A DNA stretch of 64,000 bases from a virus (IMGVR_UViG_3300023110_002336:1-64000), one strand, 5' to 3'; shown: positions 1 through 64,000, numbered from the stretch's first letter. The notes: generated by a model not told the origin, from the letters alone. Made by a program: numbers and translations.

Positions 1-1842
1 ACCAAGATTGTTAGTTCTGTAGGTGTTCATTTCGGGTGTTGGAACACTGCTGTAGTTTCTTGTTCTAGCACCTGCGGGTCGTTTATCGGTCGCTACCTTT
101 TGATAGACTTTGCCTTTTGCGCCTTGGGTAACGTATTTTTTACCTGTTCTCGCGCGCTTGCCGAGTGAGGGCGCTAGACGCGGTGAAGGACGAGAGCCGG
201 GAGGTGCTGCTAGAAGCGCGGATTCTTCGCCGCCGCCTGCTTCTTCGCCACCACCTTCGTCGCCGCCTAGATCAAGACCACCGCCTTCGTCGCCTCCACC
301 GAGGTCTAAGCCGCCACCTTCATCTCCACCGCCGAGGTCAAGACCACCTCCGCCTTCTCCGCCACCGCCGCCGCCTGCGGCTGCTTCGGCAACGCCCTCA
401 AGGGCTGTGTCGTGTTTGCGGTCGTAGAACATCTCGCGCTGGTTGCGTAGGAACTCTTCGTGAGACATTCCGAAAATGTTGTCGGCAACCCAGCGACGTG
501 AGAAGTAGCCTTCTGTTGCTGCGGCAGCAATGTCGAACTTGGTCTTCCAGTGCTCTAGTTCCTGTAGTTCCGCAATCTTGCTTGGGTTATTGAGAGCGAG
601 TTTGAAGTTCATAAGATCTTCACCTCTGTAACCAAGTGTGTAAAGGTGGATAATTCCAACCTTTTCTAGTTCGTGGATAACAGAACGCTGTAGACGCTGA
701 ATGGTGCGAGCAAAACGAATGTCTTTGGTCGCTAGTGTGGTTTTATCTTCCTGTGCTCCCTCACCCATTGTGAGATAAGCCTGCGGGATCTTAATAGCGG
801 AGAACATTTTGTCGCGGAGATACTTGATGTCGTCAATTTGTGTTGTGTTCTGTCCGCCAGCAAGTGACTGAATGTCGGTCACAGAACCAGCACGAATCGG
901 AATGTAGTAGTCCTCTTCGATTGATAGTGGGTTGTAGCGAAGATCGATGCGACCTGTGTCTTTATCAACAATTGTGTGTCTCTTCAACTGGGACACGATC
1001 TTCTGCATGTATTGCTCGACTTCTTGTGGAGGAATAGCGCCAACGTCAATCTTGAACACCTTGCGCTCTGAAGAACGAACAATGCGATAAGCCATCATTG
1101 CATCTTCCATTAGAGTCAACTGACGCCAGATGCGTCGTGCTGGCTCTAGGACAGATGTGCCGTAGGGTGAATACTTGTCGTTTCCAAGAATGCGGAAGTG
1201 GGCAACCTGCCAGTTCTCAAAGGTCATTCCTGCTGAGTTCCACTGATACTGGATATAGTTGGGGTTTGTGGCGTCCATTCCCTCTAGTCTCTCAACTTCT
1301 TGTAGGGGAAGAGCGATTGTAGATTTAATCCCAATCTCGTCATCAATATCAAGATAGAGGATGAAGTCGCCATACTTACACATTGTGCGGCACCAACCAA
1401 AGAGGTTGTGCTCTACGTTCATGATGTTGTGATAAAGAATGTTGAGAACGGCTTTGATTTCGTCATTGCGGCACTTGATGTTTAGCATCGGAGAGAGAGT
1501 AGAGAATGTTGTCATCTCGTCTGCATAGATGTCGAGTGCAGAAGCCAATTCTGGCATGTACTCCATTTGGTCAAAGTCAATGTAGCGCTCGGAACGACGC
1601 TGGTTTGCAATAGCGTTTGCAGCGATTGTGTCTAACGGGTTGTAGGACTGCTTCTTGAACTGCTGTCCTGACGCAGACTTGAATCTTGTAGAGTACTTAT
1701 CAAGGTGCTGCCTGCGAATCTTGCGACCAGACTCTGAGCGGTAGTTAATGATAGGACCAGAGAACAACCGAGTAAGAGACCTGAATAACTGGGAATCTCT
1801 ATTCGCTGGGTTGTTGCCTTGTTTTGGGTTTCGGGGTGCCAT
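1..1842 (-). CDS. Portal vertex protein, gp20-like (3' end beyond window)
   Basis: This frame is open from an ATG at 1842 to the window edge, giving 614 visible residues and no stop, so the C-terminus is missing. The portal forms the dodecameric ring at the unique capsid vertex through which DNA is packaged and ejected. The body (about residues 1-480) has the character of T4-like portals, including the stretch ALDIYADEMTTFS near residue 100 and a block around LRDKMFSAIKIPQAYLTMGE. It lies directly downstream of the large terminase, 8 bases away, the usual partner. T4 gp20 is 524 residues; here a Gly/Asp/Glu-rich repeat followed by a basic tail extends the C-terminus by more than 100 residues. 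The start is preceded by GTGAGAAAATAA, a purine-rich ribosome site. Portal identity is by recalled family resemblance and position. Confidence 0.88.
   Translation of the reverse strand, partial: MAPRNPKQGNNPANRDSQLFRSLTRLFSGPIINYRSESGRKIRRQHLDKYSTRFKSASGQQFKKQSYNPLDTIAANAIANQRRSERYIDFDQMEYMPELASALDIYADEMTTFSTLSPMLNIKCRNDEIKAVLNILYHNIMNVEHNLFGWCRTMCKYGDFILYLDIDDEIGIKSTIALPLQEVERLEGMDATNPNYIQYQWNSAGMTFENWQVAHFRILGNDKYSPYGTSVLEPARRIWRQLTLMEDAMMAYRIVRSSERKVFKIDVGAIPPQEVEQYMQKIVSQLKRHTIVDKDTGRIDLRYNPLSIEEDYYIPIRAGSVTDIQSLAGGQNTTQIDDIKYLRDKMFSAIKIPQAYLTMGEGAQEDKTTLATKDIRFARTIQRLQRSVIHELEKVGIIHLYTLGYRGEDLMNFKLALNNPSKIAELQELEHWKTKFDIAAAATEGYFSRRWVADNIFGMSHEEFLRNQREMFYDRKHDTALEGVAEAAAGGGGGGEGGGGLDLGGGDEGGGLDLGGGDEGGGLDLGGDEGGGEEAGGGEESALLAAPPGSRPSPRLAPSLGKRARTGKKYVTQGAKGKVYQKVATDKRPAGARTRNYSSVPTPEMNTYRTNNLG
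247..375 (-). repeat. Gly-rich tandem repeat inside the portal gene
   Basis: The portal reading frame holds about three imperfect copies of an 11-codon unit, GGGLDLGGGDE, preceded and followed by further glycine runs. On the plus strand this appears as a C-rich tract with repeated 'ccaccgccgaggtc' type units. It encodes a flexible acidic linker near the C-terminus. Such tandem DNA repeats can vary in copy number by slippage. Confidence 0.85.
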
Positions 1843-1850
1843 TTATTTTC

Positions 1851-3431
1851 TCACTTAATTATCCACATATATTGGGAATATAGATTTTTTGCTTCGTTCA
1901 TTTTACTAGTTGTGTCTTCGCCTGTGTAGCCAATTTGTCCTTTTATCTGCGTGTTTAGGGTTGTTCTCGAAGTCATGATGGCGTCTACGAATGCCTTCTG
2001 GTAGTTGAGGTCTCGGGCGTTTGATTGGAGGGCTGTGTCTCTAACCCAACAACAAATCGCAAGAGCCATTACCAAGTCGTCATTGTAGCCCCTCATGGCT
2101 TGTGGCTTCCCGTTGTACCAAATGAAAGTTCGGAACTCGTTTGCTAAACGCGAAGAATACGTCTTAACTAGTTTGTTTCTCATAAACTCTTCTAACTTGG
2201 CTACGATGAGAGGTCTGGTCTTACTTGTGGTTGAAAAGCCAGCGATTGCTCCCGACTTGTGTTCGCCAAGATGTTGATCGATGTATTCGTGTGTGGACTT
2301 GATAGAGTAATAGAGATTTGGGTAGCCGTACTCTACTAATTTATCTATGACGGTGTAACCAATGGAGTTATTTTCTACGACGAGCATGGCGTTACCAAAC
2401 TCTCTACCGACCTGATTTAGCATGTTGGCGTAGAGGTCAGGTGTTGGTTTGCCCATGTACTCTCCGATGATTTCCATCGTTTCAAGTTTCAGAATGTGGA
2501 ACGTAGAACTATCTGCGCCGTCGCCTCGGGCAACGTCTGCGGACATGAGATAGTTACAACTTGGGTCGTACTCTTCCCATAGCCAGAAGTTTCTATCAAA
2601 GCCTGTCTTGTGTTTTGGCTCTTTGATGTTGGACATGATCCATTCCATGTTCTCTGGATCGATAACAGTTTCACCAGAAGTATTGAAGTTACACTCCAAC
2701 TCCTGAGCGATCTGTCTTCTGGACATGTTCTTGGTTTCTTTCTTGAACCATTCTTCATCTCTGTCTGGGTGAACCCACCACATAAGCGTCGTGAGATTGA
2801 AATTATTATCATTGGTCTCGGCACCTACGCAGGTTTTATGGAACCAGTTACCAACACCGTTTGGCGTGGAGATAGCGATACAGCGACCACCAGTTGATAG
2901 TGTTGGGTATAGACCAGTCCATAGTTCTTCTAGACCCTCGATGTGTGCAGCCTCGTCAAGAACGAGGAGGGATAGTGCTTCAGAACGACCAGCGTCGCCA
3001 GAGGTGGAGGCAGCCTTGATAGAAGAACCATTGGACAACTCGAAGGACGTGCGGTTGTCGGTTGTAATGTTTGCAATCCTGATCCAGTCAGGAAGGTTCT
3101 TCATAATGTTCTTGACTTTTCGGACCAAGTTGCCTGCTGTTTCAAACTTGGTCGCCATAACAAGAATGGTCTTGTCGCGGTGGAACAACATCATCCAAAC
3201 AATGTAGCCAGCCGTGATCGTTGAGATACCTAGCTGGCGACCCTTGTTGATGATGTTGAAGCGGTAGTCGTTGAAATCTTCTAGCAGTTGATCCTGATAA
3301 TCAAATGTCTTAAACAACATAAGCCCGTGCATCGGGTGAGAGATGCGGGCATAGTTTTTTAGGAAGTAAGAAGGATCTTTACCACACTTAACGACTTCTT
3401 TCAGTATTTGTTGTTTCGTTAACTTTGGCAT
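1851..3431 (-). CDS. Terminase large subunit, gp17-like (TerL)
   Basis: This is the ATPase-nuclease motor that packages DNA into the prohead through the portal encoded next to it. The 526 residues show the ordered motifs of the family. The P-loop region is NKGRQLGIST (62-71), Walker B is LLVLDE with D159/E160, and the coupling motif is AISTPNG (186-192). A C-terminal RNase H-fold nuclease follows, with acidic residues in SADVARGDG (D299), VVEN (E353) and GYNDDLVMA (D451/D452). The P-loop lacks the usual Lys before Ser/Thr and has Ile69 instead; upstream K63/R65 may substitute, as known for other large terminases. Length is somewhat below T4 gp17 (610). The start ATG has AAAGAAAG just upstream. 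Confidence in function is high. Confidence 0.95.
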   Translation of the reverse strand: MPKLTKQQILKEVVKCGKDPSYFLKNYARISHPMHGLMLFKTFDYQDQLLEDFNDYRFNIINKGRQLGISTITAGYIVWMMLFHRDKTILVMATKFETAGNLVRKVKNIMKNLPDWIRIANITTDNRTSFELSNGSSIKAASTSGDAGRSEALSLLVLDEAAHIEGLEELWTGLYPTLSTGGRCIAISTPNGVGNWFHKTCVGAETNDNNFNLTTLMWWVHPDRDEEWFKKETKNMSRRQIAQELECNFNTSGETVIDPENMEWIMSNIKEPKHKTGFDRNFWLWEEYDPSCNYLMSADVARGDGADSSTFHILKLETMEIIGEYMGKPTPDLYANMLNQVGREFGNAMLVVENNSIGYTVIDKLVEYGYPNLYYSIKSTHEYIDQHLGEHKSGAIAGFSTTSKTRPLIVAKLEEFMRNKLVKTYSSRLANEFRTFIWYNGKPQAMRGYNDDLVMALAICCWVRDTALQSNARDLNYQKAFVDAIMTSRTTLNTQIKGQIGYTGEDTTSKMNEAKNLYSQYMWIIK

Positions 3432-3442
3432 TCATCTTTCTT

Positions 3443-3991
3443 TTATTCTTTTTTGCCAGAGTTTGCGGGTCTCTTGTCGTTAGGGGCACGCTTACCATAA
3501 CCACCTTGCTTCATAAAGGCTTCCCAGCCAGCAGCGAGTTTGTCTTCTGTGGCTTCGCCAACAACAGCAACCTCTTCCATCCCACCAATCTTGTAGGTCA
3601 TGCAAGCAGTAACCCAAGAACGGACGCGGGATGAGTTCTCAACGCGAATGTCAATCTCGCCTTCTTTGGTGAGAGACACAGAGCCAGCGCCTAGTTTGCG
3701 TGCTTCTTTCTTTAAGAACTTGATGATCTCGTTCATCTGCGATTCAACATCTGACTCAAAGCCGTTAGCGTAGACTTCCTTGAGTTGGACCTCAGACTGG
3801 TAAGAAAGGGTCATCATGTTGCCGTGGAACTTGACACCGAAGCCGTCCATAACACGCTTGTCAATAAGAGGGCTGCCCTCTTCTCTTTTTAGTCCTGCCT
3901 TGATTGCTTCGCCGTCTGCGTCGTGTGCTCCGTCGTAAGCGTTTGCTGCGGCTTGTGATAGAGCCTGAACGATTTCGTAAACTGTTGCCAT
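3443..3991 (-). CDS. Conserved-looking phage protein of unknown function upstream of TerL
   Basis: The 182-residue product is soluble, with no signal peptide or membrane segment. It begins with an Ala-rich helix (residues 1-30), has a mixed alpha/beta middle, and ends in a basic Gly/Lys/Pro-rich tail after KQGGYGKRAP. The ATG overlaps the stop of the preceding gene by one base (TAATG), so translation is probably coupled. Its place immediately before the large terminase invites the idea of a small terminase subunit. I see no helix-turn-helix or coiled-coil pattern that would support it, so I leave the function open. Confidence 0.7.
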   Translation of the reverse strand: MATVYEIVQALSQAAANAYDGAHDADGEAIKAGLKREEGSPLIDKRVMDGFGVKFHGNMMTLSYQSEVQLKEVYANGFESDVESQMNEIIKFLKKEARKLGAGSVSLTKEGEIDIRVENSSRVRSWVTACMTYKIGGMEEVAVVGEATEDKLAAGWEAFMKQGGYGKRAPNDKRPANSGKKE

Positions 3992-4533
3992 TATTCCATT
4001 CCTTTGTTGTGCTTGCCATCTAAATAGTGGTAAACTTTACCTAAATAGTCGGCAGCAAGAGTAATTTTTGCTTGAACCCAGCCGGGTAGGTCAGAGTATT
4101 CTGAAGCGAGTTGAGAGACCTTGGGGGCGTATTCTTCTAGTTTGTGAAGATCTGATAGAGCCATGTGGACTTCGTGGTCATCATCTTCTATACCACCGGG
4201 CATCATTTGCTGTTCGTAGCCCTCTTTGACCATTCTTTTTTGTATTTGTTTCATAGCCTTTTCAAGAAAAGTTCTATGTTGTAGCAAATCGACACCTTCT
4301 GTTGAAGCAAGATCGGAGATAAACTTTTCTAACTGATCTACAATCTTCTGCTCTTGTGGTGTGAACTCTCCACTTGTATCTTTAATTCTTTCTCTAGAAG
4401 TCTTGATTCTCTGCGTAGAAGACATAGAGCCTGTCTTTAGCTTTGTAGCGTTCTTGTCGCCAATGTCTACTCGTTCTTCTTCTGCTTCTTTGAGAACTTC
4501 TCTGATTAGCTCTCTTAATTCACTAGCTTTCAT
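3991..4533 (-). CDS. Leader-bearing small protein, candidate internal head protein
   Basis: I place the start at the ATG at 4533 because GGAG lies just upstream; a longer frame reaching 4608 would have to use a non-ATG start and would overlap the previous gene extensively. The 180-residue product opens with MKASELRELIREVLKEAEEE, an amphipathic helix of the kind shared by four other proteins in this window, with I-R-E at 10-12 and L-K-E at 14-16. The rest is charged and helical, with a QKIVDQLEKFI segment and an acidic stretch around GGIEDDDHEVH, and no membrane segment. It overlaps the upstream zinc-ribbon gene by 11 bases. I infer it may be targeted to the prohead; otherwise the function is unknown. 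Confidence 0.65.
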   Translation of the reverse strand: MKASELRELIREVLKEAEEERVDIGDKNATKLKTGSMSSTQRIKTSRERIKDTSGEFTPQEQKIVDQLEKFISDLASTEGVDLLQHRTFLEKAMKQIQKRMVKEGYEQQMMPGGIEDDDHEVHMALSDLHKLEEYAPKVSQLASEYSDLPGWVQAKITLAADYLGKVYHYLDGKHNKGME

Positions 4534-4903
4534 CTGGTCTCCATCCTTTTTTCCATCGTTCTTCTCTTCCCTCAACCCATTTGATGTAGCACTTGTAGCA
4601 GCATTCAAACTTTACAAGTGAGACATCATCTCTGGTTGAGTATGAGAACGAACCACAAACAGGACATCCCGTTTTGGATTCTCTATTAAGTAGTTTTCTT
4701 GAGACCTTTATTCCATTTAGTTCTACTTTATCGTTGGCTTCATCATTTTTCTTTTGTTTCTTGTAGAGTTCTCGCATCTGTTCCAGATAGACTTTCTCTT
4801 TGTTCTCGTCCCAATCTGCTTTGGGGTTCTGGATTGCTTCTTCGCCATACTTTTGTGCGATAGCCTGCTCTACCTTTACGATGTAATCTGGGTCTTTACT
4901 CAT
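4523..4903 (-). CDS. Small zinc-ribbon protein
   Basis: I use the ATG at 4903 (MSKDPDY), which overlaps the previous stop as ATGA and has GGTGGGG upstream; a longer frame would need a TTG start. The 126-residue product has a helical, Lys/Glu-rich N-terminal half and a C-terminal zinc-binding module: CPVC at residues 80-83 paired with CCYKC at 101-105. It ends in a basic Trp-rich segment. This layout suits a nucleic-acid or protein-binding zinc ribbon, but no specific family is recognised. It is flanked by small virion or lysis candidates. Confidence 0.68.
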   Translation of the reverse strand: MSKDPDYIVKVEQAIAQKYGEEAIQNPKADWDENKEKVYLEQMRELYKKQKKNDEANDKVELNGIKVSRKLLNRESKTGCPVCGSFSYSTRDDVSLVKFECCYKCYIKWVEGREERWKKGWRPDES

Positions 4904-5448
4904 TGTCCCCACCAAACCTCTTCGCCTCTGCGATAAAATTTTGTTTGTTCAAACTTGGTTTCGTCTATAAAATGGTCGTCTCTAAATCTACAATAGTTGT
5001 TTGGCTGTAGGGCAAACTGCCCATCTTCAAGGGAAACAAGGTTCAGTGGTTTATGCTCTTGTGGATAGCGGTCAAAGCCATCGGTCCAGTCAATTATTAT
5101 GCCTGTGTGTCGTCCTTTCCACCCATAGCGGAATAGTTCAACCTCAAGACCTTCTAGATACTTTGCGTGCCACGCTTCTATGTTTGGACCCATAGCAGTC
5201 CACGGAATCAAGTCGTTATGTGGTTTTTCTTTCCAAGTATCTGGTCCGTGAAAGTTTGACATCGCGTGGAGCGGCAAACCAGACCAGTGAGCACCGCTTT
5301 CCAATAGAACATGTGCCATAGGAATCTGTCCCTCTCTAGAATGTATACCATGCCACAGGGCATAAGTGTAGCCTTCGGGCATCTTGGGTCCAAGATATTT
5401 GTTGTTTACCCAAACATAAATGTGAAAAGGAAGATTGGTGTGCTTCAT
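4900..5448 (-). CDS. Unrecognised soluble protein, 182 residues
   Basis: The ATG at 5448 (MKHTNLPFHIYVW) overlaps the preceding stop as ATGA, which decides the start over a longer frame to 5517. The product is rich in Trp, His and Tyr, has no membrane segment, and contains repeated short patterns such as YALWHGIHSREGQ, HVLLESGAHWSGLPLHAM and GIIIDWTDGFDR. The density of His and aromatic residues suggests a compact globular domain, perhaps metal- or ligand-binding, but I do not recognise a family. Its coupling to the spanin-like pair upstream is by overlap only. Confidence 0.68.
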   Translation of the reverse strand: MKHTNLPFHIYVWVNNKYLGPKMPEGYTYALWHGIHSREGQIPMAHVLLESGAHWSGLPLHAMSNFHGPDTWKEKPHNDLIPWTAMGPNIEAWHAKYLEGLEVELFRYGWKGRHTGIIIDWTDGFDRYPQEHKPLNLVSLEDGQFALQPNNYCRFRDDHFIDETKFEQTKFYRRGEEVWWGQ

Positions 5449-5852
5449 TGCGTCGCCTGACCTATTCCGTAGTAGGTAGCACCACCGGCTGCTATTCCAA
5501 TCGCAAACCACATCCACTTGTAGGCTGGTGATTGCTTCTTGATAATCTTTTGTAGTTCGTCAATCTCGGTGTCTTTCTCAATCACCATTGTCGTATGTTT
5601 CTGGTTGAGAGCGTTGTAACGAATCTTTTCTTTTTCTAGCTCTAGGATAAACTCGCTTTCTTTTTTCTCGATTGTTCTCGTCCATTCGATCTCGCACTCT
5701 TGCTTGATTTTGTCTGGTGTTACGAGAACCTCTGATAAAGCCTCGGGATTGAGGACGATTCCCTCTATTGGAGAACGCTCGCCCTGATCTACAAAAGTGA
5801 ATTCAGAACCAGCGAAGGCTAGTGTAGTAAATAATAAAATGCTAGGGAACAT
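5445..5852 (-). CDS. Exported coiled-coil membrane protein, spanin-like partner
   Basis: The 135-residue product starts with a signal-peptide-like stretch (MFPSILLFTTLAFAGS, cleavage likely after AFA). It continues with a Glu/Lys-rich coiled coil (about 45-105) and ends with a transmembrane segment (about 110-131, WMWFAIGIAAGGATYYG). The gene overlaps the preceding N-anchored coiled-coil gene by 11 bases, an arrangement seen in two-component spanins that disrupt the outer membrane at lysis. It lacks a lipobox cysteine, so it is not a normal outer-membrane lipoprotein spanin. A virion or envelope role is possible instead. The function is inferred from architecture alone. Confidence 0.62.
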   Translation of the reverse strand: MFPSILLFTTLAFAGSEFTFVDQGERSPIEGIVLNPEALSEVLVTPDKIKQECEIEWTRTIEKKESEFILELEKEKIRYNALNQKHTTMVIEKDTEIDELQKIIKKQSPAYKWMWFAIGIAAGGATYYGIGQATQ

Positions 5853-6222
5853 AAGTGAATCCGTAAGTTTGTTCTATTTGAAGGCGTAGTTTGTCTTTAT
5901 CTTTTCTGTAATCTCTCACTATGCCTTTCTTGCGTTTATCAATCTCTTTTGATAAATCCATTAAAGCGTCTTGATAGCGCAGTTCAAGTTGTTCGTTTCT
6001 GATTCTGAAATCTTCAAGTGCCTTATCTCGTTGTTTTAGTTCTTCTTCGTGAATCTCTTGTAGTTCGGTTATTTGTGTTTTTAGAGACTCTTGGGAGATT
6101 TGCTGCGCTTTGATAATGTTGTGAACGTCGTAGCGTCCTTTCGCAAACACAACAAGAAGGAGCAGGACAAGCCCGATCTCCTTCCAGTGTTTTAGACAGA
6201 AAGCTAAAATCTTTTCTTTCAT
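5842..6222 (-). CDS. Membrane-anchored coiled-coil protein, i-spanin-like
   Basis: The 126-residue product has a short basic N-terminus, one transmembrane segment at about residues 15-28 (EIGLVLLLLVVFAKG) and a long coiled coil for most of the rest. It ends in YGFTYVP. N-in membrane anchor plus periplasmic coiled coil is the architecture of inner-membrane spanins such as lambda Rz. Its 3' end overlaps the next gene, itself an exported coiled-coil protein, by 11 bases. A holin-like gene lies two genes upstream. There is no sequence match I can name, so spanin is an inference. Confidence 0.62.
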   Translation of the reverse strand: MKEKILAFCLKHWKEIGLVLLLLVVFAKGRYDVHNIIKAQQISQESLKTQITELQEIHEEELKQRDKALEDFRIRNEQLELRYQDALMDLSKEIDKRKKGIVRDYRKDKDKLRLQIEQTYGFTYVP

Positions 6223-6225
6223 TAT

Positions 6226-6852
6226 TTATTTCTTCATTGTTGTGCCACCACCAGAATGGCGCTTACCCCCAATCGCATCGGTGTAAGCATTTGCAACCTT
6301 CAAGAGTTCTTTGATAGGCATGTTAACTTTTTCAATTGTCATTTTTTTCGCATCTTCTGGGTTTTGCGAATTATAAATTATTGTTGCTGCCCATCTATGG
6401 TGACCATCAAGCAGATAGTTATCAGCAGATACTAAGATAGAAGCATTCCAAGGAGCCCAGTCTATCTTGGGATCTGCACCTGCTTTAGCTTTCTTCAATG
6501 CATTGTCCATATAAATGTCTGTTTGTGTTGGCTTGAGGTCGGATGGATCAACATTAGGTATTTCCCTAACTTCTACCTGATCACCTTCAGGGTATGCACC
6601 TGCATCATCTGATGAATCTAGATATGCTCTTGTGGCAGCACCAAGATCTGGGATCTTTTGTGGTTCATTTGTCTCTAGTCCCTTGGGAGGTGGCGCTTCC
6701 AATTCCTTTTCAAATGCGTCCGCATCTGGAATCTGCGGCATATTAGCCCTCTTTGTTCCATAGGCACCTTTACAGGCTGCGGGGAAGTTTGTACAAAAAT
6801 CATTGCTTTGTTCTTTGAGGTAGCCTCTCCAGCTTTCCATTATAAGTTTCAT
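6226..6852 (-). CDS. ParB/sulfiredoxin-fold protein with capsid-targeting-like leader
   Basis: The 208-residue product contains ILVSADNYLLDGHHRWAA at about 139-156. The DGHHR box is the hallmark of the ParB/Srx fold, used by ParB-like nucleases and CTPases to bind nucleotide or DNA. The N-terminus MKLIMESWRGYLKEQ is notable: read from its second Met, MESWRGYLKE aligns position by position in pattern with the T4 capsid-targeting sequence (aromatic at 4 and 7, I/L at 8, Glu at 10). Between leader and domain is a Pro/Asp-rich linker (about 40-110). The first ATG is preferred since AAAGGA sits 10 bases upstream. I infer a DNA-active protein packaged in the head; catalytic activity is unproven. 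Confidence 0.75.
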   Translation of the reverse strand: MKLIMESWRGYLKEQSNDFCTNFPAACKGAYGTKRANMPQIPDADAFEKELEAPPPKGLETNEPQKIPDLGAATRAYLDSSDDAGAYPEGDQVEVREIPNVDPSDLKPTQTDIYMDNALKKAKAGADPKIDWAPWNASILVSADNYLLDGHHRWAATIIYNSQNPEDAKKMTIEKVNMPIKELLKVANAYTDAIGGKRHSGGGTTMKK

Positions 6853-6853
6853 T

Positions 6854-7057
6854 TTATTCTAGTCCTTTTAATTTCACAATAGCGTCAATCACAGACTGAC
6901 CACCGAGGTAGAGACCTGAGATAATAACCCAGTCGCCTGATTCTAGACCGCCCCATAGCATTAGACCTGTGGCGGCAATCCACACAAGTAACTTGCGGGA
7001 AGTAATCTTTTCTACGCCTTTATCAAGTAGGGCTTGTTTGGTTTCTTCGCTCATCAT
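6854..7057 (-). CDS. Small two-helix membrane protein, holin-like
   Basis: The 67-residue product has a charged N-terminus, transmembrane segments at about 23-38 (LLVWIAATGLMLWGG) and 43-61 (WVIISGLYLGGQSVIDAIV), and a short charged tail. Size and topology fit class II holins, which permeabilise the inner membrane at lysis. The first ATG at 7057 overlaps the upstream stop by four bases; a second ATG at 7054 is also possible. Spanin-like genes follow one gene later, which supports a lysis role, but no endolysin is adjacent. Other two-helix phage membrane proteins look similar, so holin is tentative. Confidence 0.6.
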   Translation of the reverse strand: MMSEETKQALLDKGVEKITSRKLLVWIAATGLMLWGGLESGDWVIISGLYLGGQSVIDAIVKLKGLE

Positions 7058-7575
7058 TTGGCACCCATCTTAACTAGTTGCTCGTAGATCATTCCGATGA
7101 GAACCGGAAGGGACATAGTGGCAATAAGGGGAGCCATCTTGGCCATGGCATCCTTGAAGATCATTATGTTTTCTGCGTTGATGTTAGCAAGTTCTGGAGA
7201 CTCCATCACTGGCTCGGTGGTGCCTTCTTGGAATACTCCATCGTCTGCTCCTATCATTCTTTCAAGTGCAGCCATGTCGGGCGGACTAAAGCCAGCCTGT
7301 TTTAACATTCCCATTCCCATTGAAGCCATCTTCAATGGATCGCTGCTGGCTCCTGCTGTTACAAGATAGTTAGAGAGTATGGAAATAGCATCATCTACTT
7401 TAGTTGTAACCATGCGCTCCATTTCTTGAGCGACCTGATCCATAGCGCCGCCTTTTTCCATTCCTGCTGGAACAGCATCGTCGTCGTATGGGTCGTCCAT
7501 CATAGTAAGACCATCCATCTCGGACATAATTTCTTCCTTGATTAGATCAAGTAATGCTGACTTTTTGATTTTCAT
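7054..7575 (-). CDS. Leader-bearing protein, candidate internal head protein
   Basis: The 173-residue product begins MKIKKSALLDLIKEEI, nearly identical in plan to the leader of the gene just upstream, with I-K-E at residues 12-14. After it come an acidic Met/Asp-rich stretch (about 20-45) and a long Met/Ala-rich helical region. A hydrophobic C-terminal segment follows (about 145-168, AKMAPLIATMSLPVLIGMIYEQ) that may be membrane-active. The start overlaps the previous stop as ATGA. A leader recruiting it to the prohead, then release of a membrane-active body, would resemble an ejection protein, but this is inference. Confidence 0.68.
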   Translation of the reverse strand: MKIKKSALLDLIKEEIMSEMDGLTMMDDPYDDDAVPAGMEKGGAMDQVAQEMERMVTTKVDDAISILSNYLVTAGASSDPLKMASMGMGMLKQAGFSPPDMAALERMIGADDGVFQEGTTEPVMESPELANINAENIMIFKDAMAKMAPLIATMSLPVLIGMIYEQLVKMGAK

Positions 7576-8147
7576 TTTTTATCCTTTGCGATCTTAGTCG
7601 CCGTTGCGTACATTACACTTTCGGCGTCATCGCCATAGCGTTTCTTGAAATCCTTCTTGGATTTCTTCATACCCTTAACTATTTTCTCTTTTTCGTTTTT
7701 TTCGCCCTTGGACAATTTTCTTTCGTTTAAAGAACCAGCGTATTCATCTGGTGACTGCCCGTTCATCCAAGCGTCGTAGGGGTTTGGAGAATTATCATCA
7801 ATCTGAGCGCCCTTCTGGAAAACAACAGCAATCCACTTTTCAAAAGACATTTCCTGTCCTGCTACATCTTGCGCGGCATCCATCTTCTGTTGGTCTCTGA
7901 ACTGCTCTGATTCCCTAACAGGCTCGGGCATAGGGCGTGTCTTTGGTTTGTAAGCGCGACCAAGCTGGCGCTGTGCTGTACCGATAGAAACACCGGATTC
8001 GCCTGTAAAAGCAGCAGCCAAGAAGTCAATACTAACATCAAGGTTGTCAATAGAGTCTGTCAACTTGCTAATAGCCTTTAGCATTTCTGGGTCGGACTGA
8101 ATCTCTTCTAGAATAATTTCTTTTAGTTCTGACTTCTTAATCTTCAT
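7572..8147 (-). CDS. Leader-bearing protein with basic C-terminal motif
   Basis: The 191-residue product begins MKIKKSELKEIILEEIQSD, with I-L-E at residues 12-14 matching the next gene's leader in position. The middle is polar, with EMSFEKWIAVVFQKG at about 104-118. The last 50 residues are strongly basic and end in KKRYGDDAESVMYATATKIA (about 168-187), a compact motif that looks like a conserved terminal module. No membrane segment or enzyme motif is visible. It follows the FtsZ-like gene after four bases, with AGGAAAA upstream of the ATG. I infer an internal head protein, perhaps DNA-binding through its basic tail. Confidence 0.68.
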   Translation of the reverse strand: MKIKKSELKEIILEEIQSDPEMLKAISKLTDSIDNLDVSIDFLAAAFTGESGVSIGTAQRQLGRAYKPKTRPMPEPVRESEQFRDQQKMDAAQDVAGQEMSFEKWIAVVFQKGAQIDDNSPNPYDAWMNGQSPDEYAGSLNERKLSKGEKNEKEKIVKGMKKSKKDFKKRYGDDAESVMYATATKIAKDKK

Positions 8148-8151
8148 TTAT

Positions 8152-9288
8152 TTATTTTCCTTTCTCGATACCATTCATAGATAGTATCGCAATCAGTCCG
8201 GGGACATTCTTTCGCACATAAACGCCAGAGAAAAGTGTTTCGCACCGCCCGCCAACATAAGCAATCGCAGATTCAAGGTGCTTTGACACACGAGGATCGG
8301 CAACCATTTCTTCACTTGCTACAAGAATAAGCGAGCCTGCTGCGGCTTTACCCTTGGGTGGTGGACAAGCAGAACGATTCATGCAGTTATGCATGATAGT
8401 TGTACCGAGTTTGCCCGTGTTTGGATCTTTGATCATTGTAGAGCCAATGAAGGCACGTCCATCTTTAGCAAAGCAAGTCTCCAAGTCCTTAGAGTCAAAT
8501 GACTGGATTGGAGAATCCTCAGTAGATAGTTTGAGAATCTGTGCTAGAATCTTTGAGAACTGGGTGTTGGCTACTGGATACATTCCAAGCATTCCAATGC
8601 GACCGCGTAGGAGGCGTGTGGAGCGCTCGTTATCTAGAACGATGTGTGGATAAGGAGTTACATCGTTGAGTAGTGATAGGGCGTTCTTGGCGATAGTTGG
8701 GTTTAGGTTCTCTTGTGCTGTTGGCCAAGAGACAATGTAAACAACCTTGCCGCTTGCCTGAACAGATTGTAGGTAGCGCTCAAAGACGGGTTGTAGAGCG
8801 ACGACAGAAGATCCTGTGCCTCCACCGCCACCAGCCATAACGAATAGCCAATCAACCTTGCCGAGTTTGATGCGGAGAGCATCTTCTACGATTGCGCCGT
8901 TCTGTGATAGAACTTCTTTGCCGTAGGAGATGTTCTTACCGATTCCGTCAGAGTCAGGAATAAGAACGACGTGCTCCTCTTCTACATTCTTCGGAATGTC
9001 TTTGCCAGTGCTGTTGACCAATAGGGTCTTGTTGAAACCCAACTCAATCATAGCGTTCGCCATCTTGTTGCCGCCGCCGCCAACACCAACAAAGCCCACA
9101 TTTAGGGATGATGGGGCTGTGTTCTCGGGTAGTAGGTCTTCGTCAGAGTATTCCATCTGTAATCCGAAGTCCTCAACCATACCAAAGTCTTCCGCTTCTA
9201 CTTCTTCGTGGAAGTGGTCCTTTTCTTGGTTGAATGATGGGGGTGCTTCTGCCGGGGGCAAGAAGCCAAACTCGTCGTCTTTACTCAT
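8152..9288 (-). CDS. FtsZ/tubulin-superfamily GTPase
   Basis: The 378-residue product has the ordered motifs of a polymerising GTPase. An acidic N-terminal extension of about 62 residues precedes the T1 loop VGFVGVGGGGNKMANAM (64-80). The tubulin signature is AGGGGGTGSS (152-161). A guanine-contact region HIVLDNERS (215-223) follows, then a T7-loop equivalent SFDSKDLETCF (263-273) retaining D265 and D268, the acidic residues that complete GTP hydrolysis in the neighbouring subunit. GRAFIGSTM (277-285) matches the post-T7 strand of FtsZ. Phage members of this family (PhuZ, TubZ) build filaments that position DNA or capsids; cell-division interference is another option. The start overlaps the stop of the SbcDC fusion as ATGA, so the two are coupled. 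Confidence 0.9.
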   Translation of the reverse strand: MSKDDEFGFLPPAEAPPSFNQEKDHFHEEVEAEDFGMVEDFGLQMEYSDEDLLPENTAPSSLNVGFVGVGGGGNKMANAMIELGFNKTLLVNSTGKDIPKNVEEEHVVLIPDSDGIGKNISYGKEVLSQNGAIVEDALRIKLGKVDWLFVMAGGGGGTGSSVVALQPVFERYLQSVQASGKVVYIVSWPTAQENLNPTIAKNALSLLNDVTPYPHIVLDNERSTRLLRGRIGMLGMYPVANTQFSKILAQILKLSTEDSPIQSFDSKDLETCFAKDGRAFIGSTMIKDPNTGKLGTTIMHNCMNRSACPPPKGKAAAGSLILVASEEMVADPRVSKHLESAIAYVGGRCETLFSGVYVRKNVPGLIAILSMNGIEKGK

Positions 9289-12200
9289 TGATTTACCTTT
9301 GCAAAACCTGCTTCTTTCTCAATTACAATCTGCATGTCTACACAATCCTTGAGAGAATCAAGGTGAGAAATCAGCAAGACGTTCTTGAAATACACCTTAA
9401 TTAGTTCCAAGATCCGAATAAATCCAGCCATATTCTCTTCGTCCAAAGCAGTGCCGGGCTCATCAAGCACAAACACGTCACCCTTGGGTAGAGAAGACAC
9501 GGAGAGCAGAGCAAGACGAATAGCCATAGCAGCCATAGACTTCTCTGCACCAGACGCCATCTCAATAGGGCGGGCATCGTGCTTGGGGTGCTTGATAAAA
9601 ATGTCAAACTTGTTGCCAGATGTCTCAAAGAAAATCTCAAAGTCTACGACGTTTGATAGAATCTTTGCAATCTCTTCGTTGATTACTGGTAGCTTCTGCT
9701 TGATGATGTCGTAGGCAATCCCATTCGGATGCATACAGCGCAGGAATAGGTCATACGCTGCATACTCCGATTGGATTGTCTCGAACTCTAGTCTTCTTTC
9801 TTTGAGGCTTTCGACTCGTTGTTCTTCTGAACCAAGTGATTTGTAAAGATCAATCTTCTTCTGGTTATTTGATCGATTCTCTCTCTCAAGAGATTTGATT
9901 TGATTGTCATGCTTATCCTTCTCCTTTATTAGTTTTTCTAGATTCTCAATCGCTTCCTTGTTGGAGTTGTATTCTGACTGCTCTGCGGCGAGTTCTTGTA
10001 GCCTTGTGTTGGTACGCTGAACTGCGCTGTTCATTCTTTCAATTGAGAGTTCCAGTTCCTTGATAAAGGTCTGGGTGTTTACGCGCCGTGTTTCAAGCGC
10101 GTTGTACTTGTTTAGGTGATCTCGGACAATCTCGGGGTTGAGATCTTTGAGTGTCTCCCGAAGTTCAGCCACTTTTGATTCCACTTCTGGAATCGTTGCG
10201 GAAGCAACATGGGCATCGTGAATGAACTTGCAAGCAGGGAAAGATGAGCCGCAGGGGATGTCTTCTAGTAACTTCTTCTTCTCGGTTGCGATCTCCAATC
10301 TGCTTGTGAAGCCTTTGAGCTTCTCTTCAGTTTCCTGAATCGTCAAAAGAGAACCATTCAAAGAGTCGTAATCCAATGTTTTCATTAGATTATCGATCTT
10401 GACGATGCGCTCTTTCTCAGTAATTAGTTGCTCGGACTCTTCAATTACCGACTGAGACAGGGAAATCACCTGATTTTTTAGTTTTCTTATCTCGGACTGA
10501 ACGGCGTGAATGTCGATCGCTTCTGTTGGAATGTCGGTGATCTTACGAGACACCTCAAGCAAGAGGGTCTGCTCGGTCGCCAACTTGGTTTCTAGCAGTT
10601 TCTCTTCTGCCTCCACCACAGAAATAGCCTTTTTGTGAGCCGCAAAGGCTTCCTCTGCTTCCAGAATTTCTTTTTCGTAATCTCGCCCTTCTAGTTTTTT
10701 GACGAGCGCCTTGGACGAAATAGAGTCCTCTTTGGCTAGTTTGAACTTCTTATCAAAGAACTGAAGATCGAGGAACTTCGCAATGATTTCCTTGCGCTTG
10801 GTTGAGCCCTCGTTGATAAACGCAAGAGCGCCGTGCTGTGAGGACATAGACGAGATAAGGAAATCGTCAATAGTTCCAAAGTGGCGTCGGATTGCTGCGT
10901 CGGTTTCGTTACGAGTTGTGCCGTTTAGCGAAGTAGTCTCGTCAAGAACAGCGTCATAGACCGAGAAGTCTAGTTCGGTCTTTGCTTCTGTGCTTTCGCC
11001 TGCTTTGCCTTTCTTGATGTACTTCGTTACCTTGCGGCGGATTGTGTAGGTCTTGTCGTCAATAGTGATAGACAAGTTGCCTTCACCCCAATCGCGGTTC
11101 TGGTTTACAACATTGACGTTCTTGCGCTCGTTCTTGGAGGTTGTGTTGAACATTGTAAAGAGAATAGCGTCAATAATGGAAGACTTGCCTGAGAAGTTCT
11201 TACCAAAAATGCCGACGATTCCGTTTACATTATTGAAATCAACAGAGTTGTTCTCTCCATAGTTGAATAGGTTAGACCATTCAAACTTGACGAGATCCCA
11301 ATTGACGTTTCTGGAAATGTCTTCTTTTGCCTCAACCTGAACGTTGTACTTTGAGTTCAGTTCGTAGACCTTTGATAGAGTGTCAGATTTGACTTGATAG
11401 TCTTTGAGATACTCTGAGATCAACTCCTGCTGGACTTCTGGATCTCGGAGGTTCTGTGCTCCAAGTCCGTCGGTCAAGTCCTCAACGTCTCCACGCTTAC
11501 CTGCGGCACGATTGAGGAAAGAGATTGACTCTGGTCCGAACTTATGCTTCGCAACGTCTACTGCCTTACGCATAACATCAAGAGGCAGATTGTTGTCGCT
11601 CACAAGCCGTAGTCTTGCGTTTGCGGGCACGCTTGTTTTGCGAGGGATCTTGCCTGTTGCTGTTAGTTCAATCGTCATGAACGGACGCGGGTTCTGTAAC
11701 GTAAAGTGCTCAATCTCCCAATCATCCTTGGAGTTGATAGTCCAAATAGAGAAACCCTTGTCGTCTTCCTCTCCGTGGTTCTGCTGGATTGTAGAGCCTG
11801 CGTAGTAGACACGACGCTCCTTGTCCAAGAACTGGCGTTTATGAATGTCGCCAAGCATAGCAAAGTCAAACTCTTCAAAGATTGAGAGGTTGTCCTCGCC
11901 GTGCTCCATAGTCCAGCCTGCGTCTGTTTGGCAGTTAGAGATTGCGCCGTGATAGAGGGCAATGTTGATCTTGTCTGGATTGGTTGGCTGGACCCAATTA
12001 TCTCGGTCAAAAACTGATAGGACGTTTAGGACAAGATTGCCGTAGGCTAGGTGTGTCTCGCCTGAGTTCTTCAATAGACGCAGAGTCCCAAGATCAAGCG
12101 CCTGAATGATAGGCGTGATAGCGTCCTGACGGCTGCTATTCTTTAGGTTTCCATCGTGGTTACCAAGAATAACAAATGTCGTCGCAATCTTACTGAGATT

Positions 12201-12395
12201 GGTGAAAAAGTCAGACGCCATTTCCACAAACTCTGGGGAAATCTGGGTCTTTGTGTGTGCAATGTCGCCGCAGTGAACAATGTAATCTACTTCCTGCTGG
12301 CGCAGGATTTCGTACATCTGCCCAAAGCAGTTGCGATAGTCTTCGTGATACTTCAGGTTCTTGATGTGAGTATCAGCAATGTGTGCGATTTTCAA
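9285..12395 (-). CDS. Fused SbcD-SbcC (Mre11-Rad50, T4 gp47-gp46) recombination nuclease
   Basis: One 1036-residue chain carries both halves of the DNA-end-processing nuclease that T4 encodes as two proteins. Residues 1-240 are an Mre11-type phosphoesterase with ADTH (D8, H10), HCGD (D44), GNHD (78-81), YHG (H149) and GDIH (D183, H185). From about 390 it is a Rad50-type ATPase: Walker A GKNFSGKSS (398-406), a long coiled coil with a cysteine hook PCGSSFPAC (714-722), signature MASGAEKS (946-953), Walker B VFVLDEP (974-980) and His-switch ISH. It would resect breaks for recombination-dependent replication. I choose the TTG at 12395: AGGAGG lies four bases upstream and the TTG overlaps the previous stop as TTGA. 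An ATG at 12422 would overlap by 31 bases and add nine residues without motif. Confidence 0.93.
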   Translation of the reverse strand: MKIAHIADTHIKNLKYHEDYRNCFGQMYEILRQQEVDYIVHCGDIAHTKTQISPEFVEMASDFFTNLSKIATTFVILGNHDGNLKNSSRQDAITPIIQALDLGTLRLLKNSGETHLAYGNLVLNVLSVFDRDNWVQPTNPDKINIALYHGAISNCQTDAGWTMEHGEDNLSIFEEFDFAMLGDIHKRQFLDKERRVYYAGSTIQQNHGEEDDKGFSIWTINSKDDWEIEHFTLQNPRPFMTIELTATGKIPRKTSVPANARLRLVSDNNLPLDVMRKAVDVAKHKFGPESISFLNRAAGKRGDVEDLTDGLGAQNLRDPEVQQELISEYLKDYQVKSDTLSKVYELNSKYNVQVEAKEDISRNVNWDLVKFEWSNLFNYGENNSVDFNNVNGIVGIFGKNFSGKSSIIDAILFTMFNTTSKNERKNVNVVNQNRDWGEGNLSITIDDKTYTIRRKVTKYIKKGKAGESTEAKTELDFSVYDAVLDETTSLNGTTRNETDAAIRRHFGTIDDFLISSMSSQHGALAFINEGSTKRKEIIAKFLDLQFFDKKFKLAKEDSISSKALVKKLEGRDYEKEILEAEEAFAAHKKAISVVEAEEKLLETKLATEQTLLLEVSRKITDIPTEAIDIHAVQSEIRKLKNQVISLSQSVIEESEQLITEKERIVKIDNLMKTLDYDSLNGSLLTIQETEEKLKGFTSRLEIATEKKKLLEDIPCGSSFPACKFIHDAHVASATIPEVESKVAELRETLKDLNPEIVRDHLNKYNALETRRVNTQTFIKELELSIERMNSAVQRTNTRLQELAAEQSEYNSNKEAIENLEKLIKEKDKHDNQIKSLERENRSNNQKKIDLYKSLGSEEQRVESLKERRLEFETIQSEYAAYDLFLRCMHPNGIAYDIIKQKLPVINEEIAKILSNVVDFEIFFETSGNKFDIFIKHPKHDARPIEMASGAEKSMAAMAIRLALLSVSSLPKGDVFVLDEPGTALDEENMAGFIRILELIKVYFKNVLLISHLDSLKDCVDMQIVIEKEAGFAKVNQ

Positions 12396-12604
12396 TTGAC
12401 CTCCTGCTCGCAAGTCTCCCATGGTGTGGCGTTAGGATGTCTCTGGGAGTAAAGTTCCGCAAGCGTCTCAAGGCTTGCTACTTCCTCTGCTGGCTCGGCT
12501 GGTGTGGATAGAGAACCATGAATTAATGCTGTGCCAGCATAGCCGAAAAAATAAAAAGTGATGAAAATTGCGAGCCCAAAACACGCTTTGAATAGTCTGC
12601 TCAT
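12392..12604 (-). CDS. Small single-pass membrane protein
   Basis: I use the second of two tandem ATGs (12604), because GGAGG at 12614-12610 is then five bases away; the ATG at 12607 would be too close. The 70-residue product (MSRLFKACFGLAIFITFYFF...) has one N-terminal transmembrane segment, about residues 7-28, and a polar Ala/Glu/Pro-rich tail, ending in a Cys-containing WETCEQEVN. It is the first gene after the sigma70-like promoter and is coupled to the SbcDC fusion by a four-base overlap. No family is recognised; it could be an exported or inner-membrane early protein. Confidence 0.6.
   Translation of the reverse strand: MSRLFKACFGLAIFITFYFFGYAGTALIHGSLSTPAEPAEEVASLETLAELYSQRHPNATPWETCEQEVN
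12400..12405 (-). promoter_or_regulatory. Strong Shine-Dalgarno AGGAGG that decides the TTG start of sbcDC
   Basis: On the minus strand AGGAGG is followed by TCAA and then TTG at 12395-12393. It lies inside the end of the 70-residue membrane protein gene, so ribosomes finishing that gene can reinitiate at once. It supports the TTG over the ATG at 12422. Confidence 0.7.
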
Positions 12605-12620
12605 CATTACCTCCAATAGT

Positions 12621-12649
12621 AATATAACCCAAGGCTAGTCTACTGTCAA
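12621..12649 (-). promoter_or_regulatory. Sigma70-type promoter
   Basis: On the minus strand TTGACA (12649-12644, perfect -35) is followed after exactly 17 bases by TATATT (12626-12621, five of six to TATAAT). The -35 lies in the last codons of the upstream gene, which stops at 12635. Transcription should start around 12614, giving a very short leader that begins about at GGAGG of the 70-residue gene. It would drive that gene, sbcDC, the FtsZ-like gene and probably those beyond, by host polymerase rather than the gp55 late pathway. It is a sequence match only. Confidence 0.6.
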
Positions 12650-13603
12650 GGAAATAATGTTGTCTCCAGCGCGCTGAAGTCCCGCTCTGGTCAACTTATC
12701 GTTAAGTTCTTTCTCTAATTGTCCAGAAGTTTCTGCGTTGCTTTTCTTTAATAGTTCTGCTTTGCCTAGTTCGTCAGATTGATCCCATGACTGGACTAAA
12801 TCCAATACTACTTTTTTGGTTAGTTCTTGATATAAATCATAGGCGGTTGACCACTCGGGAGGAAGCACTTGCGCGCCCGAAACCATTCGTGCCTTATCTT
12901 CACCGCTTCCAGATGGCCATTTTCCTGTATTTCCAAAAACAAAATTTTCTAATTCTGGCAGATTGGCTATATCGCCCTCTAGAACACGCTCTACAACCCA
13001 TTTTCTATATTGGTCTTTGCTTTTTAGAGAATTTGGCAGCGGTATGTTAGGAGGAATATCATTGTAATCTAGAGCAGCCATACCACCGGGTAGTGTGCTT
13101 GCGACGCGAGCGTATTCATAATTTAACTTTCCATCCTCTACCATATCATCAATTATTTTCCAAGCGGCTTCGACTCTTTGGGTATTGTCCATGTCAGAAA
13201 GATCAACAAGACCTAATTCTGCTGTTGGGTAGCCTTTGGAAAAATGCTTTTCTGCTGCTGCTGACGGATCTTTGAGAGCACCAACATCAACTCCAAAACT
13301 TTTTAAAGTTTCATCATCAAGTTGTTGGACTTTTTCAACATCAGGCTGGATGCGTTGTTTTTGAGATGTAGATAGTCCTGCCACCCCTCCAAAAAGAAGT
13401 GCTACTGCGGCAAGCATAGAGATGCCAGCACGCTCTCGAAATTTTCTGGCTTTTACCCTCTTCTTTATAAATTCATCTTCGGCGTCTTCTTTAAGTCCAA
13501 CAATCTGTCGAAGAAGTTCTTCAGCCTCTTCTTCGTCACGAGAGCGCTCTAATTCTTCTATAATAATTCTTTTTATTTGTTTTCTAGTAAAAGTGTGTTT
13601 CAT
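12635..13603 (-). CDS. Leader-bearing membrane-segment protein, unknown function
   Basis: The 322-residue product begins MKHTFTRKQIKRIIIEELER, a variant of the leader shared by four other proteins here, with I-I-E at 14-16. A charged helix follows (20-58), then one hydrophobic segment (about 60-76, GISMLAAVALLFGGVAG) and a large soluble domain (80-322). That domain is rich in Asp, Leu and Trp and contains phrases such as AAWKIIDDMVEDGKLNYEYA and GNTGKWPSGSGEDKARM; no known family is recognised. The start lies three bases after the primase stop. It may be an internal head protein that interacts with the host membrane after ejection, or a plain membrane-anchored protein. Confidence 0.65.
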   Translation of the reverse strand: MKHTFTRKQIKRIIIEELERSRDEEEAEELLRQIVGLKEDAEDEFIKKRVKARKFRERAGISMLAAVALLFGGVAGLSTSQKQRIQPDVEKVQQLDDETLKSFGVDVGALKDPSAAAEKHFSKGYPTAELGLVDLSDMDNTQRVEAAWKIIDDMVEDGKLNYEYARVASTLPGGMAALDYNDIPPNIPLPNSLKSKDQYRKWVVERVLEGDIANLPELENFVFGNTGKWPSGSGEDKARMVSGAQVLPPEWSTAYDLYQELTKKVVLDLVQSWDQSDELGKAELLKKSNAETSGQLEKELNDKLTRAGLQRAGDNIISLTVD

Positions 13604-13606
13604 AAA

Positions 13607-14545
13607 TTATACCGCCGATAGCAAATCTAGCAATAAGTAGTTGTCTCTATCGATAAATCTTGCGTTCGCCTTTCGTTCCCTGAAGATGTCCTGTGGCATT
13701 TCACCTACATCATCATAGCCTGTCACATCGATCTTGTAGAGTTCCACATCGTAACGCAGAAGCGTCTGAATGATACGACGCTCTTTGTCAGCCGCGTCAG
13801 GATCGAGGGCGATGTAGCACGGGGTGTCATTTCGTACAATCTTTCGTAGTAGGTCGGAGTCTGTCCGTAGTGTAGACCCCAAGATAGGCACAGCGTTTCC
13901 TGCCCGAATAGCATCAAATACTCCTTCAACGATCACAAGGTCGTCATTCCAGTTAGTAAATAGATCATTGAACACCACATTCTTGGATGCTTGTGGGTTC
14001 TTGTACTTCATTCCGTGCCCGACATAAGACCGAGCAATAAAGTAGTTGGGATAGCCTGTCGTGCTGAATGAGGGCACTATGATTCTGCCGCCGTAGTCTC
14101 CGTCATAGCAGAAGCCAATCTTCCACCGCTGGATGTCTTCTCTTGTAATCCCTCTCTCGCTAAGATAGCGTAGAGCACGATTGGCTGATAGTGGAAGGTT
14201 CTTGTTGGCGAGACTTACGAACTCGGGTGGGAGTTCGATCTTATCCTCGACATCAGCGTTGCCTTCATCAGAGAATAGTTCAGAAAAGCGACTAAGATCC
14301 GTTCTGTCCGTAATCTGGTCCCATTTCTGGAGTTGTGTAAACGAACCAAAACGTCTAATAACGCGCCTAAGATTGCGACCATAATAATCACAAACCCAAC
14401 ATTTAAAGACATTCTTGTCCAAGTTAACAGAGAACTTACGTTTGTGATGGTTGCACGACGGACACGCGAATAGTAACTCCGAACCCTTATCCAGATAGTT
14501 ACCAAGCGTCTCATAGAGGATCTTCTTCGCTACGATCTTGTTCAT
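13607..14545 (-). CDS. DNA primase, DnaG-type (T4 gp61-like role)
   Basis: This enzyme makes RNA primers for lagging-strand synthesis with the replicative helicase. The 312 residues show an N-terminal zinc-binding domain with CPSC (28-31) and CWVC (49-52). A linker and a Toprim catalytic domain follow: IVEGVFDA (E207), and YIALDPDAAD with D248 and D250, the metal-binding acidic residues. The region RIIVPSF...YFIARS matches the core of bacterial DnaG. It lacks a large C-terminal helicase-binding domain, as phage primases often do. It lies between the RuvC-like nuclease and a leader-bearing gene. No clear Shine-Dalgarno is visible before the ATG at 14545. Confidence 0.92.
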   Translation of the reverse strand: MNKIVAKKILYETLGNYLDKGSELLFACPSCNHHKRKFSVNLDKNVFKCWVCDYYGRNLRRVIRRFGSFTQLQKWDQITDRTDLSRFSELFSDEGNADVEDKIELPPEFVSLANKNLPLSANRALRYLSERGITREDIQRWKIGFCYDGDYGGRIIVPSFSTTGYPNYFIARSYVGHGMKYKNPQASKNVVFNDLFTNWNDDLVIVEGVFDAIRAGNAVPILGSTLRTDSDLLRKIVRNDTPCYIALDPDAADKERRIIQTLLRYDVELYKIDVTGYDDVGEMPQDIFRERKANARFIDRDNYLLLDLLSAV

Positions 14546-14566
14546 GCCTATAGAATAACACGGGGA

Positions 14567-15106
14567 TCACTCTTCGGCAAGTTCTTTTAGTCCTGCTCTC
14601 GCAATGACGAGGGCGTCGGCTCTGTCAAATTCTTGTGGTTTGGGATTGCCCTTATGCGTGCGTTCGATCTTGAACTCTGGGTCAGTTGCGAGCAGGTGTT
14701 CCATAACGACTTCTTTTGCTTTTTGACCTCTGGGCACCTTGATTCCTGCTAATTTGCGTGCCTGTGTGGCTCCCAGATAGCGCGGTTTTATCTCAAAGCA
14801 CTCGTAGACCATCCAAGAAACAACGCCATTAAAACGCTGTAGAGCCGCCATAGTCTTACCTGATGAACCACCAGAGTTGAAGAATGTGAAAGGTTGCTCG
14901 ATGTAGATGTGCTCTACGCCTCCACCATTTAACACGGTGCAGTGTTTATCGCAAATGTCCAAAATGTGCTCTCTTATCGCGAGACACTTGGAGAAGAAGT
15001 CTTTGTGCTTTCTGAGATCACAGGCTTCGGATAGAAGGATCTTGCCTTCACTGTCTATAATTGCAAAACCTGTAATGCTTGTGGAAACGTCTATACCGAG
15101 AATCAA
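14567..15106 (-). CDS. RuvC-like Holliday junction resolvase
   Basis: The 179-residue product has the RNase H-fold motifs of RuvC. ILGIDVSTSITGFAI places D6, YIEQP places E70, and FDRADALVIA places D161 and D164, giving the four metal-binding acidic residues. It would resolve branched DNA before packaging, the job of gp49 in T4 by a different fold. The start must be TTG at 15106, which overlaps the preceding stop as TTGA and has GAAGG eight bases upstream; no ATG precedes the catalytic D6. It sits beside the primase. Confidence 0.85.
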   Translation of the reverse strand: MILGIDVSTSITGFAIIDSEGKILLSEACDLRKHKDFFSKCLAIREHILDICDKHCTVLNGGGVEHIYIEQPFTFFNSGGSSGKTMAALQRFNGVVSWMVYECFEIKPRYLGATQARKLAGIKVPRGQKAKEVVMEHLLATDPEFKIERTHKGNPKPQEFDRADALVIARAGLKELAEE

Positions 15107-15444
15107 ACCTTATACCTTCGCCACGCAAACCACTCTCTTGTCTTAAGATAATCCAAGTCTTGGTCGTTTGAGTAGGCTTCTTGCTCAAATGGTATCATGT
15201 AGTAGGCTTGCTGTTTATCTTTATATTTAATAATTCCAACAAGATAGTAGTAGAAGTAGAGAATGTAGAACGGAATTACCAACAACTCACGCTGTTGATG
15301 GATGTGTATGGTTTCATGATTGAGGGTAGTTTCGTTCATCCATTCTCTTGAGATAATAAATGGGAAAATTGTGATTGCATATACATCAATCACAACTGAC
15401 ATAAGTTTGGTAAACCACGGAGAGACTATAAGAATAGGCTTCAT
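15103..15444 (-). CDS. Membrane-embedded HExxH protein, putative metallopeptidase
   Basis: The 113-residue product has two to three hydrophobic segments (about 14-31 and 53-71) flanking LNHETIHIHQQREL (41-54). H43-E44-x-x-H47 is a zinc-peptidase motif; E87 or E89 in IPFEQEAYSND could be the third ligand. Small proteins of this layout exist in bacteria, but I cannot assign substrate. It starts at an ATG overlapping the previous stop by one base (TAATG) and ends overlapping the RuvC-like start, so it is coupled to both. Its presence between tail genes and replication genes is unexplained. Confidence 0.68.
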   Translation of the reverse strand: MKPILIVSPWFTKLMSVVIDVYAITIFPFIISREWMNETTLNHETIHIHQQRELLVIPFYILYFYYYLVGIIKYKDKQQAYYMIPFEQEAYSNDQDLDYLKTREWFAWRRYKV

Positions 15445-16796
15445 TAGATGTCCAACTTTAGTTTGAACGAAAGATCTTCTGCTTCTTTCTTGAGAATTGG
15501 GTTGGATAGTGTCGCAACACCAACAAGTTTCTTGTCTTCATCGTAGATCGCAACTCGGGAAACATACACTTGTCTCTCGAACGGAGCATCGAAACCGGCA
15601 TAGCTTGACGACACTGTGTTTTTGATTCTAATTGTATCCTTCTCTTGGTAAACATTAGAAGACGTTTGGTAAATCTTGTATTGTGCATCCTCATAATCAA
15701 GGAATGTGGGGTTGTTTGAGAAGTTAACTTCGCCTCTACGTGCGTGAGCATACATTGTGAGGACTTGTGTTTCAGTGTGTCCTTTGAATGAAAGATCAAA
15801 CGAGGCGGAGGTTGTTGTGTTGGAAATCCCGTCATTTGCACCAGCAGCAAAATATTTCCAAGCACCAGCAACAAACGCGCCGGGGGTTGCATCTCCTGCA
15901 CCCACAAAATCATAGGACACGCCTTCTGTAAGATCCCAGCTTCCCGTAAGAAGCAAGAATCCTTCTTCATACATCGCAACGCCTGCGACAGAACCTGAGC
16001 CTTCTGAGCCTTCTGGTCCAACTTGAATTAGCTCTCCATTATACTTGGTGTCCTGCAGTTCTCCGACCAATGTACCTGTAACATAAAACTTGAGAGACAT
16101 AGAGCCGGGTTTGATGCGTGTTCCGTAGAAGATCTTTGGAACAGAGATAAGGTTAATGGTTTGTTCATCTTTGTTCCATTGGCCAATGTTTGATGCTGAG
16201 AACTCAACAAAGTAGTGTGGTGAACGAGTGCCGTAGAAGTTAAGAGAATTCCGAAGACTACGATAGTGAGGATTAGCGGAACGAGAAACGTTGGTAATGC
16301 TACCTAGGTTACCTGCGTCTACCATCAATTCTCTTGTAATTGATGCTGACATCACATACGAAGAACCAGTAAGCACGTCTCCGTTTGCTGCTCTAACATA
16401 ATCATCCGAAACTTCCTGCATAGGACCAGAGGCAGTGATTGTATTGGTGCCAGCGGGACCCTCTACAATTGTTCTTGTTCTTCTCTTGGACTTCAAGTAT
16501 TGTTTTGAACTTGTTTTCAAAACATATGGTGTTATAAGCCTGTTGGTGCCAGTGCTGCCAGTCCAACTATCTTGATCTCCTCGGTCGCTCCAAGAAAGCT
16601 CGCCCTGACGGTCCACGTTGTATTCATACAAACTCAAGCCGCCAGAAGCAGACAGTATGTCGCTACTAAAGCTGCCGCTTTCTATTGGGCGATTATCATA
16701 ATATACTGAAGAATCATAGATAAAGAAAGTGTTATGAGGGTATGCCCTCATAGCATTTCTTATCACATCGCTTTGTCCAAACTTCTTGAGGGACAT
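15444..16796 (-). CDS. Virion structural protein, tail/baseplate, paralog of the upstream gene
   Basis: The 450-residue product is rich in Ser, Thr, Gly and Tyr with a mostly beta character and no signal peptide, typical of tail components. Its C-terminal end (VYVSRVAIYDEDKKLVGVA...FKLKLDI) matches the end of the neighbouring 353-residue protein in pattern. Internal elements GTRIKPGSMSLKF, AMYEEGFLLLTGSW and NFSNNPTFLDY also recur there. The two thus share a fold and arose by duplication. It lies at the downstream end of the baseplate module. The exact position in the particle is unknown. Confidence 0.72.
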   Translation of the reverse strand: MSLKKFGQSDVIRNAMRAYPHNTFFIYDSSVYYDNRPIESGSFSSDILSASGGLSLYEYNVDRQGELSWSDRGDQDSWTGSTGTNRLITPYVLKTSSKQYLKSKRRTRTIVEGPAGTNTITASGPMQEVSDDYVRAANGDVLTGSSYVMSASITRELMVDAGNLGSITNVSRSANPHYRSLRNSLNFYGTRSPHYFVEFSASNIGQWNKDEQTINLISVPKIFYGTRIKPGSMSLKFYVTGTLVGELQDTKYNGELIQVGPEGSEGSGSVAGVAMYEEGFLLLTGSWDLTEGVSYDFVGAGDATPGAFVAGAWKYFAAGANDGISNTTTSASFDLSFKGHTETQVLTMYAHARRGEVNFSNNPTFLDYEDAQYKIYQTSSNVYQEKDTIRIKNTVSSSYAGFDAPFERQVYVSRVAIYDEDKKLVGVATLSNPILKKEAEDLSFKLKLDI

Positions 16797-16805
16797 CTTG
16801 CCCTC

Positions 16806-17867
16806 CTAGTAGTCGAGCCTGACGCGGAGGGTTAGTTCGTTTGTGGGATCCTTGCGAAGTGGCTCTGAGAGCTTGGCTACGGCAAGGAGTTCGTTAGAAG
16901 AGTTGTAGAGACCGATTGTTGTAATGTATGCTAATGGTGGGCGAGAGCGTGTGTTATTCTTTACTCTGATTGAGCCGCCGCTTAGGTAGGTTGGGTTACT
17001 TGAGTAATTAAACTTGTTGTGTGGTGCTCTACAGAAATAAACCTTGGAATTAATCTCTGTTGTGTTGTTGAACTGGATGTTCTTGATTCTCTGACGAAGT
17101 GCGTCGCAAGCACCAGAAATTGCAGATCCAGTTAGAAGTGCGTCCACGGAATCGCTTCTGTAGAAATTAGATGGAGAACCAAAGTTACCACTAAATGCAG
17201 AGGCGGTGAGAACCATAATGCCAGCTTGATAGAAAACAATACCACCTGTAAGATTGTTAGCGGTATCTACAAGTACGCCATAATCCCCACCAACGGTATT
17301 CAATGTGCCACCAGTGTCTGTTACACCTGCGTCTGAGTATGTAATAGACCCAGAACCACCGTCGAATAAGTCTCCGTCAGCAACATAGCTTGAGGTCATT
17401 AGAGTAATAGACACAGAGCCTTTCTTTACTTGATCCTTAGTTAGGAGACGAGAGAAGTTTACGAAGAAAACCTCTTTCATTGGATTGTCTTCATTGAGAG
17501 TCAAGTCTGACTCAAAGAGACGAACTGTGTTAGTGGAGCCAGTGTATCCCAGAAGAACCTGAGACATTTGGTTATACATATTTATTTTCTTATTTTGCTG
17601 AATACGGTCAGAGGTTCCAGATAATGCTGAGTTTTCATCGTACCCTACTGATAGATCGAAGATGTGGTTAGCGGAAGAACTCAAGTAGGGATAATCGTAA
17701 ACAGACTGAAATTGTCCATGAGAGTAGTTTTTCACATTTGAGTCGTTGGGGAACGTGCCGTAAGTTCCGCTAACAATTGTACCTGTTAGTGGAATAACTT
17801 CGTGAAGAAGTGTTCTTGTGGTTGCTACGTCTGTTTGACCATTAATTGGTTCATAATTGATAGGCAT
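16806..17867 (-). CDS. Virion structural protein, tail/baseplate, paralog of the downstream gene
   Basis: The 353-residue product is beta-rich and Ser/Thr/Asn-rich. It shares its C-terminal module with the next gene (AYITTIGLYNSSNELLAVA...LRVRLDY, and NYSSNPTYLSGGSIRVKNNT) and the earlier elements KKGSVSITLMTSS and VFYQAGIMVLTAS. It lacks about 100 residues of inserted sequence present in the 450-residue copy. It follows the 337-residue structural gene after 11 bases. Structural assignment rests on composition, duplication and location. Confidence 0.72.
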   Translation of the reverse strand: MPINYEPINGQTDVATTRTLLHEVIPLTGTIVSGTYGTFPNDSNVKNYSHGQFQSVYDYPYLSSSANHIFDLSVGYDENSALSGTSDRIQQNKKINMYNQMSQVLLGYTGSTNTVRLFESDLTLNEDNPMKEVFFVNFSRLLTKDQVKKGSVSITLMTSSYVADGDLFDGGSGSITYSDAGVTDTGGTLNTVGGDYGVLVDTANNLTGGIVFYQAGIMVLTASAFSGNFGSPSNFYRSDSVDALLTGSAISGACDALRQRIKNIQFNNTTEINSKVYFCRAPHNKFNYSSNPTYLSGGSIRVKNNTRSRPPLAYITTIGLYNSSNELLAVAKLSEPLRKDPTNELTLRVRLDY

Positions 17868-17878
17868 TTAGTTCTCCG

Positions 17879-18892
17879 TTAGCTCGCTAATCTAATTATT
17901 CTAAGTGGGATTTGTAGTTGTGCGCTGCTCGCCATACCGCGAACATAAATGGTGGTATCGATTGTATCGTATGTATCAGAACCACCGAGTCCAAGACTTG
18001 AGGCAGACTGACCGGCGCGACCATAAAGGGTGTAGTAGGTTGGTACTGTTGTGCCTTCTGCGTTAATTTCGAGGCTTGGGCTGAAAGTCATCGCTGTGAC
18101 GCCACCGCGTGGACCTTGGAATTGAGAGAAATTGTTACCAGAAGTTCCGGTATCTCCTCTCTTAGCAATCTCGTTTGGAATACCGCGAGCCATAGCTGTT
18201 GAGTAATTCTCGATGAAGTCGAGGGAAGAAACGCCACTCTGCGCTGCGAAAGTGTCTAAACGCATGTCAAGGTTGTTGCTGGAATCGTTGGCTAGCTTAC
18301 CACCAACTAGGGTGCGAGCACCAGCAACAAATCTGTTATCAAACTTGATTTCAAAGTTAGTATCTAGAAGACCGGTTTGTACGATAGCAGCATTTCTGTT
18401 CTCAAGAGTAGGTTGTCTCTCGTTGCTAGCGATACCGCTTTCAACAACGATAACATAAGTGGGGCTGTTTGAGTTTGGCTGCAAAAAGCGATTGGCTTTG
18501 TTTGCATTGTTGCTTAGAAGGTTCTCGTGTGTCGCCGCATTTGCTGCGAGGTAGTACATATTGCCTTCCTTGACTAGAGACTTGCCTTCTAGTTTCTCGT
18601 TTACTTCGAGAGTAGGCATGTAAACCAAATCGGTTCTCGTGATACTTAATAGACCATACTTGATAGAAGAAGCCTGTCTTGTGGCTGCTTCCATCACAGG
18701 AGACTGAAGAATCTCAAGATCGTAGTAAGCAGTACCAGAAGGATGGTTTGCGTTGTAAAGTGAATAATCAATCTCATCGTCGCCTAGGGCAAACTTGGTG
18801 ATTCTGAATTCGCCATCTGCCATGCGCCTTCTACCTAGGTCTGTTAATACGGCGTCAAGGATAATGTCGCCAGAGTTATCTAAAAATCCCAT
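17879..18892 (-). CDS. Virion structural protein with shared N-terminal baseplate module
   Basis: The 337-residue product opens with MGFLDNSGDIILDAVLTDLG, continuing RRRMADGEFRITKFALGDDE and a following Tyr. This roughly 40-residue block follows the pattern D-x-x-LT-x-x-G...G...T-x-x-A-x-x-DD...Y. The same pattern begins the 321-residue protein at 25638-26603, so the two carry a common module, probably an interface with the baseplate. The rest is polar, with AVVQ-like helical and Gly/Ser-rich beta stretches. The start follows GAGAGAGGAAAATAA, a strong purine-rich ribosome site. Its exact role in the tail is unknown. Confidence 0.74.
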   Translation of the reverse strand: MGFLDNSGDIILDAVLTDLGRRRMADGEFRITKFALGDDEIDYSLYNANHPSGTAYYDLEILQSPVMEAATRQASSIKYGLLSITRTDLVYMPTLEVNEKLEGKSLVKEGNMYYLAANAATHENLLSNNANKANRFLQPNSNSPTYVIVVESGIASNERQPTLENRNAAIVQTGLLDTNFEIKFDNRFVAGARTLVGGKLANDSSNNLDMRLDTFAAQSGVSSLDFIENYSTAMARGIPNEIAKRGDTGTSGNNFSQFQGPRGGVTAMTFSPSLEINAEGTTVPTYYTLYGRAGQSASSLGLGGSDTYDTIDTTIYVRGMASSAQLQIPLRIIRLAS

Positions 18893-18927
18893 TTATTTTC
18901 CTCTCTCACATAAATAGTGGCTTAAAG

Positions 18928-21900
18928 TTATTTACGCACTTCCTTTTTGAAGCCGATGTTTATATCTAGTTTTCTACCAGTTTTTTTTGATGTCAAGCGA
19001 ATCTTGAAATATCTGCCAGGGTCGCTAGTAATTAGTGGATCTGTTAGATTTGAAGATCCAAGAGAGATATTATCAATCTCAGAAACTGATGAGTTGTTCA
19101 AATCTACATTACTTGAATCTAATACTAAATGTTGTATGTTTGGCACTACATTAAACAGCTTCTTAACGACCGAAAGGGGATCTTTTGTATCGATCACAGC
19201 AAGGTCTTCTTCTGAGTGCTGCTGGAATCTTCCATAAACATACCCGCCATCGTTGATTAGTTCTGATTCAAATACAGGAGAAAATTGTCCTGCTATTCCA
19301 TTTTCGTTGAGAGAGCGGAACACATAATAATATATTGCATTGTCGCGTACTCGCTCAATAAATAAGTGGTCAGTGGGTATGTCGCCATTTTCTTGTTTCA
19401 AATCAATCGTAGTTCTCAAGTTACCAGAAAAATCATCATAACTTGTGGGCTTCGTGGTTGTTCTATATACTTCTAAGAAGCGTGGACGAGATACTGACTC
19501 TTGAGTAAGCTTTGAGATTTGGAGGAAATCGTGCCCCGTTAGATATGCGTCTTTGTTTTGAGTGTCTCTCGCATTCAAAGCGGGCGGATAGGTAACGGCA
19601 TTCATAGAGAAAGTGTCGTACTTGCAGTAGAAAGCCAATCTGTTTGACTGATCAAGAAGATGATGTGGTGTTATAACGAGATCGTTTGGTGGATGATCCA
19701 CGATTCGCATACGCTTTTCTTCCAAAGGTATCTCTACGATCTTAAGAGAAGGCTCGATTGTGATTCTAAAGTCTGCAAGATGCGGGTAATTTGAGTTGGT
19801 TTGAGAATTTGTAAAAAGCTCATTATCAGAGACTCTGCTTAACCTTAGTCTAGCCATACCAAGCATCATTCTATCTCGTGATAACTCTGCTTTTTCGCTT
19901 TCGTATTGTTGCTTTTGCTGGTTTATTGTATCTTGAATATTTTGAAATTCTTCTCTAAAAGCTACGAATTCTTCGTAGTTTCTAATAAAAAGTACATCTT
20001 CTGGTATTTCTCCACTTTCTACTTGTCCAATTATCCTCTCAAATGGAATTAAACCAAAAGTTGAAAAAATATTGTCATCTAATGTTGTTTCTTCTATGAA
20101 ATAAGGAATTCCTATAAAATTGGGATCTCCATAAAAGGTACTCAAATACAAACCAAAATAAAAATCATCACTGATTCTATATTCTCGCTCTACAATTCTT
20201 GGCTCTGTTCCACCACGTCCGTCTGGTACTTGTATTGTTTCTTCTCTCGAAAAACTAAAAACTGAATTTGCAAACTCAAGATTAGTTTCATACAAAGGAG
20301 CAATCTCATCTATTTTATCTTGCAAAACTCCCATTTCTTGGGTTAGTAGATCCATTCTTGTTTGAAGAATTGATAATTCATTAAAACCATCTAAAAGGCT
20401 CTGCCTTGTTTGTCCTGAGAACGGATCATAAAACTCCAAGCAGTAAACCTTACTAGTGCCTTCGCCTTCGGTTGCAATTTGTCTTGTAGCGACAACATCA
20501 GAAAGCTGGTATTTGTATCCCTGAACTAGGTCGTATTTGTAAACCTTGTAAGTGTAATCAGAGTTGTATTTGACCTGTGTATCCAAATAGGTTATTGCTC
20601 CATCTGCGTTATAAAACCAAATGTTTTGAATTGTGTTTTCTGTTCTCGCATCACCAGTAGGAGCGCCGCCAATCTTTTCAATTCTAAATGCGACAGTTTC
20701 GTGGTACTTGGACTCATCTGCTTGATTCAAGAAATTTTGTAAAGGATAGGTCTTTTCTGTTTCAAAATTGTTTTTTATTTTAGCAACAAAGTCATTCAAC
20801 ACGCTAAGAGATTTTTCAGTATTCTCATATCTGTATGAGCCACTAACATCGAGTGCATAATCAATCTGTTCTTGATAAGAGCCAGAATTCAACACTGCTA
20901 TGTTGTTTGTCTCCGACATTGGATTTTGGTAAGCGTATAGCAGCATAGTTGGAGCATCAACGAGCCTAACAGGAATTGTAGTCGTTGTCTCAAGAGAGCC
21001 TGTTAAAACACCAGTGCTGCTTTCGGTTTCCGTATTTACAGCGAAATTGATAGTTGCTGGTTGTAGTCGAGATTCTCCTTGGAATATCTCTTTCAATAGT
21101 TTTGTAAACTTTAGTTCGTAATTATGATCTCTTATTACTTCTCGAAAACGTCGGCTGCTGAGTCTTGGGTCTGGGTTAGCTAAATCTTGCTTGATTTCTA
21201 GTTTGTTCCCAAAAGGCATAAGAGAGTATAACTTTGATAAATCGCTATCAATAAAATCGCTGTTTAGATCTGAAGTGTCGAGGCGTGTGTCGTTATTATC
21301 ATCTAGTATATCTTCATCAAGAACAAATATATTTTCCATTCTCGTGTCTAGTGGCTTCGGAGAGTTTACATAACCACCGGTCAAAAATGTTGTAAGATTT
21401 GAATACTGATATCTTGATTGAACAATTTCGTTATTGTAACTTGGTACAAGGTAGGAAGCACTATCTAAGAGATAATAGTTTGGTGCTTGTAGTTCGCTCT
21501 CAAGGCTATTTACTTCTGACTGAAATCTCGGATAGTAGTTGAAGTATTCTGTTGTGAGGACAAGCGAGGGCTCTATGTTGTTGTTGTTTACAGCTTCTCT
21601 CGGGACATAAGGCAGCGGAGAATTGTTTGCGTGATCAGCATATACCGCCTCGTTGTATAATCCAGAGTACGTCTTGTCTGCGTATGTTCCACCGACAATG
21701 AAAGTCCTCCAGTCTTCGTCTGAGAGAAAACCGTGCCCCTCATCAACGTAAAGTCTGCTAGCATATTTGACCTTTGGTAAAATAGTGTCTGATGTGGTGT
21801 CTACTTCTGAAGCATCAACAGATTCTACGCCACCAATATCTGCAACATTTGCCTCTACAAATGAAACATCACCAGTCCTCGCCAAGTCTCCATAATAACC

Positions 21901-21978
21901 ACCAGCAGCCTGTCTCAATAACTCAGAAGAGCCAGAGAACAAGTTCAGGTCTATAATTCTAGTGGTTTTTGTGGTCAT
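18928..21978 (-). CDS. Large virion structural protein, probable baseplate component
   Basis: The 1016-residue product has no signal peptide. It opens with MTTKTTRIIDLNLFSGSSEL and has a Tyr/Asp/Asn-rich N-terminal half. A predicted coiled-coil stretch lies at about 535-560 (ILQTRMDLLTQEMGVLQDKI) and another at about 685-720. The C-terminal third contains short beta repeats and ends in KLDINIGFKKEVRK. Size, composition and location in a run of structural genes next to gp6 and gp25 point to the tail or baseplate. I recognise no named domain. It is followed by a 35-base gap, one of the two longest in the window. Confidence 0.7.
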   Translation of the reverse strand: MTTKTTRIIDLNLFSGSSELLRQAAGGYYGDLARTGDVSFVEANVADIGGVESVDASEVDTTSDTILPKVKYASRLYVDEGHGFLSDEDWRTFIVGGTYADKTYSGLYNEAVYADHANNSPLPYVPREAVNNNNIEPSLVLTTEYFNYYPRFQSEVNSLESELQAPNYYLLDSASYLVPSYNNEIVQSRYQYSNLTTFLTGGYVNSPKPLDTRMENIFVLDEDILDDNNDTRLDTSDLNSDFIDSDLSKLYSLMPFGNKLEIKQDLANPDPRLSSRRFREVIRDHNYELKFTKLLKEIFQGESRLQPATINFAVNTETESSTGVLTGSLETTTTIPVRLVDAPTMLLYAYQNPMSETNNIAVLNSGSYQEQIDYALDVSGSYRYENTEKSLSVLNDFVAKIKNNFETEKTYPLQNFLNQADESKYHETVAFRIEKIGGAPTGDARTENTIQNIWFYNADGAITYLDTQVKYNSDYTYKVYKYDLVQGYKYQLSDVVATRQIATEGEGTSKVYCLEFYDPFSGQTRQSLLDGFNELSILQTRMDLLTQEMGVLQDKIDEIAPLYETNLEFANSVFSFSREETIQVPDGRGGTEPRIVEREYRISDDFYFGLYLSTFYGDPNFIGIPYFIEETTLDDNIFSTFGLIPFERIIGQVESGEIPEDVLFIRNYEEFVAFREEFQNIQDTINQQKQQYESEKAELSRDRMMLGMARLRLSRVSDNELFTNSQTNSNYPHLADFRITIEPSLKIVEIPLEEKRMRIVDHPPNDLVITPHHLLDQSNRLAFYCKYDTFSMNAVTYPPALNARDTQNKDAYLTGHDFLQISKLTQESVSRPRFLEVYRTTTKPTSYDDFSGNLRTTIDLKQENGDIPTDHLFIERVRDNAIYYYVFRSLNENGIAGQFSPVFESELINDGGYVYGRFQQHSEEDLAVIDTKDPLSVVKKLFNVVPNIQHLVLDSSNVDLNNSSVSEIDNISLGSSNLTDPLITSDPGRYFKIRLTSKKTGRKLDINIGFKKEVRK

Positions 21979-21979
21979 A

Positions 21980-22642
21980 TTAGTATCCGCGTGTTGTTAC
22001 AGTTGTTGTTCCCGTTATGAGTTCCGTGAATACAACATCTGTGCTTTCTATTTCTCTATCTCTACCAGCACCTGATAGTCCACCGACATCGGTAATTGTT
22101 TCAGCTTCTTCTGTAATTAGTCCCGTTACAGAACCCGTTGTTGCTGAAATTGTAAAGCCTTCTTGGGATATAGCGCCAAGAGAAGAGAGTGAGTTGTAAG
22201 ATATCTGCTCTCCTACTACGGAGTTTTGGATTCCAATGTCTGCGCGGGTTGGAGTTTCATCAAGATCGATTTGTAGAACGGGCTCTTCGTCTCCATATAA
22301 GCTCTGTAGTCTTTGTTTTTCTTCTTCAGAATAAGAGAACAGATATGAGTTACCTCCTTCCCTTATTATTTGTATTAAATAATCAGCAATAGAGGTATAT
22401 TTCCATAAGTTAGTATCGTCTTCTGCAATAAATGACTCTCTAGAAATTACAAATATTTTATTGCTTTGTTGTACTTGCTGTCCTAGGTTCGGGGAAAAGC
22501 CGTACATCAGACTTTCCAAGAAGTAATTGTTTCTAAAATTTATATTTTTTAGGTACTGGGGAGTAGCATATCTTATTATTAGAGGGCTTAGCGCTGATTC
22601 GGCAGAATTAGCTTTTTCTGTTTCTATTATTGGAATTTCCAT
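21980..22642 (-). CDS. Small structural-module protein, unknown
   Basis: The 220-residue product has a polar N-terminal domain with IRYATPQYLKNINFRNNYF (about 23-41) and an acidic, Thr/Gly-rich C-terminal tail (130-220) with many TTGTV-like runs. No membrane segment or enzyme motif is seen. It abuts the large structural gene downstream with one base between them and is preceded by four bases, so it belongs to the same transcript. A virion or assembly role is inferred from location only. Confidence 0.62.
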   Translation of the reverse strand: MEIPIIETEKANSAESALSPLIIRYATPQYLKNINFRNNYFLESLMYGFSPNLGQQVQQSNKIFVISRESFIAEDDTNLWKYTSIADYLIQIIREGGNSYLFSYSEEEKQRLQSLYGDEEPVLQIDLDETPTRADIGIQNSVVGEQISYNSLSSLGAISQEGFTISATTGSVTGLITEEAETITDVGGLSGAGRDREIESTDVVFTELITGTTTVTTRGY

Positions 22643-22646
22643 CTTA

Positions 22647-23054
22647 TTACCTCTTTAAGTTCTTCATCTTTATAGCAGATATTTTTTTATAAACTTTTGT
22701 GCTTTTTTGTTTTTTCAAAACATTCTTTCTCAACATTTGTTGATTTTCATCTCTCGCTTCATCAAAGTTGTATATAGGATCTGTAATTTCTGAGAATGGC
22801 TTTTCCAAAGAAGCTTTGTCGTTTTTTAGTCTATCGAAGTCTTGTGTTTCTAAGATGTTGGGATTTTGTACAAACTCTCTTCCCAAATCAAGATTCTTGA
22901 ATGAAAATGCGGCGGGCGTTTCTTCAATAGTTATAGAACTTTGCCCTACTGCTTCTTCCACTTCTGATACCGATAAATCCAAATCTATCTTTTTAACAAC
23001 TATGTTTAAGCTTTGTACATTGGCTAATTGTTTTTTGTTTATAAAGTCAGGCAT
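22647..23054 (-). CDS. Small charged protein in tail module, unknown
   Basis: The 135-residue product is Lys/Asp/Glu-rich and ends in a basic tail (KSTKVYKKISAIKMKNLKR). Its first part, FINKKQLANVQSLNIVVKK, could form a helix and strand; the acidic middle may be disordered. It lies one base from the 864-residue structural gene upstream. It could be an assembly chaperone or linker; nothing specific is visible. Confidence 0.58.
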   Translation of the reverse strand: MPDFINKKQLANVQSLNIVVKKIDLDLSVSEVEEAVGQSSITIEETPAAFSFKNLDLGREFVQNPNILETQDFDRLKNDKASLEKPFSEITDPIYNFDEARDENQQMLRKNVLKKQKSTKVYKKISAIKMKNLKR

Positions 23055-23055
23055 T

Positions 23056-25650
23056 TTATGGTCTAATCATCCTCATTCCACTAGCAGCATAGCTTGTAAC
23101 CATTGCGTTATAATTTGCGGCTGCTGTAGAATATAAATTTGCATAATTGTTTGTATATGCATTTTGAAATTGTATTGAATTTGTATTTCCCTGCGTCAAA
23201 TAGCTACTATAGCCCACATTTGCTAAATTCAAAATTTTATTCATAAAGCTCGATGAAAAATCTCGTGGGACCCCCACTTGTATAACAACAATATCAAAAG
23301 CTCTTTCAACAAATGAAACAAATGCTTGCTGAGCCTGCATATTATTTAAATCGTATTGCCGAGCTACTTCTCTTATAAGATCCTCAATTAAGATCTTATC
23401 AATCTTTTCTGTTCTGAGATAATCCGTTATTAATGCAGCAATGCTTGTATTTGTTTCTGTATCGGTCTCTTCTATAGTTGGTATCTCTATTTCTAATTCG
23501 TATTCGTCTATGATACCAACACTTACAACAAATGTTTTTTCAAATTCTTTATTTGGATATGCTCTCAAGGTCTTGCCGCCTCGACTATCGTCATCGTATA
23601 TTGACGGAGTAAGGGCATCAAAACCTTGTTCATATCCAAAATATGTGTTATAGAAATTTGTAAATTCTACTAAAAATTCTTGTAAATAAGACAGATCACC
23701 AGAGCTTGGAGAAATTTGCCTGCTTTTCAAAATAGCGTTGTTCTTAACAAGCGACATATTAATCAAAGAGCCATCTTTCTTTCTGACGCCCCCGCTGATT
23801 TGTTGTGGATCATCCCAAGAACTTTCAATTAGTGCCTTTATACAATAGTAATATAGTGGGGCGTTTTCCCACACAAAAGGTTCTTCAAATTCAGATTCAA
23901 TCGAGTTCACAAAAAAATCATTGAATCTGTTATCTAAGTTATTGTAGCTACAAAATTGTTCGGCAAATTCAGTGTATCTTTGTAAATCAGATATCAAAGT
24001 TTCTAATTTTGTTTTTATGAACTTATCATAAAAGTTCATAGTTTTCTCTTCTATCTCAACAATTACTCTGTATTCTATTGGACCATTTGTTGCTTGTTCT
24101 GCTGATTCTAAATCCACCATTTCGTAGTTCTTGAATTTGTAGTTGTTCAATCCATCAACAGTATCGAATGCTCTTTCTATCAATTGTCTATAAGTCGTCT
24201 TCCCACCAGAGAAAGAAAAATCATTAAAGCTTTTTGGATTTTGTTCTGTGTGCGACAAATTCCTTGAAAGATATTGTTCTTCGTATCCTTTGCTATCTGA
24301 ATAGACAACCTTTTGTTCTAAAACTTGCGACTTATTACGATTGTGGTATGCAAACTTCTCAACCATTATGTTTTTGATTCTGTAATAATTGTTGAAACAA
24401 TTGACTCCAAAAATCTGTTTCAGATTGTATGGGTTGAAATAATTGCTTATTCTTGATTCATAGTTTAGATTCTTTTCGTAATCAAAAAAGATGTAAGATA
24501 AGTTCTTAACGATAAATTCATCACCAATTACAGGCATCGTAAGTGTAGATACTGCTGGTTTCAAATATCTTGAAACAAATGGTAAGTATATGTATTCGCC
24601 AGCGGATTCACTAGTCAATGTGGTATTCAAAGAATCAACGCTGGATATAAAAGTCCGATCGCCTCTTCTATCTTTTATCTTCGTGTTAGTCTCAAGCCTT
24701 TTGTTGAGAGTCGTCTCGGCTTGTAGAAGATTATCGATATCGGCAACAACGTCAACAAGCTGTGAATAAAACTGTCCAGTTGTTGTGGCGGAACTCTTGT
24801 TGGTAAAAGAGTTAATATCCTTTTCGAGTTGCGTCAGTAGGGCAGGGTCGTTCGAGTATTGAGATAAGGTCATCGATATCTTGTCGGCTTCTGGGATTGA
24901 GCCAACATAAGGAGATACTACTGGGTTGACCAAATCGATTACTCTTTGGTGGGTAATCTTGTTGGTTTGCTTGTATATCTTACCAAGAGATTGTAAAGGG
25001 GTCTTGCCGTAGTAATTGCCGTCTGGTTCTTGATAAGCGTTTTGCTTGCCTGTATTTAGGGTACCATCGGCATTGAGGATTTTTTCGTAAACCAAGTCGG
25101 ATGTCTGGTTTCTGTAAAGTGCTCTTTCGGATTTTGTTGCTGCACTCAACACGTCTTTTTCAAAATTACCTTCAAATTCTAGTTCAGAAGAAGGTGAAGT
25201 GAATGAAGTAAAGGCGGCAAAATATCTATCTCTCTGCAAATTGAGGAAGCCCGCTATTTCCGTGTATTCAAAAGTCACCAAGCACTTAGCAAATCGCTTA
25301 CCTTCAGAGTTATAGTGATACTCTATATTTTGGAGTGGTTCTGTTATTTCGTAATCATTTATATTGAAATGTAAAGCAAAGAAACTGTTCTTGTAGAAAT
25401 TACTTTGAGAATTAGGGTTGATTGTCCTATTGAATTGATCTTGTTCTAAGAAAGCACCAAATACACGAAGATTCTCGTTTATTCTACCGATAAGATTGTC
25501 TGTTTCGGCTTGTTCAAGAGGCACCTCCAAAAACAACATAACGTCTGCTTGGATGGCGTCATCGTATACCCTTATCTCTTGGATAAAAGGCTTTGGAAAT
25601 AGTTTACCAAAGCGTTCCGTGGTATCACCCTCAAAGATTAATCGGGACAT
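23056..25650 (-). CDS. Large virion structural protein, probable baseplate component
   Basis: The 864-residue product begins MSRLIFEGDTTERFGKLFPK, followed by an IQEIRVYDDAIQADVMLF stretch with a beta pattern. It continues with alternating polar helices and Tyr/Asn-rich segments, for example RYFAAFTSFTSP and YLPFVSRYLKPAV, and ends in an Ala/Asn/Tyr-rich helix (NNYANLYSTAAANYNAMVTS). No membrane segment is present. It overlaps the preceding structural gene by 13 bases. A baseplate or tail position is inferred from the neighbours. Confidence 0.68.
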   Translation of the reverse strand: MSRLIFEGDTTERFGKLFPKPFIQEIRVYDDAIQADVMLFLEVPLEQAETDNLIGRINENLRVFGAFLEQDQFNRTINPNSQSNFYKNSFFALHFNINDYEITEPLQNIEYHYNSEGKRFAKCLVTFEYTEIAGFLNLQRDRYFAAFTSFTSPSSELEFEGNFEKDVLSAATKSERALYRNQTSDLVYEKILNADGTLNTGKQNAYQEPDGNYYGKTPLQSLGKIYKQTNKITHQRVIDLVNPVVSPYVGSIPEADKISMTLSQYSNDPALLTQLEKDINSFTNKSSATTTGQFYSQLVDVVADIDNLLQAETTLNKRLETNTKIKDRRGDRTFISSVDSLNTTLTSESAGEYIYLPFVSRYLKPAVSTLTMPVIGDEFIVKNLSYIFFDYEKNLNYESRISNYFNPYNLKQIFGVNCFNNYYRIKNIMVEKFAYHNRNKSQVLEQKVVYSDSKGYEEQYLSRNLSHTEQNPKSFNDFSFSGGKTTYRQLIERAFDTVDGLNNYKFKNYEMVDLESAEQATNGPIEYRVIVEIEEKTMNFYDKFIKTKLETLISDLQRYTEFAEQFCSYNNLDNRFNDFFVNSIESEFEEPFVWENAPLYYYCIKALIESSWDDPQQISGGVRKKDGSLINMSLVKNNAILKSRQISPSSGDLSYLQEFLVEFTNFYNTYFGYEQGFDALTPSIYDDDSRGGKTLRAYPNKEFEKTFVVSVGIIDEYELEIEIPTIEETDTETNTSIAALITDYLRTEKIDKILIEDLIREVARQYDLNNMQAQQAFVSFVERAFDIVVIQVGVPRDFSSSFMNKILNLANVGYSSYLTQGNTNSIQFQNAYTNNYANLYSTAAANYNAMVTSYAASGMRMIRP

Positions 25651-26603
25651 ATTTCTGACTCCGTAACTCTGCCGTAGATATCAAAATAGATATCCTCACC
25701 CTCGACATCTGAACAATCAAAGTCTAGGTCTATTAAATAGTTTTCTGTGTTAAACTGCTCAACATGCCTACAAGCAGTTTTTGGATCTACTTGAGTATCT
25801 GTTAGTATAGAGAAATAATATTCAACGGAAGACGTGGTTAATGTTTGCACATTTCCTACTGGCTGCGCTGAAACCAGCATTCCATTGACAATTTGTGGCT
25901 CTGTTTTATTGAAATATAATCTTCGGAAATCATCATCCGGGGAGTTCGATACCACTTCAAATACTTCAATATCAAAGTTCTCAGTCAATAATTCTGTGTT
26001 TAGTTCTTCAAGATAAATTAGAGGATGATTGGTAGACAGCTTTACCCTTTTACCATCTGAAAATTCTCCAACAGTGTTTAGCTCTGCCATTGTTTCTAAA
26101 CCAACAGCTAAATCTTCAGGCTGTACTGCTTCAAGAATGTAGGACGCAGTAATGTTGATTTGTGGAACTTTTGATTTGTTTCTCAGATCTTCAAGCGCAG
26201 AAGATGTGATGTAGTTCTGCAAACTCACGACCTTCCAAGCAGGCGCTACGTTGGTATCTTTTGAGAGTAGTTTGGCGTCTCCAATAAAGCCATCAGAAGT
26301 TAGAAGACTCTCTTCTTGCTCATAGATGGTATCCTGAAGAATACCACCCTGTACGATAGCTCCGCTCATTACCTGACGGAATAAGGTCTGACTCTCAAGG
26401 TATTGTGTCTCTTGCTTGATACGCTTATGGATATCGTTTTGTGGTTCGTCTACAGAAGCAGAAGAATAACGAATATCATAGAGGACATTATCATCAAAGA
26501 ACGCATAATAGGTTGGCTTGAGAGTTCCAGCACCCAACTTGTGTTTTCCATAAGGAGTAAGTTGGATGTCGAACACTTGCTCTTTCTTGTTTAGGAACTT
26601 CAT
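25638..26603 (-). CDS. Virion structural protein with shared N-terminal baseplate module
   Basis: The 321-residue product begins with MKFLNKKEQVFDIQLTPYGK and continues HKLGAGTLKPTYYAFFDDNV. This follows the D-x-x-LT-x-x-G...G...T-x-x-A-x-x-DD...Y pattern also found at the start of the 337-residue protein at 17879-18892. The remainder is acidic with a beta tendency, ending in an unusual Asp/Cys-rich tail (LDFDCSDVEGEDIYFDIYGR). It overlaps the giant gene upstream as ATGA, so production is coupled to that protein. I infer a baseplate linker. Confidence 0.74.
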   Translation of the reverse strand: MKFLNKKEQVFDIQLTPYGKHKLGAGTLKPTYYAFFDDNVLYDIRYSSASVDEPQNDIHKRIKQETQYLESQTLFRQVMSGAIVQGGILQDTIYEQEESLLTSDGFIGDAKLLSKDTNVAPAWKVVSLQNYITSSALEDLRNKSKVPQINITASYILEAVQPEDLAVGLETMAELNTVGEFSDGKRVKLSTNHPLIYLEELNTELLTENFDIEVFEVVSNSPDDDFRRLYFNKTEPQIVNGMLVSAQPVGNVQTLTTSSVEYYFSILTDTQVDPKTACRHVEQFNTENYLIDLDFDCSDVEGEDIYFDIYGRVTESEICPD

Positions 26604-29600
26604 TGCGGCTCTTCTTGATCTGCCTTGTAGAGAACATCGGCTTCTAGCTTAACTAGTTCTACGAAGGAAAGGTAATCGTATGGCCAGTTGAACTGGAGGT
26701 ATTCATCATCCTTGTCGGTCTCGGGCTTATCGAGGTTGCTTGTGGGTCTCGCTGCCTTGACCTGTGGCGGGATGAGATCGTAGTAATCCTTTGTTGCCTT
26801 CTGCTTGACCTTGAAAACCATCCAACGTAGGTTGGGGTTATCCATCAAGTTACTTTCATCTAGAAGCTCGTTGTTCATTAGATCGTGAGCAACCTTTGCT
26901 TCTTGGAATGTAATCTTCTTGTAGTCTCTCGGAGCAAGGTTCTGCCAGATGTAGGAGAGATCGTCCTTGTCAAACTCGTACTTGAACTCAAAGAAGTACA
27001 TTACAATGGGATCAATTTCATCAAAATTGATGAAGTCGAATTGTGGTGGGAGAACGTAGCGCTTCATCTTCTGAACCATCTTACGGATGCTCTCGCCTGC
27101 TGCTTCTAGTGAATCGCCATCTTGTGAGCCCTCACGTTCCTTTAGTGCCGCTCTAAAGCGCTGCCTTGGTATGTTTATAAACTTCTTGCGGTTCTTGTCA
27201 TCGTCAGTCTTGGCATTTCCGTAATCTTCGTTTGCTTCAAGAATGTAAGGAATTGCCACAACCGCTTCATATACCTCTCTCTTATCCGCAATTTCTCCAA
27301 GGCGTACCTTTGCGCTGTCTTTTTTCTGAGAGCGTGAGAAGCCGAATAGGTCGCTTAATGACTGATAATCTAGGTAGGCTGTGGAGCCTGAGCCTAGTGG
27401 GTCGTTATTGTTGTATGATGAACTCATGTTGATCACATCATAGTGATATTTAAGCCAGTCGTTTGGAATATCACCAATTTCTAGGAACACGCCTGTATCT
27501 GGATCTGTCGGCATTTCGCCAAACTGGTGCCACATACCACGGGGAACTGACTCGGAGAAGTTAGTTGGGTAGGTAATATTGTTGCTATCTTCTTTCACGT
27601 TCGCGAAATTAAGCATCGGGGTTTCCCACTTAGGCTGAATAACCCAGCGCTTGCCTGCGAGTTCGTTTTGATCTAGAATTGTGTTTCCGAATTTGTCTTT
27701 GCGCTTCTTGGGGACTCTCTCGACACCGAAGAGGTTGAGAGAAGAATCAAGTTGCATTGCGTTCTTGTTGATTACGCTTCCACCATAAATTGCCTGCTGA
27801 CCAGAAATACCACTGCTGGCGTCATAGCCATGGTCTATGAGTGCTCTTTGAAGATTGGAGTAGCCGTCGAGGTTGCTGTCTGCGGTGCCTTCAATTATTC
27901 TGCCCGGATCAACGCGCCAGTATATTGCCTCGGTTTCAGTAAGAATATCTTCAAGTGTATAAGTTTTGGTAGAATCTGGACGGAAAATAAAATCAACCCA
28001 AGACTCGCCGTGGTAATAAGGCGGCGTGTATGCCCAGTTGTATCCCTCTAGTGAGTCAAGAGTTCCACTTAAGAATGCATCTGCATGATTCTCAGAAGAA
28101 TCAGAGTTTCTGCCACTGATAGATGGACCGAACGCAGTTGGACGAGAATACATTGTAAATGTTTCTTGAAACTCAGAATTGTGTGCAGGATCTTGGGGAA
28201 TCGGGAATGAAGCACTCAAAGAGATCACATTGCTTCCGGTGCTGCGAGTTGCTAAAGCGCCATTTGTTGAGAAGTACTCATTATCTCCGGTGGAGCCAGA
28301 TTCACTATTGTAGAACCTTTTACCATTATGAGACTTTCTGATTTTTAGTCTCGCAGCAAAAACATCGCCATCTTTGAACTTGAGTCCATCTTGGATAAGA
28401 TCAGACTCAATTTTGGTGTAAGAAGAGTTCTTCAAGAAGAAGTCGCCTGTCTGTCCAAAGAAGTTCTTTGCCATAAGTTCGTAAATTCCGTCTGAGACAG
28501 AAGTGTCAAGAGAAGCTGTTATATTTATAGAAGCAGAAGGGTGTGGCTCAAAGTCTAAGAACTCAACTTTGTCTATGTATTTTCCGGGTTCGATCATAGT
28601 CTCGAATGGAACACGAAGGTCCCAATAAGAATTTTGCGGGTTATAATCATCCAAAGACACTTCCGAAGAAGTTATCGGAATTAACATGTAGTTTTCAGCG
28701 TCTGCATTAGAGCCGGTGAAGTTAAATGTTGAAATTTTCTTTTTGTTATTGACAACCGGATAATCAACAGCGATTCCAGATTTAATGGAGTTGTAGAGGA
28801 TACCGGGAGAGAAAAGGGGCTGGATCACTGGTCTATAAATTCCAGACACAGAGCCATTAAATCCTCCAACAGTGTTGGTGCCTCCCCCTAATTTTGGATA
28901 AGTAGCACTAAATCCAGCAGCAAAAGAACTTGAGAACTGGCTTACCAAGTCAAGCGTTCTCTGTGCTGGGTAGAAGCCCTTGTAGGGATTGAAGCGAACT
29001 GCTGCCTTACAGGTCAACATTATTTCTTTCGCATTTAGTCCGGACTTATCCTTGATGCTTGCGAACTCTCGCAAGAAGTCAGAGTTAGAATAGTCCTTGT
29101 AGAAGTTCTGCTGTGAACTGCTGATTGTTGTTCCGGGGATCTCAAATGTGTCGAAGTTAAACTTGTTGAAAGTTCCGCCCTTGACGTATTCGTTAATGTG
29201 TTCTGAGATTCTGAACTCTGGAATAATGGCGTAATCTCTCGCAGCAAGTTGCAACTCTTCGCGGAAGTCCCCATATTCATCGAACCAAGGCTCAGATCGG
29301 TAAGAAGAAGTTATGAAAGAACTACCAGACTTGACGTTAATTGTGGCATAAGTTCCTGCTTCCCACAACGCCTCACCAGCACCAATTCCAATCTGATCTG
29401 TAAATGAATCAGGCGAACTACTAGTTTTGGCAAAGCCTGTTCTTGAAACAACCGAGTTTGGTGAAGTCAAGTTCTGCTTTCTAGAATAAAGAGCAGATGC
29501 AGCATTTAGAATTGCTTTAGTAGAGTTAGTTGGGAGATAAATGGGTGTAGATGATTTTACATAAGCCATCAAGTAGAGGTTTTGTAGCTCTCCTGCATTG

Positions 29601-32600
29601 CCCTCTAGCGATGGAGAATCATAGTTAGAAGCTGTCAAGTAATCTGTAAAGCTGGAGCCATTGAAGTTTCCTGTCAAGATTGCTGTTCTATCAATGAAGT
29701 TGTCAGGAGCATCCAAAATCCAACTACTTTGCGAGACAACAAGATTGAATGAGTTTGTAAATGAATTTCCTAGTTCTGCTCTATCGCTACGACTATCTCT
29801 CCAGAACTTGTTGTCGTAGCCAAGTCTCTCGCGTGAGCCGCTTGAGAATTCGTTTCTTGTGGACGGGAATAGGGTTTCAGAGTAATGGATCCAGTTTAGG
29901 CTAGAACCTTGCTGTTGAGATACTTCTAACAACTGGTCAAATGGGGTGAGTGTTGGATCTTCTTTCTCGAACACAAGGTCATTCAATTCGCGCTCGTTGA
30001 AGTAGATCTTCTCGTTGTTGTGTGTTGTCTTGAGGGAAACGTTTTGCCCGTCAACATCCATGTTGACCACAACTGGGCGACCACGGAGAGAAACCGGTGG
30101 TAGTCGGAACTCTCTGATTGTAGTTCCCTTGACTGCTGTGAGTAGGTTTTCTTTGTGTTCTCGGTCCAAGATCGGGTGATCTTTCTGGTGGAGGGCACGC
30201 CAGTTCCAGCCATATGTGTCACCACGATGGATAAGCAAAGCGTTTAGTCTCTCGCCTTCTGCGGGTGTCTGTAGTGCGCCGCTGATTGTTGGCTCGCCAA
30301 GAGTGTTTATGGCAGAACCAGTCTTATCGAGAACAAGCAAGTCCAATCTTGTTGTGTTCTGGTAGATTCCAGATGTAGCAGCAGATGCTGACACATAATC
30401 AAAGAACGGGTAGTAGTTACCTGTGATCTCGTAGTAAGGTGCGATAGGCGAGTTTACCTGCATGAAGCCAGAGTAGCGTGGCTCGCAAGCACCTGTATGA
30501 GTAATTGAGTGTGCAAACCAAGAGTATTGGCGATCAGAGCGTGGGATCTGGTGGTGTAGATTTAGGTTGTCGTACTTTTGGTCGCAGACAACTTCTGTAA
30601 GTGTATTTGTAACAGTTTCACTAAATGTATCAAAAGTCGATGCCGTGATTTGTAGCTGACCTGCTGTTGTGACCGCTGCTTCAAAGTCATTAATGCCGCC
30701 TACATCTACGACTGCATCACCGTCAGATAGATTACCTACTGATGCATCTCCAGTAGAATCACCCATTCTGAGATAGAAATACATGTCACTAGATTTTACA
30801 GAATCTGGATCCCTATCTATGTCGTAATACGAGCCAGAATTATACAAACTATCTTTGTTAGCATCCGAAAGTTGCCCATTCCAGAAGCCAAACTCATCAA
30901 TTAGATAGTCTCTGCCTTGGTTGTTGACATTAGGGTTCCAAATTGTTCCCCTACCGATAGCGTGCCTATGGTTAGAGCCGTAAGTGATGTTAATTGGATC
31001 TGAGAAAGAACCGATTGGGGTTGAGTTACTTGCAGTATTGTTAATCCAAATCTCAGGCTTATTGCTTGAATCTCCGTCCCAACGTATAAAAATGTGGTTC
31101 CATTGATCTCTGGTAACTGTATTAGCACTCAAGTATCTTATGTCGCTAGATTTTGAACTCTCATCAGCATCAGAAAAAGCAATTGCTATTTGAGAATCGG
31201 GACTGTTATTTGTTAGAGAAATCTGGAGTGGTGAAAATTCATCATCTAATGAACCAGTAGGGACATTTAACGAGAAAATGTGCTTAACAACATTGCTACC
31301 GATTGTCTTATCATCATAAATCCAGAAAGAAAAAGTCATCTCTCTAGAAGTTAAATCAAAGTTACGAGTAGATAAGCTTTTAGCGTCTGTTGTGTCTGTA
31401 AAACGTAAAGAATTTTGATTTTGATAGGTTGTGGTGGTAATTGTTTCTACTTCTCTAGCCTTTATGACATTGTTTCTATGAACTTTGTGGAATGATGGCG
31501 CTTCGGTAAACGCATCGTCAGCTTTTCCGGGAGAATTTAAGTCAGGGGTGTTTCTTGGCACGTTGGAGAAGTCAGTGTCGCTCTCAACGTGAGAATCACG
31601 GAAGAATCTAGTAGCATGACGTGCAGCCAAGTTTGTAAAACCAAAGTCTTTGCCAGTGTGATCGAAACTTCTAATTCCTGTTGTCTGAGAAACAATCGAA
31701 GAAGTTACGCCTTGGAATGGGCGACGTGAAGTAAGGTTTCTGTTGTTAATTGTGTTGTAGACTGAGAAGTCACCAGAACGGAAGTCCTTGAAGGCAGGAG
31801 TCATAGACTCGAAAGAGCCGGGAGATGAGAAGCGGTTGACTATGACAGTCTTATTTTTGTAGTCTCCGGACCCTGTTAGGTAGCCAGCGTTGTAGTCGTC
31901 AACGAATGTAAAGTGTCCGTTTTTCCCTCTTTCGATGTCAAGAATAGTCTTGACAACATCAGCGCCTTCTGCTACAGTCGGTAGTGTTGGCTGTTCGTCA
32001 ATGAATGCTCTTGGGTTAGAGTAGCCGCCTACAATATGGACAACATCGTAGTTATGGTTGTAGTTGCCAAGAATGGTTGAACCAGTTCTGTGCTGAATGT
32101 TGCGAATGTTGACAGGGCGCTTGGCGGTTTCGTCGCGGAAGTAAGTTGCCTTCATAGCACCAGTCATGGGGTATGGTGTTTGCCCTTCTTCGTTGGCTTC
32201 GGGGTAAGGGTAATCTGCGCCGACCATGCCGATAGCACCGTCAGTGTTGGGGCACTTGCCTAGGGCAATCTTCCAAGCCTCAGGGCGGTTTAGGTAGTTG
32301 TCTCCACCAGTGTTAAGTTTGATGTGACGAGATTGATGCCCACCAACAGCGTAGTTAGTGAACGGACCCTGCATTGGGCGTTCCATGTCGGGACCATAGA
32401 CATCGTTGTGGAGGTTTGTGATTTCAATGCTTGCTGTTGCTCTCGCGATAACATGCGCGTTGTAGCCAGAACGAACAGAGGAAGAGACGATGTTGAATGG
32501 GAATGCCTTTGATGATTTAACGTTCTTGTAGCCGAGTCCATCTTCCCAATCGCGACCGTGTTGAACGAGAATGTTTCTCTTGACCTTAGCTGCTGGGTTC

Positions 32601-35600
32601 TCGGGAGGATCGCTTGTGTCTTCGAGAGCAACAAGATCATCTGTAAATCCGAGAAGAACGTTCTTTGGAATAAAGATGTTGTCGGTTTGGTTTATTGGAC
32701 CTGCGGGATGTAGAGCGGTATAGGTGTAGTGAATGTCCTTGTCGTCTGTAAAGTTGACGCCGCCCTTGATTTCTCTTATTCTCTTTGACTCGAACACTTG
32801 ACCCTTGGATAGAGTGCGGTACTTGAAGTTTGAGCGTGAGTATTTGACGCCTGCGTTAGTGAAACTTCTACCAACACCGCCATTAGTCTGGTTTGTGCTA
32901 ACATTGCGAATCTGAGTTCTGTCGGAGTCCACAGCAGCATCACCAGAAGAAATTGTACCAGCACGCTCAGCACGCTCCTTCCACCAGTTTGAGTTATCGC
33001 GTTCTAATCCGCTTACGGGGGCGTGGTTTCTATCCCAGTTGTAGCGCAACTCTTCTGCACCGAAAGCAACGCCCTCGGTTGAAGAAGTGAAAGCCATCAT
33101 CGGGATTCTGTGTTGGAACTTAGCACGCTCCAAAACGTGTGATTCTACTGTGTTTAGAATATCTGATGTGTATTCAGCAGACGCTGGGATAAGCTGCCCA
33201 ATGATCTGAGATACAGCATCATCGAACCACTTGTAGTAATCTACGAAACGTTCTACTTCTGTGACGTTTGTGACTCTGCGGAAGAAGACTTCTCTTAGCT
33301 TGTTGAGACCCTTGTACTCCATCCTGTACATATGAACAGGGTGTCCAATTAGGTTATGGAAATCATTAACGCCTGCGAAGAAGTTTAACATCTCCTCGGA
33401 GATTGCGTTATACATACTCTTTTCAAGAACGTGGTGGTAGTTGGGAATTGTATCAACAGAATCAAAAAGTTTATCGTCATCTGTTCTGATCTGAACAAGA
33501 TTGTCCCCGATTACCAACTCTGGGTTGATAAACTGATGCGTGTTGACTTCTTTTTTGAGAACAACGTCGGTTGCGTTAGCCTCGAAACCAAATCCAACGC
33601 CGGGGTATAGATAGCCAGAGATGGCCCCTAGTTCTCCGTATTCTCCGCTTCTAGCCTCGGTAGATCCAGAACTGATATCTGTGACCGAGAAGCCGCCTGT
33701 TCCATCAGCGCCAGTTACGTTGCCGAACTCGTAGTTGAGAGCGAGCGTGTGACGGTTTAATGTTTTGTTGTTATCGTTGTCTAAAGCAGATAAATGTTGG
33801 CTGGCACTAACAATTCCATAATTTTCAAAATCAAACGCATGTTGCTGTAAAGAAATTTCGTCAAGGTATTTCGTCCAGTATCTTGTAGCAGTTACAAGAA
33901 CATCTGATTTGTATTGTAACGCACCTGTGACGTTTGTTCTATGAGCACCAACGAAGATTCTCTTTGGAGACTTGAGAAGATCTTCTGCACTTGTTGCTGA
34001 ACCGGTTACCTTGAAGCTGTTTCTGATCTCTCCAAGCCTCTGATTGTATCCTGAGAATTCTAGGGTGTAACCAGAGGCTGCTACACCTTCAACAGAGCCT
34101 GTTAGTCCGAGACTATCCGGCTTGATACGAACTGAAAGATTCCAATCTTCATCATCATAGACGCCGTGGAAGAGGCTACTTGAGATTTCGCTTGTGAGCA
34201 TAGAAGAAGAAAGAACAAATTTTACATTCTTTGAGTAGTTCTCGTCTCTCTCGGCATAAACGTAGAAGCTTGGGTCGTATACATCGGTCCCTGCTGTATC
34301 AGCACTAGCAGAGTGAAGACCGAATAGCGATACTCTTGTGAAATTGCGATCGAAAGTATCGATAAGCTTGATGAACTTGGGGAATATAACGTCAACTTCG
34401 TGGGTCAATCCGTAGCGAAGTTCGTGAGAATCCAATCCAGAGCCATAAATGTAGCCCAATTGTGTTGAATCAGTAGAACCAGACGAGTAAACAACCGCAC
34501 CAAGATGGTCTTTGTTGTTGAAATTAACAGAAGACTTTTTCAAAGTTGTCTGTTTTAGATTATTTTCAAGTTCATATGTGAAGTTGTTAGCGTAAGTATT
34601 GAATCTTACTAGCTTATCATCGATGTTGAAAGCGCGAAGAACGTTTCTAACAGCCTTTTCGGTACCCTTTGACTTGAAAATGTAAGTTAAGTTGTTGTAA
34701 AGGTTAAGATAAATAAGGTTTTTAACTTCTTCTAGGTCATTCTCGAAGGCTTCGGATTCGTTTCTATTGAGAAATTTCTCCATAACAGTCGCATCTACGA
34801 AGATTTCTGGTGTTTCTAGACCCAAAGAAGCTGGCATGTGCTTCGCAAATGGGATTGGTTTATAGGAGGAACTGGTGTAAATTGGTGATTTGAAAGTGGA
34901 AACAGCCTCGATTTGGAGGTATAATTTGTCAAAATATGTACCAATTATATGACTTAGGTACTTGAAGTTGGTGTTTCCAAGGTCCTCGTGCTCTTCCATG
35001 ATCCAACTTGGCATGAAAGTCGCAAAAGCCGCGTTATTGCGCATGTCATGGTCTGCACCCTTGCTTATGAGACTTGTTTTGAGACTAGATACGCTTGGAT
35101 GGGTAGCATAAATGATAGGGTCAAGGTACTCGCTTGTAGCAGCGCTTGCGGATACAATTGCAGAACCAGTGTTACGAGTGCTTGTGGTGTAGCCGGTGAA
35201 GGTACCGTTAGAAATGCGACCAGAGTAGTCCAAAACTATCTTATCTGTCGCCTCTACGCCTGTTATGCCCTCGTTAAATTTGTAGTAGACCCCAAGGGTA
35301 GTGTTAGAAATGTCGGTGTTAGAACCGCCTCTGACTTGACCAAACCAGTTTCTACCGATCTCTTGTGCTGTTCTCTCAACTTTCCAGAAACGGAACTCGT
35401 CCATAGAACCTGAGAAATAAAGGTGCCCTTCATCATGAGAACCAGAGCCAATGTAAGCAAGGGTCTCTGGTTGTGTAAGAGTGTTTACACCGTCGGTACC
35501 AAGAGTTGTTGTCTGATCGAGAACACCATTGAGGTAGAACTTGGTTGTGATACCAGCACTTGCGCTCTTGAACGAGACAGCATAGTGATTCCAGTTTTCT

Positions 35601-36346
35601 ATAGATGAGGTATCTGGAGTGGAACCAATTTGTTCATCTCCAAAAATATCAGAGTGCGAGGCGCTAAGAGTGGCAAAGAAAGGTGAGCCAGCAGAGTCAG
35701 AAAGATATAAGGTAAATTCGTCACCACCAGAAGAGTTGGTGAGATGAAAGATTGCTCTTTTTTCGCCAGCACCCAACTCATGATTCTTAAGCCAGAATTC
35801 AATAGTGACACCCTTTTGGAAATCACACTTTAGGTTCGACTCTCTGGTTCCCTGACCGTAATCAGATGGCAAACCCTCAGTAGTGTATAAATCTTCATCG
35901 TAGATATTGGCAGTCTCTCTTTGGGAAGACTTTGGATCCTTAAACAGTCCCTTCGTAGAAGTCGAACTGATTGTGTGTGGACCGCCCTTGAAAGAGATGT
36001 AAGAGTTTGAAAAGTTGACGTATCCGTTGGTGCGAGGATAGAGAGTATTGAATATAAATTTCTCAATATCCAGAGACTTGTTGTAAAACTCGTTGTATTC
36101 TGCGTCAGACCCGTCGTATGGATAGAAATCAATGATACGATCGATAGCAGACTGGTAGTAAAGCTCGGCAGAACCAAAACGAGCAAAAGAGAGAGGATCA
36201 TTGTAATCTATCTGTGGCTCGAAAGTATTCTGCTTTTCAGAGATAGCGGCTACGTTTCTTGACGACTCTGCGTCAGTAAAAGCATCTTTCTGGTTTGTGT
36301 CTGAAACGTAGTTTGTTGAACGCTCGAATAAATCTCTAGTACTCAT
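26600..36346 (-). CDS. Giant virion protein (3248 residues) with two LamG-like domains
   Basis: This is the largest gene in the window. Two stretches fit the laminin-G/concanavalin-like jelly-roll pattern. The first, about residues 175-340, has TIEFWLKNHELGAGEKRAIF, NWNHYAVSFK, KFYLNG and FSGSMDEFRFW. The second, about 1660-1830, has MTFSFWIYDD, QWNHIFIRWDG and LIDEFGFWNG. Such domains bind glycans or protein surfaces. The rest alternates Tyr/Asn/Ser-rich beta regions and helices, and the last 350 residues are charged and helical. There is no signal peptide. It overlaps its neighbours by 11 and 4 bases. I infer a tail or baseplate appendage involved in adsorption; a peripheral fibre or a wedge scaffold are both possible. 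Confidence 0.78.
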   Translation of the reverse strand: MSTRDLFERSTNYVSDTNQKDAFTDAESSRNVAAISEKQNTFEPQIDYNDPLSFARFGSAELYYQSAIDRIIDFYPYDGSDAEYNEFYNKSLDIEKFIFNTLYPRTNGYVNFSNSYISFKGGPHTISSTSTKGLFKDPKSSQRETANIYDEDLYTTEGLPSDYGQGTRESNLKCDFQKGVTIEFWLKNHELGAGEKRAIFHLTNSSGGDEFTLYLSDSAGSPFFATLSASHSDIFGDEQIGSTPDTSSIENWNHYAVSFKSASAGITTKFYLNGVLDQTTTLGTDGVNTLTQPETLAYIGSGSHDEGHLYFSGSMDEFRFWKVERTAQEIGRNWFGQVRGGSNTDISNTTLGVYYKFNEGITGVEATDKIVLDYSGRISNGTFTGYTTSTRNTGSAIVSASAATSEYLDPIIYATHPSVSSLKTSLISKGADHDMRNNAAFATFMPSWIMEEHEDLGNTNFKYLSHIIGTYFDKLYLQIEAVSTFKSPIYTSSSYKPIPFAKHMPASLGLETPEIFVDATVMEKFLNRNESEAFENDLEEVKNLIYLNLYNNLTYIFKSKGTEKAVRNVLRAFNIDDKLVRFNTYANNFTYELENNLKQTTLKKSSVNFNNKDHLGAVVYSSGSTDSTQLGYIYGSGLDSHELRYGLTHEVDVIFPKFIKLIDTFDRNFTRVSLFGLHSASADTAGTDVYDPSFYVYAERDENYSKNVKFVLSSSMLTSEISSSLFHGVYDDEDWNLSVRIKPDSLGLTGSVEGVAASGYTLEFSGYNQRLGEIRNSFKVTGSATSAEDLLKSPKRIFVGAHRTNVTGALQYKSDVLVTATRYWTKYLDEISLQQHAFDFENYGIVSASQHLSALDNDNNKTLNRHTLALNYEFGNVTGADGTGGFSVTDISSGSTEARSGEYGELGAISGYLYPGVGFGFEANATDVVLKKEVNTHQFINPELVIGDNLVQIRTDDDKLFDSVDTIPNYHHVLEKSMYNAISEEMLNFFAGVNDFHNLIGHPVHMYRMEYKGLNKLREVFFRRVTNVTEVERFVDYYKWFDDAVSQIIGQLIPASAEYTSDILNTVESHVLERAKFQHRIPMMAFTSSTEGVAFGAEELRYNWDRNHAPVSGLERDNSNWWKERAERAGTISSGDAAVDSDRTQIRNVSTNQTNGGVGRSFTNAGVKYSRSNFKYRTLSKGQVFESKRIREIKGGVNFTDDKDIHYTYTALHPAGPINQTDNIFIPKNVLLGFTDDLVALEDTSDPPENPAAKVKRNILVQHGRDWEDGLGYKNVKSSKAFPFNIVSSSVRSGYNAHVIARATASIEITNLHNDVYGPDMERPMQGPFTNYAVGGHQSRHIKLNTGGDNYLNRPEAWKIALGKCPNTDGAIGMVGADYPYPEANEEGQTPYPMTGAMKATYFRDETAKRPVNIRNIQHRTGSTILGNYNHNYDVVHIVGGYSNPRAFIDEQPTLPTVAEGADVVKTILDIERGKNGHFTFVDDYNAGYLTGSGDYKNKTVIVNRFSSPGSFESMTPAFKDFRSGDFSVYNTINNRNLTSRRPFQGVTSSIVSQTTGIRSFDHTGKDFGFTNLAARHATRFFRDSHVESDTDFSNVPRNTPDLNSPGKADDAFTEAPSFHKVHRNNVIKAREVETITTTTYQNQNSLRFTDTTDAKSLSTRNFDLTSREMTFSFWIYDDKTIGSNVVKHIFSLNVPTGSLDDEFSPLQISLTNNSPDSQIAIAFSDADESSKSSDIRYLSANTVTRDQWNHIFIRWDGDSSNKPEIWINNTASNSTPIGSFSDPINITYGSNHRHAIGRGTIWNPNVNNQGRDYLIDEFGFWNGQLSDANKDSLYNSGSYYDIDRDPDSVKSSDMYFYLRMGDSTGDASVGNLSDGDAVVDVGGINDFEAAVTTAGQLQITASTFDTFSETVTNTLTEVVCDQKYDNLNLHHQIPRSDRQYSWFAHSITHTGACEPRYSGFMQVNSPIAPYYEITGNYYPFFDYVSASAATSGIYQNTTRLDLLVLDKTGSAINTLGEPTISGALQTPAEGERLNALLIHRGDTYGWNWRALHQKDHPILDREHKENLLTAVKGTTIREFRLPPVSLRGRPVVVNMDVDGQNVSLKTTHNNEKIYFNERELNDLVFEKEDPTLTPFDQLLEVSQQQGSSLNWIHYSETLFPSTRNEFSSGSRERLGYDNKFWRDSRSDRAELGNSFTNSFNLVVSQSSWILDAPDNFIDRTAILTGNFNGSSFTDYLTASNYDSPSLEGNAGELQNLYLMAYVKSSTPIYLPTNSTKAILNAASALYSRKQNLTSPNSVVSRTGFAKTSSSPDSFTDQIGIGAGEALWEAGTYATINVKSGSSFITSSYRSEPWFDEYGDFREELQLAARDYAIIPEFRISEHINEYVKGGTFNKFNFDTFEIPGTTISSSQQNFYKDYSNSDFLREFASIKDKSGLNAKEIMLTCKAAVRFNPYKGFYPAQRTLDLVSQFSSSFAAGFSATYPKLGGGTNTVGGFNGSVSGIYRPVIQPLFSPGILYNSIKSGIAVDYPVVNNKKKISTFNFTGSNADAENYMLIPITSSEVSLDDYNPQNSYWDLRVPFETMIEPGKYIDKVEFLDFEPHPSASINITASLDTSVSDGIYELMAKNFFGQTGDFFLKNSSYTKIESDLIQDGLKFKDGDVFAARLKIRKSHNGKRFYNSESGSTGDNEYFSTNGALATRSTGSNVISLSASFPIPQDPAHNSEFQETFTMYSRPTAFGPSISGRNSDSSENHADAFLSGTLDSLEGYNWAYTPPYYHGESWVDFIFRPDSTKTYTLEDILTETEAIYWRVDPGRIIEGTADSNLDGYSNLQRALIDHGYDASSGISGQQAIYGGSVINKNAMQLDSSLNLFGVERVPKKRKDKFGNTILDQNELAGKRWVIQPKWETPMLNFANVKEDSNNITYPTNFSESVPRGMWHQFGEMPTDPDTGVFLEIGDIPNDWLKYHYDVINMSSSYNNNDPLGSGSTAYLDYQSLSDLFGFSRSQKKDSAKVRLGEIADKREVYEAVVAIPYILEANEDYGNAKTDDDKNRKKFINIPRQRFRAALKEREGSQDGDSLEAAGESIRKMVQKMKRYVLPPQFDFINFDEIDPIVMYFFEFKYEFDKDDLSYIWQNLAPRDYKKITFQEAKVAHDLMNNELLDESNLMDNPNLRWMVFKVKQKATKDYYDLIPPQVKAARPTSNLDKPETDKDDEYLQFNWPYDYLSFVELVKLEADVLYKADQEEPQ

Positions 36347-37754
36347 AATCTTCTACTCTGAATAGGAATTTCTGGTCTTGCTCAAGCCAGCTTTGGCGTT
36401 GAGAGTCATAGAACGCAAGCTTGATGCCATACTCATAGCCGGGCTCAAGCAAGGACATATCAAGGTTGAAATAATTTCCTGAGACATCGTAAGAAAGGAG
36501 TGTTTGAAGTTCTGATCCTGTGCCGTGTGGAATAGCATTGTAACCATCTAAGACTCTATAAACTCTGTATGATGCGCTAGGAATAATAGTATTTTCTATT
36601 TCACTTGACGCTACTGTGTAAATAGTTGGGGACCAGTTTTTGCTTCGGACATAAACGTTGAAGCGTGCTTCCTCTTCAGAGAAGTATTTGTTTCTAAGAT
36701 TCTTGATCTTTGTGATGTAACGGTTGTTACCAGTTGATACAGCAGCAGCACCGAAGGTTTGAGGAGAAATTGTTCCCGTAAAGTATTCAGTGCCCTCAGA
36801 ATACCAAACATCACGTAAGGTTGTGTAGGTTCCTGTGATACAAACTGAGCAAGAGTATATGCCTGTTGACACATAGCCGCCTGTTGCTGGTGTGTTGATT
36901 TCTTGCGTTAATGCGGTGCCGCCGAGGGTCTGGTAAAGATCGACGTAGATTTCTCCTGTGCCAATCGCTGGGATGTTGGTCAATTGGCCACGAACGTAGT
37001 TGTAAAGATAGAGTGTGTTGAGGTTGTCTGCTGCTGGTGCGAGAGAAGAAGACATGTAGAAGTCGCCTCTATCATCTTGTGTTGAAGAGTTCCAACGAGC
37101 TTCGATTACAGGCTTCTTGAAGAAGTATTGTGTGCCTCTCGCAAAGAAGCGCTTGGTGTAATACGATGTTGTGTCGCTTTCTACTGAGGAAGTAAGTCTT
37201 ATACCGATACCATAGTTGTCTTTTGTGCCATCGATCCATTGTTCAACAAGATCAGAAATGTCTATTTCTAAATCCTCCAAACCGCTATCAAAAGTCTGAG
37301 TAAACACAGGAGTTTCATGATAATCACCACCAGCCGAACTCCATGCAGTGGTAGTAGATGCTGAAACCCAGTTTGATTTACCAATGTCTTTGTAGTTCTC
37401 CAAATCTAAACCATCGCCCTCATTCCAAGCTCTTGAAATTGCTTGTGCTACTACTGTGAAGTTTTTTGGGACAGTCTGAGAAGTTTCAGCATTGTATAGA
37501 CGCAAGTAAAAACTCACACTGCCAGAAGCAGGAATTACACCGGCTGTTCTATCTGAAGATATTGTAGATACGCTGAATTGGGTAAGAACGCGAGAGAGTT
37601 CCGAAGAAGTCAAAGAAGCGCGTCCATAAATTGAAAAAACTTCACTAACATCTGCCTGACCCATGTTTGAGCCAGTTGCTCTTACTCCTAGCCCATCTTT
37701 GAAGGCATTTGTAATTGTATTATCGGCACTTGCCACATAACGTCTAATAGCCAT
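36336..37754 (-). CDS. Virion structural protein with DNRLRE-like domain
   Basis: The 472-residue product begins MAIRRYVASADNTITNAFKD. Residues about 60-220 follow the pattern of DNRLRE-type beta domains: SFYLRLYNAE, then AISRAWNEGDGLDLENYKD, IDISDLVEQWIDG, YGIGIRL and a closing KPVIEARW. The C-terminal half contains repeated beta-sandwich-like stretches such as YSCSVCITGTYT. It sits between gp6 and the giant LamG protein and overlaps gp6 by one base (TAATG), so it is a baseplate or fibre component. The domain name is from recalled pattern and needs profile confirmation. Confidence 0.72.
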   Translation of the reverse strand: MAIRRYVASADNTITNAFKDGLGVRATGSNMGQADVSEVFSIYGRASLTSSELSRVLTQFSVSTISSDRTAGVIPASGSVSFYLRLYNAETSQTVPKNFTVVAQAISRAWNEGDGLDLENYKDIGKSNWVSASTTTAWSSAGGDYHETPVFTQTFDSGLEDLEIDISDLVEQWIDGTKDNYGIGIRLTSSVESDTTSYYTKRFFARGTQYFFKKPVIEARWNSSTQDDRGDFYMSSSLAPAADNLNTLYLYNYVRGQLTNIPAIGTGEIYVDLYQTLGGTALTQEINTPATGGYVSTGIYSCSVCITGTYTTLRDVWYSEGTEYFTGTISPQTFGAAAVSTGNNRYITKIKNLRNKYFSEEEARFNVYVRSKNWSPTIYTVASSEIENTIIPSASYRVYRVLDGYNAIPHGTGSELQTLLSYDVSGNYFNLDMSLLEPGYEYGIKLAFYDSQRQSWLEQDQKFLFRVEDYEY

Positions 37755-39550
37755 TATCTTAACTTACCTTTGATGTCTACTTGGGGAAACTTAATTTCAA
37801 ATATTGCATTCTTTGGGCAAACCAAAGAATCTCCATCTGGTGACATATTTTCTGCTATTGAGAAAAATACGTTAGAATAATTTGATGATGTTTTATTTAC
37901 AAACTGAACTTTAACAACATCATTAACACCGGGCACGTTGTTCAAGACATTGAAAATTTTTGAGACTGAAAGAGGCTCGCCTACAAAGAGTGGTGTTGAA
38001 AACTCATTTGCTAATGCAGCTACACAGTTATTTAGGACATCAAATTTATTTGCATTCATCTCTGGTTTAATCACAAAATTAATTCCAAGATTGATGATAA
38101 ATGTGTCAAGAACATCAACTGTATCATTAATCATCCGATAATGATTAAGCCAAGTTTTTATATTTTCTTTAATTGTGTTATTTGTCTGTTCGAGTTTGCC
38201 TTCTGGATTTTCTGATATGACATACACATTAAGATTTCTTTTTTGTGAATCTGGATCCTTTTGAACTGAGCAACGCTTAATCGACCCAAAGCTAGATGGC
38301 ATTCTATAAACTAGATTTTCATAATCTCTTTGAGTTACGGCTCTGTTCTGAGTTGGAAATGTGTCATAAATTCTTTGTTTTATTTCTGCCGAACTGGGAT
38401 TGGATACGTTTCCGGCAATTGGTGTTTCGTTATTTACTTCAAGGGAGGATCTAACTGATTGCACAACTGGTGCCGAAAGCACCGAAACATCTTCAAACTC
38501 TAGTATCCTGTTCCCTACTGTGTTAATTGAATTTGCTGCAACATTGGCGTTTGTTGGATTTGTTTGTCTATACAAAATTGTCAATGTTGTGTTTTGTGGA
38601 ACTATACCATAATATTTATTTGATACTAGAGTGCTAGGATCAAAAGAAGTGTCTGTAACGTAAGACTTGCCAAATACATCTATAGCAAGACTTTGCGGCT
38701 CTGCCACAACATCACCTGCGTATTCGTCCCCGCTACCAAACTGTAAAGAGACACCGTTGTTATCAAAAACAGTTACAAACTTTCGATTGACAAGAAGTGG
38801 CTTTAAGACAGATGGCACATTATCATTTTTATAATTTTTATTTGTTAGTTTTTTAAATATCGTATCTTGAGAAAGATTTTCAACTTCAAAGTATTCATTA
38901 CCGTCTGAATCTAAAACACTGATTATTTCTGATACATTTAACTCTGATAACTGAACCCTTCTAAACCTCTGAAACGCACCAATTTCTACCGTCTCAGTGT
39001 TGAAAAACCCAGATACCACTTTTCCATATGACTTAATGGCGTAAAAAGTTGGAGCGCCTGTAGTTGGCTCTGTTCTAGCTACCACTATTGGGTTCGTGGT
39101 TTTTGCCATGTCTACATCATCAGTCAAAACAAATCCTAAGCCATTTGCAGAAGAAAAAGTTGTGCCTCGCTTTATGATTGGTATATATCTGTTGTCCGGA
39201 CCTATACCACTTGTTGAGGCTGGGACTAGAACATAGATAGCAACCGTACCGTATGTCGAAGGGCGTCCTGAGTTTTTGTATCCCATTATTCTGCCATGGC
39301 GAATAATGTTGTTTAACTGATAGGAGGTATCTAGAAATGACTCATTAACATTGTAATCTAGATAAAAAGAAAGCTGGTCACCAACATAAGCAACTGCATC
39401 CAGCATCATAGAGCCGAAAGAAGCCTCGCTAAAATCTTGAAATGTATCGGGATAGAATCGTTCTGCTATCTGATTCAAATCCTCTCTAATGCTCCCATAA
39501 TCTCTATTAGTATAGTTTATAGAGGGCGTTTTGTTGTTATGCTTTGGCAT
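37754..39550 (-). CDS. Baseplate wedge subunit gp6-like (baseplate J family)
   Basis: The 598-residue product opens with the recognisable gp6 start: INYTNRDYGSIREDLNQIAE, then a DFSEASFGSMMLDAVAYVGD block and SFYLDYNVNESFLDTS. gp6 dimers form the inner ring of the myovirus baseplate and link the wedges around the hub. T4 gp6 has 660 residues, so the length fits. It lies directly downstream of gp25, as expected for wedge genes. The middle has a beta-rich domain and the C-terminal third contains RAVTQRDYENLVYRMPSSFG, a conserved baseplate-J feature. The gene starts 15 bases after the gp25 stop. Confidence 0.9.
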   Translation of the reverse strand: MPKHNNKTPSINYTNRDYGSIREDLNQIAERFYPDTFQDFSEASFGSMMLDAVAYVGDQLSFYLDYNVNESFLDTSYQLNNIIRHGRIMGYKNSGRPSTYGTVAIYVLVPASTSGIGPDNRYIPIIKRGTTFSSANGLGFVLTDDVDMAKTTNPIVVARTEPTTGAPTFYAIKSYGKVVSGFFNTETVEIGAFQRFRRVQLSELNVSEIISVLDSDGNEYFEVENLSQDTIFKKLTNKNYKNDNVPSVLKPLLVNRKFVTVFDNNGVSLQFGSGDEYAGDVVAEPQSLAIDVFGKSYVTDTSFDPSTLVSNKYYGIVPQNTTLTILYRQTNPTNANVAANSINTVGNRILEFEDVSVLSAPVVQSVRSSLEVNNETPIAGNVSNPSSAEIKQRIYDTFPTQNRAVTQRDYENLVYRMPSSFGSIKRCSVQKDPDSQKRNLNVYVISENPEGKLEQTNNTIKENIKTWLNHYRMINDTVDVLDTFIINLGINFVIKPEMNANKFDVLNNCVAALANEFSTPLFVGEPLSVSKIFNVLNNVPGVNDVVKVQFVNKTSSNYSNVFFSIAENMSPDGDSLVCPKNAIFEIKFPQVDIKGKLR

Positions 39551-39565
39551 TCAGTTTACCTCAAC

Positions 39566-39934
39566 TTAAATAGTGAACTCCAGCAAATCTCTTGCAGCGA
39601 TGTCAGGTATAATATATTCTATTCTTAAGCCCAGACTGTTGTTTTCTATTTCCGCTACACCAAACTCAATGCTTGTTATCTCAATAACTGGTAAATATCT
39701 CTGTGTCTGATCTTTGATTCTTGAGTCTATTCTTGCGTAAACATCACTTTGAAAATTCTCGAATAAAAATAATTTTATTCCTACACCAAATTCTGGATCC
39801 ATTACTCTCTCACCGGGATTTGTCAAAATTAACATTTTGAAATTTTGTTTAATAAGAGTTTTTAAAGTTTTTATCGATGTATAGCCATCTCCAGAATCCA
39901 AAGTAAGTGGAAGTTTAGGTGCCAAAGAAGCCAT
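39566..39934 (-). CDS. Baseplate wedge subunit gp25-like
   Basis: The 122-residue product has the gp25/W-like fold signature: SIKTLKTLIKQNFKMLILT followed by NPGERVMDPEFGVGIKLFLF. gp25 joins gp6 and gp53 in the wedge and helps start sheath assembly. Length and the gp25-gp6 order fit the family. It has GAGGG before the ATG and follows the 2118-residue gene after 21 bases. Confidence is high. Confidence 0.92.
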   Translation of the reverse strand: MASLAPKLPLTLDSGDGYTSIKTLKTLIKQNFKMLILTNPGERVMDPEFGVGIKLFLFENFQSDVYARIDSRIKDQTQRYLPVIEITSIEFGVAEIENNSLGLRIEYIIPDIAARDLLEFTI

Positions 39935-39955
39935 TAATTGTCCCTCACTTTATAA

Positions 39956-42900
39956 TTAGTCATCTTCTTTTCTCTCGCATAGTTGACCCTTGGCGTTAAA
40001 TGGGTTACTGGTGCGACGATGCCACCAAGGCACAGTTCTCGCACCGGGAGCAAACTTAAATTTTTCTTTTAGATTTTGTATAGCGACCTGAGCACCAGTG
40101 GCATCTGGCTTCTCTTGCTTACCAAATTCTCTAGAATAATAATATGATTTAAACATCTTCTTGAGGACAGTATCTGATTTTCGTAATGTCTCTTTTGACC
40201 ACTCGTCCCAAGTAAGAACAAACGGACTGAAACCTCCGCGCTCAGCCCTTGGTAACCAGCCGGGAGCACTTACAGAAGTTGTACCATCTTCTTCAACAGC
40301 CATACCCGGCTTATTAGTATTAGATGCAGTTCCATCACCAATTTCCCCACTCTTTTTGGCTCCACTGGTAAGTTCTCCAATAGAATTTAGATATGACACA
40401 TCGTTGTAAATTGCAATTGCAGATAGAATCTGCTTGACTGGAATTGCATATTCCATAAATAATTTGTAATTTGGGTCGTCTATTAACTTGTTGATTAGGC
40501 AGAGCAGTTCTTTGCTGTTACCCTCAAGTCCTTTGAGCAAGTTCAGAGGCAAGTCTAGTACATCAATTTCAGCAGTTGCTATCACGTCGCCAGAAGTAGT
40601 TGAGAACTCCAAACCATAGCGTAGACCAAGTTCACCTTGAAGACCAACGATAGGTCTACCGGGCGCATCAGGATCAAGTGCTACGCTTCCTTCTCTTGTC
40701 TTCTGTCCGTCATAGACATACTGAAGAGTACCGGGATAAACTTCGGATACTAATCTATCTCCACCATCATTTCTTATTTGTTTTATAAGTTCGGTAGAAT
40801 ATTCTTCTGGTGCTCCAAGATTCCTTCTAATGTACTTTCTGATCTTGAACGGAGCAGTTGGATCTCCACTTGCGCCGTCTATATCTCCAATTGGAACTAT
40901 CACCTTGTTTGCGAATGGTCTCAAAAGCCTATCGTCGTCGCCGTGCTCTTCACCAACCATAAAGACCAGATCGCCTTCATCATCTTCCATAGCGTGGTAG
41001 TATCCAACGTATGGCGTTCCATCTTCTAGAGCAAACTCGTCGCCGTCTGTGTAATCTGATTGACCAGCCGTGATTGGGGAAGCAACTTCTTCTCTCAATT
41101 CTTGATTCAGTTTTAACTGTGAGCCATATGTTAGTTCTGTCAATATATGATAGTGGATGTTAGTCACATAGTTATTCTTATCTATGAATTTTTCTTCAAC
41201 CATGTTCTTATAAAATACGTTTGAAATAAAATTGACTTCTTCAATCATAAACTCTTTTAGTATTATTTTACAATCATCTTCTACAGATTTAACAGCAGCA
41301 AGATTTTCGTCTTCTCTATACTGTGTAAGACCTTGGAGTAATGGTGCTTCTCCAAGTTTTTTAGCGTTCTTTAGATCTTTGCGATTAGGATACTTGTATC
41401 TGTTCTGGGCAGCAGCGATTCTCTCTAAAGCACTCTCAACATCTGTTGGTATATCTATAATTGAACCAGACTGTATTTTATTGAAATACGTTTGAACAGC
41501 TTGCTCCAAGAATGCATACCAAAATTCATCGTCTTTGAAAGGATTGAAAAGCTCAGCCAATTGACCTTGAGAGTCTTTCATATTCTTTTCCATATCCTCA
41601 AGAATAAAGGAGGCGTAAACTGAACTCAAAGTTGTATTAAAATCTGGTTTGAACATTGCAAAAGTATTGATTGTCTTAAGAAAGTGCATTGAAGCATAAA
41701 TTCTACAAGCAGCGGAAATAGCTCCCTCAATACCAGCCTTTGATGATCGTCCAAGCACACGGTCAAAGGGTCTTTCTACAATACAATCAGGGTCGCCTGC
41801 TAATCTCGGATCATCAGGATAATTGTTGTAACTTGTTGAGATCTTTGATGCTATGTCTCCAAAATCTACAAGATCTGTTCTGTATGGTTTACAAGGACTT
41901 AATTCAGGGAACATAACATTCACAAGACCCAATATTCCTTCTGCATCAACTGGTTTAACGTATACTTTTGGATTGGTGTATGTTCCACCAAATTGTGCCG
42001 GGTCGAGATAAAATACCCTCGCATTATCTCCATTTTCATACTGGTCTCGACTCAAGCCCATTACTCCATCAGAATTTCTTAATGGCTGCTCGATGCCGTC
42101 TTCATCTGTAAATGTTGCCTCCGAATATGGTTTAAAGACTCCGTCTTGCTCAACACCGTATTCTGCCAACTCTGAAGTTAAAGAGTCTGGCTTGGCACCG
42201 TAGAGGAAAGAGGGATTATCGTTTGTGAATACTCTATTTCCAAAATTAGAAGCCAAGGTTTGGATTGTGTTTTGCCAATATGACCTCGCGGCGGGAGTGC
42301 CTATGTCAAGGATATCTGAAACCATTAGAACCAATGGAGATTCATCTGATAGAGTTTGGAATGAAGCCTCAAAATTTGCAAATTTATTTCTATCTCCAGA
42401 CATTCTACGAGCAGACTGTAAGAGTTCATCGATTCCAGAATCAATGCCAATAAATTCATAATTTTGATTCTCAATAATCGCGCTATCGGCTACGGGCTTG
42501 GCAGGTGCGGTCTCAGAGCCTTTAGAATTTTGATTATTAATAGTATCTGCAACATCTGCCGATAAATTGCCATAGTTCAGCAATTGAGTAATTTTTACTC
42601 TCACATTACTATTTTTTATATTTATGCCATTACGAACTTCGCCAAAATAGAACTCGAATCTATCACCAATGCCCATTGAGTCTACAGTTCCATCAGAATT
42701 ACCGTTACCTGCTCGATTGTCACGATAGGTCATTGTAAGTTCTGGAATTGCTTTACGACGACGAGTAATAATGTTATAGCCATCCTCAACTGGTTCTATT
42801 CCTATGTTATATCCAAAATCTGGTAGTGCCGTTATATCATCTTTGCTTTCTACAAATTTTGTCTTTTTAGTTGTGATAGCGTTTGTTGGTTCATTTACGG

Positions 42901-45900
42901 TTAATTCTCCAGAGTTTATGCCCCAATAGGTGTTCTGCCACTCTCCAACATAAACCGGGAAAGCACCTCTTTGGCGCGCGGTCTTTGCATAATTAACGTC
43001 TTCGTCTCCGTCTGAACTGTCCTTATTATCAACATAGAAATCAACATATTTCTTAGCACCAAATATGGCGAACCTATTAACAAGTCTGGCATGGTTAGTA
43101 AAAGGTCTTGCCATCGTGTCACAAAGAATCATATTGACGTAACCCCAGTTCTTTTCTCCGGGTCCGTTACCTAGCATGTCATACGAATAGGCTATTTTCA
43201 AATTATCTAAGTCTGCGGACAAGCCTGCTGATGCAGCTTGCTGTAATTCTTCCGGCTCATATGGAAACAGCCCATTGTTACAACCGGGATCAGACAATAG
43301 CGGCGGAAGGTTATTCATAATTGTGGCTGGAATGCCATCTTGTAATACGTTATTAAGGGTCTCAAAATCATCTGTAGGACGAGTACAGAGAGTTGCAATC
43401 TGCTCGTCGGATGCTCTTCCTGCAAGGATTTCTGCACGTAGTGAACAGAACTCTTCTATTTGATCTGGAGTTGCACATAACGTGGGATTAGCCGGAAGAT
43501 CAAGATTTTCATAAGTTTGATTTGCTATGTTATCCAATTCATCTTTGACTTCTGACGGCAAAAGATTGCCGAAATTGGTAAAGAAAGAGCCAATCGCACT
43601 TCTATTTGGCATAGCCTCTCTGAAATCTGGGAACTGGACTTCTATAATTGTGTCAACTATGGATAGGAATTCTTGTGATGGGTTACCAAGTGAAGCATCA
43701 ATAATTTCTTGTCTTGTTGATGATGAAGCAATCGCCTCGTTAAGCTCTAGAACTCTATCTTTATTTGCAAGGTTGGCACCAGCACCACCAAGTGTCTCAA
43801 ACATGGAAGCAATAGAATTGTCTACATCTTCATCCGAAGCATTGGGTCCACATATAGATTCTCTTACAATATCTCTAATCGTTGTATTACCTGTAACCAA
43901 TCCCGGTAGGCTTCCAATAATGTTGCCTGCTGTTTCAAGTGCTTTACAGATTGCCTCACCAAGAATCTCACAAATCTTAACCATTAACTTGATTAATATC
44001 TCTAGAACTGCTTGAATAATTGCTTCTTTGATAGCCTCAACTATTCTTTTAATAATTTCTGCAAAATTTATCTTTGGAATAAATAACTTTGGCAAAGCAA
44101 TATCGCCTATGTTTCGACAGAATGGAAGCTCGACATCCTTTAGGAAGTCCATTATACTCGGAGTGAATAGAGGCGGACGAGGACAATCAGCCACAGCAAG
44201 AATCTTACTGATAATTTCTGCACCGGGAAATTCATTTAGCTTATCTACAAGATCTAACAATCTTCCTGAATAGTACTCAATCAATGCCAAAATGTATGCT
44301 TCCATTATGGAGTCAGCAGAGAATGTCTGTTCTGCTCTTTTTGCTACACTATTGATGGCATCTGCAGCGGGAGTTTGATTGCCGGATATTTGTTGCGGAT
44401 TATCATATTCGGTTCCCAGCCTCGGGCGATGACCAAAGTTACTGCTCTGAGCTTCGTAAACACCTGTAGACACAGTTGTTCCCTCATAAGGACCGGGAGT
44501 GCGAGAGGCTCTTTCTTGTTCAAGCAAAACTGGATCTTCAAAGGGTTTTACAAAATTTACATCACCAAACACGCTTGCATCTGCATCAACAGAATTTCTT
44601 TCTTGATCTTGTGCTGCTGTTTGTCTTGTTCCAGCAGATTGTTTTGCCTCTGCCAATTTTCTCTTGACTAAGGCATCTAGTTCAGCTTGCTCTTCTGGTG
44701 GTAGCCCAGCAAAAAGGATACCAAAATTTTCTATACCCATTGCCTTTAGGGCACTTGTCAAAGCAATTGTGAGGGCTTCTTCTAATTCCAAGCCTCCCCA
44801 CAAACAGCCAAGAGCGTCAAGCAAGAAATCAAGAAGACCACAAAGTTTCATTCTATCAAAAGAACTATCCCATAAATCTCTCGCCGCAAACTTGCCACCT
44901 AAGCCTGACGCTCCTATGAGCATTTCAGCACATAACTGAACAAACACATTTGGGTTTGTTTGTAGTTTTTCAAATGCCTGTTGGGTAGCCATTGCTTTCA
45001 CAGCATTTCTACTACCCTTACTGAAAATTGATTCCTTGCCTTTTTTCTTGCTTCCAAAAATGACAAGTTCCTCTACTGGCTTGTATCTTTCACCAAACTG
45101 ATCAACTAGATCCTGCTGTTCTTCGTCATCTCTACACAATTGCTTGTGGAACTGGTATGCCAAAATGTCGCCAATACCCAAGACATCATTAACCAGTTCT
45201 TGACCAAGACCCTGTATGTTTTCTCTGATCTTATCAGCAACACAACTAGAATCGCCCTCTACTATCTCTTCTGCGTCTAGAAAAGCAACAGTAGGGTATG
45301 TGTAATCTTGAATAAAATCAACAAAGTTTTTTGGATTACGTGCCGTGAGATCTCTTTCCATATCAGCTAATTGTGCGAAGTAAGCCATCGCTGTACGATC
45401 TTTGAATACATCGACCCTATTGAGCGCTGATAATTTATTTCCTTTGAAAACTTTTGGCTTTTCTCTACAGCCTAGCGAGAAGACTGATAACTTCCTTAGT
45501 TTAAAGTTTTTAGTAAATCCAAGTTTTAATTTTATAACTCTGTCTTTGCCAAAACCAAAACTACCTGCACCAACAATGTTGAATCCTCTACGATTCAAGA
45601 ACTTATCCAACTCAATTAGGACTCTAGCCATCTCGCTGCTTCTGCCAAATCCAGAGTCACCATATTTATCAATATTAAAAACTGAACGGGTTTCGTCAAA
45701 CACAAGGCTTGCGCCTTTCATGACTGATTCTACTTTGACATACCTAGAGTAAAGATTGATTCCTTTACGAACTCTTGTAAGCAAGACCGGCAACTCTGAG
45801 GCTAGGTAAGTAACCTCTATCGGCTCTCTTTCATCATCCTCTTCGTCGTCATCGTCATCTGCTTCCTCTAAGCCCCCAATGGCATCAAAGGGCACTGAAT

Positions 45901-46312
45901 ACAACAGAGATAAAGTAGAGTTTGCTCTTGCTTCAAGATCAAAATCTTTGTCAGAATCATAAGTTATTGCTTCACGCAAAGCCTCTATGTTTTCAAAACT
46001 GACTGCCTTCTGGTATTCATCCAGAAACAATTCAATCGCTTCTTCTTTGTAGGTTTCAAACCTGTCTACAATGCCTTCATTACCACCAGTATCATTGTGC
46101 GAAGTTTTAACGCCAACTTGATATAAACAAAGTTTCTCATTGAGAAATGGTGTGTTTAGGCTTGTTTTCCAATTCTGGACTATTGCTTTTGGATTCGGTT
46201 TGCAATCGAGACATACTTTCTCGATTGGTCCGGGTAGATCTACTTCGCAATCATCAATTAGAAAATCGCCATTTTTATCCTGATAGCGCAGGAAAGGTGA
46301 AGGATTTGACAT
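39956..46312 (-). CDS. Giant virion protein (2118 residues), tail/baseplate, unknown
   Basis: This is the second giant gene. It begins MSNPSPFLRYQDKNGDFLID, has an acidic run at about 151-163 (EADDDDDEEDDERE) and Lys/Arg-rich regions. A long amphipathic or hydrophobic helical stretch lies at about 750-805 (EIIKRIVEAIKEAIIQAVLE and IMVKICEILGEAIC-like), the kind of segment found in tape-measure or pore-forming tail proteins. The C-terminal third has a mixed pattern with repeated acidic loops. No enzyme motif is recognised. It lies immediately before gp25 and gp6, so baseplate or tail-hub function is inferred; a tape-measure role is a weaker alternative. Confidence 0.7.
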   Translation of the reverse strand: MSNPSPFLRYQDKNGDFLIDDCEVDLPGPIEKVCLDCKPNPKAIVQNWKTSLNTPFLNEKLCLYQVGVKTSHNDTGGNEGIVDRFETYKEEAIELFLDEYQKAVSFENIEALREAITYDSDKDFDLEARANSTLSLLYSVPFDAIGGLEEADDDDDEEDDEREPIEVTYLASELPVLLTRVRKGINLYSRYVKVESVMKGASLVFDETRSVFNIDKYGDSGFGRSSEMARVLIELDKFLNRRGFNIVGAGSFGFGKDRVIKLKLGFTKNFKLRKLSVFSLGCREKPKVFKGNKLSALNRVDVFKDRTAMAYFAQLADMERDLTARNPKNFVDFIQDYTYPTVAFLDAEEIVEGDSSCVADKIRENIQGLGQELVNDVLGIGDILAYQFHKQLCRDDEEQQDLVDQFGERYKPVEELVIFGSKKKGKESIFSKGSRNAVKAMATQQAFEKLQTNPNVFVQLCAEMLIGASGLGGKFAARDLWDSSFDRMKLCGLLDFLLDALGCLWGGLELEEALTIALTSALKAMGIENFGILFAGLPPEEQAELDALVKRKLAEAKQSAGTRQTAAQDQERNSVDADASVFGDVNFVKPFEDPVLLEQERASRTPGPYEGTTVSTGVYEAQSSNFGHRPRLGTEYDNPQQISGNQTPAADAINSVAKRAEQTFSADSIMEAYILALIEYYSGRLLDLVDKLNEFPGAEIISKILAVADCPRPPLFTPSIMDFLKDVELPFCRNIGDIALPKLFIPKINFAEIIKRIVEAIKEAIIQAVLEILIKLMVKICEILGEAICKALETAGNIIGSLPGLVTGNTTIRDIVRESICGPNASDEDVDNSIASMFETLGGAGANLANKDRVLELNEAIASSSTRQEIIDASLGNPSQEFLSIVDTIIEVQFPDFREAMPNRSAIGSFFTNFGNLLPSEVKDELDNIANQTYENLDLPANPTLCATPDQIEEFCSLRAEILAGRASDEQIATLCTRPTDDFETLNNVLQDGIPATIMNNLPPLLSDPGCNNGLFPYEPEELQQAASAGLSADLDNLKIAYSYDMLGNGPGEKNWGYVNMILCDTMARPFTNHARLVNRFAIFGAKKYVDFYVDNKDSSDGDEDVNYAKTARQRGAFPVYVGEWQNTYWGINSGELTVNEPTNAITTKKTKFVESKDDITALPDFGYNIGIEPVEDGYNIITRRRKAIPELTMTYRDNRAGNGNSDGTVDSMGIGDRFEFYFGEVRNGINIKNSNVRVKITQLLNYGNLSADVADTINNQNSKGSETAPAKPVADSAIIENQNYEFIGIDSGIDELLQSARRMSGDRNKFANFEASFQTLSDESPLVLMVSDILDIGTPAARSYWQNTIQTLASNFGNRVFTNDNPSFLYGAKPDSLTSELAEYGVEQDGVFKPYSEATFTDEDGIEQPLRNSDGVMGLSRDQYENGDNARVFYLDPAQFGGTYTNPKVYVKPVDAEGILGLVNVMFPELSPCKPYRTDLVDFGDIASKISTSYNNYPDDPRLAGDPDCIVERPFDRVLGRSSKAGIEGAISAACRIYASMHFLKTINTFAMFKPDFNTTLSSVYASFILEDMEKNMKDSQGQLAELFNPFKDDEFWYAFLEQAVQTYFNKIQSGSIIDIPTDVESALERIAAAQNRYKYPNRKDLKNAKKLGEAPLLQGLTQYREDENLAAVKSVEDDCKIILKEFMIEEVNFISNVFYKNMVEEKFIDKNNYVTNIHYHILTELTYGSQLKLNQELREEVASPITAGQSDYTDGDEFALEDGTPYVGYYHAMEDDEGDLVFMVGEEHGDDDRLLRPFANKVIVPIGDIDGASGDPTAPFKIRKYIRRNLGAPEEYSTELIKQIRNDGGDRLVSEVYPGTLQYVYDGQKTREGSVALDPDAPGRPIVGLQGELGLRYGLEFSTTSGDVIATAEIDVLDLPLNLLKGLEGNSKELLCLINKLIDDPNYKLFMEYAIPVKQILSAIAIYNDVSYLNSIGELTSGAKKSGEIGDGTASNTNKPGMAVEEDGTTSVSAPGWLPRAERGGFSPFVLTWDEWSKETLRKSDTVLKKMFKSYYYSREFGKQEKPDATGAQVAIQNLKEKFKFAPGARTVPWWHRRTSNPFNAKGQLCERKEDD

Positions 46313-46329
46313 TTTATGCTCTCAAATAA

Positions 46330-47343
46330 TTAGGTTGTCTTGACATTTCTACTTTCGATATAACGAAACCCAATTGGTTGTAAATAATTTATGTCAAATA
46401 GTGTGGCATCTATGTTGGCTCGCCACAAATCTATTGATGTGGTCACTTCTCTTGTGCTGTATAGAGCGAACGCTGCAGATATTAGAGGTCCTGCAATAGC
46501 AGGAGGTAAAGAGGCAGCAGCAGAAATTGCTATATTTAGAAGCTTTTGATTAGCTTTAGTTTTTCTTACAACACCAATGACATCTTGCAACAAGAACATC
46601 AAATCTTGAAATGCTTTTACTAGATTGTTGCCCATACCAACACCTTGTAGCGGATCATACATCTCGTCTTCGCCAAAGAAAGCACCCAAAGTTCCTGCTG
46701 CTGGTCGGGGCTCTGTGTTGTTTCCAGCAATTAGTTCGATAGTAGGAGCAGGAAGCATCTTACCTCCAAGAGAGTTCTTTTCATTAGTGGCTTGCATTCT
46801 GCCTGTAACTATTTTAACACCCTCTCGACCGATGATTCTCACACCATCAGCCTTGATACCAATACCAGAACGTTGTTCCATGTAACCAGATTTGCCCGGA
46901 TCTATACCAAAGTTTGCATCAATATCGGTAAGTTGTGAAATGTAAATTCTTGCAGCATCAGCCTGAAAGCTGTTGTCTGTATTTGTGCCATCATCAGGCT
47001 TACCCATAGATTGCCTCCCAACCACTAAATCAATTCTATTAGCCCCCATAGCTCCTTTGCCACCGTAACCACTGGCAGTTCCCGTAGGTTTATCTGCTCC
47101 AAAAGTTATAAAAGCGCCTTTGTGCTGGATAACATGTTCGTTTGGGCTCGCTGCATAATAAACGTTAATGTCTAGCTTTTCAGTGTTTAGTAAGCCGCTT
47201 AGTCTTGGTACAAGAGGAGAACCGCCAGCATCTTTGCTTTCCATATAGTCTTTTACTTCTCTCTGGATTCTTTTTGCCTCTTTACGACGAGTACCAGAAA
47301 ACTTACTAGGATCTATTATGCTTTTAGTTCTTGATTGTGCCAT
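46330..47343 (-). CDS. Virion structural protein, baseplate hub region
   Basis: The 337-residue product has a polar N-terminal half and a short run of beta repeats at about 165-190 (SGIGIKADGVRIIGREGVKI) reminiscent of needle beta-helix strands. A hydrophobic Ala/Leu-rich helix follows at about 270-300 (LNIAISAAASLPPAIAGPLI). There is no signal peptide. It is flanked by the M23 hub-like peptidase upstream (17 bases) and the giant 2118-residue protein downstream. A hub or spike-associated role is inferred; no family is recognised. Confidence 0.68.
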   Translation of the reverse strand: MAQSRTKSIIDPSKFSGTRRKEAKRIQREVKDYMESKDAGGSPLVPRLSGLLNTEKLDINVYYAASPNEHVIQHKGAFITFGADKPTGTASGYGGKGAMGANRIDLVVGRQSMGKPDDGTNTDNSFQADAARIYISQLTDIDANFGIDPGKSGYMEQRSGIGIKADGVRIIGREGVKIVTGRMQATNEKNSLGGKMLPAPTIELIAGNNTEPRPAAGTLGAFFGEDEMYDPLQGVGMGNNLVKAFQDLMFLLQDVIGVVRKTKANQKLLNIAISAAASLPPAIAGPLISAAFALYSTREVTTSIDLWRANIDATLFDINYLQPIGFRYIESRNVKTT

Positions 47344-47360
47344 TGTTTTAATCCTTTAAA

Positions 47361-48548
47361 TTATGAGTGTTTTGAAGTTTGTTTAGCAGTCGCCGCAGAT
47401 GATTCCACAACTGCAGAAGACAGTTCGGCTTCTCTAGCGGCAGTTGCGGCAGCGTGAGCGGCTTCTCCAATGTGCCAAGCTGGATTTAGTTTATCACCAT
47501 TGCTTCTATGTAACTGAAGGTGTAGGTGAGGACCAGAACTATTTCCTGTGTTTCCAGAGTATGCAATTATGTCTCCAGCCTTGACAAATACACCAGATTT
47601 TGCTGTCAACTCTTTTCCTGAAAGGTGCATATAAGATGTGAACCACCCATCTGGATGTGTAAGTCTTATAAAATTTCCTCCACGAGAGCCCTTGTAAGTG
47701 CCATCTGGCTGTTTACCACAGTCTTTTTCTGCTATTGCAACAAGTTTTCCATCCACAGATTTTAGATTAGAAAAATTGTCTTTGCAGTTTGAAGCTCTAA
47801 TAGATACCGTACCATCGTGCATTGCTCTAATCGGAGTTTCAACTTCCGCTCCTAGATCTAAACCTCCGTGAATACCACTACCTCTTTTATTATAAAAATT
47901 ATCAGACACCGGATAACCACTCAAAGGATTTGATAATGGACCAATTGAAGGCTCAAAGTGTTCTTTGTAGCTTGTGCTTATACTACCAACACTAGTAAAG
48001 CTAACAGATTTAAATAAACTCTCCATAGAATCACAAACTTCTTTTTGTTTTTCATTCACGGGTTTAAAATCATTTTCAGATGTGTGTCTTACAATACCAA
48101 GATAAGATTTTGCTCTTCTGCAATTAAATTCATAATCTAGACCTGACTCAAGAGTTACTTTTACAATATCGCCTTTCTTTGGTCTAGCAAAATGATTTGT
48201 TATAACCCGACAAAGTTGTGTATTTAAAGTATTTATTTGAGTTCTTTTTTCATCTGAATAAGTGGGATCGTCTTCACAGTCTTCTGCAAGGAATTTTTGA
48301 GGCTGATTACCTATTAATTTAACGTAAAATTGATATTTTCTATCACCATCTTTTGGATTTGGATTTCTTGATTTTTTATATCCATCGCTCTCAAAATCAG
48401 CAGGAACATTTACAGGCGTTGTCATCACCTTAGCTTCAAACTCATTACTTCTTTTAACACCGGGATTAATCGTTTCTCGGGCTGCATTAACAAGTAGTTC
48501 CATACCAGCGCCCGGATAATTAATTTGATTGAAATCAATCCTCGCCAT
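47361..48548 (-). CDS. Tail-associated M23 metallopeptidase (hub-like)
   Basis: The 395-residue product has an N-terminal domain with an OB-like stretch (QFYVKLIGNQPQ about 73-84; KKGDIVKVTLESGLDY about 124-139). A C-terminal M23 (lysostaphin-type) zinc peptidase domain follows: H227 and D231 in HGGLDLG, SYMHLSG (H308), and GPHLHLQLH with H341 and H343. It cuts peptide cross-bridges in the cell wall. In T4 the hub gp5 carries a lysozyme; here a peptidase fills the likely analogous role of local wall opening during infection. It ends in an Ala/Ser-rich tail and couples to the previous gene by a one-base TGATG overlap. It might also serve as endolysin. Confidence 0.85.
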   Translation of the reverse strand: MARIDFNQINYPGAGMELLVNAARETINPGVKRSNEFEAKVMTTPVNVPADFESDGYKKSRNPNPKDGDRKYQFYVKLIGNQPQKFLAEDCEDDPTYSDEKRTQINTLNTQLCRVITNHFARPKKGDIVKVTLESGLDYEFNCRRAKSYLGIVRHTSENDFKPVNEKQKEVCDSMESLFKSVSFTSVGSISTSYKEHFEPSIGPLSNPLSGYPVSDNFYNKRGSGIHGGLDLGAEVETPIRAMHDGTVSIRASNCKDNFSNLKSVDGKLVAIAEKDCGKQPDGTYKGSRGGNFIRLTHPDGWFTSYMHLSGKELTAKSGVFVKAGDIIAYSGNTGNSSGPHLHLQLHRSNGDKLNPAWHIGEAAHAAATAAREAELSSAVVESSAATAKQTSKHS

Positions 48549-48835
48549 CAGGTTTCTCCTTGAATCATGTCAAAGAGGCTTGCCTTGTCCTCGTCAGACA
48601 AACCAACTTCTTTGGTTCTCTCCTTTTGCTTGAGGGTGAGAACCTTTACCAACTGTTCATTAGAGCGCTGCATGGTTTCAATGTGCTTTGCAGCGACGGG
48701 GGAAAGTGCTCGGTTGTTTTCTGCGTTTTGAGCGATTTGGTTGGCTAACTCATTCAAGAACTCGCGCGCAACCTTGCGGTCGTTGCGAATGTTCTCGATT
48801 GCTTCGTCCATCAAATCATCAAATTCATCGCTCAT
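48548..48835 (-). CDS. Small acidic helical protein coupled to the late sigma factor gene
   Basis: The 95-residue product is helical: MSDEFDDLMDEAIENIRNDR, then a long amphipathic helix and a Lys-rich segment, ending DKASLFDMIQGET. It starts with an ATG overlapping the gp55 stop as ATGA. Its position suggests a transcription co-factor such as gp33 or a terminase-related helper. I see no similarity to T4 gp33 beyond size and the acidic-hydrophobic C-terminus, so it remains unassigned. Confidence 0.65.
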   Translation of the reverse strand: MSDEFDDLMDEAIENIRNDRKVAREFLNELANQIAQNAENNRALSPVAAKHIETMQRSNEQLVKVLTLKQKERTKEVGLSDEDKASLFDMIQGET

Positions 48836-49524
48836 ATTTTGCCATTCTCCCAGTCTGACTTGAAGTCACAGTATAGCTCTCTAAACTTGTTCAGAGAATT
48901 TACGACCTGCTTTGTATTGAGACCTGTAATCTCTCGCAGATATAGGTAAATAGCTTTTTTATTAAAAATTTCTATGTCGTCTTTGCTCTCGAACAGAACG
49001 ATGATTGCCTTGTATACGCGCTCATCATTGTCGCGCATGTCATTGAATTCCCAAGTCTTCATGTCTTCATAGAAGGATCTCCAGAATTCTCGTTGTAGTT
49101 GCTCAGTGACCCATGTCTCTTCTGTTGCCAGATACTCTTGCTCGTACTTCTTGGGAGCAGCATCGTAGTCTACCTCTCTTTGATTCTTGCGCTTTTGCTT
49201 CTTGACCTTATGGATAAACCAGTTTTTTGTGATCACAGAGAAGTAGGAGAATGCTTTGTGTCCTTTCTCGGGCTGGAACTTGTCAAGGATGGTCATTAAC
49301 CATACCTTACACTCTTCTCTTAGGACATCGATGTTTGGAAGAGTCGTGAACTTGTATGTGTATACGATCTTGTCTACCATCTCACTGAACGCAGGCTGCA
49401 ACATTGTTACATAGATCTCAGTCTTTCTCCTATTACAGTCTGTAGAGCAGTACTCAATAATTGCCTGTTCGTGCTCTTTGGTAAAATAGTGATTAGATTT
49501 CTTCGATCTGCTGCGTCTCGGCAT
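48832..49524 (-). CDS. Late-transcription sigma factor, gp55-like
   Basis: I choose the ATG at 49524 (MPRRSRSKKSNHYFT) since GGAG lies six bases upstream, rather than a longer frame. The 230-residue product carries a central region LREECKVWLMTILDKFQPEK followed by AFSYFSVITKNWFIHKVKKQ, which matches the core of phage sigma-like factors (region 2). A Lys-rich linker and a DNA-contact C-terminal part follow. In T4 this protein directs host RNA polymerase to late promoters. It is placed between small regulatory genes and the tail module. No T4-type TATAAATA promoter is convincing in the tiny gaps, so its target is unknown. Confidence 0.85.
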   Translation of the reverse strand: MPRRSRSKKSNHYFTKEHEQAIIEYCSTDCNRRKTEIYVTMLQPAFSEMVDKIVYTYKFTTLPNIDVLREECKVWLMTILDKFQPEKGHKAFSYFSVITKNWFIHKVKKQKRKNQREVDYDAAPKKYEQEYLATEETWVTEQLQREFWRSFYEDMKTWEFNDMRDNDERVYKAIIVLFESKDDIEIFNKKAIYLYLREITGLNTKQVVNSLNKFRELYCDFKSDWENGKI

Positions 49525-49822
49525 CTTCTTCTCCGTCTGGTATGTATATGAAGTCAAACTCGTCCATGTATTCTCGGAAGGAACGAGCGTGATCCATCAA
49601 AGCTTGCAGTGTCTGATCACCGTAGAACGCCTCTAGTTCGTACACCTTCTTTACATGCTCGGCAAAGCTTCCTGCTGCTGCTCGTAGATCATCAATCTCT
49701 TCTGAGATCATGACAAGCTTTTGTGCTACGTTGCGAGAATACACAAACAGCAGTGCATTGATCCCGAGAGACAACAACAGGATAAGTGATAGTATCATTT
49801 CTAGCCTACTCATAAAGTCCAT
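49493..49822 (-). CDS. Single-pass membrane protein with coiled-coil domain
   Basis: The 109-residue product has one N-terminal transmembrane segment (about 9-28, MILSLILLLSLGINALLFVY) and a helical domain (35-85), ending in an acidic tail. I use the ATG at 49822 because AAGGAG lies ten bases upstream; the ATG at 49813 has no ribosome site. It overlaps the FmdB-like gene by 17 bases and the gp55-like gene by about 32 bases. No function is recognised. Confidence 0.68.
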   Translation of the reverse strand: MDFMSRLEMILSLILLLSLGINALLFVYSRNVAQKLVMISEEIDDLRAAAGSFAEHVKKVYELEAFYGDQTLQALMDHARSFREYMDEFDFIYIPDGEEDAETQQIEEI

Positions 49823-50060
49823 TATTTGCTTTCTCCTTCATCTCAGCCAGTAGCTCACGATTGGCTTCAATGTATTCGTTTGTGAGGGCACCAGTAGCCT
49901 TAGAATCTTCCTGTTTTTTGTTCAGGACTATCGGCTTACCCACCATTTTTGTAACGCTCTCGTGCCCACAGAGGTCGCAAGACTCCTTTTGCTCCGAGAA
50001 CGAGTGAAAAGCCACGAAGTCTCCCTCGCAGCTTTCACATTTGTATCGATAACGCGGCAA
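49806..50060 (-). CDS. FmdB-like zinc-ribbon protein
   Basis: The 84-residue product begins MPRYRYKCESCEGDFVAFHS and has two CxxC pairs, C8-x-x-C11 and C28-x-x-C31 (CDLCG), the FmdB-type zinc ribbon. Small proteins of this type occur in many phages and may bind nucleic acid or ribosomal partners. The start is TTG at 50060, directly adjacent to the previous stop (TAATTG), with GGCGGG upstream, since no ATG precedes the conserved MPxYxY start. The rest is a Lys-rich helix. Confidence 0.75.
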   Translation of the reverse strand: MPRYRYKCESCEGDFVAFHSFSEQKESCDLCGHESVTKMVGKPIVLNKKQEDSKATGALTNEYIEANRELLAEMKEKANNGLYE

Positions 50061-50282
50061 TTAGTCGCCCGCCATGTTGAGCAAATCTTGCTCGGTAATT
50101 GGCTTGCTGTTGCTAACGCGGACAGTTGGTGGATTCGTTACGACAAGACCTTCATCTCCTGTCTGTAGTTCAAAACCCTTGATGATTGGAACTATGTCCA
50201 ATTCGTTTAGCAGTGACTCCTGAAGAGCCATCATTAGGGCACCTACTGCCTGATTTGATAGTTTGAATGTTCCGTTGCTCAT
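50061..50282 (-). CDS. Small phage protein of unknown function
   Basis: I choose the ATG at 50282, with AAGGAG five bases upstream, over a longer frame to 50324. The 73-residue product begins MSNGTFKLSNQAVGALMMAL, a helical stretch, and continues LLNELDIVPIIKGFELQ and a polar Thr/Val-rich tail ending LNMAGD. No motif is recognised. It begins two bases after the stop of the sugar dehydrogenase gene and abuts the FmdB-like gene. Confidence 0.68.
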   Translation of the reverse strand: MSNGTFKLSNQAVGALMMALQESLLNELDIVPIIKGFELQTGDEGLVVTNPPTVRVSNSKPITEQDLLNMAGD

Positions 50283-50284
50283 TA

Positions 50285-51130
50285 TTACTCCTTTGAAACG
50301 GCGCGACCGGGCATGTTTTCCCAATCTCTGTTAATTCTCACCTTATTATTTTTCTCTCTAGTCGCTTCTAGAATTGTTGGCTCTAGTCCCAAACTTGATG
50401 CTACATAAATCATTGCATCTAAATCCTTTGGGAAACAATGCCCACCATACCCAAAATCTCCATCAGGTCCGGGGACAGCGAGGTGACTTCTTCCAATTCT
50501 TTGATCAAAAAGCGCATACTCAGTCACCTTATCATAATCAATTCCTAACTCATTGCAAATCTGGTACATTTCATTTGCAAACGACACCTTCGTTGATAAA
50601 AAGTTATTAATAAAATATTTTACCATTTCTGCAGTTTGGTATCCTGTTTTAATAATAGGAATATACGGAAATGCTTTTCTAAACATTGTTTTTACTTGAG
50701 TTGTATAAGGTCTTGGTCCTCCAAGGATAATACGTGTCTGATTTTTAAAATCTTCTATTGAATTTGCTTCTGTAAGAAATTCTGGGCTAAATATAATATT
50801 TAAACTAATAAACGTATCATTTAGTCTTTCACAAGTACCGGGCGGGACCGTAGACTTTATAACAACGATAGGGGTGCGATTGAATTGTCTGGAAAGCTCA
50901 TCTATGTTTTTTAAAGAGGCTTCTACGATTGTCAAATCGCATTCACCAGTTGAACGCATTGGTGTTGGCAAGCACTGAAAAATAATACCAGAATGTAAAA
51001 CCAGCTTTTCAAGAGTGGAGTTAGATTTGGTTTCATTAATATCGTATGTTCTAATATTATAAAAGTTTTTCAAACCTTCATAGATAGCTGTACCCACAAA
51101 ACCTTGTCCAATTATCCCTACAGAACTCAC
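50285..51130 (-). CDS. UDP-glucose/GDP-mannose dehydrogenase family protein, short form
   Basis: The 281-residue product has the NAD-binding GIIGQGFVG (5-13), SPEFLTE (115-121), KYFINNFLSTKVSFANE (171-187) and the catalytic cysteine in GYGGHCFPKD (C232). It therefore keeps the NAD-binding and central domains of nucleotide-sugar 6-dehydrogenases but stops about 40 residues after the active site, lacking the C-terminal sugar-nucleotide-binding domain of the usual 400-plus residue enzymes. The start is GTG at 51130, overlapping the previous stop as GTGA. It may oxidise a nucleotide sugar or have lost activity. Confidence 0.82.
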   Translation of the reverse strand: MSSVGIIGQGFVGTAIYEGLKNFYNIRTYDINETKSNSTLEKLVLHSGIIFQCLPTPMRSTGECDLTIVEASLKNIDELSRQFNRTPIVVIKSTVPPGTCERLNDTFISLNIIFSPEFLTEANSIEDFKNQTRIILGGPRPYTTQVKTMFRKAFPYIPIIKTGYQTAEMVKYFINNFLSTKVSFANEMYQICNELGIDYDKVTEYALFDQRIGRSHLAVPGPDGDFGYGGHCFPKDLDAMIYVASSLGLEPTILEATREKNNKVRINRDWENMPGRAVSKE

Positions 51131-52002
51131 TTAAGTCTCCTGAAGCAATCTGATATTCCTTCGTTTATTTCAATACCTGCTCGCCAGCCTAGTTCGGCAA
51201 GACCTGATACGTTTGCCTTTGTGGTCATTACATCGCCTTTTCTTGGCTCAGTATAATCAAAATTGACGTTTGGGAAATGCTCTTTTACTACCTGAGACAT
51301 TTCATTTAGAGAAATATTGGCACCTGTACCAACATCAAAAACAGATCCATTCAGCTTTTCTTCGTAGTTCATGCAAAAGATGTTAGCATTGACAACATCG
51401 TCAGCATTGACCATATCGCGGCGTTGTTCACCATCACCAGTAATGAATGGATTGATGCCTTCTCTAATACTCTTCATCCAGTTTGCAACAGCAGTAGCAT
51501 ATGGACCATCTGCTCGTTGGTCATGAGAATAAACATTGAAGTACCTAAGACTTACAGTATCTAAGCCATAAAGATGAGAATACATGGTAGTCTCAAGTTC
51601 TGTGGTAAACTTTTGTAGAGCATAGGGGCTTGCAGGTCCATTTCCATTTCCAACCACAGATGAAGAACTAGAATAAATTACTCTCTTGACAGAGCCAACC
51701 TTTCTTGCAAAATTAAGAACATTGGTTCCTGCAAGTACATTGTTCCTTGTTGTCTCAACAGGATGCTCCACACTATAGCCTACACGGGGAAGACATGCCA
51801 TGTGAAAGACATATTCTGGCTGGAAATTAAAGAAATAAGGGTGAAACTTGCCATCGCTATCTTCTGCCAAGATCTTGTTGATATCTTTTGAGACTTCTTC
51901 GTTAAGATCAATACCAATAACTTTGTGACCCAAAGACTGCAGTCTTGTAAAAAGCTTTGAGCCTATATATCCTTTGTGTCCTGTTACTAAACATCTAGCC
52001 AT
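51127..52002 (-). CDS. NAD-dependent sugar epimerase/dehydratase (SDR)
   Basis: The 291-residue product has the Rossmann signature GHKGYIG (8-14), an SSSSSVVG stretch (111-118) and the catalytic Y127-x-x-x-K131 in SPYALQK. It closely follows the plan of UDP-glucose/UDP-GlcNAc 4-epimerases and related dehydratases, which remodel nucleotide sugars for surface glycans. The substrate cannot be told. It overlaps the GDP-mannose epimerase-like gene by eight bases and is coupled to the next gene by GTGA. Confidence 0.86.
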   Translation of the reverse strand: MARCLVTGHKGYIGSKLFTRLQSLGHKVIGIDLNEEVSKDINKILAEDSDGKFHPYFFNFQPEYVFHMACLPRVGYSVEHPVETTRNNVLAGTNVLNFARKVGSVKRVIYSSSSSVVGNGNGPASPYALQKFTTELETTMYSHLYGLDTVSLRYFNVYSHDQRADGPYATAVANWMKSIREGINPFITGDGEQRRDMVNADDVVNANIFCMNYEEKLNGSVFDVGTGANISLNEMSQVVKEHFPNVNFDYTEPRKGDVMTTKANVSGLAELGWRAGIEINEGISDCFRRLK

Positions 52003-52999
52003 TCTTTTTCACCTGTTTTAGAATCCAATTATACGTCATTTCCATCCCTTCGTATAGGGGTTGTGATACTTCCCATCCTATTTTTTCACGATAAAGCGTG
52101 TTATCAGAGTTTCTTCCGTTAACACCAATTGGGCACTTGTGCCCATACTTAGCTTCAAACTCCTCACCGTCAATGTTATAAAGTTCCAGATCCTTGCCAG
52201 AGATTTGTATTGCCATTCTGGCAAAATCGTTAATCGCGATCATTTCTTCGGAGCCAATGTTAACTGGTCCCGTAAAATCAGACTGCATCAAGCGGTAAGT
52301 GGCTTCAACACATTCATCAACATACAGGAAGGATCTAGTCTGAGTACCCGGTCCCCATACCTCAATCTTACTGCCTTCTGGAGCTTGTGCAACTTTACGA
52401 CAGAAAGCAGCGGGAGCCTTTTCTCTACCACCTTCCCATGTTCCATATGGTCCAAAAATGTTGTGATACCTTGCCACACGCACTTCAAGTCCCTTGTTTC
52501 TCATGAAAGCCAAGAATAGTCTTTCTGAGAAAAGCTTCTCCCAACCATATTCCGAATCTGGATTTGCTGGATATGCAGAGTCTTCAACACAGTTTGGGTT
52601 ATCGGGATCTAGTTGGTTGTGCTCTGGATACATACAAGCAGAAGAGGAGTAGAATACTCTCTTGACCTTCTTTTTGGCTGCTTCGTGCGCAACGTTTAGG
52701 TTGATCATGGCAGAATTATGCATGATATCTGCATCATTCTCGCCAGTAAAAACAAATCCTGCTCCGCCCATATCAGCAGCAAGTTGATAGATTTCATCCA
52801 TTTCTTCGTCAATCACGGCGGCGACAACATAAGGATCTCTCAGATCTCCAATAACAAAATGATCTGCTATCTCATCAACCTTATGAAATTCGTTGTATTT
52901 AAGATCAACACCGCGTACCCAGTAGCCTTTCGACTTTAGATACTTGACAAGATGACCACCGATGAAGCCACCCGCTCCACACACTAATGCTTTTTTCAT
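51995..52999 (-). CDS. GDP-mannose 3,5-epimerase-like SDR enzyme
   Basis: I use the ATG at 52999 (MKKALVCGAGGFIGG), which overlaps the previous stop as ATGA; the longer frame to 53020 adds seven residues with no support. The 334-residue product has GAGGFIG (8-14), SSSACMYPE with a likely catalytic Cys122, Y151-x-x-x-K155 in YGWEK, and GREKAPAAFCRK (191-202). The last segment is diagnostic of GDP-D-mannose 3,5-epimerases, where its Lys is catalytic. The reaction gives GDP-L-galactose or GDP-L-gulose. It fits the fucosyltransferase-like genes upstream that use GDP sugars. Confidence 0.86.
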   Translation of the reverse strand: MKKALVCGAGGFIGGHLVKYLKSKGYWVRGVDLKYNEFHKVDEIADHFVIGDLRDPYVVAAVIDEEMDEIYQLAADMGGAGFVFTGENDADIMHNSAMINLNVAHEAAKKKVKRVFYSSSACMYPEHNQLDPDNPNCVEDSAYPANPDSEYGWEKLFSERLFLAFMRNKGLEVRVARYHNIFGPYGTWEGGREKAPAAFCRKVAQAPEGSKIEVWGPGTQTRSFLYVDECVEATYRLMQSDFTGPVNIGSEEMIAINDFARMAIQISGKDLELYNIDGEEFEAKYGHKCPIGVNGRNSDNTLYREKIGWEVSQPLYEGMEMTYNWILKQVKKNG

Positions 53000-53622
53000 T
53001 TCACACTCCAAATTTTGCAATCTTCAGCATTGTTTATTTTTTCTATGAAAGAAGAGTATCCAGAATTAAAGATTTTTATCTGTTCGCCTGTTAGGCTTTG
53101 TCTTAGGTTTTTAGATTCTCTAGTTTTACGCTCAGGGAGCCTAAAATCAAAATCTAGAAACTCAGAAATTTTATCTTCATTTTCCCATAGAGTTTCATAC
53201 CTTAGACACATAATATCACATGTTTGCGGTTTGTAAAATGAATCAAACATATTTTCTAGTTTTAGAACGTCTCGAATAAAAATATCTCCAAACTCTCCCC
53301 AATCAGCATCTAGGTTCTTGAAGTGAGCAGGACCCCAGTAGCCTTCAGTTTTACTTTTTCTAACAACCGACAATATAATATCCAAAGGATTACCAAAAGT
53401 AAAAATAACTTTGCAGTTGTCAGGATATTGAATTGGATATAGGTGTGTTTTGTGAACCACCCCGTTCTTGAATACACTAGGATATTCTCTTATAAAAGGT
53501 CTTGTCTTTTTTAAAAATTTCTTTTCGTGCTCCTGAAATCCCCATAAATGATTGTGTAAAGCCACCGTCATTAACTGAGAGCCGCATCGACCAAGCGAAG
53601 CTACAACATATGAATTATTCAT
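52996..53622 (-). CDS. Sulfotransferase-like P-loop protein
   Basis: The ATG at 53622 overlaps the previous stop as ATGA and gives 208 residues. The N-terminus SYVVASLGRCGSQLMTVALH contains GRCGS, the 5'-phosphosulfate-binding loop pattern of PAPS-dependent sulfotransferases. FTFGNPLDIILSVVRKS (about 80-96) fits the 3'-phosphate-binding element with R-x-x-S spacing. It would transfer sulfate to a glycan made by this cluster. The match is partial and the family is diverse, so substrate and activity are unclear. Confidence 0.7.
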   Translation of the reverse strand: MNNSYVVASLGRCGSQLMTVALHNHLWGFQEHEKKFLKKTRPFIREYPSVFKNGVVHKTHLYPIQYPDNCKVIFTFGNPLDIILSVVRKSKTEGYWGPAHFKNLDADWGEFGDIFIRDVLKLENMFDSFYKPQTCDIMCLRYETLWENEDKISEFLDFDFRLPERKTRESKNLRQSLTGEQIKIFNSGYSSFIEKINNAEDCKIWSVK

Positions 53623-54314
53623 TTTATCACGTATACCCAAGTTTCTGGCCAGTCAAAGCATGTTTCATAATAGCCGTAGTCTTTTAGCTGTGGCTTTACA
53701 GTAACATGTTGAAATTTCTTGGACCACTTATGCTCTTCAGCGTAATCAATCACATCTTGATGACTAATTTTTTGTGGATGAAAATCACCATCTATTTCAT
53801 CTTTTGTATCAAACATTAAAAACATGCTTTTTGAAACTCTCAAACACTCATCGATAGAAGCCTTCCAATCCCAACCATGATCGATAGAATTGTAACCAAA
53901 AAGAATGTCTAGCGAATTATCTTCTAGATGAATGTGTTCGGCGGGAGCATTAATGAAATGAGAATTAGAAGTCCAATTGACATAATTCATATCTTTGAAA
54001 TCATCCATAAAAACATCAATAAAATATTTCTCTTTGCAATTCATTCCATAACACTCTATGATGCCTCCATAAGGTCCTACAGATATCTCCCCTATGATTT
54101 TATCTTTGACATTATCAAATGTGATGCCAGTAATACTTTTTATATCATTTAAGAAAAAATCGTAGTTCGCCTTTTTAGTTTCGGGCTTTTCTTTTGGATC
54201 GCTTTTTCCTACTCTTTTCCACCAATTAATGTTGGTAGCCCTAATGTCATCCCAAGTCAAATTATTGTTCAAACCAAACATTTGCTCTTCTAAATTATAT
54301 GGTTTTTTTAGCAT
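53619..54314 (-). CDS. SAM-dependent methyltransferase-like protein
   Basis: The 231-residue product shows a methyltransferase-type pattern. IIGEISVGPYGG (about 73-84) is at the motif I position, FIDVFMDDF (about 97-105) is the acidic strand, and EDNSLDILFGYNSIDHGWDW (about 131-150) resembles the motif of class I enzymes acting on glycans or small substrates. A DECLRVSKSMFLMFD strand follows, as in Methyltransf_11-type enzymes. It overlaps neighbouring cluster genes by a few bases. The assignment is by motif layout; substrate unknown. Confidence 0.68.
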   Translation of the reverse strand: MLKKPYNLEEQMFGLNNNLTWDDIRATNINWWKRVGKSDPKEKPETKKANYDFFLNDIKSITGITFDNVKDKIIGEISVGPYGGIIECYGMNCKEKYFIDVFMDDFKDMNYVNWTSNSHFINAPAEHIHLEDNSLDILFGYNSIDHGWDWKASIDECLRVSKSMFLMFDTKDEIDGDFHPQKISHQDVIDYAEEHKWSKKFQHVTVKPQLKDYGYYETCFDWPETWVYVIK

Positions 54315-55108
54315 ATTTCAACCTCCGCTGTTGCTCCTCCTAACCACCATGCTACTTCTGTATAAGTACTAAGATAAGTTCCTATAATTGTTTTGTTCTT
54401 GGACAGTAAAAGCATTTCAATGAAGTCTTCTTTGATTCCTTCCCCATGAAAACGACTTGTTGCTATGTCTGTCTCTCTGTCATAAACCAGTACTCTGTTT
54501 CCGTATCTTGTCTTAAATAAATTTTTGACATAATCAGAATCTGACGTAAGATATATATTACCATCCGTAGTATTATTCAAATTAGACTTAACACTGGCAA
54601 AAAAGTTTTCTAATCTGTGAAAGCTATCTTTTCTCTCGATATCGTCCGACCAAGAACGTATGTGTACTGATATGGTCTCATCGTTGAAATTGCTTGAGAA
54701 TCTTTCGACTTTTTCTAAAATCTCTGGATTTATGATTAGGTCATTGAATTTACTAACACATTCAGATCTTACAGCTTCAGGTATTCTTGAAAATTCTAAA
54801 TCAATGTTTCGTAATCTAGGACAAGTAAAACTAAATCTATTACCAGCCATATCTCTGTCTGCTGTAATCTTGGTGAAACCATTAGGTATTGGGTCTGTGT
54901 CTAAAATAGCCAGTCGCCATGAAGGGTAAGTTTTAGCACCTGATGGGATTGATTTCACCTCTACATCATTTAGAAATAAATCAGAAAATTCACAAGTCAA
55001 ATCCTTATTTTTAGTCCAGTGGACACGGTAATCACTGTCAAGCCTCATGGCAGAAACAATCGATTTCATTCTGTTACCCAACCCTGACTTATTGTTGGCT
55101 ACTATCAT
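54308..55108 (-). CDS. Fucosyltransferase-like glycosyltransferase (GT-B)
   Basis: The 266-residue product begins IVANNKSGLGNRMKSIVSAM, with the GLGNR loop of GT-B fucosyltransferases. It continues with SVHIRSWSDD (about 146-155), where the His/Arg motif contacts GDP-fucose in related enzymes. IYLTSDSDYV and MLLLSKNKTIIGTYLSTYTE near the end resemble the acceptor-side motif of the NodZ/GT23-GT65 group. It likely transfers a GDP sugar. It is coupled to the ATP-grasp fusion upstream by ATGA overlap. Confidence 0.74.
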   Translation of the reverse strand: MIVANNKSGLGNRMKSIVSAMRLDSDYRVHWTKNKDLTCEFSDLFLNDVEVKSIPSGAKTYPSWRLAILDTDPIPNGFTKITADRDMAGNRFSFTCPRLRNIDLEFSRIPEAVRSECVSKFNDLIINPEILEKVERFSSNFNDETISVHIRSWSDDIERKDSFHRLENFFASVKSNLNNTTDGNIYLTSDSDYVKNLFKTRYGNRVLVYDRETDIATSRFHGEGIKEDFIEMLLLSKNKTIIGTYLSTYTEVAWWLGGATAEVEIC

Positions 55109-56508
55109 CTTAGTGCTTCCTCTATTTCAGACCAGTTGTTATTGTATCTAATGAAAGGTATATTGAAATAAATCAATTTCTTGACATTATCTTTCTTTAC
55201 TTCAATATTATCAGTATGATGTCCTCTTGTTAAGTCATCTATGAACAAATGAGTTCTATGATCTGATTTTAGTATCTCTAATTTTTGCTCAAAGTTATCA
55301 ACAATTATTATCTGGTCATAATGAAAGTTATTTTTGATAAGCCAGTCTCTAGTAGAGAGATAGGGATTATTGAATTTACCCCTAGCTGTTATAAAAACAA
55401 TTCTATACTTTTCTTTTGCATAATTGAGAATTTCTCTTGCTTGCTCATTGGCAGGATCGAGCATAATCTCATCATAATCTCCATATCTTTGGTCTATAGA
55501 GCCATCTGAACTTGTCCATTTTTTCACCCTAGGTACATGGTCATTAATCGTGTAGTCAATATCACAATAGATTACTGGCTTTTCACTTTCCGACTTCAAA
55601 AATTGAATTACTTTTTTATAAAAGTCTAATTGTATTTGTCTTTCTTTTACTTTGAACTCAGCAGTTCCTTTGAAAGATTTGTATGCAGAGCCAACAGGAC
55701 CCGGAACATTCATACTAAAGATTGGGGAAACTTCAAAAAAATGTGGTTCTACTGTCAAATCATCATTTTCCCAAGCAACATCACACGCTCCTATATTTAT
55801 ATTTGTAAGCTTTCTAAACTTCTTTATGTGTTTTGACATCTCTTTTAGATCAATATCAAAATCACAAACAGAACCAAAACGAGTAGAACCAGAAAGTGAA
55901 TCTTGGTCTTTCTTGATTCTAAAGTAGCCATGCACCACTTCATCGCCAACAAAAGTCAATCTTGCTTCTTTTGTGAACATTATCTTTTGCTGCACTATGC
56001 ATCCCGAAGATACATTGAAGATTTTTCTAACCTTATCTCTGTATTCCTCTATATTTTTAGCCTGCTCCATGAAGTTGCTAGCGCACGAATAAGGGTGTTT
56101 TATGACGACCGGGAATGGTATTTTAGTGTTTAATGCTTCTTCAGGATTATCAAAAAACCAAGTTTGTGGTTGTTTTACTCCGCATTTATCAAATAAGAAA
56201 AATATGTTTTTCTTGTTTTCATACAGCCTGTAAAGATAAGAACTAGGAAATATTGAACTTCTCTTGTTTTCAAAGTGTAGAGCTATCTCTTCTAGTTTTT
56301 TGGATAATTTTTCAGAATTCTTGTAACCAGCATCATGGTTGAGTCTTGTTAAATAAAATAAAGTTTCTTCATCTACAAGAGACGGGTTGTCAATAAAATC
56401 TAATTCTAAACCTAGAATACCAATTGCCTCTTTCATCCTATTTGTCCAATCACAATTTTGCCAACCGCTTGGGTGAAAACGATTTTTCAAAACTCCAATC
56501 TTACTCAT
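55105..56508 (-). CDS. ATP-grasp and HAD-phosphatase domain fusion
   Basis: The 467-residue product has an N-terminal ATP-grasp region. PFPVVIKHPYSCAS (about 131-144) is the ATP-binding Lys motif, GCIVQQKI and a Glu-bearing HFFEVSPIFSMN follow. After about residue 310 there is a HAD-like domain with VIYCDIDYTIND (DxDxT nucleophile motif), FITARGKFN (motif II Thr) and LFIDDLTRGHH (acidic motif IV). One ligates, the other dephosphorylates or binds a phosphate; the combination suggests a bifunctional step in making a glycan or its modification. It is inside the glycan cluster; the substrate is unknown. Confidence 0.78.
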   Translation of the reverse strand: MSKIGVLKNRFHPSGWQNCDWTNRMKEAIGILGLELDFIDNPSLVDEETLFYLTRLNHDAGYKNSEKLSKKLEEIALHFENKRSSIFPSSYLYRLYENKKNIFFLFDKCGVKQPQTWFFDNPEEALNTKIPFPVVIKHPYSCASNFMEQAKNIEEYRDKVRKIFNVSSGCIVQQKIMFTKEARLTFVGDEVVHGYFRIKKDQDSLSGSTRFGSVCDFDIDLKEMSKHIKKFRKLTNINIGACDVAWENDDLTVEPHFFEVSPIFSMNVPGPVGSAYKSFKGTAEFKVKERQIQLDFYKKVIQFLKSESEKPVIYCDIDYTINDHVPRVKKWTSSDGSIDQRYGDYDEIMLDPANEQAREILNYAKEKYRIVFITARGKFNNPYLSTRDWLIKNNFHYDQIIIVDNFEQKLEILKSDHRTHLFIDDLTRGHHTDNIEVKKDNVKKLIYFNIPFIRYNNNWSEIEEALR

Positions 56509-56543
56509 CTACATCTCCAAAATATTCTGATATTATTTCTTTT

Positions 56544-57308
56544 TTACTTTCTGATATATTCATTGACCTTCTCTATAACATGTTTAGAATTTCTAAATCT
56601 GTTTATTCTGCCAGAGAAGTCTGTTTTCTGTCCAGTACCCTTGAAGTGAACTATCTTTGTATTTTCATCTGAGAAAAAACTTTCCTCTTCACAAGCAACA
56701 TCAGCAGTAAACACATCTCCTATATTAAATTCTCCGTGTTTACCTTGTCTAATTTCATTAAGCAATAAATTCAAGGAATGAGATTCAAACCAGCCGCGAT
56801 GTGGCTGTTCTTCCATTAGCCTCTTCATTCTACCAATCCAAGAATTCAAAAATCTTATACCTTCATCTGGATTGTTTACAACAAAAAAAGAAGCAATCCA
56901 GTTATCATCTTCTTTATAACTTCTATTGCAAACTAAAATATCCTTATCTTGTTCTATCACTTCTGTTACATCGCCTAAAAACATACAATCTGAATCGACC
57001 ATAATCAATGGACTGCTGTGGATCTTTAGTGCCACTTTACAAAATTTAGTTTTTCTGAGAACATGTTGTAGCCAATTTGAATTTCGTGGAAGAGCATCAG
57101 AAGTGTCTGTAAGATTCAAGTCACTTTGTAGAATACTGACTTTGCTGAAGCTCTTGAGATATTCAACCTCTTCATCTTTCAAACCCGTATCTAAGATTAT
57201 TATATTATCAATTTTGTCGTCGGGGACTTCCTCTAATAATGAAAGAAGCCAAATTTTTCCAAAAATCATATAAGCAGAGTTGAGAACTGTAAAGAAATTG
57301 TACTTCAT
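56544..57308 (-). CDS. GT-A glycosyltransferase
   Basis: The 254-residue product has the GT-A core: the LIMVDSDCMFLGDVTE stretch (about 100-115) carries the metal-binding DxD motif. A hydrophobic N-terminal strand FFTVLNSAYMIFGKIWLLSL and a helix-rich C-terminus with IVHFKGTGQK follow, as in GT8/GT77-like enzymes that add a single sugar. It overlaps the GT11-like gene upstream as ATGA. After it comes a 35-base gap containing a GGAG ribosome site for the next gene. Confidence 0.76.
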   Translation of the reverse strand: MKYNFFTVLNSAYMIFGKIWLLSLLEEVPDDKIDNIIILDTGLKDEEVEYLKSFSKVSILQSDLNLTDTSDALPRNSNWLQHVLRKTKFCKVALKIHSSPLIMVDSDCMFLGDVTEVIEQDKDILVCNRSYKEDDNWIASFFVVNNPDEGIRFLNSWIGRMKRLMEEQPHRGWFESHSLNLLLNEIRQGKHGEFNIGDVFTADVACEEESFFSDENTKIVHFKGTGQKTDFSGRINRFRNSKHVIEKVNEYIRK

Positions 57309-58219
57309 GATTTTATTCCATACTTTTTAAAGTAAAGAGCATCAGCACCACCCCATGAAAACCAACCATCAAAATTGGTTCTTCCAAGGTTTCTTCTAAG
57401 ATTGGGAGGCTTAGCAATCTTCCAAGGATTAAAAATTGCTACTTGCGATGCTCCACTTAAAGTAGCTGCCCACCAAGAAAATGTACTGTTATGTACAATA
57501 ACTTTATCAAAACTTCTCAAAAGATTGAAATCATCAATGAAGCTGCCTCGCAGCCCACCAGTACCTCCCATCATTTCAGCCCCATTACAGTGAATAATTG
57601 GGTCTAGAGGTGTCAATTCCTCAACAAGATGATTCATGTATTCTAAAGACTGCTCAGTAGAAACCCATGGGGCTGTTCGATTGGGTCCTACTCTGATTTG
57701 ATCTTGTATCTTTTTAATATCAGAAATAGTATATGGTTCCCACTTTTCAGCATCAGTGACAATGTGAAGTCTTTCAAAACTCATCTTGTTTAAAACTTCT
57801 TTTATAGAATCTGCAGTGATGTGATTTTTGTGATGAGACTCTTGTATCAATCTATTTTGCAAACGAAGGTGTAAGATAACATCCTTTCTATTTGTTATTT
57901 CAGATGGTGTATACCAAGTTCTTATTTCGTCAATATATGGTTTTATGATTTTATAATCTTCAAAGTAACCATTGATAACAAAATTTTGTTCTAAATTGAT
58001 ATCAGAGTTTAGACATTGTTTGTAGTTTGAATCGTTGATATAAAATACTGGAAGTTGTCTATTTGCAAAAGCTGTTTGCTCGGGAATACCAAGCTCAGGT
58101 ATTGCTCTATGTAAAAGCTTGAGACCATTTTTTTCAGCAAATAATCTACCACATGCATATTGAAATAGGTTGTTTCCAAAACCAATTGTAAAATTTATTT
58201 GTACTACGCCTTTATTCAT
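57305..58219 (-). CDS. Alpha-1,2-fucosyltransferase-like glycosyltransferase (GT11)
   Basis: The 304-residue product has the GT11 N-terminal signature GFGNNLFQYACGRLFAEKNG (13-32). DVILHLRLQNR (about 113-123) is an atypical version of the HxRRxD motif, and VIVHNSTFSWWAATLSGAS (about 240-258) is a strong GT11 motif. GT11 enzymes transfer fucose from GDP-fucose to a galactose; the second Arg of HxRRxD is missing here, so the donor may differ. The gene overlaps its neighbours as ATGA on both sides. Confidence 0.82.
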   Translation of the reverse strand: MNKGVVQINFTIGFGNNLFQYACGRLFAEKNGLKLLHRAIPELGIPEQTAFANRQLPVFYINDSNYKQCLNSDINLEQNFVINGYFEDYKIIKPYIDEIRTWYTPSEITNRKDVILHLRLQNRLIQESHHKNHITADSIKEVLNKMSFERLHIVTDAEKWEPYTISDIKKIQDQIRVGPNRTAPWVSTEQSLEYMNHLVEELTPLDPIIHCNGAEMMGGTGGLRGSFIDDFNLLRSFDKVIVHNSTFSWWAATLSGASQVAIFNPWKIAKPPNLRRNLGRTNFDGWFSWGGADALYFKKYGIKS

Positions 58220-59316
58220 CTTCTCTCCACATAAGCAAATAAATCATCATATATTTTTTTTAGATTTTGTATTACTTCTTCGGATTCTTCAATTGTAACC
58301 TTGACTCCATTTTTTGCCAGTGCATGAGCGAACCTTAGCTGCTGAGATTCTTCTAAAATTACTGTTCCTTTTTTGTATGTCACTGAATCTGTGAAGTATT
58401 CAGATTGTCCAGAGCTTAAAAATTGCTCTACCTGAAAATCTAAATGTTTGCCATTGATATCAGTAGAAGCTTCGCACATGTCAAAAGGCATATCATTGTT
58501 CTTGGCAAGGCGCATGTAGGCTCTTGTGTCTCTAGGGAAACACGGACCACCCCACCCAAAGCCATATCTAAAAAACTTATTGTTTATTCGACTATCTGAG
58601 CCAACTGCGTGTAAAACTTTGTCAGGATTAGCCCCTATCTTTGTGGCTAGATCACCAACCATATTGGCGAAAGAAATCTTGCAAGTTAAGTAGCAATTGA
58701 GGGATACCTTCGTAAGCTCAGCACTTAGTCTATCCATAATGTGTATGGAGGGAGTATTAGTACAAGCATTTTTGTAAACAGATACAATCTCCTGTGCAAG
58801 TTCATCCGTATCGCTGCCTATGTAAACACAATCTGGCTCAGATTGATTTTTTAGAATTGTTCCTTGAGCTATTGTTTCTGGATTAAAACTAACATTCCAG
58901 TTATATTCCCGTAATCTCTTGTATACAGTATCTGAATAACCGGGATTAACATTTGTGCAAACTACTAAATGCTTAGTATCTTTTTGCTTGCCAAGTTTCA
59001 CTAGAGTATCTACAACAGAATCGACTTGAGAAACATCGTATTGACCGTCTGGCTCTGAAAAAGATGCTACAGTAACGAAAAGAATATCCGAATGTGACAC
59101 ACAATCAGCAGCATCCGATGTGGCTCTAAAATTTTTTGACTTTGATAAGAGTTTATTTACTCCGGGCTCATGAGAAAAGAATGCTTTTTTATTGATTTCG
59201 TTTACATAATTTTCGATTATGTCATAGCCAACAACATTGTATCCAGCCTTTTCTAATGTTAGGCAGAAACAAAGACCGAGGCGACCGATTCCAATTACAC
59301 TTATATTGTTTTTCAT
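58216..59316 (-). CDS. UDP-glucose/GDP-mannose 6-dehydrogenase family protein
   Basis: The ATG at 59316 is preferred over a TTG at 59319. The 366-residue product has the NAD-binding GIGRLGLC (9-16), SFNPETIAQGT (143-153) and GFGWGGPCFPRDTRA (252-266) with the catalytic Cys259. Unlike the short paralog at 50285, it retains a C-terminal region of about 100 residues, though not a full-length sugar-binding domain. It probably oxidises a nucleotide sugar to a uronic acid for surface glycan synthesis. The start overlaps the previous stop by one base (TGATG). Confidence 0.86.
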   Translation of the reverse strand: MKNNISVIGIGRLGLCFCLTLEKAGYNVVGYDIIENYVNEINKKAFFSHEPGVNKLLSKSKNFRATSDAADCVSHSDILFVTVASFSEPDGQYDVSQVDSVVDTLVKLGKQKDTKHLVVCTNVNPGYSDTVYKRLREYNWNVSFNPETIAQGTILKNQSEPDCVYIGSDTDELAQEIVSVYKNACTNTPSIHIMDRLSAELTKVSLNCYLTCKISFANMVGDLATKIGANPDKVLHAVGSDSRINNKFFRYGFGWGGPCFPRDTRAYMRLAKNNDMPFDMCEASTDINGKHLDFQVEQFLSSGQSEYFTDSVTYKKGTVILEESQQLRFAHALAKNGVKVTIEESEEVIQNLKKIYDDLFAYVERR

Positions 59317-59930
59317 CAATAGTCCTTCATTTTATCTCTGATGATAGATACTATATCATCATTTTTCTGTGGAAGGTATTCCGTAAATCTATACAAATTT
59401 ATATCATTTTCTTTTAGTAGTGTGTAGTAGGCATCGACTTTATCCTCAAGTTCTGATACCTTTTCTACATCGTGACCTTGCCCACAATATACATCAATGT
59501 GTTTATGTACTCCAGAATTTACAAGATCATTAAACAAATACCACTCTGAGCCTTCAATGTTAACCTTTAAAATATTAAAAGCAATTTTGTGTGCTTTTAC
59601 ATTCTCTTTAATCCACTCTGAAAACACGATACCTTCAACTTCTTCATAGTTTTTGGATACGTTTCTTTTTGTTGAAAAAACAGAGTGACCGACGTGATTT
59701 GGGGCATGATAAAGCCTAACCATTCGCGGAGTGTCAACTACAGCTTTGTTAATAATTTCAACCCGATCATTATCCTTGTACTTATTTTTTAAGGCATCAG
59801 CGTAATCCTTACAAGCCTCAAAACCATATACTTTATAGTCTGTGATATTGAGAGCAGGGAAGACATGATTGACCATCCAGTGTATCTCTGTTCCCTTCCA
59901 TAATCCAAAATCATAGTAGTAAACTTTCAT
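59316..59930 (-). CDS. FkbM-family methyltransferase-like protein
   Basis: The 204-residue product has the class I layout: VYGFEACKDYADALKNKY (about 33-50, acidic binding strand) and ILKVNIEGSEWYLFND (about 119-134), matching the KxDIEGxE motif of FkbM-type O-methyltransferases. The canonical first glycine-rich motif at the N-terminus is shortened to FGLWKGTEI. It may methylate a sugar of the glycan made here. It directly abuts the next gene (59931). Confidence 0.78.
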   Translation of the reverse strand: MKVYYYDFGLWKGTEIHWMVNHVFPALNITDYKVYGFEACKDYADALKNKYKDNDRVEIINKAVVDTPRMVRLYHAPNHVGHSVFSTKRNVSKNYEEVEGIVFSEWIKENVKAHKIAFNILKVNIEGSEWYLFNDLVNSGVHKHIDVYCGQGHDVEKVSELEDKVDAYYTLLKENDINLYRFTEYLPQKNDDIVSIIRDKMKDY

Positions 59931-60830
59931 TTAATCTTCCTTTAAAAAATTTAAGTATTTTTTGGCAACGATAGCCATTGATATTTTTGAATCAAAAGAG
60001 TTGCCAGTTATGTTGTTAAACTCAAGGGCTGGAGGCTCGGGGCTCTCCAAAAAACTATAATCCCATTCTGGTTCGTTAACAATTGTTGCGCCTAAGCCTG
60101 CTATTTCTCGTGTTCCACCTGCAGATGAGCAAATGATATTACACCCGCAGGCGCGAGCGTCAATAACAACATTTGGACAGTGATCTAGATAAGCCAAATG
60201 AATAAAGTATTTTGAAATTTTATATACCGACATGAGTTCAGATATTGATAGGTCACCAACGTAAAATATTCTTGGGTGCTCAATCACATAGTCAGGATTA
60301 TTTCCACATACTATCAGACAATCATTATCACCCGCAAAATTCAAGAAATACTTTACATTTTCTTTCAGTCTCTTGAAGGCGTGCCAGCTAGCAGCACAAC
60401 TCCAAACATTATCAAAAGAACTGTATCTGTTCTTTATTTGTTCTGATATCTCAAAATCAGATATTGATAATACATCGGCTCCATTATTTATGATGGCATA
60501 ATTTGAATGTGAACCAAACCATTTAAAAATCAATTCTTTATTGAAATTTGTTTGAAAGATCACACCTTTAGCATCATGATAGCTAGCTTTTATATTATGG
60601 TTCATTCTCTCGCAATCAAAACCAGAATTGAAATATATACCATCTAATCTAAGATACATGTCCAAGTCCTTTCTTTGACCACTTGACTGTATAAAAGTAA
60701 GCTTCTTGTCGTAAGGAATCGAATTACTGAATTGTACTCCACGTAAACTAAGGTATTTTACTAACTTTTGTCCAAAATGATTAGGTCCAGAAGTCGATCT
60801 AAGATTAACGTTTTCTAGCAGAATATTCAT
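59931..60830 (-). CDS. Glycosyltransferase family 4-like (GT-B)
   Basis: The 299-residue product has a GT-B plan: an N-terminal domain, then NVWSCAASWHAFKRLKENVK (about 140-159). DHCPNVVIDARACGCNIICS (about 216-235) follows, with the conserved acidic and Gly features of the donor-binding C-terminal domain, then GGTREIAGLGATIVNE. It is shorter than usual for the family, by about 60 residues, in the N-terminal domain. It starts where GT2 ends, overlapping as ATGA. Confidence 0.78.
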   Translation of the reverse strand: MNILLENVNLRSTSGPNHFGQKLVKYLSLRGVQFSNSIPYDKKLTFIQSSGQRKDLDMYLRLDGIYFNSGFDCERMNHNIKASYHDAKGVIFQTNFNKELIFKWFGSHSNYAIINNGADVLSISDFEISEQIKNRYSSFDNVWSCAASWHAFKRLKENVKYFLNFAGDNDCLIVCGNNPDYVIEHPRIFYVGDLSISELMSVYKISKYFIHLAYLDHCPNVVIDARACGCNIICSSAGGTREIAGLGATIVNEPEWDYSFLESPEPPALEFNNITGNSFDSKISMAIVAKKYLNFLKED

Positions 60831-61561
60831 AGTTTTTCTAATCTATCGTATGGTTTTATTTGTCTTATAAGTTTTTCTGTTAAAAGTTGATCATTTCTAT
60901 TAACCCTATCATCTGACAATGGGTTTTTTCTATTGTAGCAGTATAACACTTCGTTTATCGAACGATGGTGTTCTGGTCCTGCCATCTCAGCCATAGGCCA
61001 CATTATTGCTTGGTCACTTGTCGTAGCCCAGTATAGACCAGACGAATTCATTAGGTGCTTCTTTTTTATTCTATCATACAATTTCTTCTTAAAAGTTCCA
61101 AGATGAGAGAACTCCCAACTTTTTTGTCTTATGTTCCCAGACCAATAGTCATTGTTTAATCTTGGCTTAACCACAAAACCGTGTGGTTCAATAACATAAG
61201 AGCCATTTGTCATCCAAACATTTGAATCTTGATAAATTTGATTTAAAAAACCAAGGACCTCTTTATTGTAGAACCAATCATCACCATCTAGAATTACTGT
61301 AATTGTGTCTTCAGGTAAAGACTCATTTACAATCTCTAAGTTCTCCATTTTGCCTTTGTTGAAAGAGTTAAAAAATGTTACTATCTTATCGCTCTTGAAA
61401 GAAGAAACAATATCCACAGTTTTGTCTGTAGAGCAATCATCAACATAGTAAATTGTATAATTGTCGTATGATTGCCCTAAGACAGAACCTAAGTTTTTCT
61501 CAACCCATTCTTCGCAATTATATGAAGGAATGACAACAGAAAAATGATTATCTAACTTCAT
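60827..61561 (-). CDS. Glycosyltransferase family 2
   Basis: The 244-residue product has the GT2 start FSVVIPSYNCEEWVEKNLGS (8-27), the nucleotide-binding YYVDDCSTD (38-46) and the DxD-type ILDGDDWFYN (about 89-98). GT2 enzymes transfer sugars from nucleotide donors to lipid-linked or polysaccharide acceptors. The C-terminal third lacks transmembrane segments. It overlaps the two-domain glycosyltransferase by 14 bases. Confidence 0.9.
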   Translation of the reverse strand: MKLDNHFSVVIPSYNCEEWVEKNLGSVLGQSYDNYTIYYVDDCSTDKTVDIVSSFKSDKIVTFFNSFNKGKMENLEIVNESLPEDTITVILDGDDWFYNKEVLGFLNQIYQDSNVWMTNGSYVIEPHGFVVKPRLNNDYWSGNIRQKSWEFSHLGTFKKKLYDRIKKKHLMNSSGLYWATTSDQAIMWPMAEMAGPEHHRSINEVLYCYNRKNPLSDDRVNRNDQLLTEKLIRQIKPYDRLEKL

Positions 61562-63593
61562 CCCAGAATACTTCCTTTCGATTCAACAGGTAACTCTTGA
61601 TATCTTCTAAATTATCTGTATTGAACCAATCCTCATTAGCGTGCTGAACATGCTCGTTTAGATGTAGTTCACATCCCAATAACTTAGCCTCAATAACAAA
61701 TCTTGGACAAGTATCATAGCCTGTTGGCAAGAAGCATACACCCTTTGCCTTTGACATCCGTTCCAGCACCTCTTCTGGCTTAAGACCTGAAATCACTTCA
61801 TAATCTAGATTGTTATCTTTGCACCACTTTTCAGATTGATTGCTTCCCTTAACCCAAGAACGAGAACCTAGCACAAGCCACTTATCAGTCTTCTCGTTTG
61901 AAGAATACTTCTCAAGATTTTCAAAGAAATCCGTGTTGAATGTGGAAGATAATACGACTAAGTTGTCACCAGTTAGGCTCTTCAAATCAGCAGCATGGAT
62001 ATCACGCTGAGCTTGTGACATATAGAAGGTCTTTATTGAGTTGTTGATAAACTTAGAAATTAACTTACCTCTTGGGGTTTCGCTATATTCACACTTTTCA
62101 TCTTCAAGGAACTCATAAAGAACTGGGTTCCTGTACTCACAGTACTTGTAATCATACTCGATAAAGTAGTAATTTGTAAGATTCTCGGCTGCAAAAGAAA
62201 TAAGTTCTTCTGGTAACTGAGCTATATTACCAAATATCCATGTCTTATCCTTATTTAAGGAAAGCATGAGTTCAGAAACATTGGCTGAATTTACACGGGT
62301 AAAAGTTTTAGATTCAGGTATTGAATCAATCAAGGTCTGTAAGCTCAGTTCAGCACCACCGATATACTGCTCTTGAAACATATCACTTACAAAAATACAG
62401 TCTTGTTCTATTACTATTCCAGCAAAGCCCATGGTTTTTACAAACTTTTCATACATCGCCTGCTCAGAGAAACGTTCGTGTAGTTGCTGAGCGTACTCAT
62501 CGCGTCTCGTATTATTCTCAAAACAAGCACGCATCTGTTCCTTCGCAGAGCCCTCGCGAGCAAACGCCCACATGGAATCAGGGACTATGACCCCATCCCA
62601 AACAACCTCTTTCTGGACCGGCTGTAGATCGAAGGCGACGTTGTAAAATTGTTCCTTGCCCTCAGCATCAACCAAGAAATCTAACTGCCCAGACCAGCCT
62701 GTAGCGACTACAGGGAGATCTGAGTAAGCAGCTTCAAAGAGTGGAAGACCAAAGCCTTCGCCGTGGGGGAGAGAGACAAATGCATTGATTTGAGGATCAC
62801 GATACAAGGAGTGCATTTCGGCGTCAGTCATGTCGCCGTGTAGGAGGAATACTTTGCACTGTCTCTCTCCCTGTTGACGAAGGAAGTTAGCAAGATCTAC
62901 CATCAAGCGCTTGCGATCCATCAAACAGTTCTTTGCAATGTTAGACTTAACTACAAGACCTACATCCTCATTGCGGAACTCTTCAATAAACCACTTAATG
63001 GTGTTTAGAAGGTTCTTTCTTGGCCCGAACTGAGCAACAGTAAGGAAGTTGAATGAAGTAGGTAAGTCTAGACCTAACTCTGGTAGAGTCTCGAAAGTCT
63101 TGACTGGGTATCCGACTGCTTCTATGGGGGTCTGGTTTCGTAGAGTTACCTGCTCACCAGTCTGCTGGTTTACTGCCTTATACTCGGTGCTCTCGAATAC
63201 TTGCTTAGAGTGATTAGATACAACTATAACCTTGTCCATCTCATTTGACTTCTGAAGCCACTGGTGAGCGATCTTGGTGGTCTCAATACCAGCAGTATAT
63301 CCAATGTTTACCGGAGCAAGCTTCTGAAATTCATTTGGAATCGTTACTTGTAGAGAAATGTCGAACTGACCTCCCTGCTGAATGTAACCAATCGTCTTCT
63401 CAATAGTCTGGTCAATCCAAATGCGCTCTTCATTCATTTCAGAAGTCCAAGATGTCTGCCCCCACTGGATGGGCTGAATGAAAACTTCAAAAAGGTCTTC
63501 GCGAGAACGCAAAGAACGAAGAGCAAAACGAGCCTGCTCGCCATAACCAGAGCGGGTTAGAAGCGGACCCTTGAGTAGAACTTTCTTTTTCAT
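61548..63593 (-). CDS. Two-domain GT-B glycosyltransferase
   Basis: I use the ATG at 63593 (MKKKVLLKGPLLTRSGYGEQ) with GGAGG just upstream, overlapping the previous stop as ATGA. The 681-residue product has a GT4 module in the first 400 residues: VAQFGPRKNLLNTIKWFIEE and LPHGEGFGLPLFEAAYSDLP. A second GT-B-like module from about 410 follows with QYIGGAELSLQTLID, LGSRSWVKGSN and VIEAKLLGCELHLNEH. Two fused transferases in one chain can add two sugars in sequence; the second donor-binding region is less complete. Confidence 0.85.
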   Translation of the reverse strand: MKKKVLLKGPLLTRSGYGEQARFALRSLRSREDLFEVFIQPIQWGQTSWTSEMNEERIWIDQTIEKTIGYIQQGGQFDISLQVTIPNEFQKLAPVNIGYTAGIETTKIAHQWLQKSNEMDKVIVVSNHSKQVFESTEYKAVNQQTGEQVTLRNQTPIEAVGYPVKTFETLPELGLDLPTSFNFLTVAQFGPRKNLLNTIKWFIEEFRNEDVGLVVKSNIAKNCLMDRKRLMVDLANFLRQQGERQCKVFLLHGDMTDAEMHSLYRDPQINAFVSLPHGEGFGLPLFEAAYSDLPVVATGWSGQLDFLVDAEGKEQFYNVAFDLQPVQKEVVWDGVIVPDSMWAFAREGSAKEQMRACFENNTRRDEYAQQLHERFSEQAMYEKFVKTMGFAGIVIEQDCIFVSDMFQEQYIGGAELSLQTLIDSIPESKTFTRVNSANVSELMLSLNKDKTWIFGNIAQLPEELISFAAENLTNYYFIEYDYKYCEYRNPVLYEFLEDEKCEYSETPRGKLISKFINNSIKTFYMSQAQRDIHAADLKSLTGDNLVVLSSTFNTDFFENLEKYSSNEKTDKWLVLGSRSWVKGSNQSEKWCKDNNLDYEVISGLKPEEVLERMSKAKGVCFLPTGYDTCPRFVIEAKLLGCELHLNEHVQHANEDWFNTDNLEDIKSYLLNRKEVFWDEVR

Positions 63594-64000
63594 GCTACCT
63601 CCATTAAATGCCATCTATCGTAACCAGTCCTTGTTTCCCAAGAACCCATTTCGGCAGTGACCTTATCCATTAGCTCAATCCAAGACTTTTCAAAAGTCTC
63701 AAAGTTGTAAGATTTTAGCACATGCCTACGACCATGTGAAGCCATTTGGCGATATTTCTTGGTTGGATTCTTGAGCGCAGAAGTAAGCGCCTTATCAAAA
63801 TCTCTTTGTGAGATTCTGTCCTCGTAGATGTATGGAACCTGTAGAGAGCCAATAACTGTCTTTGAGGAAGGTTCGATGCCAAAGCCAAACCAGTTCTTGC
63901 CGTCAGTTACCTGCTCTTGTAGACCGCCTGTCATGTTAACAATGATGGGAGTACCACAAGAAAGTGACTCAAGAGTTGCTAAACCAAAGCCCTCAGCATC
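63590..64000 (-). CDS. Glycosyltransferase family 4, C-terminal part (5' end beyond window)
   Basis: The reading frame enters from the right edge and gives 136 residues before the stop at 63590. The visible part begins DAEGFGLATLESLSCGTPII, the donor-binding core of GT4 enzymes, followed by VNMTGGLQEQV and a long helical tail. The N-terminal domain and start lie beyond 64000. It is coupled to the next gene by ATGA. Confidence 0.85.
   Translation of the reverse strand, partial: DAEGFGLATLESLSCGTPIIVNMTGGLQEQVTDGKNWFGFGIEPSSKTVIGSLQVPYIYEDRISQRDFDKALTSALKNPTKKYRQMASHGRRHVLKSYNFETFEKSWIELMDKVTAEMGSWETRTGYDRWHLMEVA

Follow-up and report, generated by a model that had tools for sequence, protein, structure and literature searches.

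A giant tail protein from a family of marine viruses, most likely a baseplate wedge subunit, with LamG-like modules apparently exchanged, gained and lost at fixed sites

In contractile phages, the receptor-binding domains are usually carried by separate fibres or spikes and are exchanged as a unit. If such domains were to lie inside a subunit of the baseplate wedge, host range and the trigger of contraction would be joined in one polypeptide. T4 gp7, P2 gpI and TssG are established counterparts of one another, present in one copy per wedge against two copies of gp6 or TssF (PMC6300606). Insertion loops of TssG anchor TssK, which resembles a receptor-binding protein, and this is, by analogy, a precedent for peripheral additions to the subunit (PMC6300606). 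Searching the literature for LamG or laminin G together with the baseplate, we found no paper (subscription journals being thinly covered), and among titles and abstracts on LamG in bacteriophage tails and on concanavalin-A-like domains nothing resembled the arrangement reported here.

We analysed a window of 64,000 nucleotides (IMGVR_UViG_3300023110_002336:1-64000), which is part of a 90.6 kb IMG/VR record, one end of which carries portal and terminase genes of T4 type (see Table 1 for the features discussed). The gene which concerns us is an open reading frame of 3248 codons on the minus strand, a strand which the initial annotation did not give and which is shared by all the tail genes described around it. 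The single gene of 9.7 kb encoding 3248 residues, as first annotated, is confirmed. Its product occurs in two other contigs (L001, 100% identity; L011, 99.8%), and its 41 distinct full-length relatives measure 2921-3968 aa, with a median of 3246. Hence, the giant protein is no assembly artefact, and its size is real and usual for the family. It has no family in PHROGs, and neither phmmer nor profiles of either half gave anything useful against the PDB sequences. Searching INPHARED by tblastn with the N-terminal third, with the C-terminal 1915 aa and with the C-terminal half (C-half) alone returned no match, so that the link to isolated phages was found only through synteny and profiles. Elsewhere in the window, also on the minus strand, one 1045-aa open reading frame (9285-12422) combines SbcD-like (residues 9-279) and SbcC-like (residues 329-1044) nuclease subunits, whose counterparts in T4 are the separate gp47 and gp46, while a glycan-biosynthesis block (50285-63614) holds two UDP-glucose/GDP-mannose dehydrogenases, a glycosyltransferase-like protein and a sulfotransferase-like protein.

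Table 1. Positions of the giant protein, of its parts and of neighbouring genes, counted from the first nucleotide of the window
Feature	Residues	Coordinates	Strand	Remark
Baseplate wedge gp25/gpW		39566..39934	-	upstream of gp6
Baseplate wedge subunit, gp6/gpJ type		37754..39550	-	between gp25 and the 472 aa protein
472 aa protein		36336..37754	-	between gp6 and the giant protein
Giant protein, most likely a wedge subunit	1-3248	26600..36346	-	single open reading frame, ATG start, 3248 aa
N-terminal helical region	1-160	35867..36346	-	well conserved within the family
LamG1	177-330	35357..35818	-	Laminin_G_3 profile above curated cut-off; jelly-roll model
Putative gpI/TssG/gp7-type wedge core	431-620	34487..35056	-	conserved block; profile homology
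Tail_P2_I (PF09684) match	558-604	34535..34675	-	sub-threshold; motif IFKSKGTEKAVRNVLRAFNID
Further predicted beta-sandwich	647-838	33833..34408	-	AlphaFold2 model; conserved part of the wedge core
Conserved stretch following the sandwich	961-1100	33047..33466	-	helical, low confidence; common to Mel-JY01, immuto and LR756508
Lectin cassette site	1601-1924	30575..31546	-	empty or holding differing LamG modules in relatives
LamG2	1657-1829	30860..31378	-	fills the cassette site of this protein; profile match
C-half	2055-3248 (1194 residues)	26603..30184	-	one compact predicted fold; separate open reading frame in few relatives
Downstream tail protein, 864 aa		23056-25650	-	26-35% identity in relatives
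Downstream tail protein, 135 aa		22647-23054	-	syntenic, fast-diverging
Downstream tail protein, 220 aa		21980-22642	-	syntenic; frequently undetected in relatives
Downstream tail protein, 1016 aa		18928-21978	-	41-52% identity in relatives

In the direction of transcription, the genes follow one another in the order gp25, gp6, the 472 aa protein and the giant protein. The Pfam family Tail_P2_I matches the giant protein over positions 73-122 of the 139 of the profile with 16.6 bits (E 3.5e-4), under the cut-off of 20.6 bits, and this match is the sole one in the 90.6 kb record. As it lies below the curated cut-off, we checked the signature across 47 related records, using Pfam's own model because the P2 gpI relatives which we fetched (n=80) were all at least 99% identical. 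No match was found in 30 of these records; in the other 17 it always falls inside a large open reading frame of the giant type or inside its homologue of 1310-1404 aa, at the same place as in the giant protein, and exceeds the cut-off in one record only (L026, 20.9 bits). The surrounding conserved block includes KSKGTEKAVRNVLRAFNID. In the predicted structure this block is modelled only moderately (pLDDT 47-93, mostly 60-85), the helices of the N-half are present with modest pLDDT, and the 50 Foldseek matches listed for the model of residues 1-1110 are dominated by jelly rolls, with no baseplate structure among them.

A profile of residues 1-1110 matches proteins whose genes lie a short way behind gp6, namely in Microcystis phage Mel-JY01 (WWT39511.1, 1336 aa, E 9e-18), in Flavobacterium phage immuto (QQO92079.1, 1265 aa, 8e-17) and in the huge uncultured phage LR756508 (open reading frame of 1404 aa, 3e-24), all of them annotated as hypothetical or left unannotated. 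The giant protein and these three homologues have in common the gpI core and a segment around profile positions 1023-1133, to which Mel-JY01 adds the second sandwich; neither LamG1 nor the C-half was detected in the three by profile. In Mel-JY01, the gene after gp6 (386 aa) has a sub-threshold match to CBM96.

Since the sub-threshold Tail_P2_I signature is unique in the genome and the gene comes after gp25 and gp6, the giant protein is most likely the third subunit of the baseplate wedge, in the position of gpI, TssG and gp7. Synteny, the Pfam signature and the homologous neighbours together make this assignment well supported as far as sequence comparison goes. The "tail protein" of the initial annotation can thus be narrowed down to a probable wedge subunit, and the same evidence speaks against a kinship with the tape measures and giant fibres to which its size had been compared. 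We rejected a tape measure on the fold, both modelled parts being mixed and largely beta, and on the locus, which is a cluster of wedge genes. Upstream of gp25 lies a 2118-aa protein (39956-46312, minus strand) for which neither Pfam nor PHROGs gave a family with a meaningful E-value, and just upstream of the baseplate genes an M23 peptidase protein (47361-48548, minus strand), possibly the equivalent of a tail lysozyme.

Against the whole giant protein, the Pfam profile Laminin_G_3 reaches E 4.1e-24 in two stretches, the best being LamG1. The segment 1640-1930 taken alone scores 30.6 bits (E 4.2e-7) against a cut-off of 27.6 bits, at about residues 1657-1829. When LamG1 was compared with a profile of the occupants of the LamG2 site, the HH probability was 98% (E 2e-13), while unrelated control regions gave 0.1-0.2% in the same profile-profile comparison. 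AlphaFold2, run on residues 1-1110 with 62 sequences (mean pLDDT 74.7, pTM 0.53), predicts a beta sandwich with confidence at LamG1 (pLDDT mostly 80-94). The top PDB matches of this model by Foldseek are a putative carbohydrate-binding protein of Bacteroides, pentraxins and laminin LG domains. This means that the two LamG-like domains described at the outset as jelly rolls of glycan-binding type more than 1300 residues apart hold as to number, type and separation (about 1330 residues), and that the structure prediction suggested as a check upholds the LamG1 pattern at the level of a model. These domains may bind glycans and act as receptor-binding modules. In several cases, Foldseek aligned the model with tandem LG proteins over about 680-770 columns, which suggests that the sandwich at 647-838 may be jelly-roll-like as well. 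However, LamG sequence-profile tests of residues 630-850 were negative (HH probability 0.5-4.5%); we therefore dropped the third LamG domain which the model had led us to suspect there, and speak only of a predicted beta-sandwich.

The second lectin sits in what we call a cassette site. Taking residues 1600 and 1925 as anchors, we scored this site in 52 marine viral loci, among about 80: in 33 of the 52 it is empty (a short linker of up to 50 aa), and in the other 19 it is occupied by an insert of 169-622 aa. Of the ten occupants compared with Pfam, eight match Laminin_G_3 above the cut-off and a ninth below it; that of L077 has no match in Pfam. The giant protein and its relative L008 are 93% identical at the cassette site and 79% in the backbone, whereas the giant protein and L006 are 25% identical at the site and 84% in the backbone. 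Yet L006 and L008 are sisters (backbone 87% identical, support 100/99), and the occupant of L006 is only 25% identical to that of L008 too. The identity between the giant protein and L006 shifts abruptly, from 90% at residues 1561-1620 to 32% at 1621-1680, and stands at 88% at 1921-1980. Within the clade to which these three proteins belong (backbone about 71-89% identity), five further close relatives are without an occupant.

Every member of the family whose sequence covers LamG1 has it, although insertions split it in a few of them. No other part of the N-half diverges as fast between close relatives (74% identity against 82-89% elsewhere in the closest band), a contrast which weakens as the distance between relatives grows. 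The LamG1 tree places L010 with L004 (100/100) and the backbone tree places it with L006-L012; this conflict is strong in AU tests (p 9e-38 and 5e-69), for which the groups were picked after the identity table had been seen. Further LamG inserts are found near residue 1390 (L023, L042), after about residue 1544 (L048) and inside LamG1 (L037), and the hinge at 1390-2030 is the place of most large insertions in the family. The exchange, gain and loss of lectin modules at fixed sites is thus well supported by comparison of the relatives, and the variability of the LamG regions, which the initial annotation had proposed to look for, was found both as swaps and losses of the cassette and as the tree conflict of LamG1. 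The pattern of exchange over about 80 loci constitutes a testable map of the sites where modules are swapped, and the swapping of modules of sugar-binding type suggests how these common marine viruses may change what they stick to.

Large size, a beta-rich make-up with lectin domains and modular exchange are also what one would expect of a side tail fibre or tailspike located outside the wedge. We find this hardly credible, as the N-half has the gpI-type core common to the proteins of 1265-1404 aa encoded near gp6, and as fibres normally anchor at one end and carry a lectin at the tip, whereas the lectins of the giant protein are internal and its putative wedge core is at 430-620.

As its lectin modules are swapped between relatives, it is plausible, though unproven, that the giant protein is the main device of host recognition, as had been supposed. 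However, the downstream tail proteins (18928-25650) are 26-52% identical in relatives, against 61-83% for the wedge genes of these relatives, and diverge faster overall than the backbone of the giant protein in the same relatives; hence other proteins may recognise the host and compete for this role. One can therefore imagine a wedge subunit whose LamG modules are accessory, serving in weak surface retention or decoration, while the fast-evolving downstream proteins choose the host. Such a division of labour would fit the fact that the downstream proteins of 864, 135, 220 and 1016 aa are syntenic and far more diverged than the backbone, as well as the empty cassette site in most of the scored loci, which indicates that its occupant is dispensable. 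We nevertheless regard it as rather unlikely: the divergence of the downstream proteins is spread along their length, with no sharp modular swaps, and neither of the two which were scanned showed a recognisable receptor-binding fold. By contrast, no relative which covers LamG1 lacks it, and the changes at the two lectin sites come in sharply bounded blocks.

The C-half is modelled (42 sequences) as a single compact unit with pLDDT 81.6 and pTM 0.87. It has no match among PDB structures (best E 1.4); seven BFVD proteins, none of them characterised, match it extensively (E 2e-84 to 7e-38), and beyond these and a fragment of one of the seven the search of BFVD gave no significant viral match. As its large fold is predicted with confidence and no structure of a relative has been solved, it is a good target for structure determination. 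At least 573 IMG/VR stretches encode it, and its lineage is, by these searches, common in marine viromes; the INPHARED searches found no isolated phage bearing it. Its role is probably that of a scaffold at the periphery, or of a platform on which the downstream proteins, themselves evolving fast, may dock. In a scan of prokaryotes with one genome per species, the only match to the C-half was in the chromosome of a candidate division WOR-3 MAG (CP070664.1), where a stand-alone open reading frame of 611 aa (L275, 5013-6848) is homologous to its last 520 residues; a search of this genome for a relative of gp6 found none at E 0.01, and the reading frame could be a phage remnant or a mis-assembly.

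The two halves are separate open reading frames in L060, L062, L067, L076, L267 and L269, and the hinge hosts most of the large insertions. Both facts would be accounted for if a wedge protein and the C-half had been fused and were cut apart after synthesis, so that virions would hold no chain of 3248 aa. This seems improbable to us, given that the halves are fused in 75 of the 80 loci encoding the C-half and clearly separate in only 2, and that no protease site was identified.

We consider it rather probable that the giant protein is the third wedge subunit of the baseplate of a contractile tail, about 2.5 times as large as its homologues in isolated phages owing to LamG modules at fixed places of the chain and to a C-terminal module (about 1200 residues) whose fold is new. 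In this scenario, the subunit would have expanded from an ancestral form of about 1300 aa. There would be one giant copy per wedge and six per virion, because of the 2:1 stoichiometry of gp6 to gp7 and of TssF to TssG. The lectins may stick out at the rim of the baseplate and bind cell-surface glycans at adsorption; their modules would be exchanged by recombination, each new module retargeting adsorption with the wedge core left as it is, and the binding signal would pass to the sheath through the contact of gp6 with gp7. More tentatively, and as a possibility on which we would not insist, the wedge subunit itself may be the changeable receptor-binding device of this abundant and uncultured marine lineage of phages with contractile tails, with lectin cassettes swapped at fixed sites inside gp7 and with the C-terminal module, whose fold has no counterpart among solved structures, as a new periphery of the baseplate.

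When compared with known systems, the giant protein resembles P2 gpI, T4 gp7 and TssG in its place after gp25/gpW and gp6/gpJ and in its partial match to Tail_P2_I, which stays under the cut-off save in one relative, but gpI of P2 has about 176 aa, to which the giant protein, with 3248, adds the LamG modules and the C-half of 1200 residues. With the proteins of Mel-JY01, immuto and LR756508 it shares a locus shortly after gp6, the gpI core and the conserved segment which follows; these proteins, however, have less than half its length and are those in which LamG1 and the C-half went undetected. Over most of its length, the fold of the C-half recurs in the seven BFVD proteins, such as A0A516M7I0 and A0A0F7LAZ6 (uncultured marine virus), and it has no relative in the PDB. 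Finally, both LamG domains and most occupants of the cassette site match the jelly rolls of Laminin_G_3 or pentraxin type, but the copies of the giant protein sit within what is most likely a wedge protein and appear to be exchanged between viral lineages.
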